Source: Cellulomonas sp. KRMCY2 (lineage in GTDB: Bacteria; Actinomycetota; Actinomycetes; Actinomycetales; Cellulomonadaceae). From it: a stretch of DNA of 64,000 nucleotides. The stretch's first letter is position 1. Each line of letters starts with the position of its first letter. Shown piece by piece: positions 1 to 64,000 of the stretch. Location of the stretch: NCBI RefSeq assembly GCF_000526515.1, contig NZ_JAGF01000001.1, positions 2,542,001 through 2,606,000 of the forward strand, in the 5' to 3' direction. The notes under the pieces were generated by a model. That model worked only from the letters and a program-made list of their open reading frames with translations, made no database searches and had not been told where the DNA came from. Position numbers and translations under genes: made by a program.

Positions 1-651
1 GCGGCGGCGATGCACTCGAAGGTCTACCTGGCGAACATCTACAAGATCATCATCATCGTGCCGGTCGTCGTGGCCCCGGCCACGATGGCGCCGGCCCACA
101 TCGAGGTCTGGCAGACCAACGGCACCTTCAACACCATCCTGCGAGCCATCGGCCTGGACGCGTGGACGCAGGGCTGGATCGGGCAGTCCACCACGTCGCT
201 GCTGGTCATCATCATGGCGGGGTGCTGGGGTGCGATCGGGTTCGGCTTCATCCTGTACTTCGCGGCGATGGGGCAGATCGACCCGGAGATCATCGAGGCC
301 GCACGGATCGACGGCGCGGGCAACGTCCGCCTCCTCACGTCGATCGTGCTGCCGAGCGTCCGCTCGGTGACGATCTCGCTCGGCATCCTCAACTTCATGA
401 CCGCGCTGAAGCTCTTCGACGGGCCGTGGCTGCTGACCCAAGGCGGCCCCGCCCACTCGTCGGAGTTCCTCGGCACGATGATCTACGCGGAGACGGCCGG
501 CTCGTCGCGCAACCTCGGGTACGCGGCGGCGCTGTCGATCGTCCTGCTCGTGCTGGCGATCGGGACGTCGATCGCGATCCAGCTGCGCTCCCGCGAGAAG
601 AGCCCGACGGGCGTCCGCAAGCCGAAGGTGAGGGTGGCGAACGATGTTTGA
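1..651 (+). CDS. ABC sugar importer permease, MalF/UgpA type (5' partial)
   Basis: This is the membrane subunit of a carbohydrate importer of the CUT1 class. The reading frame is open from base 1, so the gene begins outside the window and only about 216 residues are visible. The cytoplasmic loop that docks the ATPase is clear: EAARIDGAG at about visible residue 99, followed by a conserved stretch ending in a FDGPWLLTQGGPA segment typical of MalF-like permeases. Several hydrophobic spans flank it, and the C-terminus is basic, as expected on the cytoplasmic side. The stop codon overlaps the next permease gene by 8 bases, so the two are translated together. The substrate cannot be told from a permease, and the binding protein is outside the window. 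Confidence 0.93.
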   Translation, partial: AAAMHSKVYLANIYKIIIIVPVVVAPATMAPAHIEVWQTNGTFNTILRAIGLDAWTQGWIGQSTTSLLVIIMAGCWGAIGFGFILYFAAMGQIDPEIIEAARIDGAGNVRLLTSIVLPSVRSVTISLGILNFMTALKLFDGPWLLTQGGPAHSSEFLGTMIYAETAGSSRNLGYAAALSIVLLVLAIGTSIAIQLRSREKSPTGVRKPKVRVANDV

Positions 652-1432
652 GACGCGGACCCGCTGGTCCCAGATCGTGCTCCAGGTGCTCGTCACCATC
701 GCGGTGATCCCGTTCCTCATCCCGCTCGTCACCATGGTGTCGCGCTCGCTCGAGGGACGCGGGTGGGGCAACTACCTGGCCGTGCTCGAGGTGCCGGGCT
801 TCCTGACCTTCTTCCGCAACTCGGCGATCGTCGCGGGCGGCTCCATCGTCATCATCTACCTGGCGACGATGGCCGGCGCCTTCGGCTTCTCGAAGCTGCG
901 GATCCGGCACAAGGAGGTCTTCTTCTGGATGATGATGGCAGCGCTGACGCTGCCGGAGGTCGTCCTGATCGCTCCGCTGTACGCCACTGCGGTGCGGCTC
1001 GGGATGATGGGCACGTTCTGGTCGGTGATCCTGCCGATCGCCGCACTCCAGGTGCCGTTCACCATCCTGCTCACCCGCGGGTACATGGACGGCATCCCCG
1101 ACACGCTGTTCGAGGCCGCCCGCCTCGACGGGGCGAACACCTGGCGGTTCTTCTGGTCGATCCTCGTGCCGCTGGCCCGGCCGATGGCGACGGCCATCAT
1201 CATCCTCGTGCTGATCAACGCGTGGAACTCGTACCTCTTGCCCAAGGTGTTCCTCATCAACGACAACATGGGCGTCGTCACGCTGCTGCCGGAGTTCTTC
1301 CGCCGCCAGTACAACGACGACACCCCGAAGATCCTTGCGGCGGCGGTGGTCACGGCGATCCCGACGATCGTCGCCTACATCGCGATGCAGAAGCAGTTCG
1401 AGCGCGGCATGGCGGCGGGCGCGCTCAAGTAG
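644..1432 (+). CDS. ABC sugar importer permease, MalG type
   Basis: This is the second membrane subunit of the same CUT1 sugar importer. The protein is 262 residues, normal for the family. It starts with a short cytoplasmic end and a first membrane span at about residues 10-30, and carries the ATPase-docking loop EAARLDGAN at about residue 157, followed by FFWSILVPLARP. The ATG lies inside the end of the upstream permease gene (8-base overlap), which indicates translational coupling. No ATPase gene follows; CUT1 systems in actinobacteria often share one MsmK-like ATPase encoded elsewhere. About 210 bases with no gene follow before the MFS gene. The transported sugar is unknown. Confidence 0.93.
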   Translation: MFETRTRWSQIVLQVLVTIAVIPFLIPLVTMVSRSLEGRGWGNYLAVLEVPGFLTFFRNSAIVAGGSIVIIYLATMAGAFGFSKLRIRHKEVFFWMMMAALTLPEVVLIAPLYATAVRLGMMGTFWSVILPIAALQVPFTILLTRGYMDGIPDTLFEAARLDGANTWRFFWSILVPLARPMATAIIILVLINAWNSYLLPKVFLINDNMGVVTLLPEFFRRQYNDDTPKILAAAVVTAIPTIVAYIAMQKQFERGMAAGALK

Positions 1433-1642
1433 CACCGGGGTCCACGACGACTCGCGGGGCGGGCACCCCTGGAGACCGGCGTCGACCCTGCCCGTCTCCC
1501 GGAGGGCGCTGCCGGTTGGCTCCCGTCGCGCCGGGTCGGGCGCACGCTAGCCTGGGGTGATCGTGTGCACGCCGCCGATCCGGTGCGGCGTCGTTGGGAG
1601 TTCGGCTCCCGGGTGGGTGGGCTCGTCCAGAGAGGCGCGCCC

Positions 1643-2827
1643 ATGACCCACCCCTACCTCACCCTGGTGCGCACACCGGGTGTCCCGGTCCGGCTCGGCG
1701 CGGTCTTCGTCAGCGCCGTCACCCTGGGCATGATGTCGCTGACCGTCGTGCTCTGCGTGCGCGAGTGGACCGGCTCCTTCGCCCTGGCCGGAGTCGCCAG
1801 CGGACTCTTCAGTCTCGGCAACGCGGCCGGGATCGCCCTGCAGGGCCGCCTCCTGGACCGCGCGGGCGGTGGGGCTGTGGTCGGTGTCGCGGGAGCCGTC
1901 TGCGCGTCGGCCATCCTGGTCTTCGTCGTCGCGGGCTCGGCCGGCGCACCATCGGGCGTCCTGCTCGTCTCCGTGGTCGTCGCGGGTGGCACCGTCCCCG
2001 CCGTCACCGCCGCCGTCCGGTCCTGGCTGCCGAGCGCCCTGGTTTCCGAGCATGATCGGACCGCGTCCTATGCGTTGCTGTCGGTGGCCTTCCAGGCGGC
2101 CATCGCCGTCGGTCCGCTGCTCGTGAGCGTGTGCGTCGTGGTGGCCGGACCCGCCCTCGGGGGACTGGTCGCCGCGGTGCTCGTAGGCGTTGCGGCGGGG
2201 ATGTACGTGCGGGCCGCTCGCTCGGACCACCCTGCCTCTCTCCGGGGGCGCCTCGCTGGGCCGGGGGATGTCCTCACTCGGGGGCTGCGGGTCGTGCTGG
2301 CCGTGACCGCCATGACCGGCGTCGGCTTCGGCGCTGTGGTCGTGGCTCTCCCGGCCGTCATGACGGACAGGGGAACGCCGGCTCTCTCCGGGGTCCTGTT
2401 CGCCGCGATCGCGGTGGGCGAGGTGTGCGGGGCCCTGGCCTACGGGTCGTGGCGATGGCGTGGACGGCGCCCCCTCCACCTGGTCCTGGGCCTCGTGGGG
2501 TCCGGGGGCGCCTATGCGACAGCTGTCGTGGCAGTGCCGTCGACGGTCGTGCTCGTGGTGGTCCTGTTCGTCTCCGGGATGGCCGCCGGGCCGGTTGCCA
2601 TCGTGCTCTCGGCACTGATCGACGACGTGACGCGCCGTGGTGTCGTCGGCCGCGCCTACGCCCTGCTGGTGAGCACGAACCTCGTCGCCATCGCCGGCGG
2701 CAGCGCGGCGGCAGGGTTCATGGCGGATCTCATGGCGCCGGCGTTGCTGCTCGGCGTCCCCGCCGGACTCTCCGGGATCGCCGCCGGCTGGACACTGGCT
2801 TGCCGGCAGAGCCTGCTCCGCGGGTAG
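1643..2827 (+). CDS. MFS transporter
   Basis: The predicted product is a 394-residue membrane protein of the major facilitator superfamily. It has about 12 hydrophobic spans and a paired-domain pattern. An LLDRAGGGAVV loop between spans 2 and 3 corresponds to the usual MFS G-x-L-x-D-R-x-G signature. The ATG at 1643 was chosen because the protein then begins MTHPYLTLVRTPGVPVRLG, a normal cytoplasmic lead into span 1, and a purine-rich stretch precedes it; an upstream in-frame ATG at 1565 would add a non-conserved basic leader. The gene stands alone. Families like this often export drugs or metabolites, but nothing here fixes the substrate. Confidence 0.85.
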   Translation: MTHPYLTLVRTPGVPVRLGAVFVSAVTLGMMSLTVVLCVREWTGSFALAGVASGLFSLGNAAGIALQGRLLDRAGGGAVVGVAGAVCASAILVFVVAGSAGAPSGVLLVSVVVAGGTVPAVTAAVRSWLPSALVSEHDRTASYALLSVAFQAAIAVGPLLVSVCVVVAGPALGGLVAAVLVGVAAGMYVRAARSDHPASLRGRLAGPGDVLTRGLRVVLAVTAMTGVGFGAVVVALPAVMTDRGTPALSGVLFAAIAVGEVCGALAYGSWRWRGRRPLHLVLGLVGSGGAYATAVVAVPSTVVLVVVLFVSGMAAGPVAIVLSALIDDVTRRGVVGRAYALLVSTNLVAIAGGSAAAGFMADLMAPALLLGVPAGLSGIAAGWTLACRQSLLRG

Positions 2828-2875
2828 GCCGGCCCGTCTTCTCGGAGTGTGGCCGTGGCCGACGGCGACCCCGGA

Positions 2876-3256
2876 TCAGCTGTCGCGCGGCAGGAGGCGG
2901 ATCGTCACGTCATGGACCTTGGGGCCGACGACGCTGCCGACGATGCCCGGTCCGTACCGGTCGTACTTCGCGTGGTAGGCGGCGTCGACAGCGGTGTGTG
3001 CGCCGGAGGTGGGTTCGTCGAACACGACGTCGCGCTCGATGCCCCCGGCGCGGATGCGGCCGGTGCCGCTGGCCTGGGCCCGGACGAACCAGGGGTTCGT
3101 CGAGCCGTAGGCGGACCGCACGTACAGGTCGTCCCCGGCGCCGGCGACCCAGATCGTCACGTACGGGCGCAGGGTCCCGTCCGGTCGGGTCGAGGCGATC
3201 TGCAGCTCCTCGGCGTTCCCGATCCGGGTCAGCTCGTCCTTGGTCCAGCTCGTCAT
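2876..3256 (-). CDS. DUF2255 family protein
   Basis: This is a small protein of 126 residues. It begins MTSWTKDELTRIG and contains the conserved block EELQIASTRPDGTLRPYVTI, then GDDLYVRSAYG and GTGRIRAGG. These are hallmarks of DUF2255 proteins, which resemble nitroreductase or F420-type split-barrel folds but have no assigned reaction. The start at 3256 is favoured because a strong GGAGGGAG ribosome site lies about 8 bases before it; an in-frame ATG at 3274 would lie upstream of that site. It is transcribed in the same direction as the dehydrogenase gene, which lies upstream of it and ends about 76 bases away, so the two may form an operon. Confidence 0.85.
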   Translation of the reverse strand: MTSWTKDELTRIGNAEELQIASTRPDGTLRPYVTIWVAGAGDDLYVRSAYGSTNPWFVRAQASGTGRIRAGGIERDVVFDEPTSGAHTAVDAAYHAKYDRYGPGIVGSVVGPKVHDVTIRLLPRDS

Positions 3257-3332
3257 CTCAGTGACTCCCTCCACAGTGCGTTCTCCCAGGGTGTCCGGGC
3301 ACGGGTGTCACGGAGAACGCGTCGGACGCGGC

Positions 3333-4367
3333 TCAGCGGCGGATGAGGACCTTGAGCGCTCGCCGGTCGGCCATCGACTGGTACCCGGCGGCCACGTCGT
3401 CCAGGGTGACGGTGCGGTCGAAGACCCGCCCGGGCTGGATCGTCCCGTCCAGGACGTCCGGAAGGAGGTCCTCGATGTACGCGCGCGCCGGCGCGACCCC
3501 ACCGGTCAGGGTGATGTTGCGCATGAGGGTGCCGAAGTCCATCGGGACGTCGGTGTACTGCGGTGCGCCGACGCGGCCGATGACGCCCCCGTCGCGGGTG
3601 ACACCGATCGCCGTCTCGACCGCGGCGCGGGTGCCGACGCACTCGAGGACCGCGTGCGTGCCGTCCCCGCCGGTGAGGTCCCGCACGCGCGCCACGCCCT
3701 CGTCGCCGCGCTCGGCCACCACGTCGGTAGCGCCGAGGTCCCGGCCGAGGGCGGTTCGACCCTCGTGGCGGCCCATCAGGATGATGCGCTCGGCGCCCAA
3801 GCGCTTCGCGGCGATCACCGCGGACAGACCGACGGCGCCGTCCCCGATGACGGTGACGGTGGTCCTGGCGTCGACGCCGGCGGTGACAGCGGCGTGATGG
3901 CCGGTGCACATCACGTCGGAGAGGGTCAGCAGCGCCGGCAGGAGCTCGGAGTCCTCGCCCACCGGGACCTTGACGAGGGTGCCGTCGGCCTGCGGGACGC
4001 GGACGGCCTCGCCCTGGCCGCCGTCGACGTCGCCCGCACCCCAGTGGCCGCCGTGCCGGCACGAGGTCTGAAGGCCGGCCCGGCAGAAGTCGCAGGTGTT
4101 GTCCGACCACACGAAGGGCGCGACGACGACGTCGCCGCGCTTCAGCGTGGTCACGTCGGCGCCGATGTCCTCGACGACGCCGAGGAACTCGTGCCCCATC
4201 CGGCTTCCGTGCTCGACGGGGGCCATCGACGCGTAGGGCCACAGGTCGCTGCCGCAGACGCACGAGACGAGCACGCGCACGATCGCGTCGGTCGGCCGGC
4301 GCAGCACCGGGTCGGGCACGTCCTCCACGCGCACGTCACCGGCGCCGTACATCAGGGTCGCTCGCAC
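3333..4367 (-). CDS. Zinc-dependent alcohol dehydrogenase (MDR family)
   Basis: This is a cytosolic medium-chain dehydrogenase of about 344 residues that oxidises an alcohol or reduces an aldehyde using NAD(P)H. The catalytic zinc site is visible as CGSD near residue 38 and GHE near residue 60, and the structural zinc loop as CDFCRAGLQTSC. The nucleotide-binding motif reads GDGAVGLS. The GTG at 4367 is chosen because GAGGAGA lies just upstream; the open frame continues another 59 codons with non-conserved sequence. The gene is divergent from the aminotransferase, with 231 bases between. The substrate is not predictable, although threonine- and sorbitol-dehydrogenase-like enzymes have this layout. 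Confidence 0.92.
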   Translation of the reverse strand: MRATLMYGAGDVRVEDVPDPVLRRPTDAIVRVLVSCVCGSDLWPYASMAPVEHGSRMGHEFLGVVEDIGADVTTLKRGDVVVAPFVWSDNTCDFCRAGLQTSCRHGGHWGAGDVDGGQGEAVRVPQADGTLVKVPVGEDSELLPALLTLSDVMCTGHHAAVTAGVDARTTVTVIGDGAVGLSAVIAAKRLGAERIILMGRHEGRTALGRDLGATDVVAERGDEGVARVRDLTGGDGTHAVLECVGTRAAVETAIGVTRDGGVIGRVGAPQYTDVPMDFGTLMRNITLTGGVAPARAYIEDLLPDVLDGTIQPGRVFDRTVTLDDVAAGYQSMADRRALKVLIRR

Positions 4368-4484
4368 AAGCAGTCTCCTCGGGAGTGTCGACGGGGCCGA
4401 CGCCGAGGGGTGGCGCCGCGCCCAGACACAAGGAGACGCCCGCCGGACGAGATGGGGGAGTCCCTGCCTGTCCGGGTACTGGCA

Positions 4485-4513
4485 GAACCCCCCACCGAAC
4501 CCCCCACCGAACC
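4485..4513. repeat. 12-bp tandem repeat, 2.4 copies
   Basis: The unit GAACCCCCCACC occurs twice in a row and then begins a third time. It lies in the 231-base region between the divergent alcohol dehydrogenase and aminotransferase genes. It is C-rich on the plus strand and could form a slipped or hairpin structure, but no promoter-like role is evident. Confidence 0.6.
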
Positions 4514-4598
4514 TGGGACTGCCGCTCGCCCGCGCGGCGGGCAATCATGGGAACCCACGCCGGCCGAGTGGCGGGCGCCGCACGAGAGGGCTGTCGAG

Positions 4599-5765
4599 AT
4601 GGAGCTGTCGGACCGGGCTCGGGCGGCGGGCGATGCGATCGAGCCCGTGACGTCCTTCTTCCTCTCCTTGCGCGCGATGGACGGTCAGCCCGACGTCGTC
4701 GACCTGACGTTCGGCGACCCGCACGAGATGCCGCTCCCCGCCCTCGTGAACGCGTTGCGCGCGACCATCGAACCGCGGGCGGAGGACTGGTTCGCCTACA
4801 AGTCCAGCTTCGCGCCCGCGCAGGAGACGATCGCCGCCGGGCTCCGCGACGAGCTCGGGCTGCCCTACGAGGCCGCGGACATCACCATGACGCAAGGGGC
4901 CTTCGGTGCGATCGCGCTGGCGTTCCACCTGGTCGCCGACGCCGGCGACGAGGTGGTGATCCCGGAGCCGGGCTGGTTCTACGCCCCGATGCTCCGCGCG
5001 GCCGACATGATCCCGGTCAGGGCGCCGCTCGCCCCGGAGACCTTCGACCTGGACGTCGAGGCCGTCGCGCGTGCGATCTCACCGCGCACGCGCATGGTCG
5101 TCGTCAACTCGCCGGCGAACCCGACCGGTCGCGTCTATGCCCGCGACCGGCTGGTCGAGCTCGCGGCCGTGCTCGAGGCAGCCTCCGCGCGCAACGGCCG
5201 ACGCATCTGGCTGCTGTCGGACGAGCCGTACCGGCGCATCCGCTTCGACGGCATCCGCTTCACCAGCCCCGCGGCCTGCTACCCGTGGACCCTGATCGAC
5301 TACAGCTACGGCAAGGTCCTCCTCGCCCCCGGGCAACGCCTCGGCTACCTCGCGCTCTCCCCGCTGATCCCGACGCCGGAGCGCACCGAGCTGCGCGACG
5401 CGATCCTGCCGCTCCAGCTGGCCCTGGGGTGGGCATTCCCGGACGCGCTCATGCAGTACGCAGCACCGGCCCTCGAGACGGTCTCGATCGACCTCGGTGA
5501 GCTCACGCGCCGACGGGACCGGATGGTGGCGGCGCTCATCGGGGCGGGGTACACGCTCACCGTGCCCGAGGGCACGTTCTACCTCTGGGGGGCAGCACCG
5601 GGCGGCGACGCCGTGGCCTTCGCCGCCGCGCTGGCCGAGCGCGGCGTCTACGTGCTGCCCGGGACTGTCTTCGACCGGCCGGGCCACTTCCGCATCAGTC
5701 TGACGGCCACGATGGCGATGCTCGAGCAGGCGTTGCCCGCGCTCCGCGAGGTCGCTGCCGGCTGA
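4599..5765 (+). CDS. PLP-dependent aminotransferase, class I/II
   Basis: This is a cytosolic fold-type I aminotransferase of 388 residues. Visible family motifs are NSPANPTGRVY (substrate and cofactor binding), DEPYRRIRFDG with the Asp that contacts the PLP ring nitrogen, and YSYGKVLLAPGQRLGY with the Schiff-base lysine near residue 238. The ATG at 4599 is preceded by GAGAGGG at good spacing, and the conserved protein starts soon after it. The long in-frame extension upstream reads through repeat-rich DNA and is not coding. The acceptor is unknown; aspartate/alanine-like or histidinol-phosphate-like substrates are possible. It stands alone, divergent from the dehydrogenase. Confidence 0.9.
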   Translation: MELSDRARAAGDAIEPVTSFFLSLRAMDGQPDVVDLTFGDPHEMPLPALVNALRATIEPRAEDWFAYKSSFAPAQETIAAGLRDELGLPYEAADITMTQGAFGAIALAFHLVADAGDEVVIPEPGWFYAPMLRAADMIPVRAPLAPETFDLDVEAVARAISPRTRMVVVNSPANPTGRVYARDRLVELAAVLEAASARNGRRIWLLSDEPYRRIRFDGIRFTSPAACYPWTLIDYSYGKVLLAPGQRLGYLALSPLIPTPERTELRDAILPLQLALGWAFPDALMQYAAPALETVSIDLGELTRRRDRMVAALIGAGYTLTVPEGTFYLWGAAPGGDAVAFAAALAERGVYVLPGTVFDRPGHFRISLTATMAMLEQALPALREVAAG

Positions 5766-5781
5766 TCAGTCGCGCCCGCGG

Positions 5782-6143
5782 CCGGCCCGGCAGGCCGGGA
5801 TCCACCTGGGCGTCGCCGGCGTTCCCGTGTTCACCACCGACATCGGCGGGTTCCTCGACGGTCACATCGACGACGCGGACTTCTGCGACCTCCTCGTGCG
5901 CTGGTTCCCGTTCGGCACCTTCTGCCCCGTGATGCGGATGCGCGGGACAGCCAGCCGACCGAGATGTACGGCTCGGACCTGCTGGTCGCGCCGGTCCTCG
6001 AGCCGCACGCCACCTCCCGGAGGGTCCACCTGCCCGCCGAGAGCACGTGGACCGACCTGACGTCCGGTGAGGTCCTGGCCGGCGGTCGCTTCGTGAACGT
6101 CGACGCGCCTCGAGCTGGTCGGGCGCGTCGGGGCGGGGGTTGA
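5782..6143 (+). pseudogene. GH31 alpha-glucosidase/xylosidase remnant
   Basis: This is a broken remnant of a GH31 glycosidase. The first piece (5782 to about 5945) reads GIHLGVAGVPVFTTDIGGF and then FCDLLVRWFPFGTFCPVMRM, the GH31 block around the catalytic barrel (normally near SG-P-W-TTDIGGF and RWFQFGAFSP). After a frame change and loss of roughly 80 codons, the second piece (about 5946-6143) reads EMYGSDLLVAPVLEPHATS and then WTDLTSGEVLAGG, matching the GH31 region after the barrel. The catalytic nucleophile region and everything N-terminal are gone. It starts 16 bases after the aminotransferase stop. It cannot make an active enzyme. Confidence 0.88.
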
Positions 6144-6243
6144 GCGGGCCGGGTGACGGGTCGCCGGGTCGCTTCCCGGATGTCATCGGCTCCTGCGGCG
6201 GACGAGTTGGTGAGGTGGGCACTTGCAGGGGGATGCTGACCCC

Positions 6244-6570
6244 ATGTACTGCCTACTCGTGCGATTCCGAGTGCATGACGAGGTCGCCGCACGGCACTTC
6301 GACCAGCTGACCGCCACGGCGGTGGCCGAGATCACCGCCAAGGAGCCGGGGACGTTGGTGTACGCCACGCACCGGCCCACCGGCGAGCCGCTGACTCGCG
6401 TGTTCTACGAGGTCTATCGCGACGACGAGGCCTTCCAGGCCCACGAGCATGCGCCGCATGTCATCGACTTCCACGCGCGCAAGGCGGAGCTGCTCGCTGG
6501 CCCCGCCGACGTCGAGGTCCTGACCCTCGGGCCGCTCAAGGAGCGCTCCTCCGGCCCCGGGAGGTCGTGA
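6244..6570 (+). CDS. Antibiotic biosynthesis monooxygenase (ABM) domain protein
   Basis: This is a compact protein of 108 residues with the dimeric ferredoxin-like fold of ABM proteins such as YgiN-type quinol monooxygenases. It starts MYCLLVRFRVHDE and contains EPGTLVYATHRP and YRDDEAFQAHEHAPHV, which fit the family's conserved E-PGT-Y and H-x-x-A-H pattern. A CAGGGGG ribosome site precedes the ATG at 6244; an ATG 21 bases upstream overlaps that site and is less likely. It is an intact gene between two pseudogenes, so it may have survived separately. The family acts on quinones or polyketide-like aromatics without a metal or flavin; the actual substrate is unknown. Confidence 0.85.
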   Translation: MYCLLVRFRVHDEVAARHFDQLTATAVAEITAKEPGTLVYATHRPTGEPLTRVFYEVYRDDEAFQAHEHAPHVIDFHARKAELLAGPADVEVLTLGPLKERSSGPGRS

Positions 6571-6686
6571 CGCCGGGCGCTGGACGCTGGACGTCCGGCG
6601 CCCAGGTCGGGTCGTCTCCACCGGTGCGGGGGTCCCAGCACGTGCCATGGCCGAGTTCGTCGCTCGGCCCCACGGGACCGCGAGGG

Positions 6687-7019
6687 TGGGTCGCCGTGCG
6701 CGGGGAAGAGGAGGTCGGGCTCTCCGAGTGGTGGTCGTGGATCGAGGTCGAGCCCGGGCCCCTCGCCGGTGACTGGGTCACTCCCTTCGTGACAGCGGCC
6801 GAGGCTTCGGACCTCGGCACGATCCGCCTGCTCGGCGGTCCCGCGCGGCCGCTCGCCTTTGCCGCCCAGCCCCGCCTCGGCGACGCCACCGGAGCGCGCA
6901 GGGTCCTGACCGACGAGTCCTGGGCGGCCACTGCTGTAGGACAGGTGGTGTCGGCCGGGATCTACGCGGGTGAGCGGGACGACGCCCGGCGCGATGACCG
7001 CGTGCTTACGAGGGCAGGT
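6687..7019 (+). pseudogene. GH78 alpha-L-rhamnosidase N-terminal remnant
   Basis: This frame carries two separated parts of the N-terminal region of a GH78 rhamnosidase, joined by an in-frame deletion. The first, SEWWSWIEVEPGPLAGDW, matches the W-S-W...G-L...DW block; the second, TDESWAATAVGQVVSAGIYA followed by GERDDARRD, matches the block before the Y-x-GE-x-DAR motif. The intact GH78 gene at 25158 has GWSAWTELRTGPLGSSDW and SASIYQGEDVDAR at the same places. The catalytic (alpha/alpha)6 domain is missing. It lies just upstream of a lacI remnant, as if an ancestral glycosidase-regulator pair decayed together. Confidence 0.72.
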
Positions 7020-7107
7020 GCGGCCATGACCGGCGTGGCCCCCCCGTCCGCGTGCCCGCCGACTTCGCTCGGACGTGGTCGGCGCGCGGTCGGTGGTGCG
7101 GCGGCAC

Positions 7108-7399
7108 CACGGCCGAACCCGTGACCGGCATCTGCACCTACAACGACGAGACCGCATTCGCTGTGCTCGCCGGTGCGCGCAGGCTGGGCCTGGCAGTCCC
7201 CGCCGATCTCGCGGTCATCGGCGTCGACAACATCCCACTTGCTCCCCTGGCGGAACCGCCCCTCACGACGGTCGACCAGAACACTGACGCGCTCGCCGCC
7301 CACCTGGCGCGTGAGGTGGCCCACGACGTGCTCGGCACGCCCGCTCCCCGGCCGCTGCCGGCGGACGCAGTCACGATCGTCGTGCGCGAGTCCGCCTGA
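7108..7399 (+). pseudogene. lacI-family regulator C-terminal remnant
   Basis: About the last 95 residues of a LacI-type sensor domain remain. The sequence contains EPVTGICTYNDETAFAVLAG, then DLAVIGVDNIPL, EPPLTTVDQN and a closing VVRESA. These match, nearly residue for residue, the C-terminus of the intact LacI at 11354. The helix-turn-helix and most of the sensor domain are absent, so it cannot bind DNA. Its stop is 5 bases from the end of the convergent Gfo/Idh gene. The match to the intact copy 4 kb away suggests duplication of a regulator region followed by deletion. Confidence 0.9.
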
Positions 7400-7404
7400 C
7401 AAGG

Positions 7405-8394
7405 TCACGGCCGCACCTCCGACGGCATCCGCGCGGCCATGCCGGCGGCCGCGTAGATCTCGTCGACGGTCCGCATCATCGCAACGGCCTCGGCCGGGCC
7501 GCTTACGACGGGGCCGCTGGTGAGCACGGCGCCGCGGAAGGCCTCGAGCTGATACCGGTAGGTAGACGTGGGGTCTGCGCTGGTGGTGGTCGTGCCGTCG
7601 GTGTCCGTGACCGTGACAGTCGCACCGAACTGAGGGTGGTACGGCATGTGCACCCGCACCTCACCAGACGAGCCGAAGACGCAGAGCTCCGCACCGAGGA
7701 CGGCGTCCTCGAACATCGACGTCTCCAGCATGCCCGTCACCGGTCCGGCGAACTCCAAGGTGGCCGTCATCGAGCCATCGACGCCGTCCACCTGGCCGGC
7801 GCTGGCGGTGAGGACCGTCGGATCGCCGAACAGGTAGGTGAGCAGGCGCAGAGGGTAGACGCCCATGTCCATGAGCACTCCGCCGCCAAGACCGGCCTGC
7901 CACCGGATGTCGGTTCGGTCGGGATTGGGGTTGCGCAGTGACGCGGATGCCGTCTGGACGGTCCCGATCCTGCCCGAGGCGAGCACGTGCGCCACCTCGC
8001 CCCACAGCGGGTGGTGTGCCGAGTGGAACGCCTCCATCACCACGACCGGGCTCCCGGCAACGGCGGCGGCGATGTCGGCGGCCTCCTCGGCGTTCGCTGT
8101 GAAGGGCTTCTCGCACAGCACATGCTTGCCCGCGGCGACGGCCCTGCGGACCCAGGGCCCGTGCAGGGACGCGGGCGTTGCGATGTAGACGGCGTCGACG
8201 CCGTCGTCCTCGACGAGCTCGGCATAGCTGGCGACCACGCGGCCGATCCCGTGCTGCGCCGCGTACTCAGCGGCACGCTGCGGGTCACGGGCGGCAACGG
8301 CGACGACCTCGATCCCCTCAACGACCGCCGCCGGCTCCAGCAAGGCCATCTCGACGATGCGAGCCGCACTCATCACACCGATCCGTACCGGCAT
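7405..8394 (-). CDS. Gfo/Idh/MocA-family sugar dehydrogenase
   Basis: This is a cytosolic NAD(P)-dependent oxidoreductase of 329 residues that likely acts on a sugar, inositol or sugar derivative. The N-terminus IGVMSAARIVEMAL forms the Rossmann start, and VLCEKPFTANAEEA carries the EKP signature whose lysine is catalytic in the family. Further on GGGVLMDMGVYPLRLL fits the substrate-site block. The ATG at 8394 follows a GAGG ribosome site. It is the last gene of an apparent minus-strand operon after the UPF0303 and beta-propeller genes. A broken copy of its N-terminal region lies at 11092-11212. Confidence 0.92.
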   Translation of the reverse strand: MPVRIGVMSAARIVEMALLEPAAVVEGIEVVAVAARDPQRAAEYAAQHGIGRVVASYAELVEDDGVDAVYIATPASLHGPWVRRAVAAGKHVLCEKPFTANAEEAADIAAAVAGSPVVVMEAFHSAHHPLWGEVAHVLASGRIGTVQTASASLRNPNPDRTDIRWQAGLGGGVLMDMGVYPLRLLTYLFGDPTVLTASAGQVDGVDGSMTATLEFAGPVTGMLETSMFEDAVLGAELCVFGSSGEVRVHMPYHPQFGATVTVTDTDGTTTTSADPTSTYRYQLEAFRGAVLTSGPVVSGPAEAVAMMRTVDEIYAAAGMAARMPSEVRP

Positions 8395-8425
8395 GTGATA
8401 CCTCATTCTCTTCGTAGGGAAGTCC

Positions 8426-9358
8426 TCAGGCAGACGGGTAGGCCACGTAGGCGAGTCGCCGCGAGTCGGGCGCCCAGCTGTTGACGTTGATGGTGCCCTG
8501 GCCCCCCTGCAGCGCGATGCGGCCGCGAGTGCCGCGGGTGGCGAGGTCAACGAGCACGAGCTCGACGGGCAGGTCGGCCGGATGGCCGAGCGTGGCCGGC
8601 GGGTAGCTCAGGTAGCTCAGCAGGCGCCCGTCGGGGGACACGTGCGGGAACCAGTTGACCCGTTCGTCGTCCGTCAGCTGTTCCGTCGTGTCGTCGGCGA
8701 GCCTGTGCCGGAACACCTGTGCGTGGCCAGGCGCCGTCGAGGCGATCTCGGAGTTGAACCACAGCCAGGCGCCGTCGGGCGAGAACTCGGGGCCGTCGGC
8801 CACCGAGAAGCCGTTGCCGATCAGCGCCTCACGACCCGTCGACACGTCGAGGGTCCACAGCCTGCGGATTCCGAATTCGTCGTCGCCCAGCACCTCTGTG
8901 CCGACAAACGCGAGGACGCGGCCGTCCGGCGAGATTCCGTGCAGGAAGTGACGAAAGGCGCGCGCAGGGTCCTTGTCCGACGTGACCCGTCGGACCGGCC
9001 CACCCCGCCAGGGCGCGGTGTAGAGATGCCCGTCGTTGACCGAGACGACGTGCAGCGACCCGTCGGGCGACAGGATGTGGTCGTTGTTGACGTCCGTAGG
9101 GACACCGTCGAGCGCGATCGGCTCGAGCCCAGCCGGATCCTCGAGGTCGACCCGGAACAGCCGTCCGTCGGCATTGAGCACGATCCAGCGCCCGGACGGG
9201 TGCCAGTTCGGCGACTCGAACAGCCACTCGGCCGAATCGAGGACCAGGACGGACTCACCCGTCTCGACGTCCAGGACGAACAACTGGGCGCGCTGCCCCG
9301 CGGCCAGCGTCCGTACCCACCGCACGGGCTCCGCAGCCGCCCCTGCCGGCGCGGTCAC
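8426..9358 (-). CDS. TolB/PD40-type beta-propeller protein
   Basis: This is a 310-residue protein made of repeated propeller blades. Repeats of the form W-x-PDG-x-x-L-x-F/Y are visible, such as HILSPDGSLHVVSV, GISPDGRVLAFVG, EFSPDGAWLWFNS, HVSPDGRLLSYLSY and WAPDSRRLAYVAY. There is no signal peptide, so it is probably cytosolic. The GTG at 9358 overlaps the stop of the upstream UPF0303 gene (GTGA), which shows translational coupling. Similar proteins are often annotated as oligogalacturonate-lyase-like (PL22) or as TolB-like; the former would suit a pectin-degrading neighbourhood but cannot be fixed from sequence alone. Confidence 0.8.
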   Translation of the reverse strand: MTAPAGAAAEPVRWVRTLAAGQRAQLFVLDVETGESVLVLDSAEWLFESPNWHPSGRWIVLNADGRLFRVDLEDPAGLEPIALDGVPTDVNNDHILSPDGSLHVVSVNDGHLYTAPWRGGPVRRVTSDKDPARAFRHFLHGISPDGRVLAFVGTEVLGDDEFGIRRLWTLDVSTGREALIGNGFSVADGPEFSPDGAWLWFNSEIASTAPGHAQVFRHRLADDTTEQLTDDERVNWFPHVSPDGRLLSYLSYPPATLGHPADLPVELVLVDLATRGTRGRIALQGGQGTINVNSWAPDSRRLAYVAYPSA

Positions 9359-9858
9359 CTGCGCACCTGCCCGGCCAGGTGCGCCCGCAGGGCCTCGACG
9401 ACCAGCATGTGGTCCTCCAGGTCGGTCAGGCCGGACACGGTTGCGACCGCCACGAGCCCGGCACCGGCGACGACCACGGGGAACGCCCCACCCGCCAGGG
9501 TGTGCACCGCGGGGTCGAGCCAGCCGTGGTCCGACGGCGAGATGCCGGCCTCGGCGAACCGCCGCTGCAGGAGCAGCGTGCTGACCTCGAAGCGGAACAC
9601 GGTCGCCGTCTTGCGCTCGACCCAGCGGTCGTTGTCCGCTGTAGCCCCGGGCAGCGCGGCGTGGAACAGCACCTGGGACGGGCGGCGGATGTCGACGACC
9701 GCACCAAGGCCGCGGGCCTGCGCCTGGTGCACGATGCTGCTGCCGATCTCCCAGGCGGTGGCGAGGGTGAACGACCCGAGCACGAGCTCGGCCTCCTGTC
9801 GCTCGATCTCCTCGATCCCGTCGCGCACCTCCCGCGCGGCTGCGTCCTTGTCGTTCAC
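9355..9858 (-). CDS. UPF0303 / heme-degrading-domain family protein
   Basis: This small protein of about 167 residues belongs to the UPF0303 group of the GlcG/HbpS-like fold. Conserved blocks are AVVDIRRPSQVLFHAALPG, then ADNDRWVERK and HTLAGGAFPVVV, and VSGLTDLEDHMLVVEAL near the end. The reaction is unknown; some relatives bind heme or small aldehydes. A GTG at 9858 with GGAGGG seven bases upstream is chosen; an ATG at 9873 has a ribosome-like GAGGG directly abutting it. It is first in a three-gene minus-strand operon and is divergent from the TetR gene. Confidence 0.8.
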   Translation of the reverse strand: MNDKDAAAREVRDGIEEIERQEAELVLGSFTLATAWEIGSSIVHQAQARGLGAVVDIRRPSQVLFHAALPGATADNDRWVERKTATVFRFEVSTLLLQRRFAEAGISPSDHGWLDPAVHTLAGGAFPVVVAGAGLVAVATVSGLTDLEDHMLVVEALRAHLAGQVRR

Positions 9859-9970
9859 GCCTCGACCCTCCATCCCTCGGGCAGCAGCGCTGCCGGTGCA
9901 CGACTACTGGCGAGGTCCACCGGCTGGCCCCGCCACCGTCTTGGTCTCCGCTCGTCGCCACACCTGTGAG

Positions 9971-9991
9971 TCAATCGTAAATGACCGTTGA
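9971..9991. promoter_or_regulatory. Putative TetR operator
   Basis: An imperfect 21-bp palindrome TCAATCGTAAATGACCGTTGA (outer arms TCAA/TTGA, inner GT-A-T-AC) lies between the divergent UPF0303 operon and the tetR gene. TetR proteins usually bind such sites in their own divergent promoter region. Binding is inferred from position and symmetry only. Confidence 0.4.
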
Positions 9992-10033
9992 GCTTCCGCA
10001 CAAGAGCCGTGGCCGGCCGGTACGCTCGAACCT

Positions 10034-10723
10034 GTGTCCGAGGCGACCGCACCACGCCGCGGCCCCTACCGCAGGGGCATCGAGACCCGTGTGCGCGTGG
10101 TCGACACGGCCATCGAGGTGTTCGGCCGCCGCGGATACCGGGGTGGCACCCTGCAGGCCGTCGCAGATGGCGCCGGTATCACCCCAGGCGCCATCGTCCG
10201 GCTCTTCGGCTCGAAGGAGAACCTGCTCCTGGCGGTCTTCGACGAGTGGGACCGCCGTCAGGAGGAGCTGATCGGCGGCAGTGGTGAGCGCGGCGTGGCG
10301 CTGCTGCGGCGCACCGAGGTCCTCATGGCCCACCACGTCACCCACCCCGGCCTGCTCGAGCTCCACGTCCGCCTCGGCGCCGAGGCGCTCGACCCCGACG
10401 CGCCAGCGCACGCCCCGATCGTCGAGCGCTATGCACGTGTCCGCTCGGCCCTCGTCGGCCACGTCCTTGAGGCGTGCGCTGCCGGCGACCTCGCCCCCCT
10501 GGACGAGGCGTCGGCCCTCCATCAGGTTCGCGAGCTCACCGCGACCATGGACGGGCTCCAGCTCCAGTGGCTTCTGGACCCGTCCATGGACCTGCTCGCC
10601 ACCTACTCCCGCTACCTCGAGGAATGGCTCGCCCGGCTAGGTGTACTCGGCCGTCAGGTTGTTGACAGGCGGCTGGTGGGTGGTAGTACTCCGAGGGTGC
10701 TGCGGCGACGTCGAGTGTTGTAG
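10034..10723 (+). CDS. TetR/AcrR-family transcriptional regulator, C-terminus altered
   Basis: This is a DNA-binding repressor of 229 residues. The N-terminal helix-turn-helix is clear: RVVDTAIEVFGRRGYRGGTL then AGITPGAIVRLFGSKENLL at about residues 20-70. The rest is a helical ligand-binding domain. A GTG start at 10034 is used. From about residue 203 the coding sequence runs into the reversed end of an IS481 remnant, giving a non-conserved basic tail (VVDRRLVGG...RRRRVL); the original stop was probably lost when the element arrived. It likely controls the divergent UPF0303-propeller-Gfo/Idh operon. Confidence 0.85.
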   Translation: MSEATAPRRGPYRRGIETRVRVVDTAIEVFGRRGYRGGTLQAVADGAGITPGAIVRLFGSKENLLLAVFDEWDRRQEELIGGSGERGVALLRRTEVLMAHHVTHPGLLELHVRLGAEALDPDAPAHAPIVERYARVRSALVGHVLEACAAGDLAPLDEASALHQVRELTATMDGLQLQWLLDPSMDLLATYSRYLEEWLARLGVLGRQVVDRRLVGGSTPRVLRRRRVL

Positions 10724-11085
10724 TGCTCGAGCCTGGGGGCAAGGGTGGCGGCGCGTTCGGCGTTGCTGGTGAAGACCTGGCGGTAGGCCCATTCGGTCTG
10801 CAGGGTGCGGTTGAGTCTCTCGACCTTGCCGTTCTGCCAGGGGCGGTGCGGCTTGATGAAGATCTGCTTGGCGCCCAGATCGGCGGCGACGTCGCGGCCA
10901 AGGGCGCGCCAGCCGCCGCGGTCGGGGATGCGTCCGACCTTCTTGGCGTCCATGTGGACCAGCTCGCCGGGCCGGTCGCGTTCGTAGCGCACCGCGGTGG
11001 CCTTGCTGGCCCGGATGACCACGCCGGTGGGCGGGTCCATGTCGGCCAGCAGCGGCATGCCTCGCCGGCGCAGGCGTGGTGATCG
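10637..11085 (-). mobile_element. IS481-family transposase remnant
   Basis: This is a degenerate copy of an IS481-type DDE transposase. From its start it reads YERDRPGELVHMDAKKVGRI and GGWRALGR, then skips the central catalytic part and resumes at RPWQNGKVERLNRTL, WAYRQVFTSNAER and HYNTRRRRSTLG. These match the family's PGELVH-D-KK-GRI and GKVERFNRTL blocks. A frameshift near the end moves the last residues (NNLTAEYT) to another frame. The middle of the gene is deleted, so the element is dead. It abuts a Gfo/Idh remnant on one side and the 3' end of tetR on the other. Confidence 0.88.
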
Positions 11086-11091
11086 ACTCAC

Positions 11092-11212
11092 GCACAGCAC
11101 GTGCTGGCCCGCGGCGACGGCCCGACGGACGCAACGTCCGTGCACTGACGCCGGCGTCGATGCCGTCCTCCTCGACGAGCTGGGCACAGCCGGCGACAAC
11201 ACGGTCCTGCGA
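11092..11212 (-). pseudogene. Gfo/Idh dehydrogenase N-terminal fragment
   Basis: About 40 codons related to residues 50-95 of the intact Gfo/Idh enzyme at 7405-8394 remain. They read RVVAGCAQLVEEDGIDA in one frame and, after a small deletion and frameshift, ASVHGRCVRRAVAAGQHVLC in another. The intact enzyme has RVVASYAELVEDDGVDA and ASLHGPWVRRAVAAGKHVLC. The IS481 remnant begins where the fragment stops. It lies upstream of and divergent from the intact lacI gene, suggesting the original arrangement was a Gfo/Idh gene divergent from its LacI regulator. Confidence 0.85.
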
Positions 11213-11322
11213 CACCTCAGTTGGCTCGCTGGGGACGCTCAGCCGACGGGCACGATGACGTCGTGGGATCGGTTCCACTCCCTCGTCCGTGAGGGGTGGC
11301 ATCCTAGCGATCCAACCGCTAC

Positions 11323-11334
11323 TGTGACGTTTCA
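11323..11334. promoter_or_regulatory. Operator-like site overlapping the lacI -10
   Basis: TGTGACGTTTCA sits 19 bases before the lacI start codon and overlaps a TACTGT -10 element (11320-11325). Its core ACGTTT is shared in reverse orientation with the tandem sites CTAAACGTATCA upstream of the transport operon at 12506-12531. This suggests LacI autoregulation, inferred from sequence similarity only. Confidence 0.4.
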
Positions 11335-11353
11335 GCGAGCCCGAGGGGGAGTC

Positions 11354-12343
11354 ATGGCGAAGGCCGTCACCGCGAAGGACGTCGCGCGCGCCGCCGGGGT
11401 CTCGCAGGCGACGGTGAGCTACGTCATCAACAACACCCCGACGCAGACGATCTCTGCCGACACCCGCGCGCGCGTGCTCGCCGCGGTCGCAGACCTCGGC
11501 TACACCCCGTCGGCCGCCGCGCGTGCGCTGCGCCGAGGGACCAGCGACGTTGTGCTCCTGCTGCTGCCGGACGTCCCCTTCGGCCCCGTCGTGGCCCACG
11601 TCATCGAGCAGCTCACCGACGACCTCGAACCCGCCGGCCTGACCACTGTGACCCGCCGGATGCGCGCGGGCTCCTCCGTCGCGGCGCTGTGGCGCGAGAT
11701 CCGGCCCGTCGCGGTCGTCGTCGTCGGCGGACTCGCCGATCACGACGAGCAGGACATGCGCGCCGCCGGGATCCACGTCCTCAGCACCATGCTCTCGACG
11801 TCCGCCGGGCATGTCGGCGCCGACGTGCCCCAGACCCTCATCGGGCGGCTCCAGGTGGAGCACCTCGCAGCGACCGGCCACCGCCGGATCGGCTACGCCG
11901 CGCCCGACGACGCCCGCGTCAGCGACTTCTACCGGCTGCGCCTTGACGGCGTGCGTTCGGCGTGCCTCGACCTTGGGCTGGACGACCCCGTCGTGCTGCC
12001 GGTCCACCTCGACGCGGCCGAGGCCGAGGTCGCGGTCCGGGCCTGGCTCGACCGCGCGGAGCCCGTCACCGGGGTCTGCGCCTACAACGACGAGACGGCC
12101 TTTGCGGTGCTCGCCGGCCTCCACCGCGCAGGCCTCAGCGCCCCCGGCGACCTGGCCGTCATCGGGGTGGACAACATCCCGCTCGCGAGTCTCGCGAGCC
12201 CACCCCTGACCACGATCGACCAGAACATCGACGCCGTCGCCGCCTATCTCGCGGCTGAGGTAGTCCACCTCGTGCAGGGCGGGCCCGCGCCGCACCCGCT
12301 CACCGTCGACAACGTGCGTCTGGTGATCCGCGAGTCGGCCTGA
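11354..12343 (+). CDS. LacI-family transcriptional regulator of the glycan operon
   Basis: This is a 329-residue DNA-binding repressor. The N-terminal helix-turn-helix reads TAKDVARAAGVSQATVSYVI with the hinge helix region STPSAAARALRR-like at about residue 50, and the C-terminal sugar-binding domain ends VDNIPLASLASPPLTTIDQN. The ATG at 11354 follows a strong GAGGGGGA ribosome site. The next gene downstream is the solute-binding protein of an oligosaccharide importer, preceded by tandem operator-like repeats, so this protein is the likely local repressor. A truncated relative of its C-terminus lies at 7108-7399. The inducer is presumably an oligosaccharide or breakdown product imported by the operon. 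Confidence 0.93.
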   Translation: MAKAVTAKDVARAAGVSQATVSYVINNTPTQTISADTRARVLAAVADLGYTPSAAARALRRGTSDVVLLLLPDVPFGPVVAHVIEQLTDDLEPAGLTTVTRRMRAGSSVAALWREIRPVAVVVVGGLADHDEQDMRAAGIHVLSTMLSTSAGHVGADVPQTLIGRLQVEHLAATGHRRIGYAAPDDARVSDFYRLRLDGVRSACLDLGLDDPVVLPVHLDAAEAEVAVRAWLDRAEPVTGVCAYNDETAFAVLAGLHRAGLSAPGDLAVIGVDNIPLASLASPPLTTIDQNIDAVAAYLAAEVVHLVQGGPAPHPLTVDNVRLVIRESA

Positions 12344-12475
12344 CCCCGCGAGACGACACCCCGACCTGCGGGTGCTCGACCCCTGTGTCGTCGGACTGGG
12401 ACGTGCCGTGGGCGGTCTCGCGTGACGGCTCGACCCACCTCGAATGACGGGCGCATAACGATTCCATCACGACTC

Positions 12476-12504
12476 TTGCGATCACGGGTCCGCTCATCTA
12501 GCGT
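12476..12504 (+). promoter_or_regulatory. Promoter of the glycan importer/hydrolase operon
   Basis: TTGCGA (12476-12481) and TAGCGT (12499-12504) are spaced by exactly 17 bases, a good fit to a housekeeping-sigma promoter. The expected transcription start lies inside the tandem operator repeats, so bound repressor would block it. Confidence 0.55.
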
Positions 12505-12505
12505 A

Positions 12506-12531
12506 CCTAAACGTATCACCTAGACGTATCA
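12506..12531. promoter_or_regulatory. Tandem 13-bp operator-like direct repeats
   Basis: CCTAAACGTATCA and CCTAGACGTATCA follow each other without a gap and differ at one base. Each has a central ACGT, like LacI-family half-palindromes with a central CG. They start one base after the -10 element, the classical place for a repressor to block initiation. The adjacent lacI gene at 11354 is the likely source of the binding protein. Confidence 0.6.
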
Positions 12532-12575
12532 GTGGCGGATTGCCCCGCCCGACCCGATGCACTCAAGGGAGAGTC

Positions 12576-14120
12576 ATGCGCAGACGTTTGCTGGCAGCCG
12601 GATCTGTCGCCCTCATGCTCGGCCTCACCGCCTGTGGTGGCGGCTCGAGCACCGACGACGCCACCGAGGGGCCCGACGGCACCGCGACCGGCGGCACCCT
12701 GACCCTGGCCCCCGTCGTGGTCGCCCAGCCATGGGACCTCAAGGACGCGGGCCTCGGCAACAACGTTACCTACTACCAGCCGGTCTACGACCAGCTGTTC
12801 CGCCTCTCGCCCGAGGCCGAGACCGGCCCCAACCTGGCCACCGAGTGGGAGTACGACGAGGCGCTGACCACGCTCACCGTCACCCTGCGCGAAGACGTCG
12901 TCTTCACCGACGGCACGCCTTTCAACGCCGAGGCCGTCGCCGCCAACCTCATGCACACCAAGACCGGCACCAACGAGGCTGCCAACCAGCTGAAGTCCGT
13001 CGAGAGCGTCGACGTCGTGGACGAGTTCACCGCGGCGATCCACCTGAGCGCCCCGGACCCGTCACTGGTCTCCAACCTCGGCAACACGGCCGGCATGATG
13101 GCCTGCCCGGACGCCCTCGGCACCCCCGAGCTGCAGACCACCCCGTGCGGGAGTGGCCCCTACGTCCTGGACGAGGCGAACACGACAGTCGACGCCAAGT
13201 ACACGTTCATCCGCAACGAGGACTACTGGAACACCGAGGCCTTCCCGTTCGACATGGTCGTCCTGACGCCGCTGACGGACTCCACCGCCATCCTCAACGC
13301 CCTGCAGAGCGGTCAGGTGGACGGCGCGCTGATCACCGACTCGAAGAACATCGCGACGGTCGAGAGCGCCGGTCTCAACACCGTGCAGTACTCGGCCGGC
13401 TCCATCATGGGCTTCTACATCTGGGACCGCGCCGGCACGATTCAGCCTGCGCTGGCCGACGTCCGGGTACGCCAGGCGATCAACTACGCGTTCGACCGCC
13501 AGGCGATCATCGACACGGCGCTCCTGGGCCTGGGCTCGCCGCATGCCCAGATGTTCAACGCCCAGACTGTGGCGTACGACGAGGCGCTCAACGACCAGTA
13601 CCCGTATGACCCGGAGAAGGCCATGGAGCTGCTCGCCGAGGCCGGCTACGCCGATGGCTTCGAGCTCGTCATGCCCGACCTGTCTGCCTTCAACGCCGGT
13701 GCGCAGGCCGCGATCGTCGAGCAGCTGGGTGCCGTCGGCATCACCGTGACCCTCGATGCCGCACCGCTGGACACGGTCATCAACGACATGCTCGCAGGCA
13801 AGTGGGCCACGGGCTTCTTCCAGCTCGACTCGTTCCGCCCGTGGGACACCATCCAGATCCAGCTCACGCCGGACGCTCTGTGGAACCCGTTCAAGTACGA
13901 GGACCCGATCGTCACCGACCTGATCAACGAGGCGCAGATGGCCACCGGTGAGGAGCAGGACGCGCTGTTCCTGGAGCTCAACACCTACATCGCCGAGCAG
14001 GCCTGGAACGCGCCGTGGACCGAGGCGCAGGCTACCTACGCCACGTCCACGCGGGTTGAGGTCGTGCCGCAGAACTTCAGCTCGGTCCCGGCTCTGTACA
14101 ACTACAGCCCGGCCAGCTGA
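12576..14120 (+). CDS. ABC transporter solute-binding lipoprotein, family 5 (peptide/oligosaccharide)
   Basis: This is a 514-residue extracellular binding protein that captures the substrate for the DppBCDF-type importer downstream. A signal peptide (MRRRLLAAGSVALMLGLTA) ends in the lipobox LTAC, so it is anchored to the membrane by a lipidated cysteine at residue 20. The mature protein has the family-5 pattern, with LATEWEYDEALTTLTVTLRE and VRQAINYAFDRQAI. The ATG at 12576 follows AAGGGAGAG. In actinobacteria such systems often import plant oligosaccharides rather than peptides, and the GH43, GH42, GH3 and GH78 genes in the same run support that here. A long hairpin follows the stop codon. 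Confidence 0.93.
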   Translation: MRRRLLAAGSVALMLGLTACGGGSSTDDATEGPDGTATGGTLTLAPVVVAQPWDLKDAGLGNNVTYYQPVYDQLFRLSPEAETGPNLATEWEYDEALTTLTVTLREDVVFTDGTPFNAEAVAANLMHTKTGTNEAANQLKSVESVDVVDEFTAAIHLSAPDPSLVSNLGNTAGMMACPDALGTPELQTTPCGSGPYVLDEANTTVDAKYTFIRNEDYWNTEAFPFDMVVLTPLTDSTAILNALQSGQVDGALITDSKNIATVESAGLNTVQYSAGSIMGFYIWDRAGTIQPALADVRVRQAINYAFDRQAIIDTALLGLGSPHAQMFNAQTVAYDEALNDQYPYDPEKAMELLAEAGYADGFELVMPDLSAFNAGAQAAIVEQLGAVGITVTLDAAPLDTVINDMLAGKWATGFFQLDSFRPWDTIQIQLTPDALWNPFKYEDPIVTDLINEAQMATGEEQDALFLELNTYIAEQAWNAPWTEAQATYATSTRVEVVPQNFSSVPALYNYSPAS

Positions 14121-14126
14121 ATCAAC

Positions 14127-14168
14127 GGGTGCGTGGGTGGGCCGGTGAGCCGGTCCACCCACGCACCC
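14127..14168 (+). promoter_or_regulatory. 14-bp perfect hairpin after the solute-binding gene
   Basis: GGGTGCGTGGGTGG (14127-14140) pairs perfectly with CCACCCACGCACCC (14155-14168); the loop can form an inner CCGG/CCGG pair. It starts 6 bases after the stop and has no U-tract, and the operon continues. It probably protects the upstream mRNA or partly stops transcription so that binding protein exceeds permease. Confidence 0.7.
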
Positions 14169-14282
14169 CCCGGCCGCTCACCGGCGGCATCACCAACGCC
14201 ACCCGCAACCAGCACCACCGAGCAGCAGCACCGTCGCTGCAACCGCCGTGCACGCCACCCGCCGCCGTCGTCAGGGGCAGCC

Positions 14283-15224
14283 ATGCTGATGTTCTTCCTC
14301 CGCCGAACCCTTTCCGGGATCGTCCTCGTTCTGGTCGCCGCATCGGCCATCTTCGCGCTCATGAGCCTGTCGGACGACGCCGTCGCCCGCTCCATCGCCG
14401 GGCAGACCGCTTCTGCGGAGCAGGTCGCCGCCAAGGCCGCCGAGTTGGGCCTGGACCAGCCCCTCTTCAGCCGCTACGTCGACTGGCTGACCGCGCTGCT
14501 GAACGGTGACCTGGGCAGCTCCTGGTACTCCGGTCAGCCGGTCACCACGATCATCTCGGCCAAGCTGCCGGTGACGCTCTCCATCCTGCTGGTCGGCCTG
14601 CTCGCCGCCGCGGTGCTGGCGGTGCTGATCGGTGTGGCCGCTGCCGTCAAGGGTGGGTGGGTCGACCGGGCCGTGCAGTCCCTCGCGATCCTTGGCTTCG
14701 CCGTCCCGTCCTTCCTGCTCGCGCTGGTGCTCTCCGTGACGTTCGCCGTGAACTGGCGGATCTTCCCCGCCGTCGGGTTCGTGCCGATGAGCGAGTCGTT
14801 CAGCGGCTGGATCATGTCGGTCACGCTGCCGGCCGTCGCGCTGGCCATCGGTGCGATGGCCGCCACCGCCCAGCAGGTCCGTGGTTCGATGCTCGACGTG
14901 CTCGGCACGGACTACGTGCGGACGCTGCGCAGCCGCGGCCTGTCGGAACGGAGCCTGCTGTTCCGCCACGCGCTGCGAAACGCCGTTCCGCCGGCCCTGA
15001 CCGTGCTGGGCCTGCAGTTCATCGGCCTGGTCGGTGGTGCGATCGTCGTGGAGAAGGTCTTCGGTCTCTACGGGATCGGCACGGAGATCTTCTCCGCGTC
15101 CTCGGGCGGCGACCAGCCGGTCGTGCTCGGCATCACCGTGGTCCTGGTGATCATCATCGTGCTCGTCAACCTGCTCATGGATGTCGCATACGGCGTGCTC
15201 AACCCCAAGGTGCGTGTGGCATGA
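14283..15224 (+). CDS. ABC transporter permease, DppB type
   Basis: This is the first membrane subunit of the peptide-type importer, 313 residues. It begins with the usual span LMFFLRRTLSGIVLVLV, an external domain containing LGLDQPLFSRYVDWL, and then five spans. The cytoplasmic coupling loop reads TDYVRTLRSRGLSERSLLF at about residues 210-230, the DppB version of the EAA loop. The ATG at 14283 is preceded by AGGGGCA; a second ATG six bases on is possible. Its stop overlaps the next start (ATGA). It follows the binding-protein hairpin after about 115 bases with no gene. Confidence 0.92.
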   Translation: MLMFFLRRTLSGIVLVLVAASAIFALMSLSDDAVARSIAGQTASAEQVAAKAAELGLDQPLFSRYVDWLTALLNGDLGSSWYSGQPVTTIISAKLPVTLSILLVGLLAAAVLAVLIGVAAAVKGGWVDRAVQSLAILGFAVPSFLLALVLSVTFAVNWRIFPAVGFVPMSESFSGWIMSVTLPAVALAIGAMAATAQQVRGSMLDVLGTDYVRTLRSRGLSERSLLFRHALRNAVPPALTVLGLQFIGLVGGAIVVEKVFGLYGIGTEIFSASSGGDQPVVLGITVVLVIIIVLVNLLMDVAYGVLNPKVRVA

Positions 15225-17077
15225 CGATCCCAGACCTCGCCTCGATGGACCCGCTGGGCGCCAGGGTGCCTGCGCCGCTGCCGAAGCGGGCCGGCAGGTT
15301 CAAGCGCCTGATCACCGACCCGACCGCCGCGCTCTCGATCGGCGTGCTGCTGGTCATCACCGTGGCGAGCTTCGCGGCACCGCTGCTGGCCGACGCGGAC
15401 CCGAACGCACCGGCCCTGGCCAACACGCTCGGGACGCCTGAGCCAGGACACCCGTTGGGGTTCGATGGTGTCGGGCGCGACATCTGGGCCCGCCTGCTCT
15501 ACGGCGGGCAGGTCAGCCTGACGGGTGCCGCCATCGCCCTGGTCGTCGCCCTGGCGATCGGCGTGCCGTCCGGTCTGATCGCCGGCTACTTCAAGGGCTG
15601 GTTCGACGGGGTCTCCTCGTGGATCGCGAACCTCACGATGGCGATGCCAGCGATCGTCATCCTCATCGTCGTGTCCCAGGCGATCGGTCAGAGCACCAAC
15701 GCCGCAATGCTCGTCTTCGGTGTGCTGATGGCCCCGGGTGTGTTCCGCCTGGTGCGCGGCTCGGTCATCGCGGTGCGCGAGGAGCTCTACGTCGACGCCG
15801 CCCGGGTCTCGGGCCTGGGCTCGGGGCGGATCATGCGTCGGCACATCCTGCCGGTCGTCGCGGCCCCGACGGTCATCCAGTCCGCCCAGATGCTCGGCAT
15901 CGCCATCATCATCCAGGCCGGCCTGCAGTTCCTCGGGATTGGCTCCTCGGGTGAGGCGTCCTGGGGCGCGATGCTCTCGGACGCGTTCGCCAACATCTAC
16001 CTCGCCCCCCGCCTGCTGATCTGGCCGGGGCTGGCGATCGTCATCACGGTCGCGGCGTTCGCGCTGCTCGGCAACGCTCTGCGCGATGTGCTCGGCGCGC
16101 AGGCCGTCAAGCAGTCTCGGGCCACTCGCAAGGCAGCCAAGGCCGCCGCCAGGGTCGCTGCCGCGAACCGGATCGCCGGCACGACGATCGAGGTGGCCCA
16201 CTCCGGGGTCCACCACACCGCCGTCGACCCCGACGTCCTGCTCGAGGTGGACAACCTGCGGGTCACCTACCCGAAGATCGACGGCGAGTCCGTGGTCGTG
16301 GACGGCATCTCGCTGGTCGTCCGCAAGGCCGAGGTCCTCGGCCTGGTCGGTGAGTCCGGCTCCGGCAAGACCCAGACCGCGTTCTCGATCCTGGGCCTGC
16401 TCCCCCCCGAGGCCAAGGTCTCGGCAGACACCATCACCTTCGGTGGCGAAGAGCTCGCCGGGATGAGCCGATCGGCGATGAACGTCATCCGGGGGCGCCG
16501 GATCGCCTACATCCCGCAGGAGCCGATGTCCAACCTCGACCCGTCCTTCAAGATCGGTTCGCAGCTCACCGAGCCGATCCGTCAACACCTGGGCCTGTCG
16601 AAGAAGGAGGCCAAGGCCAAGGCCATCGCCCTGCTGGCTCGGGTGGGCATCAACGACCCGGAGCGCACCTTCAAGGCGTACCCGCACGAGATCTCCGGCG
16701 GCATGGCCCAGCGTGTCCTCATCGCGGGCGCGGTCTCCTGCGACCCGGAGCTGCTCATCGCAGACGAGCCCACCACCGCACTGGACGTGACCGTCCAGGC
16801 TGAGGTGCTCGACCTCATGCGCTCGCTCCAGGAGGAGCGTCAGATGGGCATGATCCTCGTGACGCACAACTTCGGCGTGGTGGCCGACATCTGCGACCGC
16901 GTCGCGGTGATGCAGACCGGCAGGATCGTCGAGACGGCCCCCGCCGAGGAGCTGTTCGCCAACCCGCAGCACCCCTACACCCGGATGCTGCTCGACTCCA
17001 CGCTCGAGGACTCCGTCCCGCGCCCGCAGCCCGCAGCCGCTTCGAGCGCACCATCAACCGGAGGGGAGGGCGCATGA
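15221..17077 (+). CDS. Fused ABC permease (DppC) and ATPase (DppD)
   Basis: This single polypeptide of 618 residues joins two transporter subunits. Residues 1-290 are a DppC-type permease with a PLGFDGVGRDIWARLLYGG entry and the coupling loop EELYVDAARVSGLGSGRIM. A basic linker rich in Lys and Ala (residues 300-330) leads into a DppD-type ATPase with Walker A GESGSGKT, signature SGGMAQR, Walker B LLIADEP and a switch histidine in LVTHNFG. The C-terminal PYTRMLLDS region is the usual DppD end. Fusions of this type are known in actinobacteria. Starts and stops overlap the neighbouring genes by 4 bases on both sides. Confidence 0.94.
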   Translation: MTIPDLASMDPLGARVPAPLPKRAGRFKRLITDPTAALSIGVLLVITVASFAAPLLADADPNAPALANTLGTPEPGHPLGFDGVGRDIWARLLYGGQVSLTGAAIALVVALAIGVPSGLIAGYFKGWFDGVSSWIANLTMAMPAIVILIVVSQAIGQSTNAAMLVFGVLMAPGVFRLVRGSVIAVREELYVDAARVSGLGSGRIMRRHILPVVAAPTVIQSAQMLGIAIIIQAGLQFLGIGSSGEASWGAMLSDAFANIYLAPRLLIWPGLAIVITVAAFALLGNALRDVLGAQAVKQSRATRKAAKAAARVAAANRIAGTTIEVAHSGVHHTAVDPDVLLEVDNLRVTYPKIDGESVVVDGISLVVRKAEVLGLVGESGSGKTQTAFSILGLLPPEAKVSADTITFGGEELAGMSRSAMNVIRGRRIAYIPQEPMSNLDPSFKIGSQLTEPIRQHLGLSKKEAKAKAIALLARVGINDPERTFKAYPHEISGGMAQRVLIAGAVSCDPELLIADEPTTALDVTVQAEVLDLMRSLQEERQMGMILVTHNFGVVADICDRVAVMQTGRIVETAPAEELFANPQHPYTRMLLDSTLEDSVPRPQPAAASSAPSTGGEGA

Positions 17078-17982
17078 ACGCCACCCAGGCGGACGAGCCG
17101 CTGCTCGTCGCCCAGGACGTCGTCGTCGAGTACCCCATGAAGGGCTGGCGCAAGGCCCCGTTCATGGCGCTCAAGGGCGTGTCCCTGTCGATCAGGGCCG
17201 GCGAGACGGTCGGCCTGGTCGGCGAGTCCGGCTCCGGCAAGACGACCCTCGGTCGGGCCGTGCTCGGTCTGGCACCGGTCACCGGGGGCGAGATCCGCTA
17301 CGCCGGGCGCGCGATCAACGGGATCGGCGCGCGCGAGCGTCGAGCCCTGAGCGAGGACATCCAGGTCGTCTTCCAGGACCCCTACACCTCGCTCAACCCC
17401 GCGATGACGGTCAACGACATCCTCACCGAGCCGCTGCTCGTCGCCGGGACCAGTCGCACGGCGGCCACCAGGCGGGTGCGTGATCTGCTCGACAGCGTCC
17501 ACCTGCCGGCAGACGCCGGCGAGCGCCTGCCCCGGGAGTTCTCCGGTGGCCAGCGTCAGCGGATCGCCATCGCGCGGGCCCTGAGCCGCGGGCCCAAGCT
17601 CATCGTGTGCGACGAGCCGGTCAGTGCGCTGGACCTGTCCAACCAGTCCCGGGTCCTCGACCTGTTCATCGAGATCCAGGAGCGGACGGGCGTCGCCTAC
17701 CTGTTCATCACGCACGACCTGTCCGTGGTGCGCCACATCAGCCACCGGGTCGCCGTGATGTACCGCGGCGAGATCGTCGAGACGGGTGACGCCGCCACGG
17801 TGACCTCTGCCCCCGAGCACCCCTACAGCCAGCGACTGCTGCTCGCAGCACCGGTACCCGACCCGGTCCGCCAGGAGAAGCGCCGCTCCGACCGGCTGCG
17901 CCTGGCGGCTCAGCTCGCTGCTCAGGACGAGCAGGCGGGAGCCGGCATGGGGGGGACCGAGTCCCTGCCGCGGACCGCCTGA
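17074..17982 (+). CDS. ABC transporter ATPase, DppF/OppF type
   Basis: This is the second ATPase of the peptide-type importer, 302 residues. Walker A is GESGSGKTT near residue 50, the signature is FSGGQRQRIAIARAL, Walker B is LIVCDEPVSALD and the H-loop is LFITHDLSVV. The Q-loop region QVVFQDPYTSLNPAMTV and the ending HPYSQRLLLAAP identify the DppF branch. The ATG overlaps the stop of the fused permease-ATPase (ATGA). It completes the importer with the binding protein, DppB and the fusion protein. The glycosidase genes begin 47 bases downstream in the same direction, so transport and hydrolysis are probably co-transcribed. Confidence 0.94.
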   Translation: MNATQADEPLLVAQDVVVEYPMKGWRKAPFMALKGVSLSIRAGETVGLVGESGSGKTTLGRAVLGLAPVTGGEIRYAGRAINGIGARERRALSEDIQVVFQDPYTSLNPAMTVNDILTEPLLVAGTSRTAATRRVRDLLDSVHLPADAGERLPREFSGGQRQRIAIARALSRGPKLIVCDEPVSALDLSNQSRVLDLFIEIQERTGVAYLFITHDLSVVRHISHRVAVMYRGEIVETGDAATVTSAPEHPYSQRLLLAAPVPDPVRQEKRRSDRLRLAAQLAAQDEQAGAGMGGTESLPRTA

Positions 17983-18029
17983 CCACGACCACGACGCGCG
18001 ACGCACGACCGACCCAGGAAGGCTCGACC

Positions 18030-19526
18030 ATGCTCAACCCCGCCGTCCCCGGCTTCCACCCCGACCCGAGCGTGGTCCGCGTGGGCGACGACTACTACCT
18101 CGCCTGCTCGAGCTTCGAGTACTTCCCGGGCATCCCGCTGTTCCACAGCACGGACGCGGAGCACTGGACGCCGATCGGGCACGTGGTCACCCGCCCGGGG
18201 CAGCTGGCGATCGAGGACGTCCCGACGGGCGGCGGCGCCTGGGCGCCGACCATCCGGTTCCACGACGGGCTGTTCCACCTCACGGTGGCCGACGCGATGG
18301 GTCGCGGCGGGCTGATCTTCACCGCGACCGACCCGGCAGGCCGGTGGAGTGACGGCGTCGTCATGGTCGGGGCCGACGGCATCGACCACGACATCGCCTG
18401 GGACGCGGACGGGACCTGCTACGTCACCTACTCCGGCCTCCTGCTCACCGGCCCCGACTTCGGCACGCACCTGGGCATCCAGCAGGTGCGGATGGATCCG
18501 GCGACCGGACAGGCGCTCGAGGAGCCGCGCTCGCTGTGGTCCGGTACCGGCCTGAAGTTCCCCGAGGCGCCGCACCTGTACGAGATCGACGGCACCTGGT
18601 ACCTCATGATCGCCGAGGGTGGCACGGAGCGCGGGCACGGGGTCTCGATCGCCCGTGGGCCGTCGCCCGAGGGTCCCTTCGAGGGCGCCCCGGTCAACCC
18701 GGTGTACTCGCACCGCTCGACGAGCCACCCGGTGCAGAACGCGGGCCACGGGGATCTCGTGCGCACGGACGACGGCTGGCGGATGCTGCTGCTCGGCACC
18801 CGCCCGGGCGGGATGAGCCAGATGTTCGCCCCGCTGGGCCGCGAGACGTTCGCCACCCGCGTGCAGTGGGTGGGCGGCTGGCCGGTCGTCGAACGGCTCA
18901 CCCTGACACCGGACCTGCCGCCGGTCGAGGTCCGCACGACCTTCGACCAGCCGCTCGGCCTGGAGTGGCTGACCATCCGCGACGCCGAGCGGTCCTGGCT
19001 CACCCGGGCCGACGGCCGACTGGTGATCACCGCGCCGGACGACGCGCCCCCGGTCGCGATGGACGCGGCGCGGCCGCACTTCCTCGGTCGCCGCCAGGAG
19101 CACCTGACCAGCCGCTGCACGGTGCGGGTGGACGCCAGGTCCGGCACCGGCGGGCTGTCCGTGCGGTACGACGAGCGCCACCACTACGACATCGAGGTGT
19201 CGAGCGGCACGCTGCGCGCCCGTGTGCGCCTGGACCAGATCGAGCAGACCTGGGAGGTCCCTGTCCCGGACGGTCCGGTCGAGCTGTGGATCGCCACGAC
19301 ACCCGTCGTGCCCGCAGCGGAGGTCGACATGCCCGACCTGGCGACCTGCGACCTCGTCCGGCTCGGCCACGGCAGCGGGGCGGACGCCGTGGAGGTCGCC
19401 GTCGTCGACGGCCGCTACCTGACGTCCGACGTGACATCGTCGTTCACCGGTCGAGTGACCGGCATGTATGCGGCCACGGGCACCGTGGCCTTCGACACCT
19501 ACGTCTACGAGGGACACGATGTCTGA
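18030..19526 (+). CDS. GH43 beta-xylosidase / alpha-L-arabinofuranosidase
   Basis: This is a cytosolic glycosidase of 498 residues with no signal peptide, so it acts on imported oligosaccharides. The five-bladed propeller domain starts with NPAVPGFHPDPSVV, with the catalytic base Asp at residue 12; DGIDHDIAWD near residue 113 supplies the pKa-tuning Asp and FPEAPHLYEIDGTWYL near residue 178 the acid Glu. After about residue 300 a beta-sandwich domain follows, typical of GH43 xylosidases. It is the first hydrolase after the importer and overlaps the GH42 gene by 8 bases. Whether it cuts xylose, arabinose or both cannot be decided from sequence. Confidence 0.92.
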   Translation: MLNPAVPGFHPDPSVVRVGDDYYLACSSFEYFPGIPLFHSTDAEHWTPIGHVVTRPGQLAIEDVPTGGGAWAPTIRFHDGLFHLTVADAMGRGGLIFTATDPAGRWSDGVVMVGADGIDHDIAWDADGTCYVTYSGLLLTGPDFGTHLGIQQVRMDPATGQALEEPRSLWSGTGLKFPEAPHLYEIDGTWYLMIAEGGTERGHGVSIARGPSPEGPFEGAPVNPVYSHRSTSHPVQNAGHGDLVRTDDGWRMLLLGTRPGGMSQMFAPLGRETFATRVQWVGGWPVVERLTLTPDLPPVEVRTTFDQPLGLEWLTIRDAERSWLTRADGRLVITAPDDAPPVAMDAARPHFLGRRQEHLTSRCTVRVDARSGTGGLSVRYDERHHYDIEVSSGTLRARVRLDQIEQTWEVPVPDGPVELWIATTPVVPAAEVDMPDLATCDLVRLGHGSGADAVEVAVVDGRYLTSDVTSSFTGRVTGMYAATGTVAFDTYVYEGHDV

Positions 19527-21639
19527 GCCCAGAATGCGCGGCCCCGAGGGGCCCCGGCTGCCCGACCGGATCCGCGTCGGCGCCGCCTACTACGCCGAGT
19601 ACCAGCCCTACGAGCGGCTGGACGCCGACCTGGACCTCATGGTCGCCGGTGGTTTCTCCGTCATCCGGGTCGGCGAGTCGGTGTGGTCCACCTGGGAGCC
19701 ACGCGACGGCGAGTTCGAGCTCGACTGGCTCCAGCCGGTGCTCGACGGCGCGTACGCCCGGGGGATCGACGTCATCATCGGGACTCCGACGTACGCCGCC
19801 CCGCCGTGGCTGCGCCACACCTACCCGGAGACGACGGCGCACCTCGCGACGGGCGCGCCCATGCCGTACGGAGCGCGCCAGGACGTCAACTACGCCCACC
19901 CGACGTTCCGCCGCCTCGCCGAGCGCGTCGTCCGCGCCGTCGTCGGCCGCTACGCCGACCACCCCGCGGTCGTCGGCTGGCAGGTCGACAACGAGCCGGG
20001 CAACAAGATCCTCTTCAACCCGGACGTCTTCGCAGGGTTCGTCGAGACGCTCAAGGCCCGCTACGGCACGGTCGAGGAGCTCAACAACCGCTGGGGCCTG
20101 ACGTACTGGTCGCACCGGATCGCCGACTGGTCCGAGCTGTGGACGCCGGACCTCAACACCACCCCGGCGTACGACCTCGCCTGGCGGCGCTACCAGGCGA
20201 CCCTGGCCGACGACCTGATCGCCTGGCAGGCCGCCGTGGTCCGCGAGTACGCCCGGCCGGACCAGTACGTCATGACGTGCATCGCCCCGCACCACAAGGC
20301 GCAGGACGTCACGACGATCACGGCCCCGCTCGACGTGGCCGCTGTCAACATCTACTACGCGACCCAGGACTCCCTGACCCACCCCGGACCGGACGGGCTG
20401 GTCGGCGGGATCGCCCCGGACTTCGTGCCGTGGGCGGGGCCCGCGTTCCCGGCGCTGCAGGCCGACACCGCCCGCGGGATCCGTGACGAGCCCTTCCTCG
20501 TCACCGAGACCAACGCGACGTCGATCGGCGGAGCGGGGGACAACCTGCCCTGCTACGACGGCCAGTGGCGCCAGGCAGGCTGGCTCATGGTCGCGCGCGG
20601 GGCCCGGATGCTCGAGTACTGGCACTGGGCCACGCAGCACTACGGCGCCGAGTCGTTCTGGACGGGGATCCTCGGCCACAGCCTGGAGCCCGGTCGCACG
20701 TACGCCGAGCTGTCCCGTCTCGCCCGCGAGCTCACCGCCGCGACCGATGACCTGGCCGACCTGCGTGCGCACAGCGACGTGGCACTGCTCGTCAGCCCGG
20801 AGAGCCGGTGGGCGCTGGAGTTCCAGGGCCCGCTCGCCGTGACCCCGCACACATGGTTCGGCGACCCGACCTCCTACGAGCAGATCCTCGCGGCGTACTA
20901 CCGGGGGCTGTTCGACGCCGGGCTGGCCGTCGACGTCGTCGCGCCCCGCCAGCTGCCTGCCGACCCCGAGGCCATCGTCCGGCGCTGGCCGGTGCTCGTG
21001 GTGCCCGCGCTGTACATCGCCTCCGACGAGACGCTCGACCTGCTCGTGCGGTACGCCGCCGCGGGCGGTCATCTGGTGCTCACGCCGCGCACGGGGTACG
21101 CCACCGAGGAGAACGTCATCCGGCCCGTCGTGGCGCCCGGCGTGCTGCGCGGTCCCGCCGGCGTGCACTACCTCGAGTACACCAACCTGCCGGTCGACGT
21201 CCCGGTGACGGGCGAGGGGTGGACCGGCTCGGCGCACGCCTGGGCGGACGGGCTGCTGCCCGACGACGCCCAGGTGCTCGCCGGCTACGACCACCCGCAC
21301 CTGCGCCAGTTCGCCGCCGTCACCACCAAGGTCCACGGCGCCGGACGGGTGACCACCGTGGGCACCGTGCCCGACCGTGCACTCGCCGCCGGCCTCGCCG
21401 GCTGGTTGGCCCGCACCTCGCTGCCGGTGGACCCGTGGCGGGACGCGCGCCCGGCGAGCGTGACCGTGCACCGTGCGGACGCCCCCGGCCGGCGCCTGCA
21501 CGTCGTCCACCACTGGGACTGGGGGACGCAGACCTACCGCCTGCCCACCGACGTCGTCGACGTCCTGACCGGCGAACGACTCGCCGCGGGGACCGTCCTC
21601 CGGCTCGGTCCCTGGGATGTGCGGGTGCTGCGCGAGTGA
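19519..21639 (+). CDS. GH42 beta-galactosidase
   Basis: This is a 706-residue cytosolic family 42 glycosidase that releases terminal galactose. It has the barrel start GAAYYAEYQPYERLDADLDL, then GESVWSTWEP. The acid/base Glu is in WQVDNEPGNK at about residue 158 and the nucleophile Glu in FLVTETNATS at about residue 330. The later trimerisation and C-terminal domains are present, so length matches the family. The ATG is inside the end of the GH43 gene (8-base overlap). In a plant-glycan operon the likely substrate is galactose on short galactan or arabinogalactan pieces; an arabinopyranosidase activity is also known in this family. Confidence 0.93.
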   Translation: MSEPRMRGPEGPRLPDRIRVGAAYYAEYQPYERLDADLDLMVAGGFSVIRVGESVWSTWEPRDGEFELDWLQPVLDGAYARGIDVIIGTPTYAAPPWLRHTYPETTAHLATGAPMPYGARQDVNYAHPTFRRLAERVVRAVVGRYADHPAVVGWQVDNEPGNKILFNPDVFAGFVETLKARYGTVEELNNRWGLTYWSHRIADWSELWTPDLNTTPAYDLAWRRYQATLADDLIAWQAAVVREYARPDQYVMTCIAPHHKAQDVTTITAPLDVAAVNIYYATQDSLTHPGPDGLVGGIAPDFVPWAGPAFPALQADTARGIRDEPFLVTETNATSIGGAGDNLPCYDGQWRQAGWLMVARGARMLEYWHWATQHYGAESFWTGILGHSLEPGRTYAELSRLARELTAATDDLADLRAHSDVALLVSPESRWALEFQGPLAVTPHTWFGDPTSYEQILAAYYRGLFDAGLAVDVVAPRQLPADPEAIVRRWPVLVVPALYIASDETLDLLVRYAAAGGHLVLTPRTGYATEENVIRPVVAPGVLRGPAGVHYLEYTNLPVDVPVTGEGWTGSAHAWADGLLPDDAQVLAGYDHPHLRQFAAVTTKVHGAGRVTTVGTVPDRALAAGLAGWLARTSLPVDPWRDARPASVTVHRADAPGRRLHVVHHWDWGTQTYRLPTDVVDVLTGERLAAGTVLRLGPWDVRVLRE

Positions 21640-21712
21640 CGCCCCGACCCGACCCGGCTCTGACCCGGACCTGACCCGACCGCACCACCGCACGAGCTCA
21701 TCGGAGAACCCC

Positions 21713-24208
21713 ATGACCCAGCAGATCGCCACCCCCGTCCCCGCCGTCGACGAGGGCGACCTCGCCCGCCGCCTCGGGGCGCTCTCCCTGGAGCAGAAGG
21801 TGCGGCTCATGACGGGCGCGGACTTCTGGTCGGTCTACCCGGAACCCGCCGCGGGGCTGCGGCGGCTGGTCGTCTCGGACGGCCCCGCCGGCATCCGCGG
21901 GGAGCTCTGGGACGAGCGCGACACCTCGGCCAACGTGCCCTCACCCACCGCGCTCGCCGCGACGTGGGACCCGGACCGGGTCGAGGCGCTGGGCCTGCTG
22001 CTGGCCGCCGAGGCCCGACGCAAGGGTGTCGACGTGCAGCTGGCGCCGACGGTCAACCTGCACCGCACGCCCTACGGTGGCCGGCACTTCGAGTGCTTCA
22101 GCGAGGACCCGCTGCTCACCGCGCGGATCGGGGTGGCCTACGTGCGCGGCGTCCAGGCCGGCGGTGTCGGTGCGACCGTCAAGCACTTCGTCGCCAACGA
22201 CACCGAGACCGACCGGATGAGTGTCGACGTGCAGGTCGACGAGCGCACCCTGCGTGAGCTGTACCTCGTGCCGTTCGAGGCGATCGTCCGCGAGGCGGGC
22301 GTCTGGGCCGTGATGGCCGCGTACAACCAGGTCAACGGCACCACCGCGACCGAGTCCCCGCTGCTGCGCGACATCCTGCAGGACGAGTGGGGGTTCGACG
22401 GGCTGACGATGTCGGACTGGTTCGCCACCCGCTCCACCGTGGCCACCGCCGCGGGCGGCCTGGACCTGACCATGCCGGGGCCGGCCGGCCACTGGGGCCC
22501 CGCCCTGGTCGACGCCGTGCGCGCCGGTGAGGTCGACGAGGCGCGGATCGACGACCACGTGCGCAGGATCCTGCGGCTGGCCGCCCGGGTCGGCGCGCTC
22601 GACGGCATCGCGGCGGTCGCTCAGGCACCGTCCTACACCGACGCCGACGTCGCGGCCCAGCTGCGCGCGGACGCGGCGGCCGGGTTCGTCCTGGTCCGCA
22701 ACGAGGGCGTGCTGCCGCTCGCGGCCGACGCCCTGACCAGGGTCGCCGTGCTCGGCCCGAACGCCGAGGTCGGCCGCACCCTGGGTGGTGGCAGCGCGAC
22801 GGTCTACCCGCCGTACACGATCTCCCCGCTGGACGGGGTCCGGGCTGCGCTCGGCGAGGGTGTCGAGGTGTCCTTCGCCCAGGGTGTGCGGGCGCACCTG
22901 AGGACGTCCCCGGCGCGCGACGTCTTCACCAGACGCCCGGACGGCAGCCCCGGTGTCGAGGTCCGCTACGTGACTGCCGACGGGACCGTGCTGCTCACCG
23001 AGCCGCGCTCGGGTGGCACCTTCAACTGGCTGGCGGGGTTCCCGGCGGCGGCGGCCGGCGCTGCCGCGGTCGAGGTCGCCGCCCGGCTGACGGCGACCGA
23101 GGCGGGGACGTGGGAGGTCGGCGGGTCCGGCCTGGGCCGGTTCAGCCTGGCGGTCGACGGCACCCAGGTCCTGGACACCGCGCTGGTGCTCCCGCCGGGC
23201 GCGGACATCGTCGAGGGCATGATGGCGCCGCCACAGGGCGTGCACCGGGTGACGCTGGTCCAGGGCCAGTCGCTCGACGTCGTGCTGCGGCACGAGCTCA
23301 CCGGAGGGACCGTGTCGCCGGACGGGCTGGAGCTCGGCACGATGCTGCAGCTCAACATCGAGCCCCCGCACGCGAGCGACGACGAGGCCATCGCCGTCGC
23401 GGTCGCCCGAGCCGCTGCCGCGGACGTGGCAGTCGTCGTGGTGGGGACCAACGAAGAGGTCGAGTCCGAGGGCTACGACCGCACCACGCTCGCCCTGCCC
23501 GGACGTCAGGACGAGCTCGTCGCGCGGGTCGCCGCGGTCAACCCGCGCACCGTCGTGGTCGTCAACGCCGGCGCCCCGGTCCTCATGCCGTGGGCCGACG
23601 ACGTCGCGGCGGTCGTGCTGGCCTGGTTCCCCGGCCAGGAGTTCGGCAACGCCCTGGCCGACGTGCTGCTCGGCGTGGTCGAGCCCGGCGGTCGCCTGCC
23701 CACCACCTGGCCGCTCGACGAGACGAACCTCCCCACCGGCACACCGGTCGACGGCGTGGTCCGGTACGACGAGGGCCTGCTCGTCGGGTACCGCAACCCG
23801 GCCCGCACCGCGCGCTACGCGTTCGGGCACGGCCTGGGCTACACCACGTGGGAGTTCGAGTCCGTCGGCGTACCGGTGGCCCCGACGACCGACGGGCCCG
23901 GCGAGGTCGAGGTGACGGTGCGCAACACCGGCGACCGCGCCGGCCGCGAGGTCGTCCAGGTCTACCTGTCGCGGCCCGGCAGCGAGGTCGAGCGCCCCGT
24001 GCGCTGGCTCGTCGGGTTCGCCGCCGCGGTGGCCGAGCCGGGGCAGTTCGTCACGGTCCAGGTCGCGCTGCCCACCAGGGCACTGGCCCACTGGGACGTC
24101 GACACCCATGCCTGGGCCGTGGAGCCGGGGACCTACACCCTCGAGGTGGGACCCTCCAGTGCCGACCTTCCGCTCGTCGAGGAGCTCGCCTGGACCGAGG
24201 CGCTCTGA
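21713..24208 (+). CDS. GH3 beta-glucosidase/beta-glycosidase with PA14-like insert
   Basis: This is an 831-residue cytosolic glycosidase. The barrel domain includes KGVDVQLAPTVNLHRTPYGG and FSEDP, then VKHFVANDTETDR; the nucleophile Asp is in TMSDWFATRS at about residue 235. The second domain has NEEVESEGYDR. Between about residues 400 and 540 a PA14-like sheet is inserted, with ATEAGTWEVGGSGLGRF, which in relatives limits the active site to small glycosides. A fibronectin-type domain with GDRAGREVVQVYLSRPGSEV ends the protein. GH3 enzymes cover beta-glucosidase, beta-xylosidase and others. Its end overlaps the next start by one base (TGATG). Confidence 0.93.
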   Translation: MTQQIATPVPAVDEGDLARRLGALSLEQKVRLMTGADFWSVYPEPAAGLRRLVVSDGPAGIRGELWDERDTSANVPSPTALAATWDPDRVEALGLLLAAEARRKGVDVQLAPTVNLHRTPYGGRHFECFSEDPLLTARIGVAYVRGVQAGGVGATVKHFVANDTETDRMSVDVQVDERTLRELYLVPFEAIVREAGVWAVMAAYNQVNGTTATESPLLRDILQDEWGFDGLTMSDWFATRSTVATAAGGLDLTMPGPAGHWGPALVDAVRAGEVDEARIDDHVRRILRLAARVGALDGIAAVAQAPSYTDADVAAQLRADAAAGFVLVRNEGVLPLAADALTRVAVLGPNAEVGRTLGGGSATVYPPYTISPLDGVRAALGEGVEVSFAQGVRAHLRTSPARDVFTRRPDGSPGVEVRYVTADGTVLLTEPRSGGTFNWLAGFPAAAAGAAAVEVAARLTATEAGTWEVGGSGLGRFSLAVDGTQVLDTALVLPPGADIVEGMMAPPQGVHRVTLVQGQSLDVVLRHELTGGTVSPDGLELGTMLQLNIEPPHASDDEAIAVAVARAAAADVAVVVVGTNEEVESEGYDRTTLALPGRQDELVARVAAVNPRTVVVVNAGAPVLMPWADDVAAVVLAWFPGQEFGNALADVLLGVVEPGGRLPTTWPLDETNLPTGTPVDGVVRYDEGLLVGYRNPARTARYAFGHGLGYTTWEFESVGVPVAPTTDGPGEVEVTVRNTGDRAGREVVQVYLSRPGSEVERPVRWLVGFAAAVAEPGQFVTVQVALPTRALAHWDVDTHAWAVEPGTYTLEVGPSSADLPLVEELAWTEAL

Positions 24209-25161
24209 TGGCTCCCCGGATGCGGGTCATCACCGACAACGACTACGCCGGGGACCCGGACGGGCTGTTCCAGCTGGCCCACCTGCTGCTCTCGCCGTCG
24301 GTGGACGTGCGCGCCGTGATCGGCTCGCACCTGCGCGCCGAGGACCCGTTCGACCCGTCGCCGATCACCGCGACCAAGGCCCGGGCCGCGGCGGACGTCG
24401 TCGTCGACCTGCTCGGCCTGACCGGTCGGGTGACGACCCTCGAGGGCTCCAACACCGCCCTGGCCGACCGGTTCACCCCGATCCGGTCGGCGGCCGCCGA
24501 GGCGATCGTCGCCGAGGCCATGCGCGAGTCCGATCTGCCGCTGTACGTCACGCTCGGCGCCGGGCTGACCGAGCTGGCCAGCGCCTACCTGCTCGAGCCC
24601 CGCATCGCCGAGCGGCTCACCGCCGTGTGGATCGGCGGTCCGGAGCACCCCGGCCTGGCCGTGGCGCCGCCGCGGGCCGGCGGTCCGGAGGTCTCGGAGT
24701 ACAACCTGCGGATCGACGTCACGGCCGCGCAGGTCGTCTTCGACTCGCCGATCCCGCTGTGGCAGGTGCCGCGGGACGCCTACCGGCAGGCGATCATGAG
24801 CGTCGCCGAGCTGGAGACCCGGGTGCGTCCGCACGGCGCGATCGGCGAGCACCTCGTCGCCTCGCTCGAGGCCGTCAACAAGATGGCAGCGGGGCACGGG
24901 TTCGACTTCGGCGAGGTCTACATCCTCGGCGACAGCCCACTGGTGCTGCTCACGGCCCTGCAGTCCTCGTTCGAGCCCGATCCGTCCTCCAGCCGGTACG
25001 TCACCCTGTCGGCGCCGACGATCGACGACGACGGCCGGTACGTCGCGCGGCCGGACGGGCGCTGGATCCGCGTCTACACCCACCTGGACCTCCGTCTCAT
25101 GCTCGAGGACATGGTCGCCAAGCTGGCGAGGCACGCCGCCGCCCCGAAGGAGCCTGCATGA
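24208..25161 (+). CDS. Nucleoside-hydrolase-like protein (glycan operon copy)
   Basis: This is a 317-residue cytosolic protein of the inosine-uridine nucleoside hydrolase fold. Family blocks are the N-terminal Asp cluster DNDYAGDPDGL, VIGSHLRAEDPF, WIGGPEHPGLA, EYNLRIDVTAAQVVF and the C-terminal ILGDSPLVLL, where the Asp corresponds to the last calcium-site Asp. The usual motif is DxDPGxDD; here the fourth Asp is displaced by a proline (D-x-D-x-x-G-D-P-D). The gene is translationally coupled to GH3 and GH78, which is an odd place for a nucleoside salvage enzyme. A paralogue sits at 39742. It may cleave an N- or O-linked pentofuranoside other than a nucleoside. Confidence 0.85.
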   Translation: MAPRMRVITDNDYAGDPDGLFQLAHLLLSPSVDVRAVIGSHLRAEDPFDPSPITATKARAAADVVVDLLGLTGRVTTLEGSNTALADRFTPIRSAAAEAIVAEAMRESDLPLYVTLGAGLTELASAYLLEPRIAERLTAVWIGGPEHPGLAVAPPRAGGPEVSEYNLRIDVTAAQVVFDSPIPLWQVPRDAYRQAIMSVAELETRVRPHGAIGEHLVASLEAVNKMAAGHGFDFGEVYILGDSPLVLLTALQSSFEPDPSSSRYVTLSAPTIDDDGRYVARPDGRWIRVYTHLDLRLMLEDMVAKLARHAAAPKEPA

Positions 25162-28040
25162 CCGTCACCCGCATCACCGCGCTGTGGGCCGGCGACCGTG
25201 GTCGCCCGGCCTTCCTCGCGACGGGCAGCCCCACGCTGTCCTGGGCGGTCGACAGCGCGGTGGCGGGCTGGGAGCAGACCCGGGCGGAGCTCGCGCTGCG
25301 GCTCGACGGTGCGGTGAGCGCCGCCGTGGTGACCGGTCCGGTCGCGCAGAAGGTCGGCTGGCCGTTCGCCGCGCTCGGCCCGTACGCGACGGCCGAGATC
25401 CGGGTGCGGGTGCAGGGCGGCGGCGTGACGACCGGGGACCCGGCCGAGGCGCCGAGCGGGTGGAGCGCCTGGACCGAGCTGCGCACCGGCCCGCTCGGGT
25501 CGTCGGACTGGCGGGCGCCGTTCATCACCGTCGACCCGGCGCAGGGGTGGCCGGATCGGGCGACCGCCCGGTTCCGCACCGAGCTGACCGCCCCGACGGG
25601 TCTGGTCAGCGCGCTGCTCTCGGTCACCGCCCACGGCGTCCTCGAGGCGAGCCTCGCCGGGGTGCGGGTCGGCGACGAGGAGCTCGCCCCGGGCTGGACC
25701 GCCTACCGCGACGTGCTGACCTTCGCCACGCACGACGTCACGGCCCAGCTGGTCGCCGCCGGTGACGGACCGGTGGTGCTCGGCGCCACCGTGGCCGAGG
25801 GCTGGTACGGCGAGCGCTTCGGGTTCGACGGCAGCTTCGCCCGTGCCTATCTCGGGCCCGTCGCGCTCGCGGCGCAGCTGCGCCTGGTCGACGCCGACGG
25901 CCAGGTCACCTGGGTGACCACCGGACCCGGCTGGACCGCGACCACCGTCGGGCCGGTCACGTCGGCGAGCATCTACCAGGGCGAGGACGTCGACGCCCGC
26001 CTGGCCGACGATGCGCTCCTGACGCCGGGCTCGGCGCTTCCGGACGCCCGCCCGGCCGTGCTGCTCGACGGCGTCCTGGGCGACGACCCGGTCGCCGCGG
26101 ACCTGCTGCGCGTCGAGCGGCTCGTGCCGGCCGCCGCCCCACCGGTACGGGTCGTCGAGACCGTCGCGGTGCGTGAGGTGCTCACGGCGCCGTCGGGTGC
26201 GACCCTGCTCGACTTCGGCCAGAACCTCGTCGGCCGGCTGCGTCTGCGGGTGGACGGCCCGGCGGGGACGACGATCACCGTCCGGCACGCCGAGGTGCTC
26301 GAGCACGGCGAGCTCGGCGTGCGTCCGCTGCGGTTCGCGAAGGCGACCGACCACCTCACCCTGGCCGGCGACGGTGCGCTGGACTGGCACCCGCGGTTCA
26401 CCTTCCACGGCTTCCGCTACGCCGAGGTGAGCGGCTGGCCGGGCACCCTCGACCCGGCGGCCGTGGTCGCCGAGGTGATCCACACCGACCTGGTCCGCAC
26501 CGGGCACCTGCGCACGGGTCACCCGAAGCTCGACCAGCTCCACCGCAACGTGGTCTGGGGCCTGCGCGGCAACGTCGTGTCCCTGCCGACGGACTGCCCG
26601 CAGCGGGACGAGCGACTGGGCTGGACCGGTGACATCCAGGTCTTCACCCCGACGGCTGCCTACCTCTACGACATGTCGGCGTTCCTCGGTTCGTGGCTGC
26701 GGGACCTCGCGGCCGAGCAGTGCCGCGACGGCGCCGTGCCGCTCGTGGTGCCCAACCCGCTGCGGCAGTCCGCGACCGCGAACGCGGCCTGGGGAGACGC
26801 GGCCGCCCTCGTGCCGGACGCGCTGTTCGACCAGTACGGCGACGCGGGCGCACTGGCCGCGGCCTACCCCAGCATGCGGGCCTGGGTGCAGCAGGTCCGG
26901 GAGCTGGCCGGGGACGACGACCTGTGGACCGGCGGCATGCAGCTCGGCGACTGGCTGGACCCGTCCGCAGCGCCGGACGAGCCGTGGGCGGCCAAGACCG
27001 ACGGCGACATCGTCGCCAGTGCCTACTACCACCGGTCGGTCGTCGCCCTGGCCCGGGCCGCTCGTGTGCTCGGCCATGACCGGGAGGCGGCCCAGGACGA
27101 GGTGCTCGCCGAGCGGATCCGCGACGCCTTCGTCACGCGGTTCGTCACACCGGGCGGCCTGATGTCCAGCGATGCCCACACCGCCTACGGACTCGCGATC
27201 GGGTTCGACCTCGTCGCCGACCCTGCTCTGCGCCAACGCCTCGGGGATCGGCTCGCCGAGCTGGTCCGCGCCTTCGGCTACCGGATCAGGACGGGCTTCG
27301 TCGGCACCCCGCTCATCACCGGCGCGCTCCAGGCGACCGGTCACCTGGACGTGGCCTACCGGCTGCTGCTCGAGGAAGGCCTGCCGTCCTGGCTCTACCC
27401 GGTGACGATGGGCGCCACCACCGTCTGGGAGCGCTGGGACTCGATGCTGCCGGACGGCACGATCAACCCCGGGGAGATGACGTCGTTCAACCACTACGCC
27501 CTGGGCGCGGTGGCGGACTGGCTGCACCGGTCGATCGGCGGGATCTCCCCGGCCGAGCCGGGTGCCCGGGTGGTCGACGTGCGACCGGTCCCGGGCGGCG
27601 GCCTGACGGACGTCAGCGCGTCGCTCGACACCGGGTACGGCGTGCTCGCGGTCCACTGGACCGTCCATGACGGGACGTTCACCCTGCGCCTGCGGGTGCC
27701 GGCGAACATGCGGGCGCGGGTCGCGCTGCCCGACGGCGGGTTCGCGGAGGTGGGCTCGGGGGAGCGCACGTGGACCTGTGCGCTGCCGGTGCTGCCGGTG
27801 CCGCCGGTGCCGCCGAACGAGCCGTGGTCGCTGGACACCACGCTCGCGCGCTTCATGGACGACGACGTCGCCCGTGCGGCCCTGCTCGCCGCCTGTGCAC
27901 AGGTCGGCTTCTCGTTCGCCCAGGGGTGGACGTCGCAGGGTCGGTGGCGCAGCGACACCACCGTGCGCCAGATGCTCATGCTCCTGACGCACGAGCAGAT
28001 CGCCGACCTGGACCGTGCGGTGGCGGCGCTCAACGGCTGA
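25158..28040 (+). CDS. GH78 alpha-L-rhamnosidase
   Basis: This is a 960-residue cytosolic enzyme that removes terminal alpha-L-rhamnose. The N-terminal beta domains contain GWSAWTELRTGPLGSSDWRA and SIYQGEDVDARL, then LLDFGQNLVGRL. The (alpha/alpha)6 catalytic domain has DCPQRDERLGWTGDIQVF at about residues 478-495 with the acid Glu in DERLGW, and TTVWERWDS and GEMTSFNHYALG near the sugar site. The length fits the family. After the usual C-terminal beta domain a proline-rich linker (LPVLPVPPVPP) leads to a short helical tail of about 75 residues. The start overlaps the previous stop (ATGA). Substrates could be rhamnogalacturonan pieces or plant rhamnosides. Confidence 0.95.
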   Translation: MTVTRITALWAGDRGRPAFLATGSPTLSWAVDSAVAGWEQTRAELALRLDGAVSAAVVTGPVAQKVGWPFAALGPYATAEIRVRVQGGGVTTGDPAEAPSGWSAWTELRTGPLGSSDWRAPFITVDPAQGWPDRATARFRTELTAPTGLVSALLSVTAHGVLEASLAGVRVGDEELAPGWTAYRDVLTFATHDVTAQLVAAGDGPVVLGATVAEGWYGERFGFDGSFARAYLGPVALAAQLRLVDADGQVTWVTTGPGWTATTVGPVTSASIYQGEDVDARLADDALLTPGSALPDARPAVLLDGVLGDDPVAADLLRVERLVPAAAPPVRVVETVAVREVLTAPSGATLLDFGQNLVGRLRLRVDGPAGTTITVRHAEVLEHGELGVRPLRFAKATDHLTLAGDGALDWHPRFTFHGFRYAEVSGWPGTLDPAAVVAEVIHTDLVRTGHLRTGHPKLDQLHRNVVWGLRGNVVSLPTDCPQRDERLGWTGDIQVFTPTAAYLYDMSAFLGSWLRDLAAEQCRDGAVPLVVPNPLRQSATANAAWGDAAALVPDALFDQYGDAGALAAAYPSMRAWVQQVRELAGDDDLWTGGMQLGDWLDPSAAPDEPWAAKTDGDIVASAYYHRSVVALARAARVLGHDREAAQDEVLAERIRDAFVTRFVTPGGLMSSDAHTAYGLAIGFDLVADPALRQRLGDRLAELVRAFGYRIRTGFVGTPLITGALQATGHLDVAYRLLLEEGLPSWLYPVTMGATTVWERWDSMLPDGTINPGEMTSFNHYALGAVADWLHRSIGGISPAEPGARVVDVRPVPGGGLTDVSASLDTGYGVLAVHWTVHDGTFTLRLRVPANMRARVALPDGGFAEVGSGERTWTCALPVLPVPPVPPNEPWSLDTTLARFMDDDVARAALLAACAQVGFSFAQGWTSQGRWRSDTTVRQMLMLLTHEQIADLDRAVAALNG

Positions 28041-28049
28041 GCGCCGGGT

Positions 28050-28442
28050 TCACACGGCGAACGGCACTCCGCAACGCAGCACGACGTTGGCGTATGCGGT
28101 GTCCTCACCCGTGCGGATCACCAGCTGGGAGCGGCCGACCATCGCCTTGAGCTCGTCGTGCGGCAGCCGCTGCGCCGGGGCGGACAGGCGCGTGTCGACC
28201 CAGCCGCCGGCGGGCCAGTCGTCCGCCGGGGCCGAGACCCACGCGTGCTCGACGACGATCTCGGCGAGCAGCGCGTCGAGCACGTCGGTGAACCGGGGCA
28301 GGCCGAAGACGATCGCGAGGTCGACCACAGGCACGTGCGCCGGCACCGGCAGCCCGGCGTCGGCGACGACGACGAGGTCCGTGTGGCCCAGACGTGCCAG
28401 ATGGCCGGACAGCGGGGCGTTGATGATCCCGGTGCGCTTCAT
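28050..28442 (-). CDS. rbsD: D-ribose pyranase RbsD
   Basis: This 130-residue cytosolic enzyme interconverts the pyranose and furanose forms of D-ribose so that ribokinase can use it. The catalytic His is residue 20 in SGHLARLGHTD. DLAIVFGLPRF and the C-terminal NVVLRCGVPF block are standard. It lies directly after rbsK with a 4-base ATGA overlap and converges on the GH78 gene 9 bases away. No ribose importer is in this small operon. The two nucleoside-hydrolase-like genes nearby could supply free ribose, which would explain the pair here. Confidence 0.95.
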   Translation of the reverse strand: MKRTGIINAPLSGHLARLGHTDLVVVADAGLPVPAHVPVVDLAIVFGLPRFTDVLDALLAEIVVEHAWVSAPADDWPAGGWVDTRLSAPAQRLPHDELKAMVGRSQLVIRTGEDTAYANVVLRCGVPFAV

Positions 28443-29380
28443 GGCAGAGGGTCGTCCTTCCAGGGGTAGGACGCCTGGGCACCCAGGCGTTGGACCGAGT
28501 ACGCCGCGACGCGGGTCGCGATGACGGCGGCGTCGCGCAGGGTGGCACCCCGCGCGAGGTGGGTGGCGAGCGCGCCGACGAACGCGTCACCCGCGCCGGT
28601 CGTGTCCCGCGGGGTGACGGTCCGCGCAGGCTCCGACCAGCTCCCGTCGGCCTCGACGCCGACGACGCCCGCCGCACCGAGCGTGACGAGCACACTGGGC
28701 ACGCCGAGCGCGTGGAGCCGCGCGGCCCTGGTCAGGGCGCCGTCACCCAGGGCGTCGGGGTCGCCCGTCAGGGGTGCGAGGTCGGCGCCGTGGTCGACGG
28801 CGGTCAGGACGATCGCGAGCTCGTGCTCGTTGACGACGAGCGGGTCCGCCAGGCGCAGGGTCGCCAGCGGCAGCGTGCAGGCCGGCGCGACGTTGAGCAC
28901 CACACGCACACCCGCCGCGGCGGCGACCTCGGCGGCCCGGGCCACGGCGTCGAGCGGGATCTCGGCCTGGAGCACGCACACCGCCGCGGCGCCGATCGTC
29001 CCGGCCGCGGCGTCGACCCGCTCGGTGGTCACCGAGGCGTTGGCGCCGGCCACCACCACGATGGTGTTCTCGCCGTCGTCCGCCAGCGTGACGACCGCCA
29101 GGCCGGTGGGGCCGGGGTGCACCGCGACCGCAGCCAGGTCGACGTCGGCAGCCCGCAGCTCGGCCAGGGCGGTGGCGGCCGTCGCGTCGTCACCGACTGC
29201 GCCGACCATGGCGGTGACGGCTCCCAGGCGAGCGGCGGCGACCGCCTGGTTGGCACCTTTGCCCCCCGCGAAGTGTGCGCCCGAGCCCCCGAGCAGGGTC
29301 TCGCCGGGCAGGGGGTGGCGCGGGACCGTGAGCACGAGGTCGACGTTGATCGACCCCACGACGACGACGTCGTACCGCAT
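28439..29380 (-). CDS. rbsK: Ribokinase RbsK
   Basis: This PfkB-family sugar kinase of 313 residues phosphorylates ribose with ATP. The first signature is HFAGGKGANQAVAAARLG at about residue 38 and the second is DTTGAGDAFVGAL at about residue 258, containing the catalytic Asp. The N-terminus VVVGSINVDLVL is typical. The ATG is followed by rbsD with an overlapping stop-start. The gene is divergent from the FGGY kinase operon, and the roughly 105-base gap between them holds that operon's promoter and operator. The PfkB family also includes deoxyribose and other pentose kinases, so ribose is the likely but not proven substrate. Confidence 0.94.
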   Translation of the reverse strand: MRYDVVVVGSINVDLVLTVPRHPLPGETLLGGSGAHFAGGKGANQAVAAARLGAVTAMVGAVGDDATAATALAELRAADVDLAAVAVHPGPTGLAVVTLADDGENTIVVVAGANASVTTERVDAAAGTIGAAAVCVLQAEIPLDAVARAAEVAAAAGVRVVLNVAPACTLPLATLRLADPLVVNEHELAIVLTAVDHGADLAPLTGDPDALGDGALTRAARLHALGVPSVLVTLGAAGVVGVEADGSWSEPARTVTPRDTTGAGDAFVGALATHLARGATLRDAAVIATRVAAYSVQRLGAQASYPWKDDPLP

Positions 29381-29410
29381 CAGCGATCTCCTTCGACCGG
29401 GCAGGGGTGG

Positions 29411-29439
29411 TTGACATCCGGCGCCAGTCTACTTACGGT
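29411..29439 (+). promoter_or_regulatory. Promoter of the FGGY kinase / importer operon
   Basis: TTGACA (29411-29416), a perfect -35, is followed after 17 bases by TACGGT (29434-29439), a TANNNT -10. Transcription would start at about 29446, just before the inverted repeat at 29450-29465. This supports the downstream GTG at 29487 as the kinase start, because an ATG at 29463 would lie only about 17 bases into the mRNA with no ribosome site. Confidence 0.7.
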
Positions 29440-29449
29440 GAGCCCAGTT

Positions 29450-29465
29450 CATTCAAGTCAGAATG
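29450..29465. promoter_or_regulatory. Operator candidate CATTC-N6-GAATG (site 1)
   Basis: CATTCAAGTCAGAATG is an inverted repeat with 5-base arms, placed 10 bases after the -10 element. A second site of the same form, CATTCATTGACGAATG, lies 9 bases after the -10 of the operon at 39742. The LacI gene at 38480-39514 lies between the two operons and is the obvious candidate to bind both. Confidence 0.6.
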
Positions 29466-29486
29466 CATATTCAAGGACGGTCGACG

Positions 29487-30992
29487 GTGATCGCTGGACC
29501 CGGTACGGAGCACGCTGCCGCAGGGCTGCTGCTCACCGTCGACCAGGGCACCACCAACACCAAGGCCCTGCTCGTCGACCCGGCCTCCGGGACCGTCCTG
29601 TCCACCGGCTCGCGCCCGGTCGGGATCACGTTCCCGGCCCCGGGCTGGGTCGAGCAGGACGCCACCCAGCTGTGGGACGCGACAGTCGAGGCCATCGGCA
29701 GCTGCCTGGCCCGGGTGCCCGACGCCCGGCCCGTGGGTCTGTCGATCTCCAACCAGCGCGAGTCCGTCGTGGCCTGGAGCCGCACCACGGGTGAGCCGCT
29801 CGGACCCGTGCTCGGCTGGCAGGACGCGCGCACCGCCGAGGCGTGCGGACGGCTCGCGCACGCAGCCGACGAGGTCAGGGCCCGCACGGGGTTGTCCCTC
29901 GACCCGATGTTCTCGGCGCCCAAGATGCGCTGGCTGCTCGACGCCGCGATCGAGGGCGGCGCCGCACCGCAGGACGTCTGCCTCGGCACCGTCGACTCCT
30001 GGCTCGTGCACCGGCTGACCGGGGAGCACCTCGTCGAGGCGGGCAACGCCTCGCGCACGCTCCTGCTCGACCTGCGCTCGCTCGACTGGCACGAGGCCCT
30101 GCTCGACCTCTTCGGCATCCCGGCCTCGGCGCTGGGCCAGGTCCGTCGCTCGGACGCGGGCTTCGGCACCACCCGCGCACAGGGCCCCGTGCCGGCGGGA
30201 GTGCCGGTCGTCGCCGTGCTGGCCGACTCGCACGCCGCGCTCTACCACCACGGATGCACCGCGCCGGGCACCGGCAAGGCGACCTACGGAACGGGCTCGT
30301 CCGTCATGACGCCGTGCACCACTCCCGACGCCGCCCCCGCGGGCATCGCCACCACGCTGGCCTGGCTGACCGACGCGCCCACGTACGCCCGCGAGGGCAA
30401 CATCGTCGCGAGCGGCTCGGCGCTGGACTGGATGGCCCGGACGCTCGGCGTGCCCGAGGGCACCTCGGGCGGTGCCTACCTCACGGCGCTGGCCCGCGGG
30501 TTGCCGGACGCCGGAGGCGTCTGCTTCGTGCCCGCGTTCTCCGGGCTCGGCGCCCCCTACTGGGACCGCTCGGCGATCGGGCTGCTCAGTGGCGTCACGG
30601 GCGGGACGTCGCGCGGCCACCTGGCCATGGCGGCCCTCGAGGCCGTCGCGCACCAGGTCGCGGACGTCGTCGAGGCGATCGAGCAGGACGGCTCCGCGCG
30701 GATCGATGTGCTGCACGCCGACGGCGGTGCGACAGCCTCGGACGTGCTCATGGGTCTGCAGGCCGACCTGCTGGGCCGCGCCGTGCTGGTCGCCGACGCC
30801 CCCGAGGCCTCGGCGCTGGGCGCCGCGGCGCTGGCCGCGCGCACCCTCGGCCTGCCGGTCGCAGCCCCGGTGCCCGGCACCCCGGTGGCGCCGCGGCTCG
30901 CGGCCGCCGACCGGACCGCCCGGCGCCATGCGTGGGCGGGCGCAGTCGCTCGATCGCGCGGACAGGTGCCGCCCCACCGCGCGCCGGGGTGA
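29487..30992 (+). CDS. FGGY-family pentulose/sugar kinase (candidate D-apulose kinase)
   Basis: This 501-residue cytosolic kinase transfers phosphate from ATP to a sugar or polyol. The first domain starts LLLTVDQGTTNTKALLVD and contains SNQRESVVAW and WQDARTAEA; the base Asp is in LADSHAALYHHG; the second domain has YGTGSSVMTP and LHADGGATASDVLM. It is closest in look to glycerol kinase, but the context (RbsABC-type importer, aldose isomerase, split transketolase) points to a ketopentose. In the published D-apiose pathway an FGGY kinase phosphorylates apulose next to exactly these genes. A GTG at 29487 with AAGGA upstream is used; an ATG at 29463 is possible. Confidence 0.88.
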   Translation: MIAGPGTEHAAAGLLLTVDQGTTNTKALLVDPASGTVLSTGSRPVGITFPAPGWVEQDATQLWDATVEAIGSCLARVPDARPVGLSISNQRESVVAWSRTTGEPLGPVLGWQDARTAEACGRLAHAADEVRARTGLSLDPMFSAPKMRWLLDAAIEGGAAPQDVCLGTVDSWLVHRLTGEHLVEAGNASRTLLLDLRSLDWHEALLDLFGIPASALGQVRRSDAGFGTTRAQGPVPAGVPVVAVLADSHAALYHHGCTAPGTGKATYGTGSSVMTPCTTPDAAPAGIATTLAWLTDAPTYAREGNIVASGSALDWMARTLGVPEGTSGGAYLTALARGLPDAGGVCFVPAFSGLGAPYWDRSAIGLLSGVTGGTSRGHLAMAALEAVAHQVADVVEAIEQDGSARIDVLHADGGATASDVLMGLQADLLGRAVLVADAPEASALGAAALAARTLGLPVAAPVPGTPVAPRLAAADRTARRHAWAGAVARSRGQVPPHRAPG

Positions 30993-31092
30993 GACCCACC
31001 CACCTCCACACTGCGGCTGCCCGGATCACGGCGCACCCGCACCGACGGACCCGGGCCCGGCCCGGACTGCTACCTCGAAGGAGAGGAAACCG

Positions 31093-31758
31093 ATGACGAC
31101 GACGGCCCCCACTCGCGTGCCGATGTGGCGACGGCCCCGGGCGATCGGCGGTGTCCTGACCGTCGCGGTGCTGGCCGCCGCCGTCGCAAGCACCACGTTC
31201 GTCCCCACCGGGAGCCAGGCCGTCGCGGCCGACACCGCCGTCGAGTTCGCCGAGCTCAACTACGGCACGGTCGTGGTCCCGACCATCGTCGACGCCGCGC
31301 AGCCGGCCGCCGACCTGCTCACGGCGATCGTCGCCGACCCCGACGCCGCAGGCGAGGAGTTCGGCAGCCGTGAGGACGCGACCAAGCCCTACAGCTTCGC
31401 CGTCGAGGCGACCGGCATCGTCACGGAGGGTGAGTTCGGCGAGGTCGGCCTGGACGTCGCGGGGCTGCCGGCCGGGCTGACCCTCGGCGTGGCCATCCCG
31501 CCGCTCGGCTCGTCCACAGCCGTCCGCGACGCGGGTGCCGACCTGTCGTTCGGCGACTTCGTCAACCAGACCGAGTACCAGAACGTCGCGATCGAGCTCA
31601 ACAAGAAGGTCGTCGAGACGGTCTTCCCCGAGCTGGACCTGGCGTCGATGATCGGTCAGGAGATCACCGTGGTCGGCGCGTTCACCTGGGTCTCGGACAC
31701 CGGCGGTGACATCGACCACGTCTCGGTGGTCCCCGTGCAGGTCGAGGTCACCCCGTGA
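31093..31758 (+). CDS. DUF2291 family membrane-anchored protein
   Basis: This is a 221-residue protein with one N-terminal membrane span (GVLTVAVLAAAVASTTFVP), so most of it lies outside the membrane. The conserved block AVRDAGADLSFGDFVNQTEY followed by NVAIELNKKVVE identifies DUF2291, a family almost always found beside RbsABC-like importers and of unknown function. Many relatives are lipoproteins; here no lipobox Cys is seen, so it is held by its uncleaved span. GAGAGGAAA precedes the ATG. Its stop overlaps the ATPase start (GTGA), tying it to the importer. A role in transporter assembly or sugar capture is plausible but unproven. Confidence 0.85.
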   Translation: MTTTAPTRVPMWRRPRAIGGVLTVAVLAAAVASTTFVPTGSQAVAADTAVEFAELNYGTVVVPTIVDAAQPAADLLTAIVADPDAAGEEFGSREDATKPYSFAVEATGIVTEGEFGEVGLDVAGLPAGLTLGVAIPPLGSSTAVRDAGADLSFGDFVNQTEYQNVAIELNKKVVETVFPELDLASMIGQEITVVGAFTWVSDTGGDIDHVSVVPVQVEVTP

Positions 31759-33323
31759 GCGCGCCCGAGGTGGGCGCCCCGGCCGGTGCGGCCGCGGACG
31801 TCGTCATGCGTGCGCGGGCCGTGACCAAGGTCTACGGCGGTACGTACGCGCTGCGCGGGGTCGACTTCGACGTCCCACGCGGTCACGTCACGGCGCTCAT
31901 CGGCGAGAACGGCGCCGGCAAGTCCACCCTCATGAAGATCCTCGCCGGGGTCGAGACACCGACCACGGGCACCATCGAGCTGGACGGGCGGCCGGTGGCA
32001 TTCCGCTCCCCGGCCGAGGCTGTCGCGCACGGGGTCGCGATCATCCACCAGGAGCTCAACCTCTGCCCCAACCTGTCCATCGCCGACAACATCTTCGTCG
32101 GCCGCGAGCAGACCCGTGGCGCGTTCGTGGACTTCGCGGCCCAGCGTCGCGCGGCCACCGAGCTGCTGGCGCACCTCGAGGAGCCGATCGATCCTGGCAT
32201 GCTGGTGGGCGACCTGCGGCTGGGCCAGCAGCAGCTCGTCGAGATCGCCCGCGCACTGAGCGAGGACGCGCGCGTGCTCATCATGGACGAGCCCACCTCG
32301 GCGCTCTCGGCGGTCGAGGTCGAGGTGCTGTTCCGGGTGATCCGCGAGCTCACCGCGCGCGGCGTCTCGATCATCTACATCTCGCACCACCTCGACGAGT
32401 GCCTGGCGATCGCGGACCGCGCGGTCGTCCTGCGCGACGGCGACGTCGTGGCGCAGGCCCCGATGGCGCAGGTCGACCTCGCGTGGATCGTCGCCCAGAT
32501 GGTCGGCCGCGAGGAGAGTGCGCTGTACGCGCCGATGGCGCACGACCCGGGCGAGCCGATCCTCGAGATCCGCGACCTCATCGTCGCTGACCCGGACGGC
32601 CCCGAGCGCCTCGCCGTGCGCGGTGTGAGCCTCACGGTCCACGCCGGTGAGGTCGTCGGGCTGTACGGGCTGATGGGTGCAGGGCGTACCGAGATGCTCG
32701 AGGCCATCGCCGGCCGCAACCCGGTCCTCGGCGGCTCGGTGGTGCTCGACGGTCGCGACCTGACCCGGGCGTCGATCCCGGAGCGGATCAGTGCCGGGCT
32801 CGTCCTGGTGCCCGAGGACCGCCAGCGCGACGGCCTGGTCCAGGCGCTGACGGTGGGTCGCAACATGTCGCTGGCCGCCGTGACGCGGTTCGCGAACGGG
32901 CTGTTCGTCCGGCGCGGTCAGGAGCGCGCGGCGGTCGACGAGACCTCGCGCCAGGTGCGCGTCAAGGGGGCCGGCCAGGACGCCCCGATCGGCTCGTTGT
33001 CCGGCGGCAACCAGCAGAAGGTCGTCATCGGCAAGGCCCTGCTCACCGAGCCCCGTGTCCTGGTGCTCGACGAGCCGACCCGCGGGATCGACGTCGGCGC
33101 CAAGGCCGACATCTTCGCGCTCATGGCGGCGCAGGCCCGGGCCGGGACCGGGGTGCTCTTCGCGACCTCCGAGGTCGGCGAGGTGCTGCACGCGTCCGAC
33201 CGGATCGTCGTCATGGCGCGCGGCCAGGTCGCGGCCGTGCTCGACCCGCGCCGGACCGACAGGGAACAGCTCATGGCGGCCTCGGACGTCTCGTCCGCCG
33301 CCCGGACCACGGACGAGGACTGA
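31755..33323 (+). CDS. ABC sugar importer ATPase, RbsA/XylG type
   Basis: This 522-residue protein holds two ATPase domains in tandem, as in all CUT2 sugar importers. The first has Walker A GENGAGKST, signature LRLGQQQLVEIARAL and Walker B LIMDEPTSAL. The second has the usual degenerate Walker A GLMGAGRTE with signature LSGGNQQKVVIGKAL and Walker B LVLDEPTRGID. It would power uptake of a pentose bound by the lipoprotein at 34475. A GTG start overlaps the previous stop. The permease follows 2 bases after the stop. Confidence 0.94.
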   Translation: MSAPEVGAPAGAAADVVMRARAVTKVYGGTYALRGVDFDVPRGHVTALIGENGAGKSTLMKILAGVETPTTGTIELDGRPVAFRSPAEAVAHGVAIIHQELNLCPNLSIADNIFVGREQTRGAFVDFAAQRRAATELLAHLEEPIDPGMLVGDLRLGQQQLVEIARALSEDARVLIMDEPTSALSAVEVEVLFRVIRELTARGVSIIYISHHLDECLAIADRAVVLRDGDVVAQAPMAQVDLAWIVAQMVGREESALYAPMAHDPGEPILEIRDLIVADPDGPERLAVRGVSLTVHAGEVVGLYGLMGAGRTEMLEAIAGRNPVLGGSVVLDGRDLTRASIPERISAGLVLVPEDRQRDGLVQALTVGRNMSLAAVTRFANGLFVRRGQERAAVDETSRQVRVKGAGQDAPIGSLSGGNQQKVVIGKALLTEPRVLVLDEPTRGIDVGAKADIFALMAAQARAGTGVLFATSEVGEVLHASDRIVVMARGQVAAVLDPRRTDREQLMAASDVSSAARTTDED

Positions 33324-33325
33324 AC

Positions 33326-34435
33326 ATGGCCACGACCACGGCATCACGGACGACGCTGGCGGCGCCCGCCGCGAACCAGCGGACCATCGGCGAGTTCCTG
33401 CTCGACCAGCGCGCCTTCGTCGCGCTCATCGTGCTGGTGATCATCTTCTCGCTGCTGTCGGACGCCTTCCTCACCCCGACCAACCTCATCACCATGACCA
33501 AGCACGTGGCCTACAACGCGATCCTCGCGCTGGGCATGCTGCTGGTCATCGTCACCGGCGGGATCGACCTGTCGATCGGCTCGATCGTCGGCCTGTCCGG
33601 GATCGTCGCGGGCGTCATGCTGCGCGGCTGGGAGCTGTCCCTGTTCGACGCGACCGCCTACCCGGCGGTGTGGGTGGTCATCCTGGTCGCGCTCGCCGTC
33701 GGCGGGGTGGTCGGGCTGCTCAACGGGCTGCTGGTCACCCGGTTCAACGTGGCACCCTTCATCGCGACCCTCGGCACGATGTACGTCGCGCGCGGCGCGG
33801 CCCTGCTCATCTCCGACGGGGCGACGTTCCCGAAGCTGCAGGGGGAGGCGGCCCTCGGCAACACCGGCTTCCGGATCCTCGGGACCGGCCGACCGCTCGG
33901 CATCCCCACGGCCATCTGGATCATGGTCCTGTTCGCCGTGATCATCGCCGTGGTGGTCACGCGAACCCCGTTCGGCCGCTGGCTCTACGCCACGGGCGGC
34001 AACGAGCGCGCGGCCCAGCTGGCAGGCGTGCCGGTCCGCTCGGTGAAGATGCGCGTCTACATGATCTCGGGCGTGTGCGCCGCGATGGCGGGTCTCATCA
34101 TCGCCTCGGAGCTCACGTCCGCGGCACCGCAGACCGGCACGACGTTCGAGCTCAATGCGATCGCGGCCGTCGTCATCGGCGGTGCGTCGCTCTCGGGCGG
34201 ACGCGGCACGGTCAAGGGCGCGCTCATCGGCGCGTTCGTCATCGGCTTCCTCTCGGACGGCCTGGTCATGGTCGGGGTCTCCAGCTTCTGGCAGACCGTG
34301 ATCAAGGGCCTGGTCATCGTCCTGGCCGTCATGCTCGACCAGGGTCAGCAGAGGTTGAAGAACGCTCGAGCGGCCGCCGTCGCCGCGCAGAGCGTCAAGC
34401 GTGAGCTGGCGGCAGCACATCCCGACGCGCGCTGA
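33326..34435 (+). CDS. ABC sugar importer permease, RbsC type
   Basis: This is a 369-residue CUT2 permease with about eight to ten hydrophobic spans. Typical RbsC blocks are NAILALGMLLVIVTGGIDLSIGS and the loop GNERAAQLAGVPVRSVKM, followed by ALNAIAAVVIGGASLSGGRG-like sequence (here FELNAIAAVVIGGASLSGG) that forms the ATPase contact. The C-terminus is basic. It is positioned 2 bases after the ATPase gene and 39 bases before the binding protein, giving the order DUF2291-A-C-B. Substrate is set by the binding protein, not this subunit. Confidence 0.94.
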   Translation: MATTTASRTTLAAPAANQRTIGEFLLDQRAFVALIVLVIIFSLLSDAFLTPTNLITMTKHVAYNAILALGMLLVIVTGGIDLSIGSIVGLSGIVAGVMLRGWELSLFDATAYPAVWVVILVALAVGGVVGLLNGLLVTRFNVAPFIATLGTMYVARGAALLISDGATFPKLQGEAALGNTGFRILGTGRPLGIPTAIWIMVLFAVIIAVVVTRTPFGRWLYATGGNERAAQLAGVPVRSVKMRVYMISGVCAAMAGLIIASELTSAAPQTGTTFELNAIAAVVIGGASLSGGRGTVKGALIGAFVIGFLSDGLVMVGVSSFWQTVIKGLVIVLAVMLDQGQQRLKNARAAAVAAQSVKRELAAAHPDAR

Positions 34436-35494
<1,059 letters not shown>

Positions 35495-35499
35495 GCACT

Positions 35500-35537
35500 G
35501 GTCCCGGCCCGTGCCCCACGGGGCGCGGGCCGGGACC
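35500..35537 (+). promoter_or_regulatory. 12-bp perfect hairpin after the RbsB-type gene
   Basis: GGTCCCGGCCCG (35500-35511) pairs perfectly with CGGGCCGGGACC (35526-35537), and the loop adds an inner GCCCC/GGGGC stem. It begins 6 bases after the stop, with no U-tract. It may end some transcripts and protect the binding-protein mRNA, while a new promoter just downstream restarts the metabolic genes. Confidence 0.75.
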
Positions 35538-35560
35538 GACCGCGTCGGCGCGGCTCGACC

Positions 35561-35569
35561 TGCTACCAT
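35561..35569 (+). promoter_or_regulatory. Extended -10 promoter for the isomerase-transketolase genes
   Basis: TGCTACCAT combines the extended TGn element with a TANNNT -10. No good -35 is seen, as usual for extended -10 promoters. It lies between the hairpin and the isomerase gene and would let the metabolic genes be transcribed apart from the importer. Confidence 0.4.
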
Positions 35570-35597
35570 GTGCATCAACGATCGGAGATGAATAGAA

Positions 35598-36590
35598 ATG
35601 TCTGAGTACCCCCGCTTCGGTGCCGGCCTGTGGCACTTCGCGAGCTACGTCGACCGCTACGCCACCGACGGCTACGCGCCGCCGGTCACGACCCTCGAGC
35701 AGATCGCCCTGGCCGGTGCGGTCGGCGACCTGTCGGTGGTCGACGTGCCCTACCCGTTCACCGAGGGAGTGACCGTCGAGCAGGTCAAGGCCGCGCTCGC
35801 GGAGAACGGCCTCGAGGCGATCGGCGTCACGCCGGAGATCTACATGCGCCGCTTCAGCAAGGGCGCCTTCACCAACCCTGACGCTGCGGTCCGGGCCGAG
35901 GCGCTCGAGGCGCTCAACGAGGCCGCTGATGTGGTCCGCGCGCTCGGCGCCCGGTACCTCAAGGTGTGGCCGGGCCAGGACGGCTGGGACTACCCGTTCC
36001 AGGTCGACCACCACACGCAGTGGGAGCTCGCTGTCTCCGGGATGCGTGAGCTGGCGCTGGCGAACCCCGACATCAAGATCGTCATCGAGTACAAGCCGCG
36101 CGAGCCGCGCAACAAGATGTTCTGGGACTCGGCAGCCAAGACTGCGCTCGGCATCAAGGCGATGGGTGTGGACAACGTCGGCGTGCTGCTGGACTTCGGC
36201 CACGCGCTCTTCGGTGGCGAGTCGCCGGCGGCGGCCGCCCAGCTGCTCATCGACCACGGCCTGCTGTGGGCGATGGACGTCAACGACAACCTGCGCAGCT
36301 GGGACGACGACATGGTCGTCGGCACCGTGCACCCGGTCGAGGTCTTCGAGTTCTTCTACACGCTGAAGATCAACAACTGGGAGGGCATCTGGCAGCTCGA
36401 CCAGTTCCCGTTCCGCGAGAACACCGTCGAGGCCGCCAAGCTCTCGATCCGCTTCCTCAAGGGCATCCACCGCGCCCTGGAGGAGCTGGACATCGACGCC
36501 CTGCGCGCGGCCCAGGCACGCCAGGACGCGATGGGTGCGCAGAAGCTCGTCCAGGACGTCCTGTTCTCCTGCCTGCGGGAGGGCGAGTGA
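35598..36590 (+). CDS. TIM-barrel sugar isomerase (candidate D-apiose isomerase)
   Basis: This is a 330-residue cytosolic protein of the xylose-isomerase-like TIM-barrel group. Metal and catalytic residues are visible as Glu in [16 protein letters not shown], Asp/His in [14 protein letters not shown] and Asp in [17 protein letters not shown], with HP in [11 protein letters not shown]. It should interconvert an aldose and a ketose. Between an RbsABC-type importer and a split transketolase, and with an FGGY kinase upstream, it fits the D-apiose to D-apulose step of the known apiose pathway. A rhamnose- or xylulose-type isomerase is the alternative. GGAG precedes the ATG; its stop overlaps the next start (GTGA). 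Confidence 0.85.
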
Positions 36591-37507
36591 GCGCGGTCGA
36601 GGAAGACCTGGTCCCCGCGCTCGACCCGACCGGCCTGCCGGTGGACGAGCTGCCCGTGATGGGTCGGATCGACGCGTCAGCCGGCCGCGAGGCCGTCGTC
36701 GCGCACCTCGCCGAGGCGGCCCGGCAGGTCCGCCGCCGCGACATCCAGATGATCCGGGCCGCGGGCCTGGGGCACATCGGCGGCGAGTTCTCGGTCATCG
36801 ACATCCTCGTGACCCTGTACCTGCACGCGCTCGACGTCACGCCGCAGACGGTGACGGACCCGGAGCGGGACCGGCTCATCCTCTCCAAGGGGCATGCGGC
36901 CGCCGCCCTCTACACGACGCTGTCCATCGCCGGGTTCATCCCGCCGGCGGAGCTGAGCACCTTCATGCGGCCGCTCGCCCAGCTCAACGGGCACCCTGCG
37001 CGGACCAAGATCGCGGCTGTCGAGGCCAGCACCGGGCCGCTCGGTCACGGGCTGCCGATCGCCGTCGGCACGGCGTTCGGCGGGGCGCTCGACGGCTCGC
37101 CGCGGCGCACCGTCGTGGTGGTCGGCGACGGCGAGCTCCAGGAGGGCTCGAACTGGGAGGCCCTCATGACGGCCGGCAACCACCGGCTGGCGAACCTCTG
37201 CGTCGTCGTGGACCGCAACCGCCTGCAGCAGGGCGCGCGGGTCGCCGACACCAACGACCTCGAGCCGCTCGCCGACAAGCTCCGTGCCTTCGGCATGGAG
37301 GTCGTCGAGGTCGACGGGCACGACCACGGCGCCCTGGTCGATGTCTTCGCCGCCGTCCCGGCGGCCTCGGGCAGACCGACGGCCGTCATCGCCCACACGT
37401 TCAAGGGTCACCCGATCTCCTTCATGTCCGACGACGTCGCCTGGCACCACAAGGTCCCGTCGCCGGAGCAGGTGGCCACCGCGCTGATCGAGCTGGAGAC
37501 CCCGTGA
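36587..37507 (+). CDS. Transketolase N-terminal subunit (candidate apulose-4-phosphate transketolase)
   Basis: This 306-residue cytosolic subunit carries the thiamine-diphosphate-binding half of a transketolase. [17 protein letters not shown] and [15 protein letters not shown] are the N-terminal signature, and [18 protein letters not shown] followed by VVVDRNRLQ is the GDG-x(n)-N cofactor and metal motif. The other half is the next gene, with an overlapping GTGA, so the two form one enzyme. Split transketolases of this sort sit in sugar-specific operons; in the apiose pathway such an enzyme moves a glycolaldehyde unit from apulose-4-phosphate. A GTG start is used because it overlaps the isomerase stop. 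Confidence 0.92.
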
Positions 37508-38469
37508 GCACCGACACCGCACCCGTCCCCGCAACGGAGCGGGCCCTGCACGACTGCCGCGACGCCTTCGTCGCGACCCTCCTCGAGCTCGCCGCGGACG
37601 ATCCGCGGATCGTCGCGGTCGTCAACGACTCCGTCGGCTCGAGCAAGCTCGGCCCGTTCGGCACGGCCTACGGGCCGCGCCTGATCAACGTCGGCATCGC
37701 CGAGCAGGACATGGTCGGTGTGGGTGCCGGCCTGGCCAACGGTGGCAAGATCCCCTTCATCTCCGCGGCAGCGTGCTTCCTCACGGCCCGTGCGATGGAG
37801 CAGATCAAGGTCGACGCCGCCTACTCCCAGCACCACATGGTCCTGTGCGGGATGAGCCCGGGGATGGCCTACGGGGAGCTCGGCCCGACGCACCACTCCA
37901 TCGAGGACCTCGCCTGGCTGCGGGCGATCCCGGGCCTGACCGTGGTGGTCCCGTCCGACCCCGCCGAGACGGCGCAGGCGGTTCGGTGGGCTGCGGCGCA
38001 CGACGGACCGGTGTACCTGCGGATCAGCCGGATGGGTGTGCCGGACGTCAACCCCGAGGGCTACCAGTTCGTCCCGGGCAAGGCAGTCACGCTGCGCGAG
38101 GGCACCGACGTGACGATCGTCGCCACCGGCACGGTCGTCGTCCGGGCACTGGACGCCGCCGACCTGCTGGCCGGGGCGGGCATCTCGGCCCGGGTGCTGT
38201 CGATGCCGACCATCAAGCCGCTCGACGAGGAGGCCGTCATCGCGGCCGCCCGCGAGACCGGCGCGATCGTCACGGTCGAGGAGGCACTGACCTCGGGTCT
38301 GGGCGGGGCGGTCGCCGAGGTGGTCGTGCGTCACGCGCCGGTGCCGATGCGGTTCGTCGGCGTCCCGGACACCTTCGCGCCCACCGGCTCGGTCGAGTGG
38401 CTGCTCGACCACTTCGGCATCAGCGCGGAGGGTGTCGCCGCGTCCGCGCGGGAGGTCCTGGGTCGCTGA
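37504..38469 (+). CDS. Transketolase C-terminal subunit (candidate apulose-4-phosphate transketolase)
   Basis: This 321-residue subunit completes the split transketolase. The pyrimidine-binding domain contains NVGIAEQDMVGVGAGLA, whose Glu activates the cofactor, and GPTHHSIEDLAWLRAIPGL with the substrate-site His pair. The transketolase C-terminal domain follows with VTIVATGTVVVRALDAADLL. Start GTG overlaps the stop of the first subunit. It is the last gene of the operon and converges on the lacI gene 10 bases away. Substrate choice depends on this pair and on context; a general pentose-phosphate transketolase is normally one long chain, so a specialised role is likely. Confidence 0.92.
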   Translation: MSTDTAPVPATERALHDCRDAFVATLLELAADDPRIVAVVNDSVGSSKLGPFGTAYGPRLINVGIAEQDMVGVGAGLANGGKIPFISAAACFLTARAMEQIKVDAAYSQHHMVLCGMSPGMAYGELGPTHHSIEDLAWLRAIPGLTVVVPSDPAETAQAVRWAAAHDGPVYLRISRMGVPDVNPEGYQFVPGKAVTLREGTDVTIVATGTVVVRALDAADLLAGAGISARVLSMPTIKPLDEEAVIAAARETGAIVTVEEALTSGLGGAVAEVVVRHAPVPMRFVGVPDTFAPTGSVEWLLDHFGISAEGVAASAREVLGR

Positions 38470-38479
38470 ACCCACGCCG

Positions 38480-39514
38480 TCAGCCGATCGGCGCCGTCGA
38501 CTCGCGGGCTCTGAGCACGGGCTCGACGATCCTCCGTTCGAGGCGCTCGCCGGTGCGGATCCGCTCGTGGATCATCGCGAAGGCCGTGGCCCCGAGCTCG
38601 GTGAAGTCGAGGTAGACGGAGGACAGCGGGGGGGCGAAGTACCGCGCGTCCGGCATGTCGTCGATCCCGACGATCGAGTAGTCGTCGGGCGCCGCGAACC
38701 CGCGCGAGCGCAGCGCGCTCATGAAGCCGAGCGCCATCTGGTCGTTCCCCGCGAAGACCGCCGTGAAGGCGTCGGGGTCGACCGTGAGCCCCGCCGCGTG
38801 GCCCGACGCCGCCGACCAGTCGCCGCGCACGAGGGGCAGCGGCTCGGCGCCGTGCTCGGCCAGCGCGTCCTGGTAGCCGCGGTTGCGGTCGACGGCCTCG
38901 ATCCGGGTGGCCGGCCCGGCCAGGTGCAGGATCCGGCGGTGGCCCAGCCCGGTGAGGTGGCGGGTCGCGAGGAGGCCGGCCGCGTAGGAGTCGGCGGTTG
39001 CGGCGTCCGCGCCGGACCACGGACGGCCCGAGACGGTGACCACGGGCAGGGTGTCCCAGATCCGGTCGAGCAGGTGCTCGGTGCCGAGGAACGGCGTGGA
39101 CACGACGATCCCGTCGACCCGGGAGGACAGGAAGCCGTCGAGCGCATGGCGCACCTCGGCCAGGGCGCCGGCGTCCTCGGTGTCGATGTCGAGCTGGGCG
39201 ATGAGCAGCGAGTACCCGGTGGCCCGGGCAGCCCGGCTGAGGCCACCGAGGATCGACCACAGGCCGTAGTTCGACTGGCCCATGGCCAGGACACCGACCG
39301 TCTCGGAGCGGCTGCTCCGCAGGCTGCGCGCGGTGCGGTTGGGTCGGTAGCCGAGCTCGGCGACCGCGGCCTCGATCCGCTCGCGGGCGGGTGCGCTGAC
39401 GTAGCCCGAGCCGGTGAAGAACCGCGAGACGGTCTGCGCCGAGACCTCGGCGACGCGACCGACGTCCGCCATGCTCGCCCGGGTCCGTGGGGAAGGATTC
39501 GTGGACCGGGTCAC
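38480..39514 (-). CDS. LacI-family regulator of the pentose regulon
   Basis: This is a 344-residue DNA-binding repressor. The helix-turn-helix is MADVGRVAEVSAQTVSRFF at about residue 15 and the hinge is RPNRTARSLRSSRS. The sugar-binding domain contains DGIVVSTPFLG and FAGNDQMALGFMSALRSRG, then VGIDDMPDARYFAPPLSSV. A GTG at 39514 with GGAGGCGG upstream is used. It is convergent with the transketolase operon and divergent from the nucleoside-hydrolase/importer operon, so it lies between two transcription units that both carry a CATTC-N6-GAATG inverted repeat after their promoters. It is therefore the likely repressor of both, induced by a pentose or its phosphate. Confidence 0.92.
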   Translation of the reverse strand: MTRSTNPSPRTRASMADVGRVAEVSAQTVSRFFTGSGYVSAPARERIEAAVAELGYRPNRTARSLRSSRSETVGVLAMGQSNYGLWSILGGLSRAARATGYSLLIAQLDIDTEDAGALAEVRHALDGFLSSRVDGIVVSTPFLGTEHLLDRIWDTLPVVTVSGRPWSGADAATADSYAAGLLATRHLTGLGHRRILHLAGPATRIEAVDRNRGYQDALAEHGAEPLPLVRGDWSAASGHAAGLTVDPDAFTAVFAGNDQMALGFMSALRSRGFAAPDDYSIVGIDDMPDARYFAPPLSSVYLDFTELGATAFAMIHERIRTGERLERRIVEPVLRARESTAPIG

Positions 39515-39633
39515 TCGCCGCCTCCGTCGCAGGTGTCACTCACGTGTCCGCACGCGTCCGCACAGGGTTGCTCGCGGTTGCTCGCGGCTGGTGATCGTGA
39601 CCGAATCGTAGCCGGAACAGGCCCGTCGAGGGC

Positions 39634-39661
39634 TTGCACCGGCTGATGTGTTATCGATAAC
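39634..39661 (+). promoter_or_regulatory. Promoter of the nucleoside-hydrolase/importer operon
   Basis: TTGCAC (39634-39639) and GATAAC (39656-39661) are spaced by 16 bases. The -10 lies within the palindrome GTTATCGATAAC (39650-39661). The start of transcription would be near 39668, just before the CATTC-N6-GAATG site, matching the layout of the kinase operon. Confidence 0.45.
39650..39661. promoter_or_regulatory. 12-bp perfect palindrome on the -10 region
   Basis: GTTATCGATAAC is a perfect palindrome with a central CG, the shape of many LacI-family operators. It overlaps the -10 of the operon starting at 39742, so a protein bound there would block initiation. It is not present at the kinase promoter, so it may serve a second regulator. 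Confidence 0.5.
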
Positions 39662-39670
39662 CTACTCACA

Positions 39671-39686
39671 CATTCATTGACGAATG
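39671..39686. promoter_or_regulatory. Operator candidate CATTC-N6-GAATG (site 2)
   Basis: CATTCATTGACGAATG is an inverted repeat with 5-base arms, 9 bases downstream of the -10. It matches site 1 at 29450-29465 in arms, spacer length and position relative to the promoter, pointing to a common regulator. Confidence 0.6.
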
Positions 39687-39741
39687 GAAATTCACACCAC
39701 CCGTCCTGACGAACCGGGTGGCCTCGACGGAGAGGACCGCC

Positions 39742-40749
39742 ATGACGCAGCCGACCTGGACCCTGGGCCGGACGCCCTGGATCTCGGACGACGACGCCCA
39801 CCCCGGCCCCCGCTGCCGGGTGATCGTCGACAACGACTTCTCGGGGGACCCCGACGACCTCTTCCAGGTGGTCCACCACGTGCTGTCCCCGTCGGTGGAC
39901 ATCCGCGCGATCATCGGCTCGCACCTGCGTCCCGGCGACCCGTTCGACGGCGGGCCGACAACCGCCGCGAACGCCGTGGCGCGACTGCGCGAGCTGTTCG
40001 CCGTCATGGGCCTGGACGCCGAGGACCGGATCGTCCAGGGCTCCGACGTCGCCCTGGTGGACCGGACCACCCCGCAGGACACCCCCGCGGCCCGCGCGAT
40101 CATCGCCGAGGCGATGCGCGCCGATGTCGACACCCCGCTCTACGTGGTGTGCGGCGGCGGGCTGACGGACCTGGCCAGCGCGTGGCTGCTCGAGCCCGCG
40201 ATCTCCGACCGCCTGACGGTCGTGTGGATCGGCGGCCCGGAGCACCCCGGGCTCGCCGCCGAGCCGCCCGGCGTCACCGACCCCGAGTACAACCTCGCCA
40301 TCGACGTCGTGGCCGGCCAGGTGCTCTTCAACGACGCGGACCTGCCGCTGTGGCAGGTGCCGCGGAACATGTACCGCCAGTGCCTGGTCTCCGACATCGA
40401 GCTGCGTCGGCGGGTCGCGACGCGCGGGGCGCTGGGGCGCTTCCTCTACGACGCGCTCGGTGGCGTGGACCGGTTCGTCCGGGCCTCGGGGGCGCTGCGC
40501 GCCGAGACCTACGCGCTGGGCGACTCCCCGCTGGTGCTGCTCACGGCGCTGCAGTCGTACTTCCAGCCGGACACCTCCTCGAGCGACCACGTCGTCGTGC
40601 CCGCGCCCCGGCTCACGGACGACGGCGATGCCGAGCCCCGCGCGGACGGTCGTCCGATCCGCGTCTACACGCGGCTCGACACGCGCCTGATGTTCGAGGA
40701 CATGTTCGGCAAGCTCGAGGCCTTCGCCCAGTGGCGCGCCCAGGCCTGA
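39742..40749 (+). CDS. Nucleoside-hydrolase-like protein (importer operon copy)
   Basis: This 335-residue cytosolic protein is a paralogue of the one at 24208. It has the same blocks: DNDFSGDPDDLFQVVHHVL, IIGSHLRPGDPF, WIGGPEHPGL, EYNLAIDVVAGQVLF and ALGDSPLVLLTALQSYF. The N-terminal calcium motif again has the D-x-D-x-x-G-D-P-D form instead of DxDPGxDD. It is the first gene of an operon with a MalEFG-type importer. The ATG at 39742 follows GGAGAGGA. It probably hydrolyses an imported N- or O-pentofuranoside. A true nucleoside is one option, but the shared operator with the kinase operon suggests it serves the same pentose pathway. Confidence 0.86.
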   Translation: MTQPTWTLGRTPWISDDDAHPGPRCRVIVDNDFSGDPDDLFQVVHHVLSPSVDIRAIIGSHLRPGDPFDGGPTTAANAVARLRELFAVMGLDAEDRIVQGSDVALVDRTTPQDTPAARAIIAEAMRADVDTPLYVVCGGGLTDLASAWLLEPAISDRLTVVWIGGPEHPGLAAEPPGVTDPEYNLAIDVVAGQVLFNDADLPLWQVPRNMYRQCLVSDIELRRRVATRGALGRFLYDALGGVDRFVRASGALRAETYALGDSPLVLLTALQSYFQPDTSSSDHVVVPAPRLTDDGDAEPRADGRPIRVYTRLDTRLMFEDMFGKLEAFAQWRAQA

Positions 40750-40823
40750 CCCAGTTCCCGCACCGGCGCGCGCGCCAGAGGCGGGTTGCACCGACGTCCG
40801 ACCCACGAAGGAGTGACGACACG

Positions 40824-42119
40824 ATGGAGGCAAGGATGCGTTTCACACGGCAATCGGCCGTCGCGGCCGCCGCGGCAGCAGCGCTCGTCGCGCTCGCCGG
40901 CTGCAGCGGCAGCGGCAGCGGTGACGGCGGCACGACGGACGGCGAGGGCGGCGAGAGCGTCGACCTCAAGGTCTGGATGCCCACCCAGGAGGACGCCCAG
41001 ACGGAGGCGATCGCGACGGTCATCGCCGACTTCGAGGCCGCCAACCCCGGGATCACCATCACACTCGAGGAGCGCTCGGTCGACGCCCACAAGGAGGCCC
41101 TGCGCCAGGTCGTCGGCACGGACGCCGGCCCGGACGTCTACTGGTACTGGGAGGGCCCGGGCCTGGGCGGCGAGCTCGTCGACGTCGGCATGAGCCTCGA
41201 CCTGACGGACTACTACGCGCAGTACGGCTGGGAGGACCGCTTCACGGAGGCGGGCCTGGCCGGCATCACCCAGTACGGCGGGTTCCACGGCATCCCCTGG
41301 ACGATGCAGGGTGAGGCGATCTACTACAACAAGGCGCTCTTCGAGCAGGCCGGCATCACCGAGCCCCCGGCAAGCTACGAGGACCTCGTCGCAGCCGCGG
41401 ACGCGCTCGTCGCGGCGGGCACCACGCCGATCCAGTTCGGCGGCACGGTCAACTGGCACGTCATGCGCCTGCTCGACGCCCTCATCGAGACGACGTGCGG
41501 CAGCGACACGGCCGACGCCCTCAACACCACCCAGACCGGGTGGGACACCGAGGAGTGCGTGACCGAGGCGTTCACCGAGCTCAAGACGTGGGGCGAGAAG
41601 TACATCAACGAGGGCTTCATGGGGATCAGCAACGACGACTCCAGCCAGCTCTTCTACACCGGTGACGCCGCGATGGCCTTCGAGGGCACGTGGTTCGACT
41701 CCAACGCGGTCGAGAACGGGATGGACCCCGAGAACGTCGGGATCTTCACCTTCCCGACCGACACCGGCCGGCTGTACGGCTTCGGCGAGGGCTTCTACAT
41801 CAACGCCGAGAGCGCACACCCGGACGAGGCCGCGATGTTCCTCGACTCGGCCACGTCGACGGCGACCCAGGAGAAGGTCGTCGGCGTGTGGGTGGCCATG
41901 TCCGTCAACAACGAGGTCGCCCCGAAGACCGACAACCCCCTGCACGAGCTGTGGGTCCCGGTCTTCTCCGGCGCCACGGGCCTGTACATCAACAACGACC
42001 AGAACCTGGCGCTGGACCAGACCACGGAGTACTGGCGGATCCAGAACTCGGTGCTGACCGGTGACATCGCCCCGCAGGACGCCGGGGCCGCGTTCCAGGC
42101 GTTCATCGACGCGAGCTAG
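40824..42119 (+). CDS. ABC sugar-binding lipoprotein, MalE type (family 1)
   Basis: This 431-residue extracellular binding protein delivers substrate to the two permeases downstream. Its signal peptide ends in the lipobox LAGC, and a Gly/Ser-rich linker follows. The mature protein has the family-1 layout, with VIADFEAANPGITITLEERS, FHGIPWTMQGEAIYYNKALF, and TGDAAMAFEGTWF. An ATG at 40824 with AAGGAG upstream is used; an ATG at 40836 with GGAGG is equally plausible. The co-transcribed nucleoside-hydrolase-like gene suggests the ligand is a pentofuranoside conjugate rather than a large oligosaccharide. A GC hairpin follows the stop codon. Confidence 0.92.
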   Translation: MEARMRFTRQSAVAAAAAAALVALAGCSGSGSGDGGTTDGEGGESVDLKVWMPTQEDAQTEAIATVIADFEAANPGITITLEERSVDAHKEALRQVVGTDAGPDVYWYWEGPGLGGELVDVGMSLDLTDYYAQYGWEDRFTEAGLAGITQYGGFHGIPWTMQGEAIYYNKALFEQAGITEPPASYEDLVAAADALVAAGTTPIQFGGTVNWHVMRLLDALIETTCGSDTADALNTTQTGWDTEECVTEAFTELKTWGEKYINEGFMGISNDDSSQLFYTGDAAMAFEGTWFDSNAVENGMDPENVGIFTFPTDTGRLYGFGEGFYINAESAHPDEAAMFLDSATSTATQEKVVGVWVAMSVNNEVAPKTDNPLHELWVPVFSGATGLYINNDQNLALDQTTEYWRIQNSVLTGDIAPQDAGAAFQAFIDAS

Positions 42120-42127
42120 CGCCGCAC

Positions 42128-42162
42128 GGGTGCGGGGGCTGCACGTCGCGACCCCCGCACCC
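42128..42162 (+). promoter_or_regulatory. 11-bp perfect hairpin after the MalE-type gene
   Basis: GGGTGCGGGGG (42128-42138) pairs with CCCCCGCACCC (42152-42162) around a 13-base loop. It starts 8 bases after the stop, has no U-tract, and the permease genes follow. It resembles the hairpins after the other three binding-protein genes. Confidence 0.7.
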
Positions 42163-42184
42163 CGGCCCATCCCTGGAGGACAAC

Positions 42185-43123
42185 GTGTCGACCACCACCT
42201 CGCCTGCCGCGACGGACGCGATGCGGAGCCGCCGCCACCGGCGGCACGGCAACCGCTTCCTGGCCGCTGTGCCCTACCTCGCCCCGGCGGCCCTGCTCTA
42301 CGGCTTCTTCCTCGTCTACCCGATGCTCGACTCGGTCCGGCTGTCGTTCTTCGAGTGGTCCGGCTTCCGCACCGAGGAGCCCACCTTCGTCGGGACGGAC
42401 AACTACGTCCGGCTCTTCACCGCGGACCCGGTCTTCTGGGCCGCGTTCCGCAACTCGATCATCTGGGTCGTGCTGTCCCTGCTCGTCCCGATGACGCTGA
42501 GCCTGCTGCTCGCGCTCGCCCTCAACCGGCGGATGGTCGGCCGCAACCTCTTCCGCTCCGTCTTCTACATCCCCGCCGTCTTCGCCTCGATCACCGTGGC
42601 GGCGATGTGGCGCTGGATCTACAACCCCACCCTCGGCACGGTCAACCAGGTGCTCGAGGCGGTCGGCCTGGAGTCCTGGAGCCGCCAGTGGCTGGGGGAT
42701 CCCGACATCGCTCTCTACTCGGTCTTCGTCGCCGCCATCTGGCAGGGCGTGGGTTTCAACATGGTGCTGTTCCTCGCCGGGCTCCAGCAGGTCCCGGTCG
42801 AGCTCGTCGAGGCCGCCAAGCTCGACGGCGCGCGCGGCCCGCAGATCTTCCGCCACGTGACGATGCCGGCCCTGCGGCCCACCTTCGTCGTCGTGCTGAT
42901 CCTGACGATCATCAGCTCGCTCAAGGTCTTCGACCTGGTGGTCGGCATGACGGGCGGCGGCCCGGCGCAGTCCACCCAGGTCCTGGCGCTGTGGTCGTAC
43001 ACGCAGTCGTTCTCGAACCACAACTTCGGCCAGGGTGGTGCCGTCGCGACAGTGCTGCTCGTCATCTCCCTGTGCCTCGTCGTGCCCTACCTCACCTGGG
43101 CCCTCAAGGGAGAGGACCGCTGA
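42185..43123 (+). CDS. ABC sugar importer permease, MalF type
   Basis: This 312-residue CUT1 permease has six spans, beginning FLAAVPYLAPAALLYGFFLV. The ATPase-docking loop is VEAAKLDGARGPQIF at about residue 212, followed by HVTMPALRPTFVVVLILTI. FDLVVGMTGGGPAQSTQVL is the typical MalF C-terminal block. The GTG start follows CTGGAGGAC. It lies 65 bases after the binding protein and the intervening DNA holds the hairpin. Its stop overlaps the next ATG by one base. No dedicated ATPase gene is present, so a shared MsmK-type ATPase is likely. Confidence 0.93.
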   Translation: MSTTTSPAATDAMRSRRHRRHGNRFLAAVPYLAPAALLYGFFLVYPMLDSVRLSFFEWSGFRTEEPTFVGTDNYVRLFTADPVFWAAFRNSIIWVVLSLLVPMTLSLLLALALNRRMVGRNLFRSVFYIPAVFASITVAAMWRWIYNPTLGTVNQVLEAVGLESWSRQWLGDPDIALYSVFVAAIWQGVGFNMVLFLAGLQQVPVELVEAAKLDGARGPQIFRHVTMPALRPTFVVVLILTIISSLKVFDLVVGMTGGGPAQSTQVLALWSYTQSFSNHNFGQGGAVATVLLVISLCLVVPYLTWALKGEDR

Positions 43124-44004
43124 TGGCCACCGCAACCCTCACCCGCGTGCCCACGGGCACGGCGTCGGCGACCCGCAGGCCGCGCGACTGGGTCGGCATC
43201 GGCCTGTGGATCGCCCTGGCGATCTCGGCGATCGCCTGGGCGACGCCCTTCGTGTTCATGTTCCTCACCTCGGTGAAGAGCAAGGCCGACGTCAGCCAGC
43301 TGTCGACCTGGGACCTGCCGACGGTCTGGCTCTGGCAGAACTACGCCGACGCCGTGCAGACCGGCGACCTGTGGGTCACCGGGGGCAACAGCCTGCTCAT
43401 CGCGCTCGTCAAGGTGCCGTTGGGCCTGCTGGTCGCCTCGGCGACGGCGTTCGCGCTGGGCCGCCTGCGGTTCCGCCGGTCCAAGCTCGTGCTGGGGCTG
43501 TTCGCCGTCGGCTCGATGGTGCCCATCCAGGTGGCCCTCGGCCCGCTGTTCAACACGATGCTCTCGCTGGACCTGCTGGACTCGCGCGCCGGGCTGCTGC
43601 TGCCCTACCTGGCGTTCGGCATCCCGTACCAGGTGTTCATGCTCTACGGCTTCTTCAAGGCCATCCCGGACGAGCTCGACGAGTCGGCCCGGATCGACGG
43701 CGCCTCGACCTTCCGGGTGTACTGGCAGATCTGCCTGCCGCTCGCGCGGCCGGCGCTCGCGGCGCTGTTCATCCTCGACTTCGTCGCCACCTGGAACGAG
43801 TACGCGATGGCGACGACCCTCCTGCAGAGCCAGTCCAACTGGACCATCCCGCTGGCCGTCCAGGGCTTCAGCTCGCAGCACGCGACGGACTACGGCGCGC
43901 TCAACGCCTTCATCATCCTGTCGGCGGTCCCCGTCCTCATCGTCTATCTGATGTTCCAGCGGTACTTCGTACAAGGTGCCTTCTCCGGCGCTGTCAAGGG
44001 GTAG
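43123..44004 (+). CDS. ABC sugar importer permease, MalG type
   Basis: This 293-residue CUT1 permease pairs with the MalF-type one upstream. The first span is WIALAISAIAWATPFVFMFL, the docking loop ELDESARIDGASTFRVYWQ is at about residue 185, and LPLARPALAALFILDFVATW completes the block. The ending RYFVQGAFSGAVKG is the classic MalG C-terminus. The ATG overlaps the previous stop (TGATG). The SorC regulator gene begins soon after with no terminator visible between, so read-through into it and ribB is possible. Confidence 0.93.
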   Translation: MATATLTRVPTGTASATRRPRDWVGIGLWIALAISAIAWATPFVFMFLTSVKSKADVSQLSTWDLPTVWLWQNYADAVQTGDLWVTGGNSLLIALVKVPLGLLVASATAFALGRLRFRRSKLVLGLFAVGSMVPIQVALGPLFNTMLSLDLLDSRAGLLLPYLAFGIPYQVFMLYGFFKAIPDELDESARIDGASTFRVYWQICLPLARPALAALFILDFVATWNEYAMATTLLQSQSNWTIPLAVQGFSSQHATDYGALNAFIILSAVPVLIVYLMFQRYFVQGAFSGAVKG

Positions 44005-44114
44005 CTGCGATGCGGTGGAGGGAGTCGTCGGCGTCCGGACGGAGCGGCCTCTAGGATCGCTGTGGCATGAATGGGTCGTCAGCCCTGACTAGGACCCCCG
44101 AGAGGAGACCTGCT

Positions 44115-45107
44115 GTGGCCTTCGGTGGAGCTGTCGGCGCGTCGACCCGCCGGTTCGGTCAGAGCGACGAGCAGGTCCGGCTGATGGCCAAGGTGGCGCG
44201 CATGTACCACGAGCGTGGGATGCGCCAGGCTGAGATCGCCGCGGAGCTGCACGTCTCGCAGCCGCGGGTCTCGCGGCTGCTCAAGCGTGCTGTCGAGACC
44301 GGCGTCGTGCGAACCACCGTGAACGTGCCTCAGGGGGTCCACACGGACCTGGAGGACGAGCTCGAGGCGATCTACGGCATCTCCGAGGCGGTGGTCGTCG
44401 ACGCCGGTGACGATGCGGACCTGCTCCGGGCGCTCGGCGGTGCCGCAGCGGTCTACCTGGAGACGACCCTCATCGGCGGCGACGACGTCGGCATCTCGTC
44501 GTGGAGCGCCTCGCTCATCGCCGCGGTCGATGCGCTCCGGCCGTCGAGCACCCCCGTGGTGTCCGACGTCGTCCAGCTCGTCGGCGGCGTGGGAGAGCCG
44601 CGGGTCCAGCTCGACGCGACGCGACTGCTCACCTCACTCGCCCACGCGACGGGCGCCGCGCCGATCTTCCTGCCGGCCCCCGGTCTCCTGGGCAGCCCCC
44701 TGGCCAGGGAGAGCCTCATGGCGGACCCTGCGGTGCTGCAGGTCACATCCCGCTGGCCGAACCTCACCGTCGCACTCGTCGGCATCGGCGCGCTCGAGCC
44801 GTCCCCGCTGCTGCGGGAGAGCGGGAACAGCATCGCCGAGGCCGACCAGGAGGCGCTCCGGGCAGCCGGTGCCGTCGGTGACGTCTGCTTCCGCTTCTTC
44901 GACGAGGACGGTCAGCTCGTGGCTACGGAGCTCGACGAGCGCGTCATCGGCATCACGCCGGACGTGCTGCGGACGATCCCGCGCCGGATCGCCGTCGCGG
45001 GCGGCCTGCGCAAGGTCGCGGCCATCCGCGGTGCCATGCGGGGCAGGTGGGTCAACGTGCTGATCACCGACTCGGAGACGGCGCGGGCCCTGGTGGCGAG
45101 CGCGTGA
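44115..45107 (+). CDS. SorC/DeoR-family sugar-binding transcriptional regulator
   Basis: This protein of about 330 residues has an N-terminal helix-turn-helix (RQAEIAAELHVSQPRVSRLL) at about residue 40 and a SorC-type sugar-phosphate sensor domain (residues 75-325) with GGDDVGISSWSASL and GGLRKVAAIRGAMRGRWVNV. SorC proteins usually bind a phosphorylated sugar. GTG at 44115 with AGGAGA upstream is used; an ATG at 44067 lies 9 bases after a TAGGAT -10-like box, so a longer leaderless form is possible. Its stop overlaps the ribB start (GTGA). The context suggests that it senses a pentose phosphate and controls this gene cluster. Confidence 0.9.
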   Translation: MAFGGAVGASTRRFGQSDEQVRLMAKVARMYHERGMRQAEIAAELHVSQPRVSRLLKRAVETGVVRTTVNVPQGVHTDLEDELEAIYGISEAVVVDAGDDADLLRALGGAAAVYLETTLIGGDDVGISSWSASLIAAVDALRPSSTPVVSDVVQLVGGVGEPRVQLDATRLLTSLAHATGAAPIFLPAPGLLGSPLARESLMADPAVLQVTSRWPNLTVALVGIGALEPSPLLRESGNSIAEADQEALRAAGAVGDVCFRFFDEDGQLVATELDERVIGITPDVLRTIPRRIAVAGGLRKVAAIRGAMRGRWVNVLITDSETARALVASA

Positions 45108-45727
45108 CGGCGGTTCAGCACAGCACGGGGGACGTCGAGCAGGCGGTTGCCGCCATCGCGTCCGGACGCCCGGTCGTCGTGACGGACCACCCAGGCCGTG
45201 AGGACGAGGGTGACCTCGTCGTCGCCGCGCAGCATGCCACCCGCCAGGTGGTCGCCTTCATGATGGACCAGTGCCGCGGGCTCATCTGCGTCCCCATGAC
45301 GGCCGAGCGGGCCGACCTTCTCCAGCTGCCGGCGATGGTGCCGGTGAACACCGAGTCGATGCGCACGGCGTTCACGGTGTCGGTCGACGCCGCCGAGGGC
45401 ATCACCACGGGCATCTCGGCAGCCGACCGGGCCGCCACCATCACCCTCCTGCGGAGCCCGGGCGCTCGCCCGGCCGATCTGGTCCGTCCCGGTCACGTGT
45501 TCCCGCTCGTCGCTGATCCCGCTGGTGTGGTGCGTCGCCCCGGGCACACCGAGGCGGCAGTGGATCTGGCCGTGCTGGCTGGACTGGATCCGGTGGCGGT
45601 GATCTGCGAGATCGCTGATCGGCAGGGGGAGATGCTGCGGGGAGCCCGGCTGCGCCGTTTCTCCCGTCGCCACGGGTTCGTCCAGATCTCCATCGAGGAG
45701 CTGGCCCGGTACCGGCTCGCCTCCTGA
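45104..45727 (+). CDS. ribB: 3,4-dihydroxy-2-butanone-4-phosphate synthase (RibB), stand-alone
   Basis: This 207-residue cytosolic enzyme turns ribulose-5-phosphate into 3,4-dihydroxy-2-butanone-4-phosphate and formate, the first step of the lower riboflavin branch. The metal-binding motif is GREDEGDLVVAAQH (family consensus RENEGD), with NTESMRTAFTVSVDAAEGIT, RPGHVFPL and RPGHTEAAVDL following, so the active site is complete. There is no GTP-cyclohydrolase II domain, which is usual in the RibBA fusion. It is translationally coupled to the SorC regulator rather than to other rib genes, and no FMN riboswitch is visible. A link to pentose supply is likely, though riboflavin synthesis may simply be the role. 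Confidence 0.92.
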   Translation: MTAVQHSTGDVEQAVAAIASGRPVVVTDHPGREDEGDLVVAAQHATRQVVAFMMDQCRGLICVPMTAERADLLQLPAMVPVNTESMRTAFTVSVDAAEGITTGISAADRAATITLLRSPGARPADLVRPGHVFPLVADPAGVVRRPGHTEAAVDLAVLAGLDPVAVICEIADRQGEMLRGARLRRFSRRHGFVQISIEELARYRLAS

Positions 45728-45731
45728 CTGC

Positions 45732-45758
45732 ACCGGTGCCCGACCGGCTCGGGCCGGT
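45732..45758 (+). terminator. Hairpin after ribB
   Basis: GCCCGA (45738-45743) pairs with TCGGGC (45749-45754), and outer bases ACC/GGT add a bulged extension. No U-tract follows. It starts 5 bases after the ribB stop, where a stop of transcription would be expected. The 257 bases that follow to 46015 hold no gene that I can support. Confidence 0.35.
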
Positions 45759-46015
45759 AGCCGCAGACCGAGCCGCCCCGGGACCCCGGCGGTACGAGTA
45801 GCGGGCTCCCGACGAACGAGTGCCGTGGGACGCCCTGGAGTGGGGGTGAGAAGTCACCCGATGTTCCCCGACGAATCCCAGGATTCCGGTGCGCGCCGGT
45901 GGAATGCTGGTCACGTGGAGCAGCGTTGCCGTTCCACCAGCCCCGTGAGGCGTGACCCGTCTCCTCGGCTGAAAGTGGCTACCCGCCACTGCCCAATGAT
46001 GTGCAGGAGAACCCC

Positions 46016-46186
46016 ATGCATCCCGACCTGTTCCTGACGATCTACCGGCAGCAAGAGCGCGAGCTCGAGCAGCGCCTCCTCCAGCGGTTCGCCGCCGACG
46101 AGCGCGCTCCGGGCGGCCCGACGAAGGCCCGTGGCCTCCGGGTGGCGCACATCCGACTCCACCGCAAGGGCGCTGCCCGGCTGTGA
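46016..46186 (+). CDS. Small charged protein (56 aa), unknown function
   Basis: This small open frame codes for about 56 residues, beginning MHPDLFLTIYRQQERELEQR. Amphipathic helix-like Glu/Arg/Leu spacing is seen at residues 8-25, and the C-terminus is basic (RVAHIRLHRKGAARL). AGGAGA seven bases before the ATG is a good ribosome site, and codon usage looks like the neighbours. I do not recognise a family. It stands alone between the ribB operon and the convergent membrane-protein gene. Confidence 0.55.
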   Translation: MHPDLFLTIYRQQERELEQRLLQRFAADERAPGGPTKARGLRVAHIRLHRKGAARL

Positions 46187-46214
46187 TCGCTGATGTGGCG
46201 TCGGCGACGCCGCA

Positions 46215-46955
46215 TCACCACTGTTCGTCCTCCGACGGAGCATCCACGTGCTGCGGCGCTGACCCCTGCGTGCCCAGGGCGGCGGCCAGGACCACGAGCG
46301 CCACGGACGTGAGCGCATGCCAGACGGCGTGGCCCTGCCAGACGCTCCCCGGCATGCACGCCGGCCATCCGGCGTCCGACACCAACGAGGTCAGCCCGCC
46401 GATCGCGAGCAGGACCACCGTCCAGACGATCGGTCGTCTCAGGCGTGGTCTGACGCGGGCCCGGACCAGGCTGATGGCCACGGTGACCGCGGCCGCGACG
46501 TCCATGGACACGTCGCCGGCCCGGGGTGCAGCGTGCAGGAGAGGCATGAGTGCGACGGAGGGCAACGCCCACCACCACCAGGCACGAGGTCGCCCGATCA
46601 GGTCGGCGACGGCGTCGGCCGTGATGAAGGCGAGCGTGGCCAGCAGGGGCAGGTCGTGGCCGAGGTCCGCCCACACCGGGTTGGGCCCGTGCTGGGCCAC
46701 CGAGCCGAGGCCGATGCCCGCCACGAGGACGCCGTAGCCGACCAGTGACGGCGAGCGGCCGCCTGGCGTGCCACGCGGAGCACCCTGACCCCGCGCACCG
46801 CGGCGGGCGCCGACCACGACGACGGCACCGGCCACGACGAACGCCAGGCTCGAGACCGCCGAGACGGGTTCCCGCAGGATGCCGTCGGCGATGGGCTCGC
46901 AGCCCGGTCCGGCGACCACCGGGACCGACATCGGCCACGACGTCACCCCGCCCAT
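46215..46955 (-). CDS. Multi-span membrane protein, possibly ceramidase-like
   Basis: This 246-residue protein is almost entirely membrane spans, about seven. The pattern PVSAVSSLAFVVAGAVVVVG, then VAQHGPNPVWADLGHDLPLL and WQGHAVWHALTSVALVVL has His and Asp residues at span ends as in the alkaline-ceramidase/CREST-type fold, which binds zinc. The ATG at 46955 is chosen; a second ATG eight codons later is possible. Its N-terminal part does not look like a signal peptide. Because only the residue spacing is used, the ceramidase assignment is tentative, and the reaction is unknown. Confidence 0.7.
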   Translation of the reverse strand: MGGVTSWPMSVPVVAGPGCEPIADGILREPVSAVSSLAFVVAGAVVVVGARRGARGQGAPRGTPGGRSPSLVGYGVLVAGIGLGSVAQHGPNPVWADLGHDLPLLATLAFITADAVADLIGRPRAWWWWALPSVALMPLLHAAPRAGDVSMDVAAAVTVAISLVRARVRPRLRRPIVWTVVLLAIGGLTSLVSDAGWPACMPGSVWQGHAVWHALTSVALVVLAAALGTQGSAPQHVDAPSEDEQW

Positions 46956-47105
46956 GCCGCCACGATAGGAGCACCGCGCCGTCGATGACACCGGTATGGC
47001 CGACGTTCGTGGTCGATGCCGGGCGAGGGCAGGAGAGCGGCCGTCCCGGGGCCGCCGAGCCCGTGGCCTCCTCACGTCTCGGCCACCCGGGCCGATAGGA
47101 ACGCC

Positions 47106-47711
47106 GTGGATCCACTGCACCCGCGTCACGTCCTGGACGCGATCTCCGACGCCCAGGCGATCTGGACGTACCACCGGGGCGAGCTCGGTGGCACCGACCG
47201 TCTGGCCGACGTCGCAGAGCACACCGACCGCCTCATCCGCGCGCTGTCCCGGCTCCAGACCCTCGCCGCGACGCACCCCGACCTGACCATCGACGACGCG
47301 ATCCCACGGGGCGCGGTACCGCAGGACGAGATCCTGCACTGGCTCGAGAGTGCCGCCTTCGTACGCTCGCTCGTCGAGATCCCCGAACACCCGTTCGAGA
47401 TCGTGGTCTCTTCGGGCGCCCCGGCGTCCGCCGCCGGAGAGGTCGCCGAGCTCCTGACCACCCTCAACGGTCAGCGGCTCCCGGTGCGGCTCTGTCTCGA
47501 GGCCGACGGCACGCCGACGCACCGCGTCGACCTGACGCCTTCGGTGCTGGCCGCCCTCGACGCGATGGTCGCCGGCCGGGAGACGAGCCCGTGGGGCGAC
47601 GACCCCGACGGTCCCGACGCTTCCGACGGTTCCGAACCGGACCCCGAGGACGATCCGGCCGACCGCTCCGAGGCTGTCGACACCCTGCTCCGGCGGCTGC
47701 GCGGTCGCTAG
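47106..47711 (+). CDS. Conserved hypothetical protein, acidic C-terminus
   Basis: This 201-residue cytosolic protein has no family I can name. Residues 1-150 look folded, with hydrophobic spacing in LIRALSRLQTLAATHPDLTI and EILHWLESAAFVRSLVEI. Residues 155-190 are a charged linker rich in Asp, Glu and Pro (DDPDGPDASDGSEPDPEDD). The GTG at 47106 with an ATAGGAAC-like ribosome site is a guess; the frame is open for 30 codons upstream. It is divergent from the membrane protein and 37 bases before the convergent regulator. Confidence 0.6.
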   Translation: MDPLHPRHVLDAISDAQAIWTYHRGELGGTDRLADVAEHTDRLIRALSRLQTLAATHPDLTIDDAIPRGAVPQDEILHWLESAAFVRSLVEIPEHPFEIVVSSGAPASAAGEVAELLTTLNGQRLPVRLCLEADGTPTHRVDLTPSVLAALDAMVAGRETSPWGDDPDGPDASDGSEPDPEDDPADRSEAVDTLLRRLRGR

Positions 47712-47748
47712 CGGGTCCCTGAGGACCCGTCGATCCGCGACGACGCGC

Positions 47749-48870
47749 TCAGGGCAGGGACCGTGGCGGCGCGGAGGACTCCCGTACCCGCAACGACGGG
47801 CTGATCACCACGCGGTGGGCGGGCCGACCCGGATCGGCCAGCCGTGCGGCGACGAGGCCGACGGCTGCGCGGCCGATGGACCGGCGCGGTGGACGGACCG
47901 CGGTCAGCGGCGGGCTGCACAGCCCGGCGACCTCGTCGTCGTAGGCCACGACGGACAGGTCGCCCGGTACCGAGAGGCCCCGTTCCTCGCAGCGCTGGAC
48001 CAGGGCCATCGCCTCGGCGTCGGCGTGGACCAGAAGGCCTGTCGTCCCGGTGGACAGGCACCGGTCGACGACGGCGTCGAGCGCGGCATCCCACTCGGCC
48101 GACCGCGGGCCAGGAACGAGGGCGTCGACAGTGGCATCCGCCGAGAAGCCGCACTCGACAGCCGCCTCCAGCCAGCCGCGCCGCACGTGCGGACCGGTCG
48201 GGCTCTGCCGGCTGAGCACCAGGCCGACCTTGCGGTGGCCGAGCGAGGCCAGGTGGCGGACGGCCATGGCCGCACCGAGGGCGTGGTCGGAGACGACGGA
48301 CTCGACCATCGCGTGATGGGGCCCGACAGTCGCCGATCGCTCGACCAGGACAAGGGGCAGCCGGGTGGACGCGAGCCAGCCGATCGTCTCGTTGGCGGTC
48401 AGGGCGTCCATCCGGGGTGCGATGACGAGCCCGTCGACCCCGACCTGCTCGATCAGCCGAGCGAGCTGGGGTCGGTCGTCGTCGGTCTCGTACGAGGATC
48501 CGCGCAGGACCATCCGCAGCCCGTGGACCCTGGCCTCCTCCTCCGCTCCGCGCACGACGCCCGGCCAGTAGTAGTCGAGCGAGGGGACGAGCATGCCCAC
48601 CGATCGGAGCACGGGCTGGTCCGTGGTCGGCCGGACCGGTGAGCGGTCCTCGGTGTCCTCGTCCTGGGCGACGAGGGTCGCGCCGCCGTGCACGCGCCGG
48701 ACCAGGCCCTCGCTGGCCAGCTGCGCGATGTCGCGTCGGATCGTGACGGGTGTGACGCCGAGGACGTCGGTGAGCTCGGACACCCGAACGGTGCCTTGGC
48801 GCTGCAGCGCCTCGAGCAGCTGGGCCCGCCGGGTGATCGGCAAGGGTCCGCGTGCGTCGAGCGTGCTCAT
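47749..48870 (-). CDS. DeoR-type HTH / LacI-type sensor hybrid regulator
   Basis: This is a 373-residue transcription factor with mixed architecture. The N-terminus is a DeoR winged helix: RAQLLEALQRQGTVRVSELT then VTPVTIRRDIAQLASEGLVR at about residues 14-65. The remaining part is a LacI-like periplasmic-binding fold with VGMLVPSLDYYWPGVVRGAE, DGLVIAPRMDAL and VVAYDDEVAGLCSPPLTAVR, so it would sense a free sugar rather than a sugar phosphate. Its ATG overlaps the stop of the heparinase gene (ATGA), so the regulator is co-translated with the enzyme it probably controls. It likely binds the divergent promoter region at 50808-51106. Confidence 0.9.
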   Translation of the reverse strand: MSTLDARGPLPITRRAQLLEALQRQGTVRVSELTDVLGVTPVTIRRDIAQLASEGLVRRVHGGATLVAQDEDTEDRSPVRPTTDQPVLRSVGMLVPSLDYYWPGVVRGAEEEARVHGLRMVLRGSSYETDDDRPQLARLIEQVGVDGLVIAPRMDALTANETIGWLASTRLPLVLVERSATVGPHHAMVESVVSDHALGAAMAVRHLASLGHRKVGLVLSRQSPTGPHVRRGWLEAAVECGFSADATVDALVPGPRSAEWDAALDAVVDRCLSTGTTGLLVHADAEAMALVQRCEERGLSVPGDLSVVAYDDEVAGLCSPPLTAVRPPRRSIGRAAVGLVAARLADPGRPAHRVVISPSLRVRESSAPPRSLP

Positions 48871-50807
48871 CGGTCCTCCTTCACCGTCACGGTGAGCGTG
48901 CCGGACGGCGCGTCGCCCACCTCGATCGTCAACCGGGTGAGGCGGGCGCCCCAGACGTCGCTGAGCAGCGGGTCGTCGAGCTCGCGGACCTCGACGGCCG
49001 CGGCTGCCGTGCCGGGTTCCCAACTCAGGATCACGGTACCGGCGTTTGCGGGCGCAGTGATCAGGACACGGCCGGTGCCGACGACGACGTCGCCGGCCAG
49101 CAGCAGGCGCACGGTGCTCGGCGGCGCGCCTGCCGCGTCGTCCAGCTCCCAGGTGTCGGTGAGCGTCACGCGCTCGGCTGCGCGCTGGGGTGCGGCATCG
49201 GGCGTCCGGTCGAGCCGGACCGTGCGCCACCAGTGCCGCACGTCGGTGCGCGAGTAGGCGCCACCGAGATCCAGGCGCAGCTGCGCGTGGTCGTCGTCGG
49301 TCTCCGTGGACACCTCCCGAGCGCCGAACCGGTGGCCGGGGGACTGAGTGGTGCCGCGGATCTCCGGGACGTTGTGCCAGCTGCTCTGCATGGTCCAGAT
49401 GCCGTAACGATCGTCCCCGAAGGTCCGAGCCGTGTACGTCGGACGTCCCGCGTCGACGACCACCGGGACGCCGTCGAGCGCGACCACGACGCTGCCGACG
49501 TCGTTGTGGTTGTGGTGCTCGCCGTTGTGGCCACCCTTGACCGCGACCGTCAGGCCGCGGGGCGTGCCGGCGGACCCGCGTGCCACGAGCACCTGGGTCG
49601 AGGCGAGCCACACGTCGCGCGGGAGCGGAGAGGCTTCGGGACCGGCCGCCAGCCAGGTCCGATCGGTCAGGGCCTGCAGCAGCCGACCGAGACCTGCACG
49701 CTCGTCGGCCGCCGGCGCGCCGGGTCGGCGGTGGGCTGCGGCGTGCCTGCGGGCGTCCTCGTCGCCGACCCGGACAGCGGCCCGGTGCAGGGCATGCCAC
49801 GGCTGGTCCGACGGCGGGCGCGCGGGACCGTCGGCGAGATTGAGGTACCAGTCACCGCCGAGGTGCATCCGGTGCGGGAAGGCCACTGTCGCGCACAGTG
49901 CGGGAACCGCCGTCACGTCCAGCGCGCCGCCGGCGGCGTGGGTCAGGACCTCGAGCGCCTCGAGTGCCCGGCAGGCCCCGTTCCACCAGTAGGAGTAGCC
50001 CTCGTCGACCGCGCCGTCGGGCGGCAGGGCGGCCACGTACCGGTCGATGCCTTCGACGACGAGGGCGACCAGCCGGGCTCGCTCGACCGGGTCCTCGACC
50101 AGGCGCAGCACGGCGACCAGCACGTTGCCGTGGATCCACGGGTTCCAGTTGTGGACGTCCCCGTCGAGGCCGAGCCAGTGCCAGTCGCGGCGGCGGACGA
50201 ACGGGTCGAGCACCCTGACCCGTGCCTCGTGCCGGACCCGCGCGCGCAGGCCCGGGACGCGGTCGTCGAGCTGGGTGCCGAGCAGCTGGTCGATCCAGGC
50301 GAGCTGGCCGACCACCTCGCCGGCTCCCAGGTCGAGGAACGGGTCGGTGACGGTCGGCACGACGGCGCCATGGACGCGATGCGTGTCGTCGTGGGCCGGC
50401 CAGCACCACGAGCTCTGCTCGCACAGCAGGGTGATGCCATCGGCGACCTCGTCGATCCAGGTCGGGTCGAGGGTGACGGCGGCGACCACGGCGGCCCGGC
50501 TGAGTCGCTGCTGCCTGGCGAAGACGGCCTGCTCGTAGTCGTCCCGATCGCCGTCGCGGAAGTAGCGGGCGTACCCTCGCGGGCTGGGCTGGGGCCACGC
50601 GCGGCCCAGGTCGGCGTCGGCCCGTCGTCGGAGATCGTCGAACGTCACGTGGTCGACGGAGCCGGCCGTGAGGTCCCAGGTCGAGCGGTCGTCCGCCGAG
50701 GGCACCGGGAGGGCAGTGTCCGGGCCGCGCAGGGAGGTGCGGAGTCCCTCGGGGCTCGCAGCGGGCCACATGGCGGCGAGCGGACCGACGAAGCGTTGTG
50801 ACGTCAC
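48867..50807 (-). CDS. Heparinase II/III family polysaccharide lyase
   Basis: This 646-residue protein has the (alpha/alpha)-toroid N-terminal domain (about residues 1-340), with NWNPWIHGNVLVAVLRLVED and VDEGYSYWWNGACRALEALE, then a heparinase II/III beta-sheet domain with VKGGHNGEHHNHNDVGSVVV, the His-rich core of the family. It lacks a signal peptide, so it probably acts inside the cell on imported uronic acid oligosaccharides, cutting by beta-elimination. The family covers heparin, alginate, ulvan and related substrates. A GTG with GAGGAGG upstream is used. The next gene, in the same direction, is its coupled regulator; the DUF2264 gene is divergent. Confidence 0.88.
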   Translation of the reverse strand: MTSQRFVGPLAAMWPAASPEGLRTSLRGPDTALPVPSADDRSTWDLTAGSVDHVTFDDLRRRADADLGRAWPQPSPRGYARYFRDGDRDDYEQAVFARQQRLSRAAVVAAVTLDPTWIDEVADGITLLCEQSSWCWPAHDDTHRVHGAVVPTVTDPFLDLGAGEVVGQLAWIDQLLGTQLDDRVPGLRARVRHEARVRVLDPFVRRRDWHWLGLDGDVHNWNPWIHGNVLVAVLRLVEDPVERARLVALVVEGIDRYVAALPPDGAVDEGYSYWWNGACRALEALEVLTHAAGGALDVTAVPALCATVAFPHRMHLGGDWYLNLADGPARPPSDQPWHALHRAAVRVGDEDARRHAAAHRRPGAPAADERAGLGRLLQALTDRTWLAAGPEASPLPRDVWLASTQVLVARGSAGTPRGLTVAVKGGHNGEHHNHNDVGSVVVALDGVPVVVDAGRPTYTARTFGDDRYGIWTMQSSWHNVPEIRGTTQSPGHRFGAREVSTETDDDHAQLRLDLGGAYSRTDVRHWWRTVRLDRTPDAAPQRAAERVTLTDTWELDDAAGAPPSTVRLLLAGDVVVGTGRVLITAPANAGTVILSWEPGTAAAAVEVRELDDPLLSDVWGARLTRLTIEVGDAPSGTLTVTVKEDR

Positions 50808-50860
50808 CGTGCCTCCTCACCGACCCCACGCTGGATCGATCATGATGTTCGAGCCTCTGA

Positions 50861-50888
50861 GATCGATTGTGATCGTATCAGATCGATT
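50861..50888. promoter_or_regulatory. GATCGATT direct repeats 20 bp apart
   Basis: GATCGATT occurs at 50861-50868 and 50881-50888, exactly two helical turns apart. A third GATCGAT is at 50834-50840 and GATCAGATCAGATC at about 50945-50958. All are in the intergenic region between the divergent heparinase and DUF2264 operons, so they are candidate binding sites for the local hybrid regulator. Confidence 0.45.
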
Positions 50889-50895
50889 CAGCGCA

Positions 50896-50924
50896 TTGAC
50901 ATGTTCGTATGTGAGCGGTTCACT
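50896..50924 (+). promoter_or_regulatory. Possible promoter of the DUF2264 operon
   Basis: TTGACA (50896-50901) is a perfect -35, and TTCACT 17 bases on (50919-50924) is a weak -10. It follows directly after the GATCGATT repeats and points toward the DUF2264 operon, with about 180 bases of leader before the first gene. Confidence 0.35.
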
Positions 50925-51106
50925 GGGTCCCGCGCACACAATCCGATCAGATCAGATCGAGAACGTGCACGCTACGGTGCAGCCGGCCTCAGACACTTCG
51001 ACGGAGAAGAGCACGTGAGGGATCGCCAGCCCAGGACGCACGCCCCGACGGTGCTGTCGGCTGTCGTGACCGGGCCCGGGACGCCGAGAGTGGGCACGGT
51101 GACCGC

Positions 51107-53161
51107 ATGACCGTCCGCTCACTGCCCCCGCTGCCCCCGCTGCCCCCGCTGTCCCCGCTGTCCCCGCTGTCCCCGTGCACCGGCTGGTCCCGCACGCAGT
51201 GGGCCGAGCTTGCCGACACCATGCTCGCCGCCGTCCGCCCCTACGCCTCCGAGGGGCACGCGCGGATCACCCTGCCCGGCGCCGAGGGCGGGAACGGGCG
51301 CGCGATCGACGGCCTCGAGGGGTTCGCACGCACGTTCCTGCTTGCCGGCTTCCGCCTCGCGGGGGAGCGCGGTGACGACCCCGGGAACGTGGCGGAGTGG
51401 TACGCCCAGGGACTCGCGACGGGTACCGATCCCGCCTCGCCGGACCGCTGGGTGCGTCTGGACGAGCACCCGCAGGCCAAGGTGGAGGCGGCATCGATCG
51501 CCCTCGTGCTCGACCTGACGCGGCCGTGGATCTGGGACCGGCTCGACCCGCGGGTGCGCGAGCGCGTGATCGAGTACCTGTCGCCCGCCGTCGGGGACAG
51601 CACCTACCCACGGATGAACTGGGTCTGGTTCCGGCTCGTGGTCCAGACCTTCCTGCGGTCGGTCGACGGACCGTGGTCGGCGACGGACATGGCCGAGGAC
51701 CTGGCCACCCATGACGGGTTCGTGCGGGCCGACGGCTGGCTGGCCGACGGCGTCGAGCGGTCCTACGACCACTACGTCGGCTGGGCCCTGCACCTGTACC
51801 CCACGCTGTGGGCACGGATGGCCGGCGCGCAGGACCTCGCCGCACCCCGGAGAGCCTCGGACACGGCGCTCCTCGACCGCTACCTCGTCGACGCCGTCGC
51901 CCTGGTCGGGGCGGACGGGTCGCCGCTGATCCAGGGCCGCAGCCTCGGCTACCGGTTCGCCGCTGCCGCCCCGTTCTGGGTCGGCGCGATGGCCGAGGTG
52001 CCCTCCGTGGCGCCCGGCCTGCTGCGTCGTGCCGCATCCGGGATCCTGGGGCACTTCGCGGCGCACGGAGCGTTCGACGAGCGTGGCCTGCTCACCCCGG
52101 GCTGGCACGGCCCGTGGCCGCGGATCGCGCAGGCCTACTCCGGCCCTGGATCCCCGTACTGGGCGAGCAAGGGCATGCTCGGCCTCGCCCTGCCGGCCGA
52201 CCACGCGGTATGGACGGCCGTCGAAGAGCCGCTGCCGGTCGAGCGCGAGGACACCCTGCTGGCCGTGCGGGCCCCGGGCTGGCTCGTCTCGGGCACGCGG
52301 GCCGACGGCATCGTCCGGGTCGTCAACCACGGGACGGACCATGCCGTCGAGGGTGCGACGTCGGGGGACTCCCCGCTCTACGCGCGGCTCGGCTACTCGA
52401 CGGCGACCAGCCCCCTCCTGGACGAGGCGAGCTGGGTCGACCCGCTCGACCAGTCCGTCGTCCTGGTCGACGCCGACGGTCGGGCGACCCACCGGACGGG
52501 CCTGCGGACCCTGACTGTCGAGGTCCTGGACACCGACGCCGGCCCCGTCGGAGTGGCGGCCTCCATCGCTGCGGCGCACTGGCTGACGCCCGCTCAGGAG
52601 CAGGAGCACCACGGCTCCGGCTACGTCGGTGTCGCCGCGCCGGCCGGGCGGATCACCGTGGTCTCGCTGGTGCGGGGCCCGTGGGAGCTGCGGCTGGCTC
52701 GGGTCGACGACGTCCATCGTGTCGGCAGCACAGGGCACGAGCAGGCCGTCGCTGCTCTCCGCCTGCGCATCGCCGGCTGGGCCGCGTCAGGTCCGGACGC
52801 CGAATCCCACCCGGTGCCCGTCGGGGCGGGGGCGGCAGCGGGCCGCGTCGCGTCGAGCATCCGTGCGGTGGTCGGTGAGCCCGAGGTGGGGACCACCGCG
52901 TGCGTCGACGCGAGCCCGCTCGGTCGCGGCTCGGTCGTCCCGTGGCTCCTGTTCCCCGTGCACGAGGGCGTCTGGGTCGCGGCGCTCCTCGAGCTCACGG
53001 GCGCGCGGTCGGCCGTCGGCGCCGGCACCTGCACCGCGGTGATCGAGCGCGACGGGCCGGCGGCCGACGTGACAGTGACGTGGCCGGACGGTGCCCGTAC
53101 CCGCACCCGAGCCCAGCTCACCAACCCGTCTTCCGGGTGCGCCGATCCGGCCACCAGGTAG
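51107..53161 (+). CDS. DUF2264 domain protein of the uronic-acid polysaccharide locus
   Basis: This is a 684-residue cytosolic protein. It has an N-terminal helical toroid with FARTFLLAGFRLAGERGDDP, then YPRMNWVWFRLVVQTFLRSV and the conserved W-x-x-DG-x-x-x-SYDHYVGWALHLYPTLWA block, and a C-terminal beta domain. These match DUF2264, a family of unknown reaction that is often found beside GH88 and heparinase-type genes. Its fold is like uronic-acid lyases and hydrolases. The N-terminus carries a PPLPPLSPLSP repeat that may not be folded or may indicate a start further on. The ATG follows GTGACCGC with no clear ribosome site, so the start is uncertain. The importer genes follow in the same direction. 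Confidence 0.8.
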   Translation: MTVRSLPPLPPLPPLSPLSPLSPCTGWSRTQWAELADTMLAAVRPYASEGHARITLPGAEGGNGRAIDGLEGFARTFLLAGFRLAGERGDDPGNVAEWYAQGLATGTDPASPDRWVRLDEHPQAKVEAASIALVLDLTRPWIWDRLDPRVRERVIEYLSPAVGDSTYPRMNWVWFRLVVQTFLRSVDGPWSATDMAEDLATHDGFVRADGWLADGVERSYDHYVGWALHLYPTLWARMAGAQDLAAPRRASDTALLDRYLVDAVALVGADGSPLIQGRSLGYRFAAAAPFWVGAMAEVPSVAPGLLRRAASGILGHFAAHGAFDERGLLTPGWHGPWPRIAQAYSGPGSPYWASKGMLGLALPADHAVWTAVEEPLPVEREDTLLAVRAPGWLVSGTRADGIVRVVNHGTDHAVEGATSGDSPLYARLGYSTATSPLLDEASWVDPLDQSVVLVDADGRATHRTGLRTLTVEVLDTDAGPVGVAASIAAAHWLTPAQEQEHHGSGYVGVAAPAGRITVVSLVRGPWELRLARVDDVHRVGSTGHEQAVAALRLRIAGWAASGPDAESHPVPVGAGAAAGRVASSIRAVVGEPEVGTTACVDASPLGRGSVVPWLLFPVHEGVWVAALLELTGARSAVGAGTCTAVIERDGPAADVTVTWPDGARTRTRAQLTNPSSGCADPATR
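51122..51175. repeat. 9-bp tandem repeat inside the DUF2264 N-terminus
   Basis: Three copies of CTGCCCCCG followed by three of CTGTCCCCG encode Leu-Pro-Pro and Leu-Ser-Pro repeats. The unit length is a multiple of three, so copy-number change keeps frame. Confidence 0.9.
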
Positions 53162-53204
53162 TTGTTCGGGCCCAACGACGGGCCCAGACCTCGAAGGAGA
53201 GAAG

Positions 53205-54548
53205 ATGAAGCGCTCGACCTTGAGTGGCCTCGGCATTGCCGCGGTCGTCTCGCTGGCCCTTGCCGGCTGCGGCGGTGGAAGCGGGGACGCCGACGCCGAC
53301 GCCGACGCGGCGCCCGACCCCGCGGCGACCGGAGCCGAGGAACAGGCTGAGCCCGTGACGGTGACCCTCGCCGGGTGGAGCCTGGCCACCACCCCCGAGT
53401 TCCAGCTGCTCGCGGACGCCTTCCACGAGGCGAACCCCGACGTGACGGTCGAGCTCAAGGAGTACGACGCCACCAACTACGACACCCAGATGATCGCCGA
53501 CCTCGCAGCCGGCTCAGCCCCCGACATCTTCGTGCAGAAGAACCTCAAGAACTTCTTCACGTACCAGGACGGCGGCCAGCTGATGGACGTCTCCGACGTC
53601 GCATCGTCCTACGACGAGAACGTCAGCGGCCTCGAGTCCTACCAGGTCGACGGAGCGACCTACGCCATCCCCTACCGGCAGGACTCCTGGTACGTCTACT
53701 ACAACCAGGACCTGTTCGACGCCGCCGGTGTCGAGTACCCGGACGGGACCTGGACCTGGGACGAGTACGTGTCGACGGCGAAGGAGCTGACGACGGGCCT
53801 GCAGGGCGCCGGGTCGGAGGCGCTGGGCACCTACCAGCACGTCTGGCAGTCGGTCGTCCAGGGCTTCGCGCTCGCCCAGACCCCGGACGCCGACCTGCTG
53901 GGCGGCGACTACCAGTACGTCGCGCCCTACTACGAGCGTTCGCTCGACCTGCAGCAGAGCGGTGCGCAGGTCACCTACGGCACGGCGACGACGAACAGCC
54001 TCACCTACCAGTCGCAGTTCGGCACCCAGAAGGCCGCGATGATGCCCATGGGCAGCTGGTACGTGGCCACCCTGATCGCCCAGCAGGGCAACGGGGAGGC
54101 CGACACCTTCACCTGGGGCATCGCCCCGGCCCCGCAGCTCGACTCCAGCACGACGGACGTCCCCGTCACGTTCGGCGACCCGACCGGTCTGGGGATCAAC
54201 CCCGCGATCGACGAGTCCAAGGTCGAGGCGGCGAAGGCGTTCCTCGCGTTCATCGGCGGCGAGGACGCGGCGACGGCCCTCGCAGGGATCGGCATCACGC
54301 CCGCCTACACCTCGGACGCCGTGACCGAGGCGTACTTCGCCCTGGAGGGTGCGCCGGCCGACGAGCTGTCCAAGTTCGCGTTCTCCACGCACGACACGCG
54401 GCCGGAGAACCCGCTCTCGCCGGACACCGCGACGATCCAGAACATCCTGGCCGACGCACACTCGGCGATCATGTCCGAGAGCTCGGCCGTGGACGCCGCC
54501 GTCTCGGAAGCGGCCGACCGCGTGAAGAACGAGGTCCTCGACCAGTGA
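53205..54548 (+). CDS. ABC sugar-binding lipoprotein, MalE type, of the uronide locus
   Basis: This 447-residue extracellular lipoprotein has a signal peptide ending in the lipobox LAGC and an Asp/Ala repeat linker (DADADADAA). The mature protein is a family-1 binder: EFQLLADAFHEANPDVTVEL, ATYAIPYRQDSWYVYYNQDL and QKAAMMPMGSWYVATL. GAAGGAGAG precedes the ATG at 53205. In this order, with DUF2264 before it and two permeases, a DUF624 protein and GH88 after it, it most likely binds oligosaccharides with an unsaturated or terminal uronic acid. A long hairpin follows the gene. Confidence 0.92.
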   Translation: MKRSTLSGLGIAAVVSLALAGCGGGSGDADADADAAPDPAATGAEEQAEPVTVTLAGWSLATTPEFQLLADAFHEANPDVTVELKEYDATNYDTQMIADLAAGSAPDIFVQKNLKNFFTYQDGGQLMDVSDVASSYDENVSGLESYQVDGATYAIPYRQDSWYVYYNQDLFDAAGVEYPDGTWTWDEYVSTAKELTTGLQGAGSEALGTYQHVWQSVVQGFALAQTPDADLLGGDYQYVAPYYERSLDLQQSGAQVTYGTATTNSLTYQSQFGTQKAAMMPMGSWYVATLIAQQGNGEADTFTWGIAPAPQLDSSTTDVPVTFGDPTGLGINPAIDESKVEAAKAFLAFIGGEDAATALAGIGITPAYTSDAVTEAYFALEGAPADELSKFAFSTHDTRPENPLSPDTATIQNILADAHSAIMSESSAVDAAVSEAADRVKNEVLDQ

Positions 54549-54572
54549 CCTCGGGTCGCTGACCAACCGTCA

Positions 54573-54609
54573 GGGCCCGGTGCGCGGCGACGCGCCGCGC
54601 GCCGGACCC
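54573..54609 (+). promoter_or_regulatory. Long hairpin after the uronide-locus MalE-type gene
   Basis: CCGGTGCGCGGCG (54577-54589) pairs with CGCCGCGCGCCGG (54593-54605) around a 3-base loop, with one G-U pair, and a GGG/CCC extension lies beyond one mismatch. It is 24 bases after the stop, with no U-tract, before the permease genes. Confidence 0.65.
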
Positions 54610-54630
54610 CGACCGAGACTGGAGAGAACC

Positions 54631-55536
54631 ATGGCAACGACGCTGGCGGTCCGACGACCAGGCAGTCGCCTCAAGCGGCGCAACACCCTGCTCGGCTGGT
54701 CGTTCATCCTGCCGAACTTCCTCGGCTTCGCCCTGCTGACGCTCATCCCGGTGTTCGCGCTGTTCTACATCGCCTTCACGGACTGGAACGCGTTCGGCAC
54801 AGCCGACTGGGTGGGCATCGACAACTTCAGCCGGCTGCTCGGCGACCAGAGCTTCGTGACCGCGCTGCTCAACACGCTCTACTACACCGCGTTCCACATC
54901 CCGCTCACCCTGGGCCTGTCGCTGGCCCTGGCCCTGCTGCTCAACCGGAAGCTGCGCGGTGTCGCCTTCTTCCGCACGGCGGCGTTCTTCCCCTACGTGA
55001 CCTCCATCGTCGCCATCGCGGTGGTCTGGAACATGCTCTTCAGCCCGGAGTTCGGGCCGATCAACCAGTTCCTCACCGCGATCGGGATCAGCGACCCGCC
55101 TGGCTGGACGACCTCGGCCGACTGGTCGATGCCCGCCGTCATCATCGTCGGCACCTGGCGCGAGATGGGCTACTACATGCTCCTGTTCCTCGCCGGCCTG
55201 CAGACGATCCCGCCCGAGCTCTACGAGGCCGCGCGGATGGACGGCGCGAACGCCTGGCAGCGGTTCCGGAACGTCACGGTCCCCAGCCTCCGCCCGACGA
55301 CCTTCTTCGTCACCGTGATGCTGACCATCGGCAGCTTCAAGGTGTTCGACCTGATCCTGGTCATGACCAACGGCGGACCCGGTCAGTCGACCCTCGTGCT
55401 CTCGCAGTACATCTACAACAAGGGCTTCGTCGAGAACCAGCTCGGCTACGCGTCGAGCATCTCGATCGTCCTCTTCCTGATCTGCATCTCCGTCACCGTC
55501 GTGCAGTTCCTGATCAACAAGAGGAGCGACGACTGA
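54631..55536 (+). CDS. ABC sugar importer permease, MalF type, uronide locus
   Basis: This 301-residue CUT1 permease begins with RRNTLLGWSFILPNFLGFAL and has six spans. The docking loop is LYEAARMDGANAWQRFRNV at about residue 208, followed by VPSLRPTTFFVTVMLTIGSF. It ends with FLINKRSDD on the cytoplasmic side. CTGGAGAGAACC precedes the ATG at 54631. Its stop overlaps the next start by one base (TGATG). It works with the binding lipoprotein upstream; the ATPase is not in the window. Confidence 0.93.
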   Translation: MATTLAVRRPGSRLKRRNTLLGWSFILPNFLGFALLTLIPVFALFYIAFTDWNAFGTADWVGIDNFSRLLGDQSFVTALLNTLYYTAFHIPLTLGLSLALALLLNRKLRGVAFFRTAAFFPYVTSIVAIAVVWNMLFSPEFGPINQFLTAIGISDPPGWTTSADWSMPAVIIVGTWREMGYYMLLFLAGLQTIPPELYEAARMDGANAWQRFRNVTVPSLRPTTFFVTVMLTIGSFKVFDLILVMTNGGPGQSTLVLSQYIYNKGFVENQLGYASSISIVLFLICISVTVVQFLINKRSDD

Positions 55537-56444
55537 TGGCCACCCCCCACCACGCCGAGACCGTCACGAGGCCCGCCGCGGACATCGGCACCCCGTCGAC
55601 GCGCTCCTCGGGTCACGGTCCGGCCGCACGGAGCATCGGCCGGGTGCTGGGCTACCTCGCCCTCGCCGTCGCGGCGGTCGGTGTGCTCCTGCCGTTCTTC
55701 TGGATGCTGATGTCGTCCTTGAAGACGAACAACGACGTGTTCACGATCCCGATCCAGTGGATCCCCGAGACCTTCGTGTGGAGCAACTACGTCGAGATCT
55801 GGCAGAAGTCGGACATGACCACGTGGTTGAAGAACACCATGGTCCTGGCGCTGGCCGTGACGGCGCTGCAGGTCTTCACCGGGAGCTTCGCCGCGTACGG
55901 CTTCTCGAAGATCCGCTTCCCCGGTCGGGATGTGCTCTTCCTCGTCTATCTCGGCACGATCGCCGTGCCGTGGCAGGCCTACATGATCCCGCAGTTCATC
56001 CTGATGTCGAAGATCAACCTGTCGGACACGCTCTGGTCGATCATCGCGCTGCAGGCCTTCGGTGCGTTCGGCGTCTTCCTGATGAAGCAGTTCTACGAGA
56101 CGGTGCCGGAGGAACTCAGCGAGGCCGCCCGGGTGGACGGTCTGACGGAGTACGGCATCTACCGGCGGATCATGCTCCCGCTGTCCGTGCCCGCGTTGGC
56201 GAGCCTCACCCTGCTGACCTTCGTCAACACCTGGAACGACTACCTCGGCCCGCTGATCTACCTGCGCAGCCCCGAGCTGTGGACCATCCAGCTCGGCCTG
56301 AAGACCTTCGTCGGGCAGTACAACGCCGAGCACGCGCTGATCATGACCGGTTCGGTCCTCTCGGTGCTGCCGATCGCGATCATCTTCATGCTCGGCCAGC
56401 GGTACTTCGTCGAGGGCATCGCCACGAGCGGGTTGAAGGGATGA
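55536..56444 (+). CDS. ABC sugar importer permease, MalG type, uronide locus
   Basis: This 302-residue CUT1 permease has a first span VLGYLALAVAAVGVLLPFFW, the docking loop PEELSEAARVDGLTEYGIY at about residue 195, and the closing RYFVEGIATSGLKG. The N-terminus has a 35-residue hydrophilic leader, which is a little longer than usual. The ATG overlaps the previous stop, and its own stop overlaps the DUF624 start (ATGA). It completes the membrane part of this importer. Confidence 0.93.
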   Translation: MATPHHAETVTRPAADIGTPSTRSSGHGPAARSIGRVLGYLALAVAAVGVLLPFFWMLMSSLKTNNDVFTIPIQWIPETFVWSNYVEIWQKSDMTTWLKNTMVLALAVTALQVFTGSFAAYGFSKIRFPGRDVLFLVYLGTIAVPWQAYMIPQFILMSKINLSDTLWSIIALQAFGAFGVFLMKQFYETVPEELSEAARVDGLTEYGIYRRIMLPLSVPALASLTLLTFVNTWNDYLGPLIYLRSPELWTIQLGLKTFVGQYNAEHALIMTGSVLSVLPIAIIFMLGQRYFVEGIATSGLKG

Positions 56445-57127
56445 GCCTCGTGCGCGCGCCGTACGAGATGTACACCCAGGTGTTCGGCACGGTGTACGTG
56501 GCGCTGATGACGAACCTCCTGCTGGTGGTCGCCTGCCTGCCGTTCGTCGTGGGCCTGGTCGCGACGGACCCGGTCAGGTCCTGGCCGCTCCTCGCGCTCG
56601 TCGCGCCGCTGTGCGCGCCGGCGGTCGCTGCGGCCTTCGCGGTGTTCGGCGCCTTCTCCGCGGACGGGACGACCACCGTGGTGCGCACCTTCGGCGGGGC
56701 CTGGCGCCGCCACCTCGCGCGGTCGCTGAGGATCGGCGCGCTCGCCACGGGTGCGCTCGTGGTGCTCGGCGTGGACGTGCGGGCGATGTCCCAGAACCGG
56801 TGGGGGGCCGTGGCCATCCCGGTCTTCCTGACCATCGCCGTGCTCGTCGTGGCGACAGCCACGCTCGGTCTGGTCGGGGCGGTGGCGCGGCCGGAGGCGC
56901 CGGTGCGTGCTCTCCTGCGGGCGGCGCTCTACCTGGCCGTACGGAGGTGGTACCTCACCGCGGTGTCCCTGCTGGTGCTGGGGCTCCTGGCGTCGCTCGT
57001 GGCCGCACGGCCGGCGCTCGGCCTCGGCCTCGCCGTCGCCCCGCTGCTGTACGTGGTCTGGGCGAACAGCAGGTTCACCCTGCGGCCCGCGATCGAGGCC
57101 GCCGACGACGCCCTGCTCCCGGCATGA
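56441..57127 (+). CDS. DUF624 (YesL-like) membrane protein
   Basis: This 228-residue protein has about five spans and begins MSLVRAPYEMYTQVFGTVYV then LMTNLLLVVACLPFVVGLVA. It carries GTTTVVRTFGGAWRRHLARS, the DUF624 pattern. Relatives such as YesL of Bacillus sit in rhamnogalacturonan and other uronide importer operons and are thought to help the transporter, though no activity is proved. It overlaps the permease stop (ATGA), which supports a role with the importer. Confidence 0.85.
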   Translation: MSLVRAPYEMYTQVFGTVYVALMTNLLLVVACLPFVVGLVATDPVRSWPLLALVAPLCAPAVAAAFAVFGAFSADGTTTVVRTFGGAWRRHLARSLRIGALATGALVVLGVDVRAMSQNRWGAVAIPVFLTIAVLVVATATLGLVGAVARPEAPVRALLRAALYLAVRRWYLTAVSLLVLGLLASLVAARPALGLGLAVAPLLYVVWANSRFTLRPAIEAADDALLPA

Positions 57128-57224
57128 CGGAGGCGCCCCGCCTGGCGTCCGTGCCGAGCCCGGCCCCGGTTCTGACCCGCGGGACCACGACCACCGGCAC
57201 CCGATGCCCGGGAAGGACCACTCC

Positions 57225-58463
57225 ATGACGCCCACCGACCACCGGACGCCCACCGACGACCAGACGCCCACCGACGACCAGACGCCCACCGACGACCAGC
57301 CGACGCCGGCCGGCGCAGGTCTCCAGCGCGCCCTGTCCGCAGCGTTGGCGACGGTCGGGCGGAACATCGACGCCTTCCGCGACTGGTACCCGGACGACAC
57401 GACGGTCGAGAACGTCTACCGCCGGCGCGCATCGAAGGGCGGTCTCGCCGAGGGCAGCAACTTCGGCTGGACGACCAGCTTCTGGCCGGGGATGCTCTGG
57501 CTGTCCTACGAGCTGACCGGTGACGACGCCTACCGCCGCGCGGGTGAGCCATTGATCGGGGACTTCGCCGAGCGGGTCGAGCGCCGGATCGACCTCGACA
57601 CCCACGACCTCGGCTTCCTCTACACGCTGGCGTGCGTTGCGCCGTGGCGCCTGACGGGTGACGACCGCGCGAAGACGGCTGCGGTCGAGGCCACCGAGCA
57701 CCTCATGGCGCGGTACCTCGAGCCGGCCGGGATCATCCAGGCCTGGGGTGACCTGCACAACCCCGAGCAGCGCGGCCGCACGATCATCGACTCGCTGATG
57801 AACACGCCGCTGCTCTACTGGGCGAGCGAGGTGACCGGGGACGCGCGCTTCGCCGAGGCGGCTCATCGGCACACGGTCCAGCTTCGGGACCACATGATCC
57901 GGCCCGACAGCACGACGTTCCACACCTTCTACTGGGACCCCACGACCGGCGAGGCCCTCCGGGGCGCGACCGAGCAGGGGCACGGCGACGAGTCGTGCTG
58001 GGCGCGGGGGCAGGCGTGGGCCGTCTACGGCTTCGCCCTGAGCTACCGCTACACGTCGGACGCGAGCCTCCTGCGCGCGGCCGAGCGGTGTGCCGACTAC
58101 TTCCTCGACCATCTGCCGGCCGATCACGTGGCGTTCTGGGACCTGGTGTTCACCGACGGCAGCGATGCCCAGCGGGACAGCTCGGCGGCGGCGATCGCCG
58201 TCTGCGGCCTGGACGAGCTCGCGTCGTGGCTGCCCGAGGGCGCGCGCAGGCAGCGCTACCAGGTGGCAGCCCGGGAGATCCTCGCGTCGCTCGCGGCCCG
58301 CTACTCGACCGCCGGCCACCCCGAGTCGAACGCCCTGCTCCTGCACGGCGTCTACGACCTGCCCAAGTCGGTCGGGGTCGACGAGGGGAACCTCTGGGGG
58401 GACTACTTCTACCTCGAGGCTCTGACCCGCGCGACCAGGCCCGGCTGGAAGCCGTACTGGTGA
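57225..58463 (+). CDS. GH88 unsaturated glucuronyl/galacturonyl hydrolase
   Basis: This 412-residue cytosolic enzyme removes the 4,5-unsaturated uronic acid left at the end of oligosaccharides by lyases. The two catalytic Asp residues are in DTHDLGFLYTLA at about residue 128 and RTIIDSLMNTPLLYW at about residue 189. The (alpha/alpha)6 core, with DESCWARGQAWAVYGFALSY and WGDYFYLEALTR, is complete. GGAAGGA precedes the ATG at 57225; the first 25 residues are a TPTDDQ repeat and are probably disordered. In this order it would work after the heparinase II/III lyase and importer, giving an unsaturated uronate and a shortened sugar. Confidence 0.93.
   Translation: MTPTDHRTPTDDQTPTDDQTPTDDQPTPAGAGLQRALSAALATVGRNIDAFRDWYPDDTTVENVYRRRASKGGLAEGSNFGWTTSFWPGMLWLSYELTGDDAYRRAGEPLIGDFAERVERRIDLDTHDLGFLYTLACVAPWRLTGDDRAKTAAVEATEHLMARYLEPAGIIQAWGDLHNPEQRGRTIIDSLMNTPLLYWASEVTGDARFAEAAHRHTVQLRDHMIRPDSTTFHTFYWDPTTGEALRGATEQGHGDESCWARGQAWAVYGFALSYRYTSDASLLRAAERCADYFLDHLPADHVAFWDLVFTDGSDAQRDSSAAAIAVCGLDELASWLPEGARRQRYQVAAREILASLAARYSTAGHPESNALLLHGVYDLPKSVGVDEGNLWGDYFYLEALTRATRPGWKPYW
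57228..57299. repeat. 18-bp tandem repeat inside the GH88 N-terminus
   Basis: Four copies of the unit ACGCCCACCGACGACCAG (the first with changes) encode Thr-Pro-Thr-Asp-Asp-Gln repeats. The unit keeps the reading frame. Confidence 0.9.
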
Positions 58464-58530
58464 GGGCGCCGAGGATGACGGCGGTCCCGGTGGGCCGCAC
58501 CGGACCGAGCGGTGCAGCGGGCGGTGCGGC

Positions 58531-59412
58531 ATGCGGCTCGTGACCTTCGTGCGCGACGGCCGGGAGCGCGTCGGGGTGCAGCTCCCCGGTGAGCACGGGC
58601 CCCTCGTCCTGGACCTGAGCCGTACCGAGCCCGACCTCCCGGTCGACATGACGCGCCTGCTCGCCGCCGGTGAGCCCGCGTTGGACCGCGCCCGGGCGGC
58701 CGCCGCGGCAGCGGACCCCGCGACCCTCCTGCCGGCGTCGGACGTCACGCTGCTGGCGCCCGTTCCACGCCCCGGCAAGATCCTGTGCGTCGGCTACAAC
58801 TACCGCGGGCATGCCGCCGCCGGGACTGTCGAGCTGCCGGACTTCCCGGAGATCTTCGCCAAGACGGCGAACACGGTGATCGGGCCGGGGGCCGCTGTGG
58901 TTCTGCCGCGCGTCAGCCGGCAGGTGGACTACGAGGCGGAGCTCGCCGTGGTCGTCGGGCGGCGTGGCCGGGACATCCCGGAGGCCGACGCGCTCGACCA
59001 CGTCGCCGGGTACTGCATCTTCGACGACGTGAGCGCCCGCGACTACCAGGGCCGGGGCACCCAGTGGCTGCTCGGCAAGTCGTTCGACACCTTCGGTCCG
59101 CTCGGCCCGACGCTGGTCACCCGCGACGAGGTCCCCGACCCCCAGTGCCTCGACCTGGAGCTCACGGTGAACGGCGTGGTGATGCAGCGGGCCAGCACAC
59201 GGGACATGATCTTCACCGTCCCGTACCTCGTCGCGTACCTGAGCACGGTCATGACCTTGGAGCCCGGCGACATCATCGCCACGGGCACGCCGGCCAAGCT
59301 GCCCGAGGCGGAGCGGGCCCACCGGTTCCTGCGGCACGGTGACGTGATCGACATCATGATCGGCAACCTCGGTACCCTGACCAGCACGGTCGTGTCGGAT
59401 GAGCACCGATGA
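58531..59412 (+). CDS. Fumarylacetoacetate hydrolase (FAH) family enzyme
   Basis: This 293-residue cytosolic protein has the FAH fold. The N-terminal domain is LVTFVRDGRERVGVQ; the catalytic domain has ILCVGYNYRGHA, the metal site DYEAELAVVVGRRGRDI (Glu, Glu and a later Asp in IFDDVSARDYQ) and KSFDTFGPLGPTLVTRDEV. GDIIATGTPAKL is the closing block. Family members cleave or decarboxylate 2-oxo acids, such as 2-keto-3-deoxy sugar acids or acylpyruvates. Coming just after GH88, one possible use is in breaking down the uronic acid product. The gap of 67 bases before it has no clear ribosome site. Confidence 0.9.
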   Translation: MRLVTFVRDGRERVGVQLPGEHGPLVLDLSRTEPDLPVDMTRLLAAGEPALDRARAAAAAADPATLLPASDVTLLAPVPRPGKILCVGYNYRGHAAAGTVELPDFPEIFAKTANTVIGPGAAVVLPRVSRQVDYEAELAVVVGRRGRDIPEADALDHVAGYCIFDDVSARDYQGRGTQWLLGKSFDTFGPLGPTLVTRDEVPDPQCLDLELTVNGVVMQRASTRDMIFTVPYLVAYLSTVMTLEPGDIIATGTPAKLPEAERAHRFLRHGDVIDIMIGNLGTLTSTVVSDEHR

Positions 59413-59418
59413 GCACCC

Positions 59419-61146
59419 GTGAGCACTGACGGCGCCGGTCAGGTCGACCCCGGCGCGCAGGAGCCGCTGGGTGCGGAGTTCGCTGCGTGGTCCTTCTGGC
59501 AGACCGCCACGGCCGAGCAGCGCGCCGACCAGCTCGACCGGCTCGCGGAGCTGCGGAGCAGGGGTTTCACCATCGGCGACGGCTGCACGGTGTCGCGCCT
59601 CGCGGCCGTGCACCCGGACTCCTTCGAGCTGGGTGACCGCAGCTACGTCGCCGCGCACGCGCACGTGTCGGGCGAGGTCAGCATGGGTGCGGACTCATCG
59701 GTGAACGCCTTCGCCACGGTCCGGGGTCGCGTGACCATCGGCCGGGCGGTCCGGATCGGCGCGCACACGTCAGTGCTCGGGTTCGACCACGGCTTCGCCG
59801 GGACCGACCAGGAGATCTTCCGCCAGCCGCTCACCTCGGCCGGGGTCCGGATCGGCGACGACGTGTGGATCGGCAGCCACGCCCTGGTGCTGGACGGCGT
59901 GCGGATCGGGTCGCACACGGTCGTCGGCGCGGGCTCGGTGCTGACCAAGGACGTGCCTGCCTGGGCGGTCGTGGTCGGCAACCCGGCCCGGGTGGTGCGG
60001 GACCGACGGGGGCGACGACCGCACGAGCCCGGCGGCGGCCTGGCCGGCCGGCTCTCCGCGTTCGCCGACCAGGCGCGCCACGAGCTGCCGGGGATCCTGG
60101 CCGCGTCGTGGCAGGACGGCGCCTACCGGGACACCTCGTCGGCGGCACCGACCGTCCGGGCGCACGGCGACGCCATCGAGCTGGCCGCGCTGCTGAGTGG
60201 TGGTCCGCCGCCTCAGCTGCGGCGCGAGGAGCACATCGAGCGGCTGCGCGCGGCGCAGGACCCGACGAGCGGGCTGGTCGCCGAGCTCGTCGACGGGCGG
60301 TGGCCGGCCGGGCTCCCGCCCGAGCCGGGGGCGGAGCCCGGGCCCGAGCCGGGACTGCCCGACCAAGCACGCGCGTATCACGTGCTCAGCGTCGGCTGTG
60401 CGCTCGACCTGCTCGGTTCGGAGCTCGCGCACCCGGTCCGGGCCGTGACCGCCCTCGAACCGGGCCGGCTGGTGCGGCTGCTCGACGCCCTGCCGTGGAC
60501 CACGGAGCCCTGGGGCAGCGGCGCCCTGGTCGACGCCGTCGGCACCGCACTGACCTGGGCGCGTCGTTCGGGGTACGAGCACTCCGAGGGTCTGGCCGAG
60601 GCGGTCGTCGGGTGGCTCGTCGTCCACCAGGATCCGCAGACCGGTCTGTGGGGGTCTTCTCCCGGCGGGCTGCGTGAGCCGGTGAACGGGACGTACCGCC
60701 TGGTGCGCGGGACCTTCGCGCAGTGGGGTGTGTGGCTCGGTGGCCAGGAACGCCTGATCGGCAGCGTCCTGACCCGGGCGGAGGCGGTCGTGGGCCGGGT
60801 CGACGTGACGGCGTGCGACGCCCTCGACGTCGTGCACCTGCTGCGCTGGGCCCGCGACCCGGGTCGCGAGCACCGGCGGTGCGAGATCGAGGACGTGGCC
60901 CGGTCCGTGCTCGACACAGCGGTCTCGGGCTGGGTCCCGGGCCGCGGCATCCGTTTCGACCCGCGACGCGAACCGTCCCTGCAGGGCACCGAGATGTGGC
61001 TCGCCGTCGCGTGGTACGCGGCCGATCTCCTCGGGGTGGCCGACGCGCTCGGCTACCGTCCGACGGGTGTCCACCGCCCCGAGCCTGCGGCGGCAGCGTC
61101 GTCGTCCTGCCGTCGGCCGGTACGTCCCCGGGGTGGGAAGATCTGA
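59419..61146 (+). CDS. Hexapeptide acetyltransferase fused to a helical toroid-like domain
   Basis: This 575-residue protein joins two unlike parts. Residues 50-195 are a left-handed beta-helix acyltransferase with the hexapeptide repeats ITIGRAVRIGAHTSVL-like (here VTIGRAVRIGAHTSVLGF), DDVWIGSHALVLDGVRIGS and VVGAGSVLTKDVPAWAVVVG NPAR, the usual maltose/galactoside acetyltransferase ending. Residues 215-560 are a helical repeat region with AYHVLSVGCALDLLGSEL, ALTWARRSGYEHSEGLAEAV and MWLAVAWYAADLLG, like squalene-cyclase or polysaccharide-lyase toroids, which I cannot name. GTG at 59419 is 6 bases after the FAH stop. It may acetylate a sugar that the second domain binds or cuts. Confidence 0.75.
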   Translation: MSTDGAGQVDPGAQEPLGAEFAAWSFWQTATAEQRADQLDRLAELRSRGFTIGDGCTVSRLAAVHPDSFELGDRSYVAAHAHVSGEVSMGADSSVNAFATVRGRVTIGRAVRIGAHTSVLGFDHGFAGTDQEIFRQPLTSAGVRIGDDVWIGSHALVLDGVRIGSHTVVGAGSVLTKDVPAWAVVVGNPARVVRDRRGRRPHEPGGGLAGRLSAFADQARHELPGILAASWQDGAYRDTSSAAPTVRAHGDAIELAALLSGGPPPQLRREEHIERLRAAQDPTSGLVAELVDGRWPAGLPPEPGAEPGPEPGLPDQARAYHVLSVGCALDLLGSELAHPVRAVTALEPGRLVRLLDALPWTTEPWGSGALVDAVGTALTWARRSGYEHSEGLAEAVVGWLVVHQDPQTGLWGSSPGGLREPVNGTYRLVRGTFAQWGVWLGGQERLIGSVLTRAEAVVGRVDVTACDALDVVHLLRWARDPGREHRRCEIEDVARSVLDTAVSGWVPGRGIRFDPRREPSLQGTEMWLAVAWYAADLLGVADALGYRPTGVHRPEPAAAASSSCRRPVRPRGGKI

Positions 61147-61148
61147 CG

Positions 61149-61586
61149 ATGGCAGACCAGTCCCGTCGTACCGTGACCCTCGACCGCCTCGACGAAGGGG
61201 TCTACGTCGCGCGCAACGCGCGTGGCGTCGAGCTGCGCTTCGGCAGCGGTGCCGAGGACGGGTTCAGCCCCGTGGAGCTGCTGCTCGCTGCGATCGCGGG
61301 GTGCACGGCCGTCGACGTCGACGTCGTGACCGGTCGTCGCGCGACCGCCGACGTGTTCTCGGCGACCGTCGACGCCGAGTACGTGCGGGATGCGACCGGC
61401 AACGTCCTGCGTGACATCCACCTGACGTTCCAGGTGGAGTTCCCGCCGGGCGACGCCGGGGACGCAGCACGCGCGATCCTCCCTCGCGCGCTGCAGACGT
61501 CGCACGACCGGACCTGCACCGTGTCCCGCACGATCGAGGCGGGCACGCCCGTCAGCGTGCACCTCCAGGGGCGGGCACCGGTCTAG
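61149..61586 (+). CDS. OsmC family protein
   Basis: This 145-residue protein has the OsmC/Ohr fold. The first redox Cys is in DGFSPVELLLAAIAGCTAVD at about residue 54 and the second in SHDRTCTVSRTI at about residue 121. The helix after the first Cys is normal. OsmC proteins reduce organic peroxides, but relatives without full peroxidase residues exist. It starts 2 bases after the stop of the acetyltransferase fusion, so they may be co-transcribed. GGGTGGGAAG precedes the ATG as a ribosome site. Confidence 0.9.
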   Translation: MADQSRRTVTLDRLDEGVYVARNARGVELRFGSGAEDGFSPVELLLAAIAGCTAVDVDVVTGRRATADVFSATVDAEYVRDATGNVLRDIHLTFQVEFPPGDAGDAARAILPRALQTSHDRTCTVSRTIEAGTPVSVHLQGRAPV

Positions 61587-61672
61587 GCGTCCACGCCGCC
61601 GCGACGGCCGAGAGCTCGAGATGTCCAGGCGTCCCGTGCGGGGACGCAACCGCCGGTACTGATGGAGGCACG

Positions 61673-62095
61673 ATGGTCGACTACGCGGGAGATCTCACAC
61701 CCCAGGATGCGTGGGAGCTCCTGCGCGGCGACGGCCGCGCGATCCTCGTCGACGTGCGTACCGATCCCGAGTGGCGGTATGTCGGCGTGCCCGACACGAC
61801 AGCCCTCGGACGTCCGGTCGGCTTCGTCGAATGGGTCGACTTCCCTGCCGGGCGGCCGAACCCCACGTTCCTCGACCAGCTCGACCAGCTCGGCCTGCGG
61901 CCGGGCGACGGCCGGCCCGTGGTGTTCCTGTGCCGGTCCGGCGTCCGCTCGATCCACGCGGCGCGGGCGGCGACGGCGGCCGGCCTGGGTCCGGCCTACA
62001 ACATCCTCCAGGGCTTCGAGGGTGGTCTGGACAGCGACGGGCACCGTGGCCACGAGGGCTGGCGCGCGGCCGGCCTGCCCTGGCGCCAGTCGTGA
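61673..62095 (+). CDS. Rhodanese-like sulfurtransferase
   Basis: This 140-residue single-domain rhodanese has the start LTPQDAWELLRGDGRAILVD and the active-site loop FLCRSGVRS with the sulfur-carrying Cys near residue 87. The closing region GFEGGLDSDGHRGHEGWRAA is typical. It moves a sulfane sulfur to an acceptor. ATG at 61673 is used. Its stop overlaps the metZ start (GTGA), so it probably supplies or handles sulfur for methionine synthesis. Confidence 0.92.
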   Translation: MVDYAGDLTPQDAWELLRGDGRAILVDVRTDPEWRYVGVPDTTALGRPVGFVEWVDFPAGRPNPTFLDQLDQLGLRPGDGRPVVFLCRSGVRSIHAARAATAAGLGPAYNILQGFEGGLDSDGHRGHEGWRAAGLPWRQS

Positions 62096-63390
62096 GCGCG
62101 CGAGCCGACGGGGGAGCGGGCGCCGCGGCCGGCGAGCCCCGACGCGTGCCCGGACCGGCCGACTGGGACGACCACCGCCTCGACCGGGAGCGCCTGCGCC
62201 CGGACACGCTCGCCGTCCGGGGTGGGCTCGTGCGCACCGAGTTCGCCGAGACGTCCGAGGCCTTGTTCCTCACCCAGGGGTTCGTCTATGCGGACGCGGC
62301 GGCCGCCGAGTCGGCCTTCGCCGGCGACGTCGACCGGTTCCTCTACTCGCGGTACGGCAACCCGACGGTCTCCATGTTCGAGGAGCGCCTGCGCCTGATC
62401 GAGGGCGCCGAGGCCGCCTTCGCCACGGCCACCGGGATGTCAGCGGTCTTCACGTCGCTCGCCGCGCTGCTGAGCTCGGGATCACGCCTGGTGGCGTCAC
62501 GTGCCCTGTTCGGCGCGACCGTCGTGATCTTCGACGAGATCTTCCCGCGGTGGGGTGTCCAGGTCGACTACGTCGACGGGCACGTGCTCTCCGACTGGGC
62601 GGCCGCCCTGGCCTCGCCCGCGGACGTCGTGTTCTTCGAGACACCCTCCAACCCGATGCAGGACCTGGTCGACATCCGGGCGGTCAGCGCCCTGGCCCAC
62701 GCGGCCGGCGCGGTCGTCGTCGTCGACAACGTGTTCGCCACGCCCGTCCTGTCACGGCCGCTCGAGCACGGGGCCGATGTCGTGGTGTACTCCGCGACCA
62801 AGCACATCGACGGGCAGGGCAGGGTGCTGGGCGGCGCGATCCTCGGCTCCGGCGAGTACATCCACGGACCGGTGCAGAAGCTGATCCGGGCGACCGGGCC
62901 GTCACTGAGCCCGTTCAACGCCTGGGTGCTGCTCAAGGGCCTCGAGACGCTCTCGTTGCGGGTCCGTCACCAGACGGCGTCTGCCCTGCACATCGCGCAG
63001 TGGCTCGAGCAGCACCCCGCGGTCGCCGACGTGCGCTACCCCTATCTGCCCTCCCACCCGCAGCACGACCTGGCGCTGGCCCAGCAGTCGGGGGGCGGGA
63101 CCGTCGTGACCTTCACCCTCGCCGTCGACGACGCGCTTGCGGCAGCGGGAGCCCGGCGTCTGGCGTTCACGGTCCTGGACGCACTGCGGGTCATCGACAT
63201 CTCCAACAACCTCGGCGATGCCAAGTCGATCGTGACCCACCCCGCCACGACCACCCACGCGAAGGTCGGCGCCGCGGCTCGCGCGGCCGTGGGTATCGGC
63301 GAGACGACGATCCGGCTGTCGGTCGGGCTCGAGGACCGCGACGACCTGATCGAGGACCTCGCCCAGGCCCTGCCTCCCGAGCGGGGCTGA
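62092..63390 (+). CDS. metZ: O-succinylhomoserine sulfhydrylase MetZ
   Basis: This 432-residue PLP enzyme makes homocysteine from O-succinylhomoserine (or O-acetylhomoserine) and sulfide. The PLP-binding block YSRYGNPTVSMFEERLRLIEG is cut here to its core YSRYGNPTVSMFEERL, with VFFETPSNPMQDLVDI and the Schiff-base lysine in VVYSATKHIDGQGRVLGG. The closing block VIDISNNLGDAKSIVTHPA and VRLSVG-like IRLSVGLED is standard. A GTG start overlaps the rhodanese stop, so the first about 35 residues are a poorly conserved leader. The rhodanese pairing is common in actinobacteria. Confidence 0.93.
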   Translation: MSARADGGAGAAAGEPRRVPGPADWDDHRLDRERLRPDTLAVRGGLVRTEFAETSEALFLTQGFVYADAAAAESAFAGDVDRFLYSRYGNPTVSMFEERLRLIEGAEAAFATATGMSAVFTSLAALLSSGSRLVASRALFGATVVIFDEIFPRWGVQVDYVDGHVLSDWAAALASPADVVFFETPSNPMQDLVDIRAVSALAHAAGAVVVVDNVFATPVLSRPLEHGADVVVYSATKHIDGQGRVLGGAILGSGEYIHGPVQKLIRATGPSLSPFNAWVLLKGLETLSLRVRHQTASALHIAQWLEQHPAVADVRYPYLPSHPQHDLALAQQSGGGTVVTFTLAVDDALAAAGARRLAFTVLDALRVIDISNNLGDAKSIVTHPATTTHAKVGAAARAAVGIGETTIRLSVGLEDRDDLIEDLAQALPPERG

Positions 63391-63498
63391 CAGCGCCAGC
63401 TGAGGATCGCTGGTCACCGGACGGGCGCCCGCCGAACCCTGGTGGGGTCGGCACGCATCCGGCAGGATCGTCCCCACTGCCGAAACCGGGAGGGCACG

Positions 63499-63737
63499 AT
63501 GCGGAAGATCATCTTGTGCCGGGCGGGGACATGCTCCTGGGCGGCGCGGACCTCGCCGAGAACTTCCTGGCGCTCGACCTCGTCGACGAGCTGCGGCTCT
63601 ACATCCACCCGGTCCTGATCGGGCGGGGCACACAGCTGTTCCGACCGTCGGATGCCACCGTCGACCTGCGGCTCGTCGAGACCAGGGTCTTCGGCAACGA
63701 GGTCGTCCTGCTGCGGTACGAGCGTGCTGTGCCCTGA
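63499..63737 (+). pseudogene. Dihydrofolate-reductase-like (RibD C-terminal) gene, internally deleted
   Basis: The gene has a ribosome site (GGGAGGG), an ATG and the family start MRKIIL, which then jumps out of frame into the last 70 or so codons. Those read VPGGDMLLGGADLAENFLAL, then DELRLYIHPVLIGRGTQLF, the C-terminal block of DHFR/RibD-C family reductases. Around 100 codons are missing, with the cofactor site lost. The stop codon lies in the first unit of the 10-bp repeat array, so it is not a working enzyme. Confidence 0.8.
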
Positions 63738-63810
63738 CCGGCCCTGACCGGCCCTGACCGGCCCTGACCGGCCCTGACCGGCCCCGACCGGCCCTGACCG
63801 GCCCTGTGCG
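63731..63810. repeat. 10-bp tandem repeat array (GCCCTGACCG)
   Basis: Seven copies of GCCCTGACCG (one with a C for T) stand head to tail, followed by a partial eighth. The stop codon of the broken reductase is in the first copy, and the repeats fill the gap to the next gene. Confidence 0.95.
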
Positions 63811-63858
63811 GCCTGGCGCGACCCGGCGGATGTCGGAGCAGCCGTGCACAGTGTCGGG

Positions 63859-64000
63859 ATGGACGAGAAGACGACCCTGCACCGGTACCTGAGGCTTCGA
63901 CGTGCGGACCTCCTCGGCAAGCTCGACGGCCTCGGGGAGTACGACATCCGTCGGCCGTTGGTGCCGACCGGGACGAACCTGCTCGGCCTGGTCAAGCACG
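63859..64000 (+). CDS. DUF664 / DinB-like protein, 3' partial
   Basis: Only the first 47 codons lie in the window; the gene runs past the end. It begins MDEKTTLHRYLRLRRADLLG and continues KLDGLGEYDIRRPLVPTGTN LLGLVKH, the typical start of DUF664 (DinB-fold, mycothiol-dependent or thiol-related) proteins. GTG at 63844, in frame and with GGAG upstream, is an alternative start. The helix ending LLGLVKH supplies the first metal-site His in the family. Confidence 0.85.
   Translation, partial: MDEKTTLHRYLRLRRADLLGKLDGLGEYDIRRPLVPTGTNLLGLVKH

Follow-up and report, generated by a model that had tools for sequence, protein, structure and literature searches.

A two-operon locus of Cellulomonas sp. 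KRMCY2 as a probable D-apiose catabolic regulon of the transketolase type

The window, a 64,000-nucleotide stretch of the Cellulomonas sp. KRMCY2 genome, contains the following genes and sites (position, strand, and description).

12540..24208, +, upstream glycan operon with GH43, GH42, and GH3 genes and a peptide-type ABC importer (12540-17982)
24220..25161, +, nucleoside-hydrolase-like protein NH1, inside the GH operon (PF01156, 42.5 bits; 57% identical to NH2)
25158..28040, +, GH78 alpha-L-rhamnosidase (PF17389, 386 bits)
28050..28442, -, RbsD-type sugar mutarotase, divergent neighbor (PF05025)
28439..29380, -, ribokinase RbsK, divergent neighbor (TIGR02152, 269 bits, under the cut-off of 300)
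29450..29473, +, operator 1 (CATTCANNNNNGAATGNANATTCA), upstream of or overlapping the annotated kinase start (0 mismatches; conserved in relatives)
29463 (or 29487)..30992, +, FGGY kinase of the AplK type, putative D-apulose kinase (PF00370/PF02782)
31093..31758, +, DUF2291 protein of the importer operon (PF10054, 118 bits against a cut-off of 22.5)
31755..33323, +, CUT2 importer ATPase, RbsA-type (51% identical to Rhizobium SL42 cluster proteins)
33326..34435, +, CUT2 importer permease, RbsC-type (Pfam match)
34475..35494, +, CUT2 solute-binding lipoprotein, RbsB-type
35598..36590, +, TIM-barrel, xylose-isomerase-like protein of the ApsI type, putative D-apiose isomerase
36587..37507, +, transketolase N-terminal subunit TktN, AptA-type, with Transketolase_N (PF00456)
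37504..38469, +, transketolase C-terminal subunit TktC, AptB-type, with Transket_pyr and Transketolase_C (PF02779/PF02780)
38480..39514, -, LacI-family regulator, divergent from the second operon (PF00356/PF13377)
39650..39661, no strand, perfect palindrome GTTATCGATAAC, candidate LacI operator
39671..39694, +, operator 2, operator 1 consensus (0 mismatches)
39742..40749, +, nucleoside-hydrolase-fold protein NH2, candidate intracellular apiofuranosidase
40836..42119, +, CUT1 importer solute-binding protein (PF01547)
42185..43123, +, CUT1 importer permease 1 (PF00528)
43123..44004, +, CUT1 importer permease 2 (PF00528)
44067..45107, +, SorC-type sugar-binding regulator, likely regulator of both operons (PF04198, 194 bits)
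45104..45727, +, stand-alone DHBP synthase (RibB) paralogue (PF00926; 4-bp overlap with the SorC gene)

All genes of the first operon named in the original prediction were present in the order given, with coding-like codon usage and Pfam matches well above cut-off. That inventory had missed rbsD and rbsK, the gene for NH1, and the whole downstream operon (39742-45727), which encodes the nucleoside-hydrolase-fold protein, the CUT1 importer, the SorC regulator, and the RibB paralogue. The kinase start was revised as well. Because the annotated ATG (29463) lies inside the conserved operator, the GTG at 29487 is probably the true start. Overlaps of 4 bp each were seen between the DUF2291 and rbsA genes, the isomerase and tktN genes, and tktN and tktC. 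A literature search on DUF2291 retrieved no publication. A second copy of RibB is encoded elsewhere in the genome, and the operon copy falls into an apiose-linked clade.

The isomerase scored 529 bits against 3ktc over 325 amino acids, an entry that we take to be a P. atrosepticum protein. It was 68-69% identical to isomerases of Pectobacterium strains other than WPP14, the clusters of which also hold an importer, a kinase, and both transketolase genes; the nearest isomerase found was a Cellulomonas protein (90% identity). An NCBIfam search with the isomerase found no model for apiose and gave nothing beyond distant rhamnose/xylose isomerase matches far under cut-off, and NCBIfam alone described the kinase as GlpK-like, below cut-off. 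In the kinase tree, the window protein grouped with those of SE15, Klebsiella, and Pectobacterium in a 37-row clade (95/90), and four GlpK rows were set apart (100/99), which ruled out a glycerol kinase at 29463-30992. TktN belonged to a 36-row clade (96/89) with AptA of SE15, and the split transketolases of Mesorhizobium, Shinella, and Pantoea fell outside; TktC was placed by BLAST only. A transketolase match in an 850-amino acid open frame (L097) and a kinase grouping with GlpK (L091) were found elsewhere in the genome. Thus, the split transketolase and the window kinase are extra copies, and the separate 850-amino acid copy together with the TktN tree ruled out a general pentose-phosphate transketolase.

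Among 336 isomerase loci, the best 80 were compared; 55 of them had the four-gene core of kinase, isomerase, and both transketolase halves together, and 39 of these 55 also had the CUT2 importer. On a Streptomyces plasmid the core lay beside genes for a pectinesterase, a GH28 enzyme, and an arabinofuranosidase. The full core was absent within the fetched flank of the remaining 25 loci, many of them from Pantoea and other Enterobacterales, indicating that the isomerase can serve elsewhere.

According to PMC13001218, ECSF_RS02670-RS02715 of E. coli SE15 is the D-apiose cluster taken as query, and growth on apiose was seen for the cluster-bearing P. carotovorum WPP14 and E. fergusonii as well as for three E. 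coli strains other than SE15. Identity to the SE15 proteins amounted to 40% for the kinase, 42% for TktN/AptA, 45% for TktC/AptB, 53% for the permease, 45% for the ATPase, 41% for the solute-binding protein, and 26% over 145 amino acids for the DUF2291 protein. For kinase and transketolase, identity to SE15 and Pectobacterium cluster members was only 38-45%, which counts against an apiose assignment. D-apiose degradation I, the transketolase route with the enzymes ApsI, AplK, AptA, and AptB (MetaCyc PWY-8089; Carter et al. 2018, as cited in PMC13001218), matches the locus in its isomerase, FGGY kinase, and split transketolase, in a CUT2 importer accompanied by DUF2291, in the class of its regulator, and in operator sites of related sequence. 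The locus differs in being actinobacterial, in carrying the extra operon for the nucleoside-hydrolase-fold protein, CUT1 importer, and RibB paralogue, and in having LacI and rbsDK added. The SE15/Klebsiella cluster likewise contains importer, DUF2291, kinase, SorC-type regulator, AptA/AptB, and operator-like sites (3 mismatches), but two SDR dehydrogenases occupy the place of the isomerase, which SE15 lacks.

The 24-bp operator had only two matches at up to 3 mismatches in the 4.5-Mb genome, both perfect and one per operon; the reversed control yielded one chance match at the same tolerance. Related sites, ranging from E. coli to Deinococcus, were present in 46 of the 61 loci that have both kinase and tkA (absent in 15) and in 6 of 26 loci without this pair, and the reversed pattern was found in none of 80 loci. 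SorC homologues occurred in 45 of 85 loci, including SE15 (39%), and a LacI homologue of at least 250 bits in 3 of 80 (L014, L016, and L060). When TGTTATCGATAAC was searched in 175 fetched loci, the only match was the own-genome locus L109; thus, the palindrome is not conserved. Gene identity, orthology, linkage, and the common operator sequence were established in this way.

NH2 showed a clear nucleoside hydrolase fold in the model, plus a family match, with only 23% identity to the nucleoside hydrolase 1mas and an altered Asp motif, DNDxxGDPD. Asp30, Asn31, Asp32, Gly35, Asp36, Pro37, Asp38, Glu182, Tyr183, Asn184, Gly260, and Asp261 were invariant in nine sequences. The E-x-N element of NH2 aligned to 1mas, and the Asp motif, the putative metal/ribose site, showed a one-residue shift; the matching of NH2 residues to individual residues of a characterized nucleoside hydrolase is tentative. 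A viral fold library gave only weak or irrelevant matches for NH2, the best being a giant-virus nucleoside hydrolase.

In three loci from other actinobacteria (L014, L017, and L084), NH2 and the CUT1 importer formed one array with the core, and they adjoined it in L060. NH homologues were found in 14 of 19 isomerase genomes versus 17 of 229 others (p 8e-11, Fisher test, relatedness ignored), counted at an E threshold of 1e-20 and including a distant second subtype (34-42% identity, motif NTDAKNEADDQ, L122 and L154). NH is not tied to the isomerase alone: of the 31 NH genomes, 17 were without it, and 7 were without both the isomerase and the presumed ApnO-like marker (PF16896). In two isomerase-less genomes, NH and importer genes lay beside D-apionate-lactonase-like genes (matches to NF049900 of ~187 bits versus a curated cut-off of 750; the L122 gene is truncated where its stretch ends), and in two sphingomonads NH genes lay beside GH1 or beta-glucosidase genes. 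The upstream glycan operon was proposed to release apiose. Its GH43, GH42, GH3, and GH78 genes are real (18030-28040), but apiose release by these hydrolases is conjectural. A profile search for GH140 (PF13204) gave no match in the own genome; as 2 of 14 control genomes matched, the search works, and apiose release by GH140 was ruled out.

Taken together, the two-operon locus of this actinobacterium is read, with a probability of roughly 0.87, as a regulon for D-apiose catabolism by the transketolase route. As originally predicted, isomerase, kinase, TktN, and importer resembled published apiose-cluster types; homology, linkage, and shared regulation are the grounds on which we infer the sugar, each enzyme activity, what the hydrolase does, and which regulator binds the operator. 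Apiose is a branched plant sugar of rhamnogalacturonan II and is also found in many flavonoid glycosides. D-Apiose would be taken up by the CUT2 importer, isomerized to D-apulose by the TIM-barrel isomerase, and phosphorylated to D-apulose 4-phosphate by the FGGY kinase. With glyceraldehyde 3-phosphate as acceptor of the ketol group, the two-subunit transketolase would then form xylulose 5-phosphate and leave dihydroxyacetone phosphate. The reactions of this route are established pathway knowledge. The SorC protein is most likely the binder of the operator common to both operons, and the CUT1 importer and nucleoside-hydrolase-fold enzyme of the second operon probably import and then cleave an apiose-containing glycoside. 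Members of the nucleoside hydrolase superfamily possess a furanoside, cis-diol binding site, which NH2 would use on apiose instead of ribose. We tentatively propose, at somewhat less than even odds, that NH2, and likewise NH1 of the GH operon, are intracellular beta-D-apiofuranosidases that act on a glycoside brought in by the CUT1 importer and are common to two non-homologous apiose pathways (the isomerase/transketolase type and the D-apionate type). NH2 differs from nucleoside hydrolases (IU_nuc_hydro, PF01156) in its setting of plant-glycoside and apiose loci, and its proposed reaction is like that of GH140 apiosidases, although it models as a nucleoside hydrolase fold.

It appears rather unlikely that NH2 and NH1 are ordinary nucleoside hydrolases releasing ribose with no tie to apiose, a reading compatible with the D-apiose regulon. 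The fold and family match, the close-by rbsDK, and the NH genomes without isomerase would agree with it, as would plasmid stretches with NH homologues, in which isomerase, kinase, or transketolase was found in 0 of 7. On the other hand, NH2 stands under the apiose operator here and in several relatives, no rbsK was present in the fetched flank of 6 of 7 NH2-bearing related loci, and both the enrichment of NH in isomerase genomes and its position beside D-apionate-type, GH1, or beta-glucosidase genes speak for an apiose tie.

The importer might instead be the ribose system of the cell (RbsABC with RbsD and RbsK), serving mainly ribose, with isomerase, kinase, and transketolase added for apiose or another pentose. 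The genes rbsD and rbsK diverge from the kinase gene here (among 80 related loci, rbsD occurs in 5 and rbsK in 6), the nearest solved solute-binding protein (4ry0) is titled a ribose transporter component, and the own genome has no second close RbsB-like protein (next best, 28% identity). Counted for apiose is the 61% identity of the solute-binding protein to RHE_PF00037; D-apiose was presumably the ligand in 5ibq, and D-ribose that in 4ry0. However, rbsK occurred in only 6 loci within the fetched flank versus the CUT2 importer in 39 of 55 core loci, and importer synteny and operator are common to the clusters of SE15 and Klebsiella, for which no rbsK is listed in the stretches fetched. We consider this explanation very improbable, dual use of the importer being possible. 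Also improbable is a pathway for a different related sugar or sugar alcohol, such as another branched or keto pentose, for which the apiose orthology would be misleading. Kinase and transketolase orthologues do occur in dehydrogenase clusters without isomerase (SE15, Klebsiella, Deinococcus, and Agrobacterium), and identity to the compared cluster members is moderate, but the window isomerase closely resembles the Pectobacterium type, and growth on apiose was seen in E. coli strains that carry the version with dehydrogenases (PMC13001218).

Import and breakdown of apiose are thus the very likely functions of the two-operon set in a plant-feeding actinobacterium, which would extend the transketolase apiose route to actinobacteria, and the cross-phylum operator offers a handle for finding apiose regulons. 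NH2 is a testable candidate for the apiose-freeing step in a genome without GH140, and a nucleoside-hydrolase-like enzyme may be a new way of cutting apiose off plant compounds. If so, a fold that is familiar from enzymes acting on N-ribosides would have been adapted to plant-sugar O-glycosides, and the enzyme would represent a new type of apiose glycosidase.

Gene calling by codon usage together with Pfam searches bore out the gene list and gene order of the original prediction; the window lies on the single contig of the 4.50-Mb genome. DUF2291, RbsA, and RbsC run contiguously, and overlaps of 4 bp join the isomerase to TktN and TktN to TktC, the two transketolase halves. Three further features deserve mention:

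28050-29380, minus strand, the rbsD/rbsK pair, transcribed away from the apiose operon
35494-35598, a strong inverted repeat, GC-rich and identified by eye, between the genes for the binding protein and the isomerase
45104-45727, stand-alone DHBP synthase (RibB) paralogue, overlapping the SorC gene by 4 bp

Because the inverted repeat precedes the isomerase gene, the latter may be transcribed from a separate promoter or be subject to attenuation. The rbsD and rbsK neighbors suggest that the importer may serve ribose as well; among 80 related loci, rbsD was seen in 5 and rbsK in 6. A separate neighborhood at 47749-61146, encoding a DeoR/LacI-type regulator, a heparinase-like protein, DUF2264, a CUT1 importer, GH88, and an FAA hydrolase, looks like a gene set for the use of a uronic-acid polysaccharide.

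The best solved relative of the isomerase was 3ktc (529 bits, 325 residues), followed by xylose and rhamnose isomerases at no more than 65.4 bits. A GTDB scan returned 336 relatives; the best 80, 65-90% identical to the window isomerase, were retained for analysis of their loci. Pectobacterium isomerases were 67-69% identical and lie in clusters that also encode a binding protein, ATPase, permease, TktN, TktC, and kinase (e.g. L073). These strains are other than P. carotovorum WPP14, in whose cluster apsI is named as the D-apiose isomerase gene in PMC13001218; there, WPP14 and the apiose-cluster strains are stated to grow on apiose and E. coli K-12 not. The fetched flanks of 25 of the 80 loci (L021 and L029-L040 among them) lacked the full kinase/transketolase core; many are from Pantoea and other Enterobacterales, and a few keep, upstream, the operator described below.

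Against NCBIfam, the kinase resembled GlpK at 404 bits, under the cut-off of 590. In a tree of 45 chosen rows, for which the program warned of long outgroup branches, it fell inside a 37-row clade (support 95/90) with E. coli SE15 AplK and the kinases of Klebsiella and Pectobacterium. This clade comprises kinases of apiose-type clusters in both isomerase and dehydrogenase versions, and four GlpK sequences, including that of the same genome, fell apart from it. TktN likewise belonged to a 36-row clade (96/89; 42-row tree) with SE15 AptA and Pectobacterium, outside of which lay split transketolases from other operons of Mesorhizobium, Shinella, and Pantoea, one Subdoligranulum sequence of unread gene context, and the long transketolase of the genome. 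TktC, compared pairwise, was 45% identical to AptB.

The candidate operator CATTCANNNNNGAATGNANATTCA occurs without mismatch at 29450 and 39671, ahead of both operons (expectation 0.00 in window shuffles). With up to three mismatches these were its only sites in the genome, where the reversed-pattern control gave one match. Among the 80 relatives' loci, 48 had a match at ≤3 mismatches and 37 at ≤2; the reversed pattern matched none of the 80. When gene content was scored for 87 loci (the 80 plus 7 chosen), kinase and TktN were both found in 61, with the operator present in 46 and absent in 15, and 6 of the 26 remaining loci carried it. Of the matches listed, up to three per locus, nearly all lay within ~230 bp upstream of a match to a binding protein, kinase, DUF2291, SorC, isomerase, TktN, NH2, or rbsK; three were near none of these. 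E. coli SE15 and Klebsiella have three-mismatch sites ahead of aplK and aptA, as does Deinococcus ahead of TktN; since the consensus was taken from the window's own sites, such remote matches carry less weight than those in actinobacteria. With homologues in 45 of 85 loci, the SorC regulator (44067-45107) is the likeliest candidate for the operator-binding protein.

The genome holds a second RibB copy at 3553884 (50% identity, open frame of 460 aa). In a 12-row tree with a weak root, the copies beside actinobacterial apiose loci formed a 6-row clade (95/94) apart from it. In rhizobial apiose-type clusters, too, ribB lies near kinase or transketolase genes. RibB was observed beside such clusters in Cellulomonas, Demequina, Haloactinopolyspora, Rhizobium, and Agrobacterium.

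NH2, the nucleoside-hydrolase-fold protein opening the second operon, was present in 7 of the 80 loci. In L017, L084, and L014, a single array joins NH2, binding protein, and both permeases with kinase, isomerase, and transketolase; L060 has these four genes placed as in the window, and in L052 NH2 overlaps the kinase match. Among 248 genomes of the order, 19 carried the isomerase (E 1e-60), 31 NH-like genes (E 1e-20), and 14 both (Fisher p 8e-11, the test ignoring genome relatedness); 10 of the 14 have both genes on one contig, no more than about 18 kb apart, and the other 4 have them on separate contigs. The window's proteins served as queries against all 17 isomerase-less NH stretches, three of which (L122, L124, and L126) also underwent gene calling. 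In L122 and L124, NH2 and CUT1 genes (58-77% to the window) adjoin D-apionate-lactonase-like proteins, a PGDH_C dehydrogenase, and a TIM barrel. The sole NCBIfam match of the lactonase-like proteins at E 1e-5 was NF049900, D-apionate lactonase (1.9e-55 and 7.2e-55, below cut-off). L122 also has TPI- and RpiB-like genes, and L124 a TPI-like gene judged from its first residues alone. Of the 248 genomes, 29 encode the PGDH_C protein; NH is present in 15 of these (p 2e-8), and in 6 the two lie ≤10 kb apart. By these co-occurrence counts, therefore, one or other apiose marker is carried by 24 of 31 NH genomes versus 18 of 217 without NH (p 4e-16).

Isomerase, kinase, and transketolase matches were absent from all seven plasmid stretches scanned (L159-L165), which counts against a link between NH and apiose. 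On sphingomonad plasmids, the NH homologue neighbors GH1 (L161), a beta-glucosidase (L162), GH43/GH3 (L163), or a quercetin dioxygenase (L165), and trimming of flavonoid glycosides is a possible role there. On a Microvirga plasmid (L164:11013-14852), a row of genes encodes a CUT1 binding protein, two permeases, and an NH homologue (33-47%), with the binding protein and permeases ordered relative to one another as in the window. About 8 kb from this row lie genes for a CUT2 ATPase and permease (49% and 61%). As a bold candidate assignment, the nucleoside-hydrolase-fold protein would be an apiosidase.

Literature searches found nothing linking apiose with a nucleoside hydrolase and nothing on apulose, alone or with apiose isomerase and transketolase, both weak negatives as subscription literature was mostly outside their scope; PMC6302742 mentions the RuBisCO-like proteins of apiose pathways. 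The predicted apiose operon is supported by isomerase homology, the kinase and TktN clades, and the shared operator, and would represent a new variant of the known pathway.
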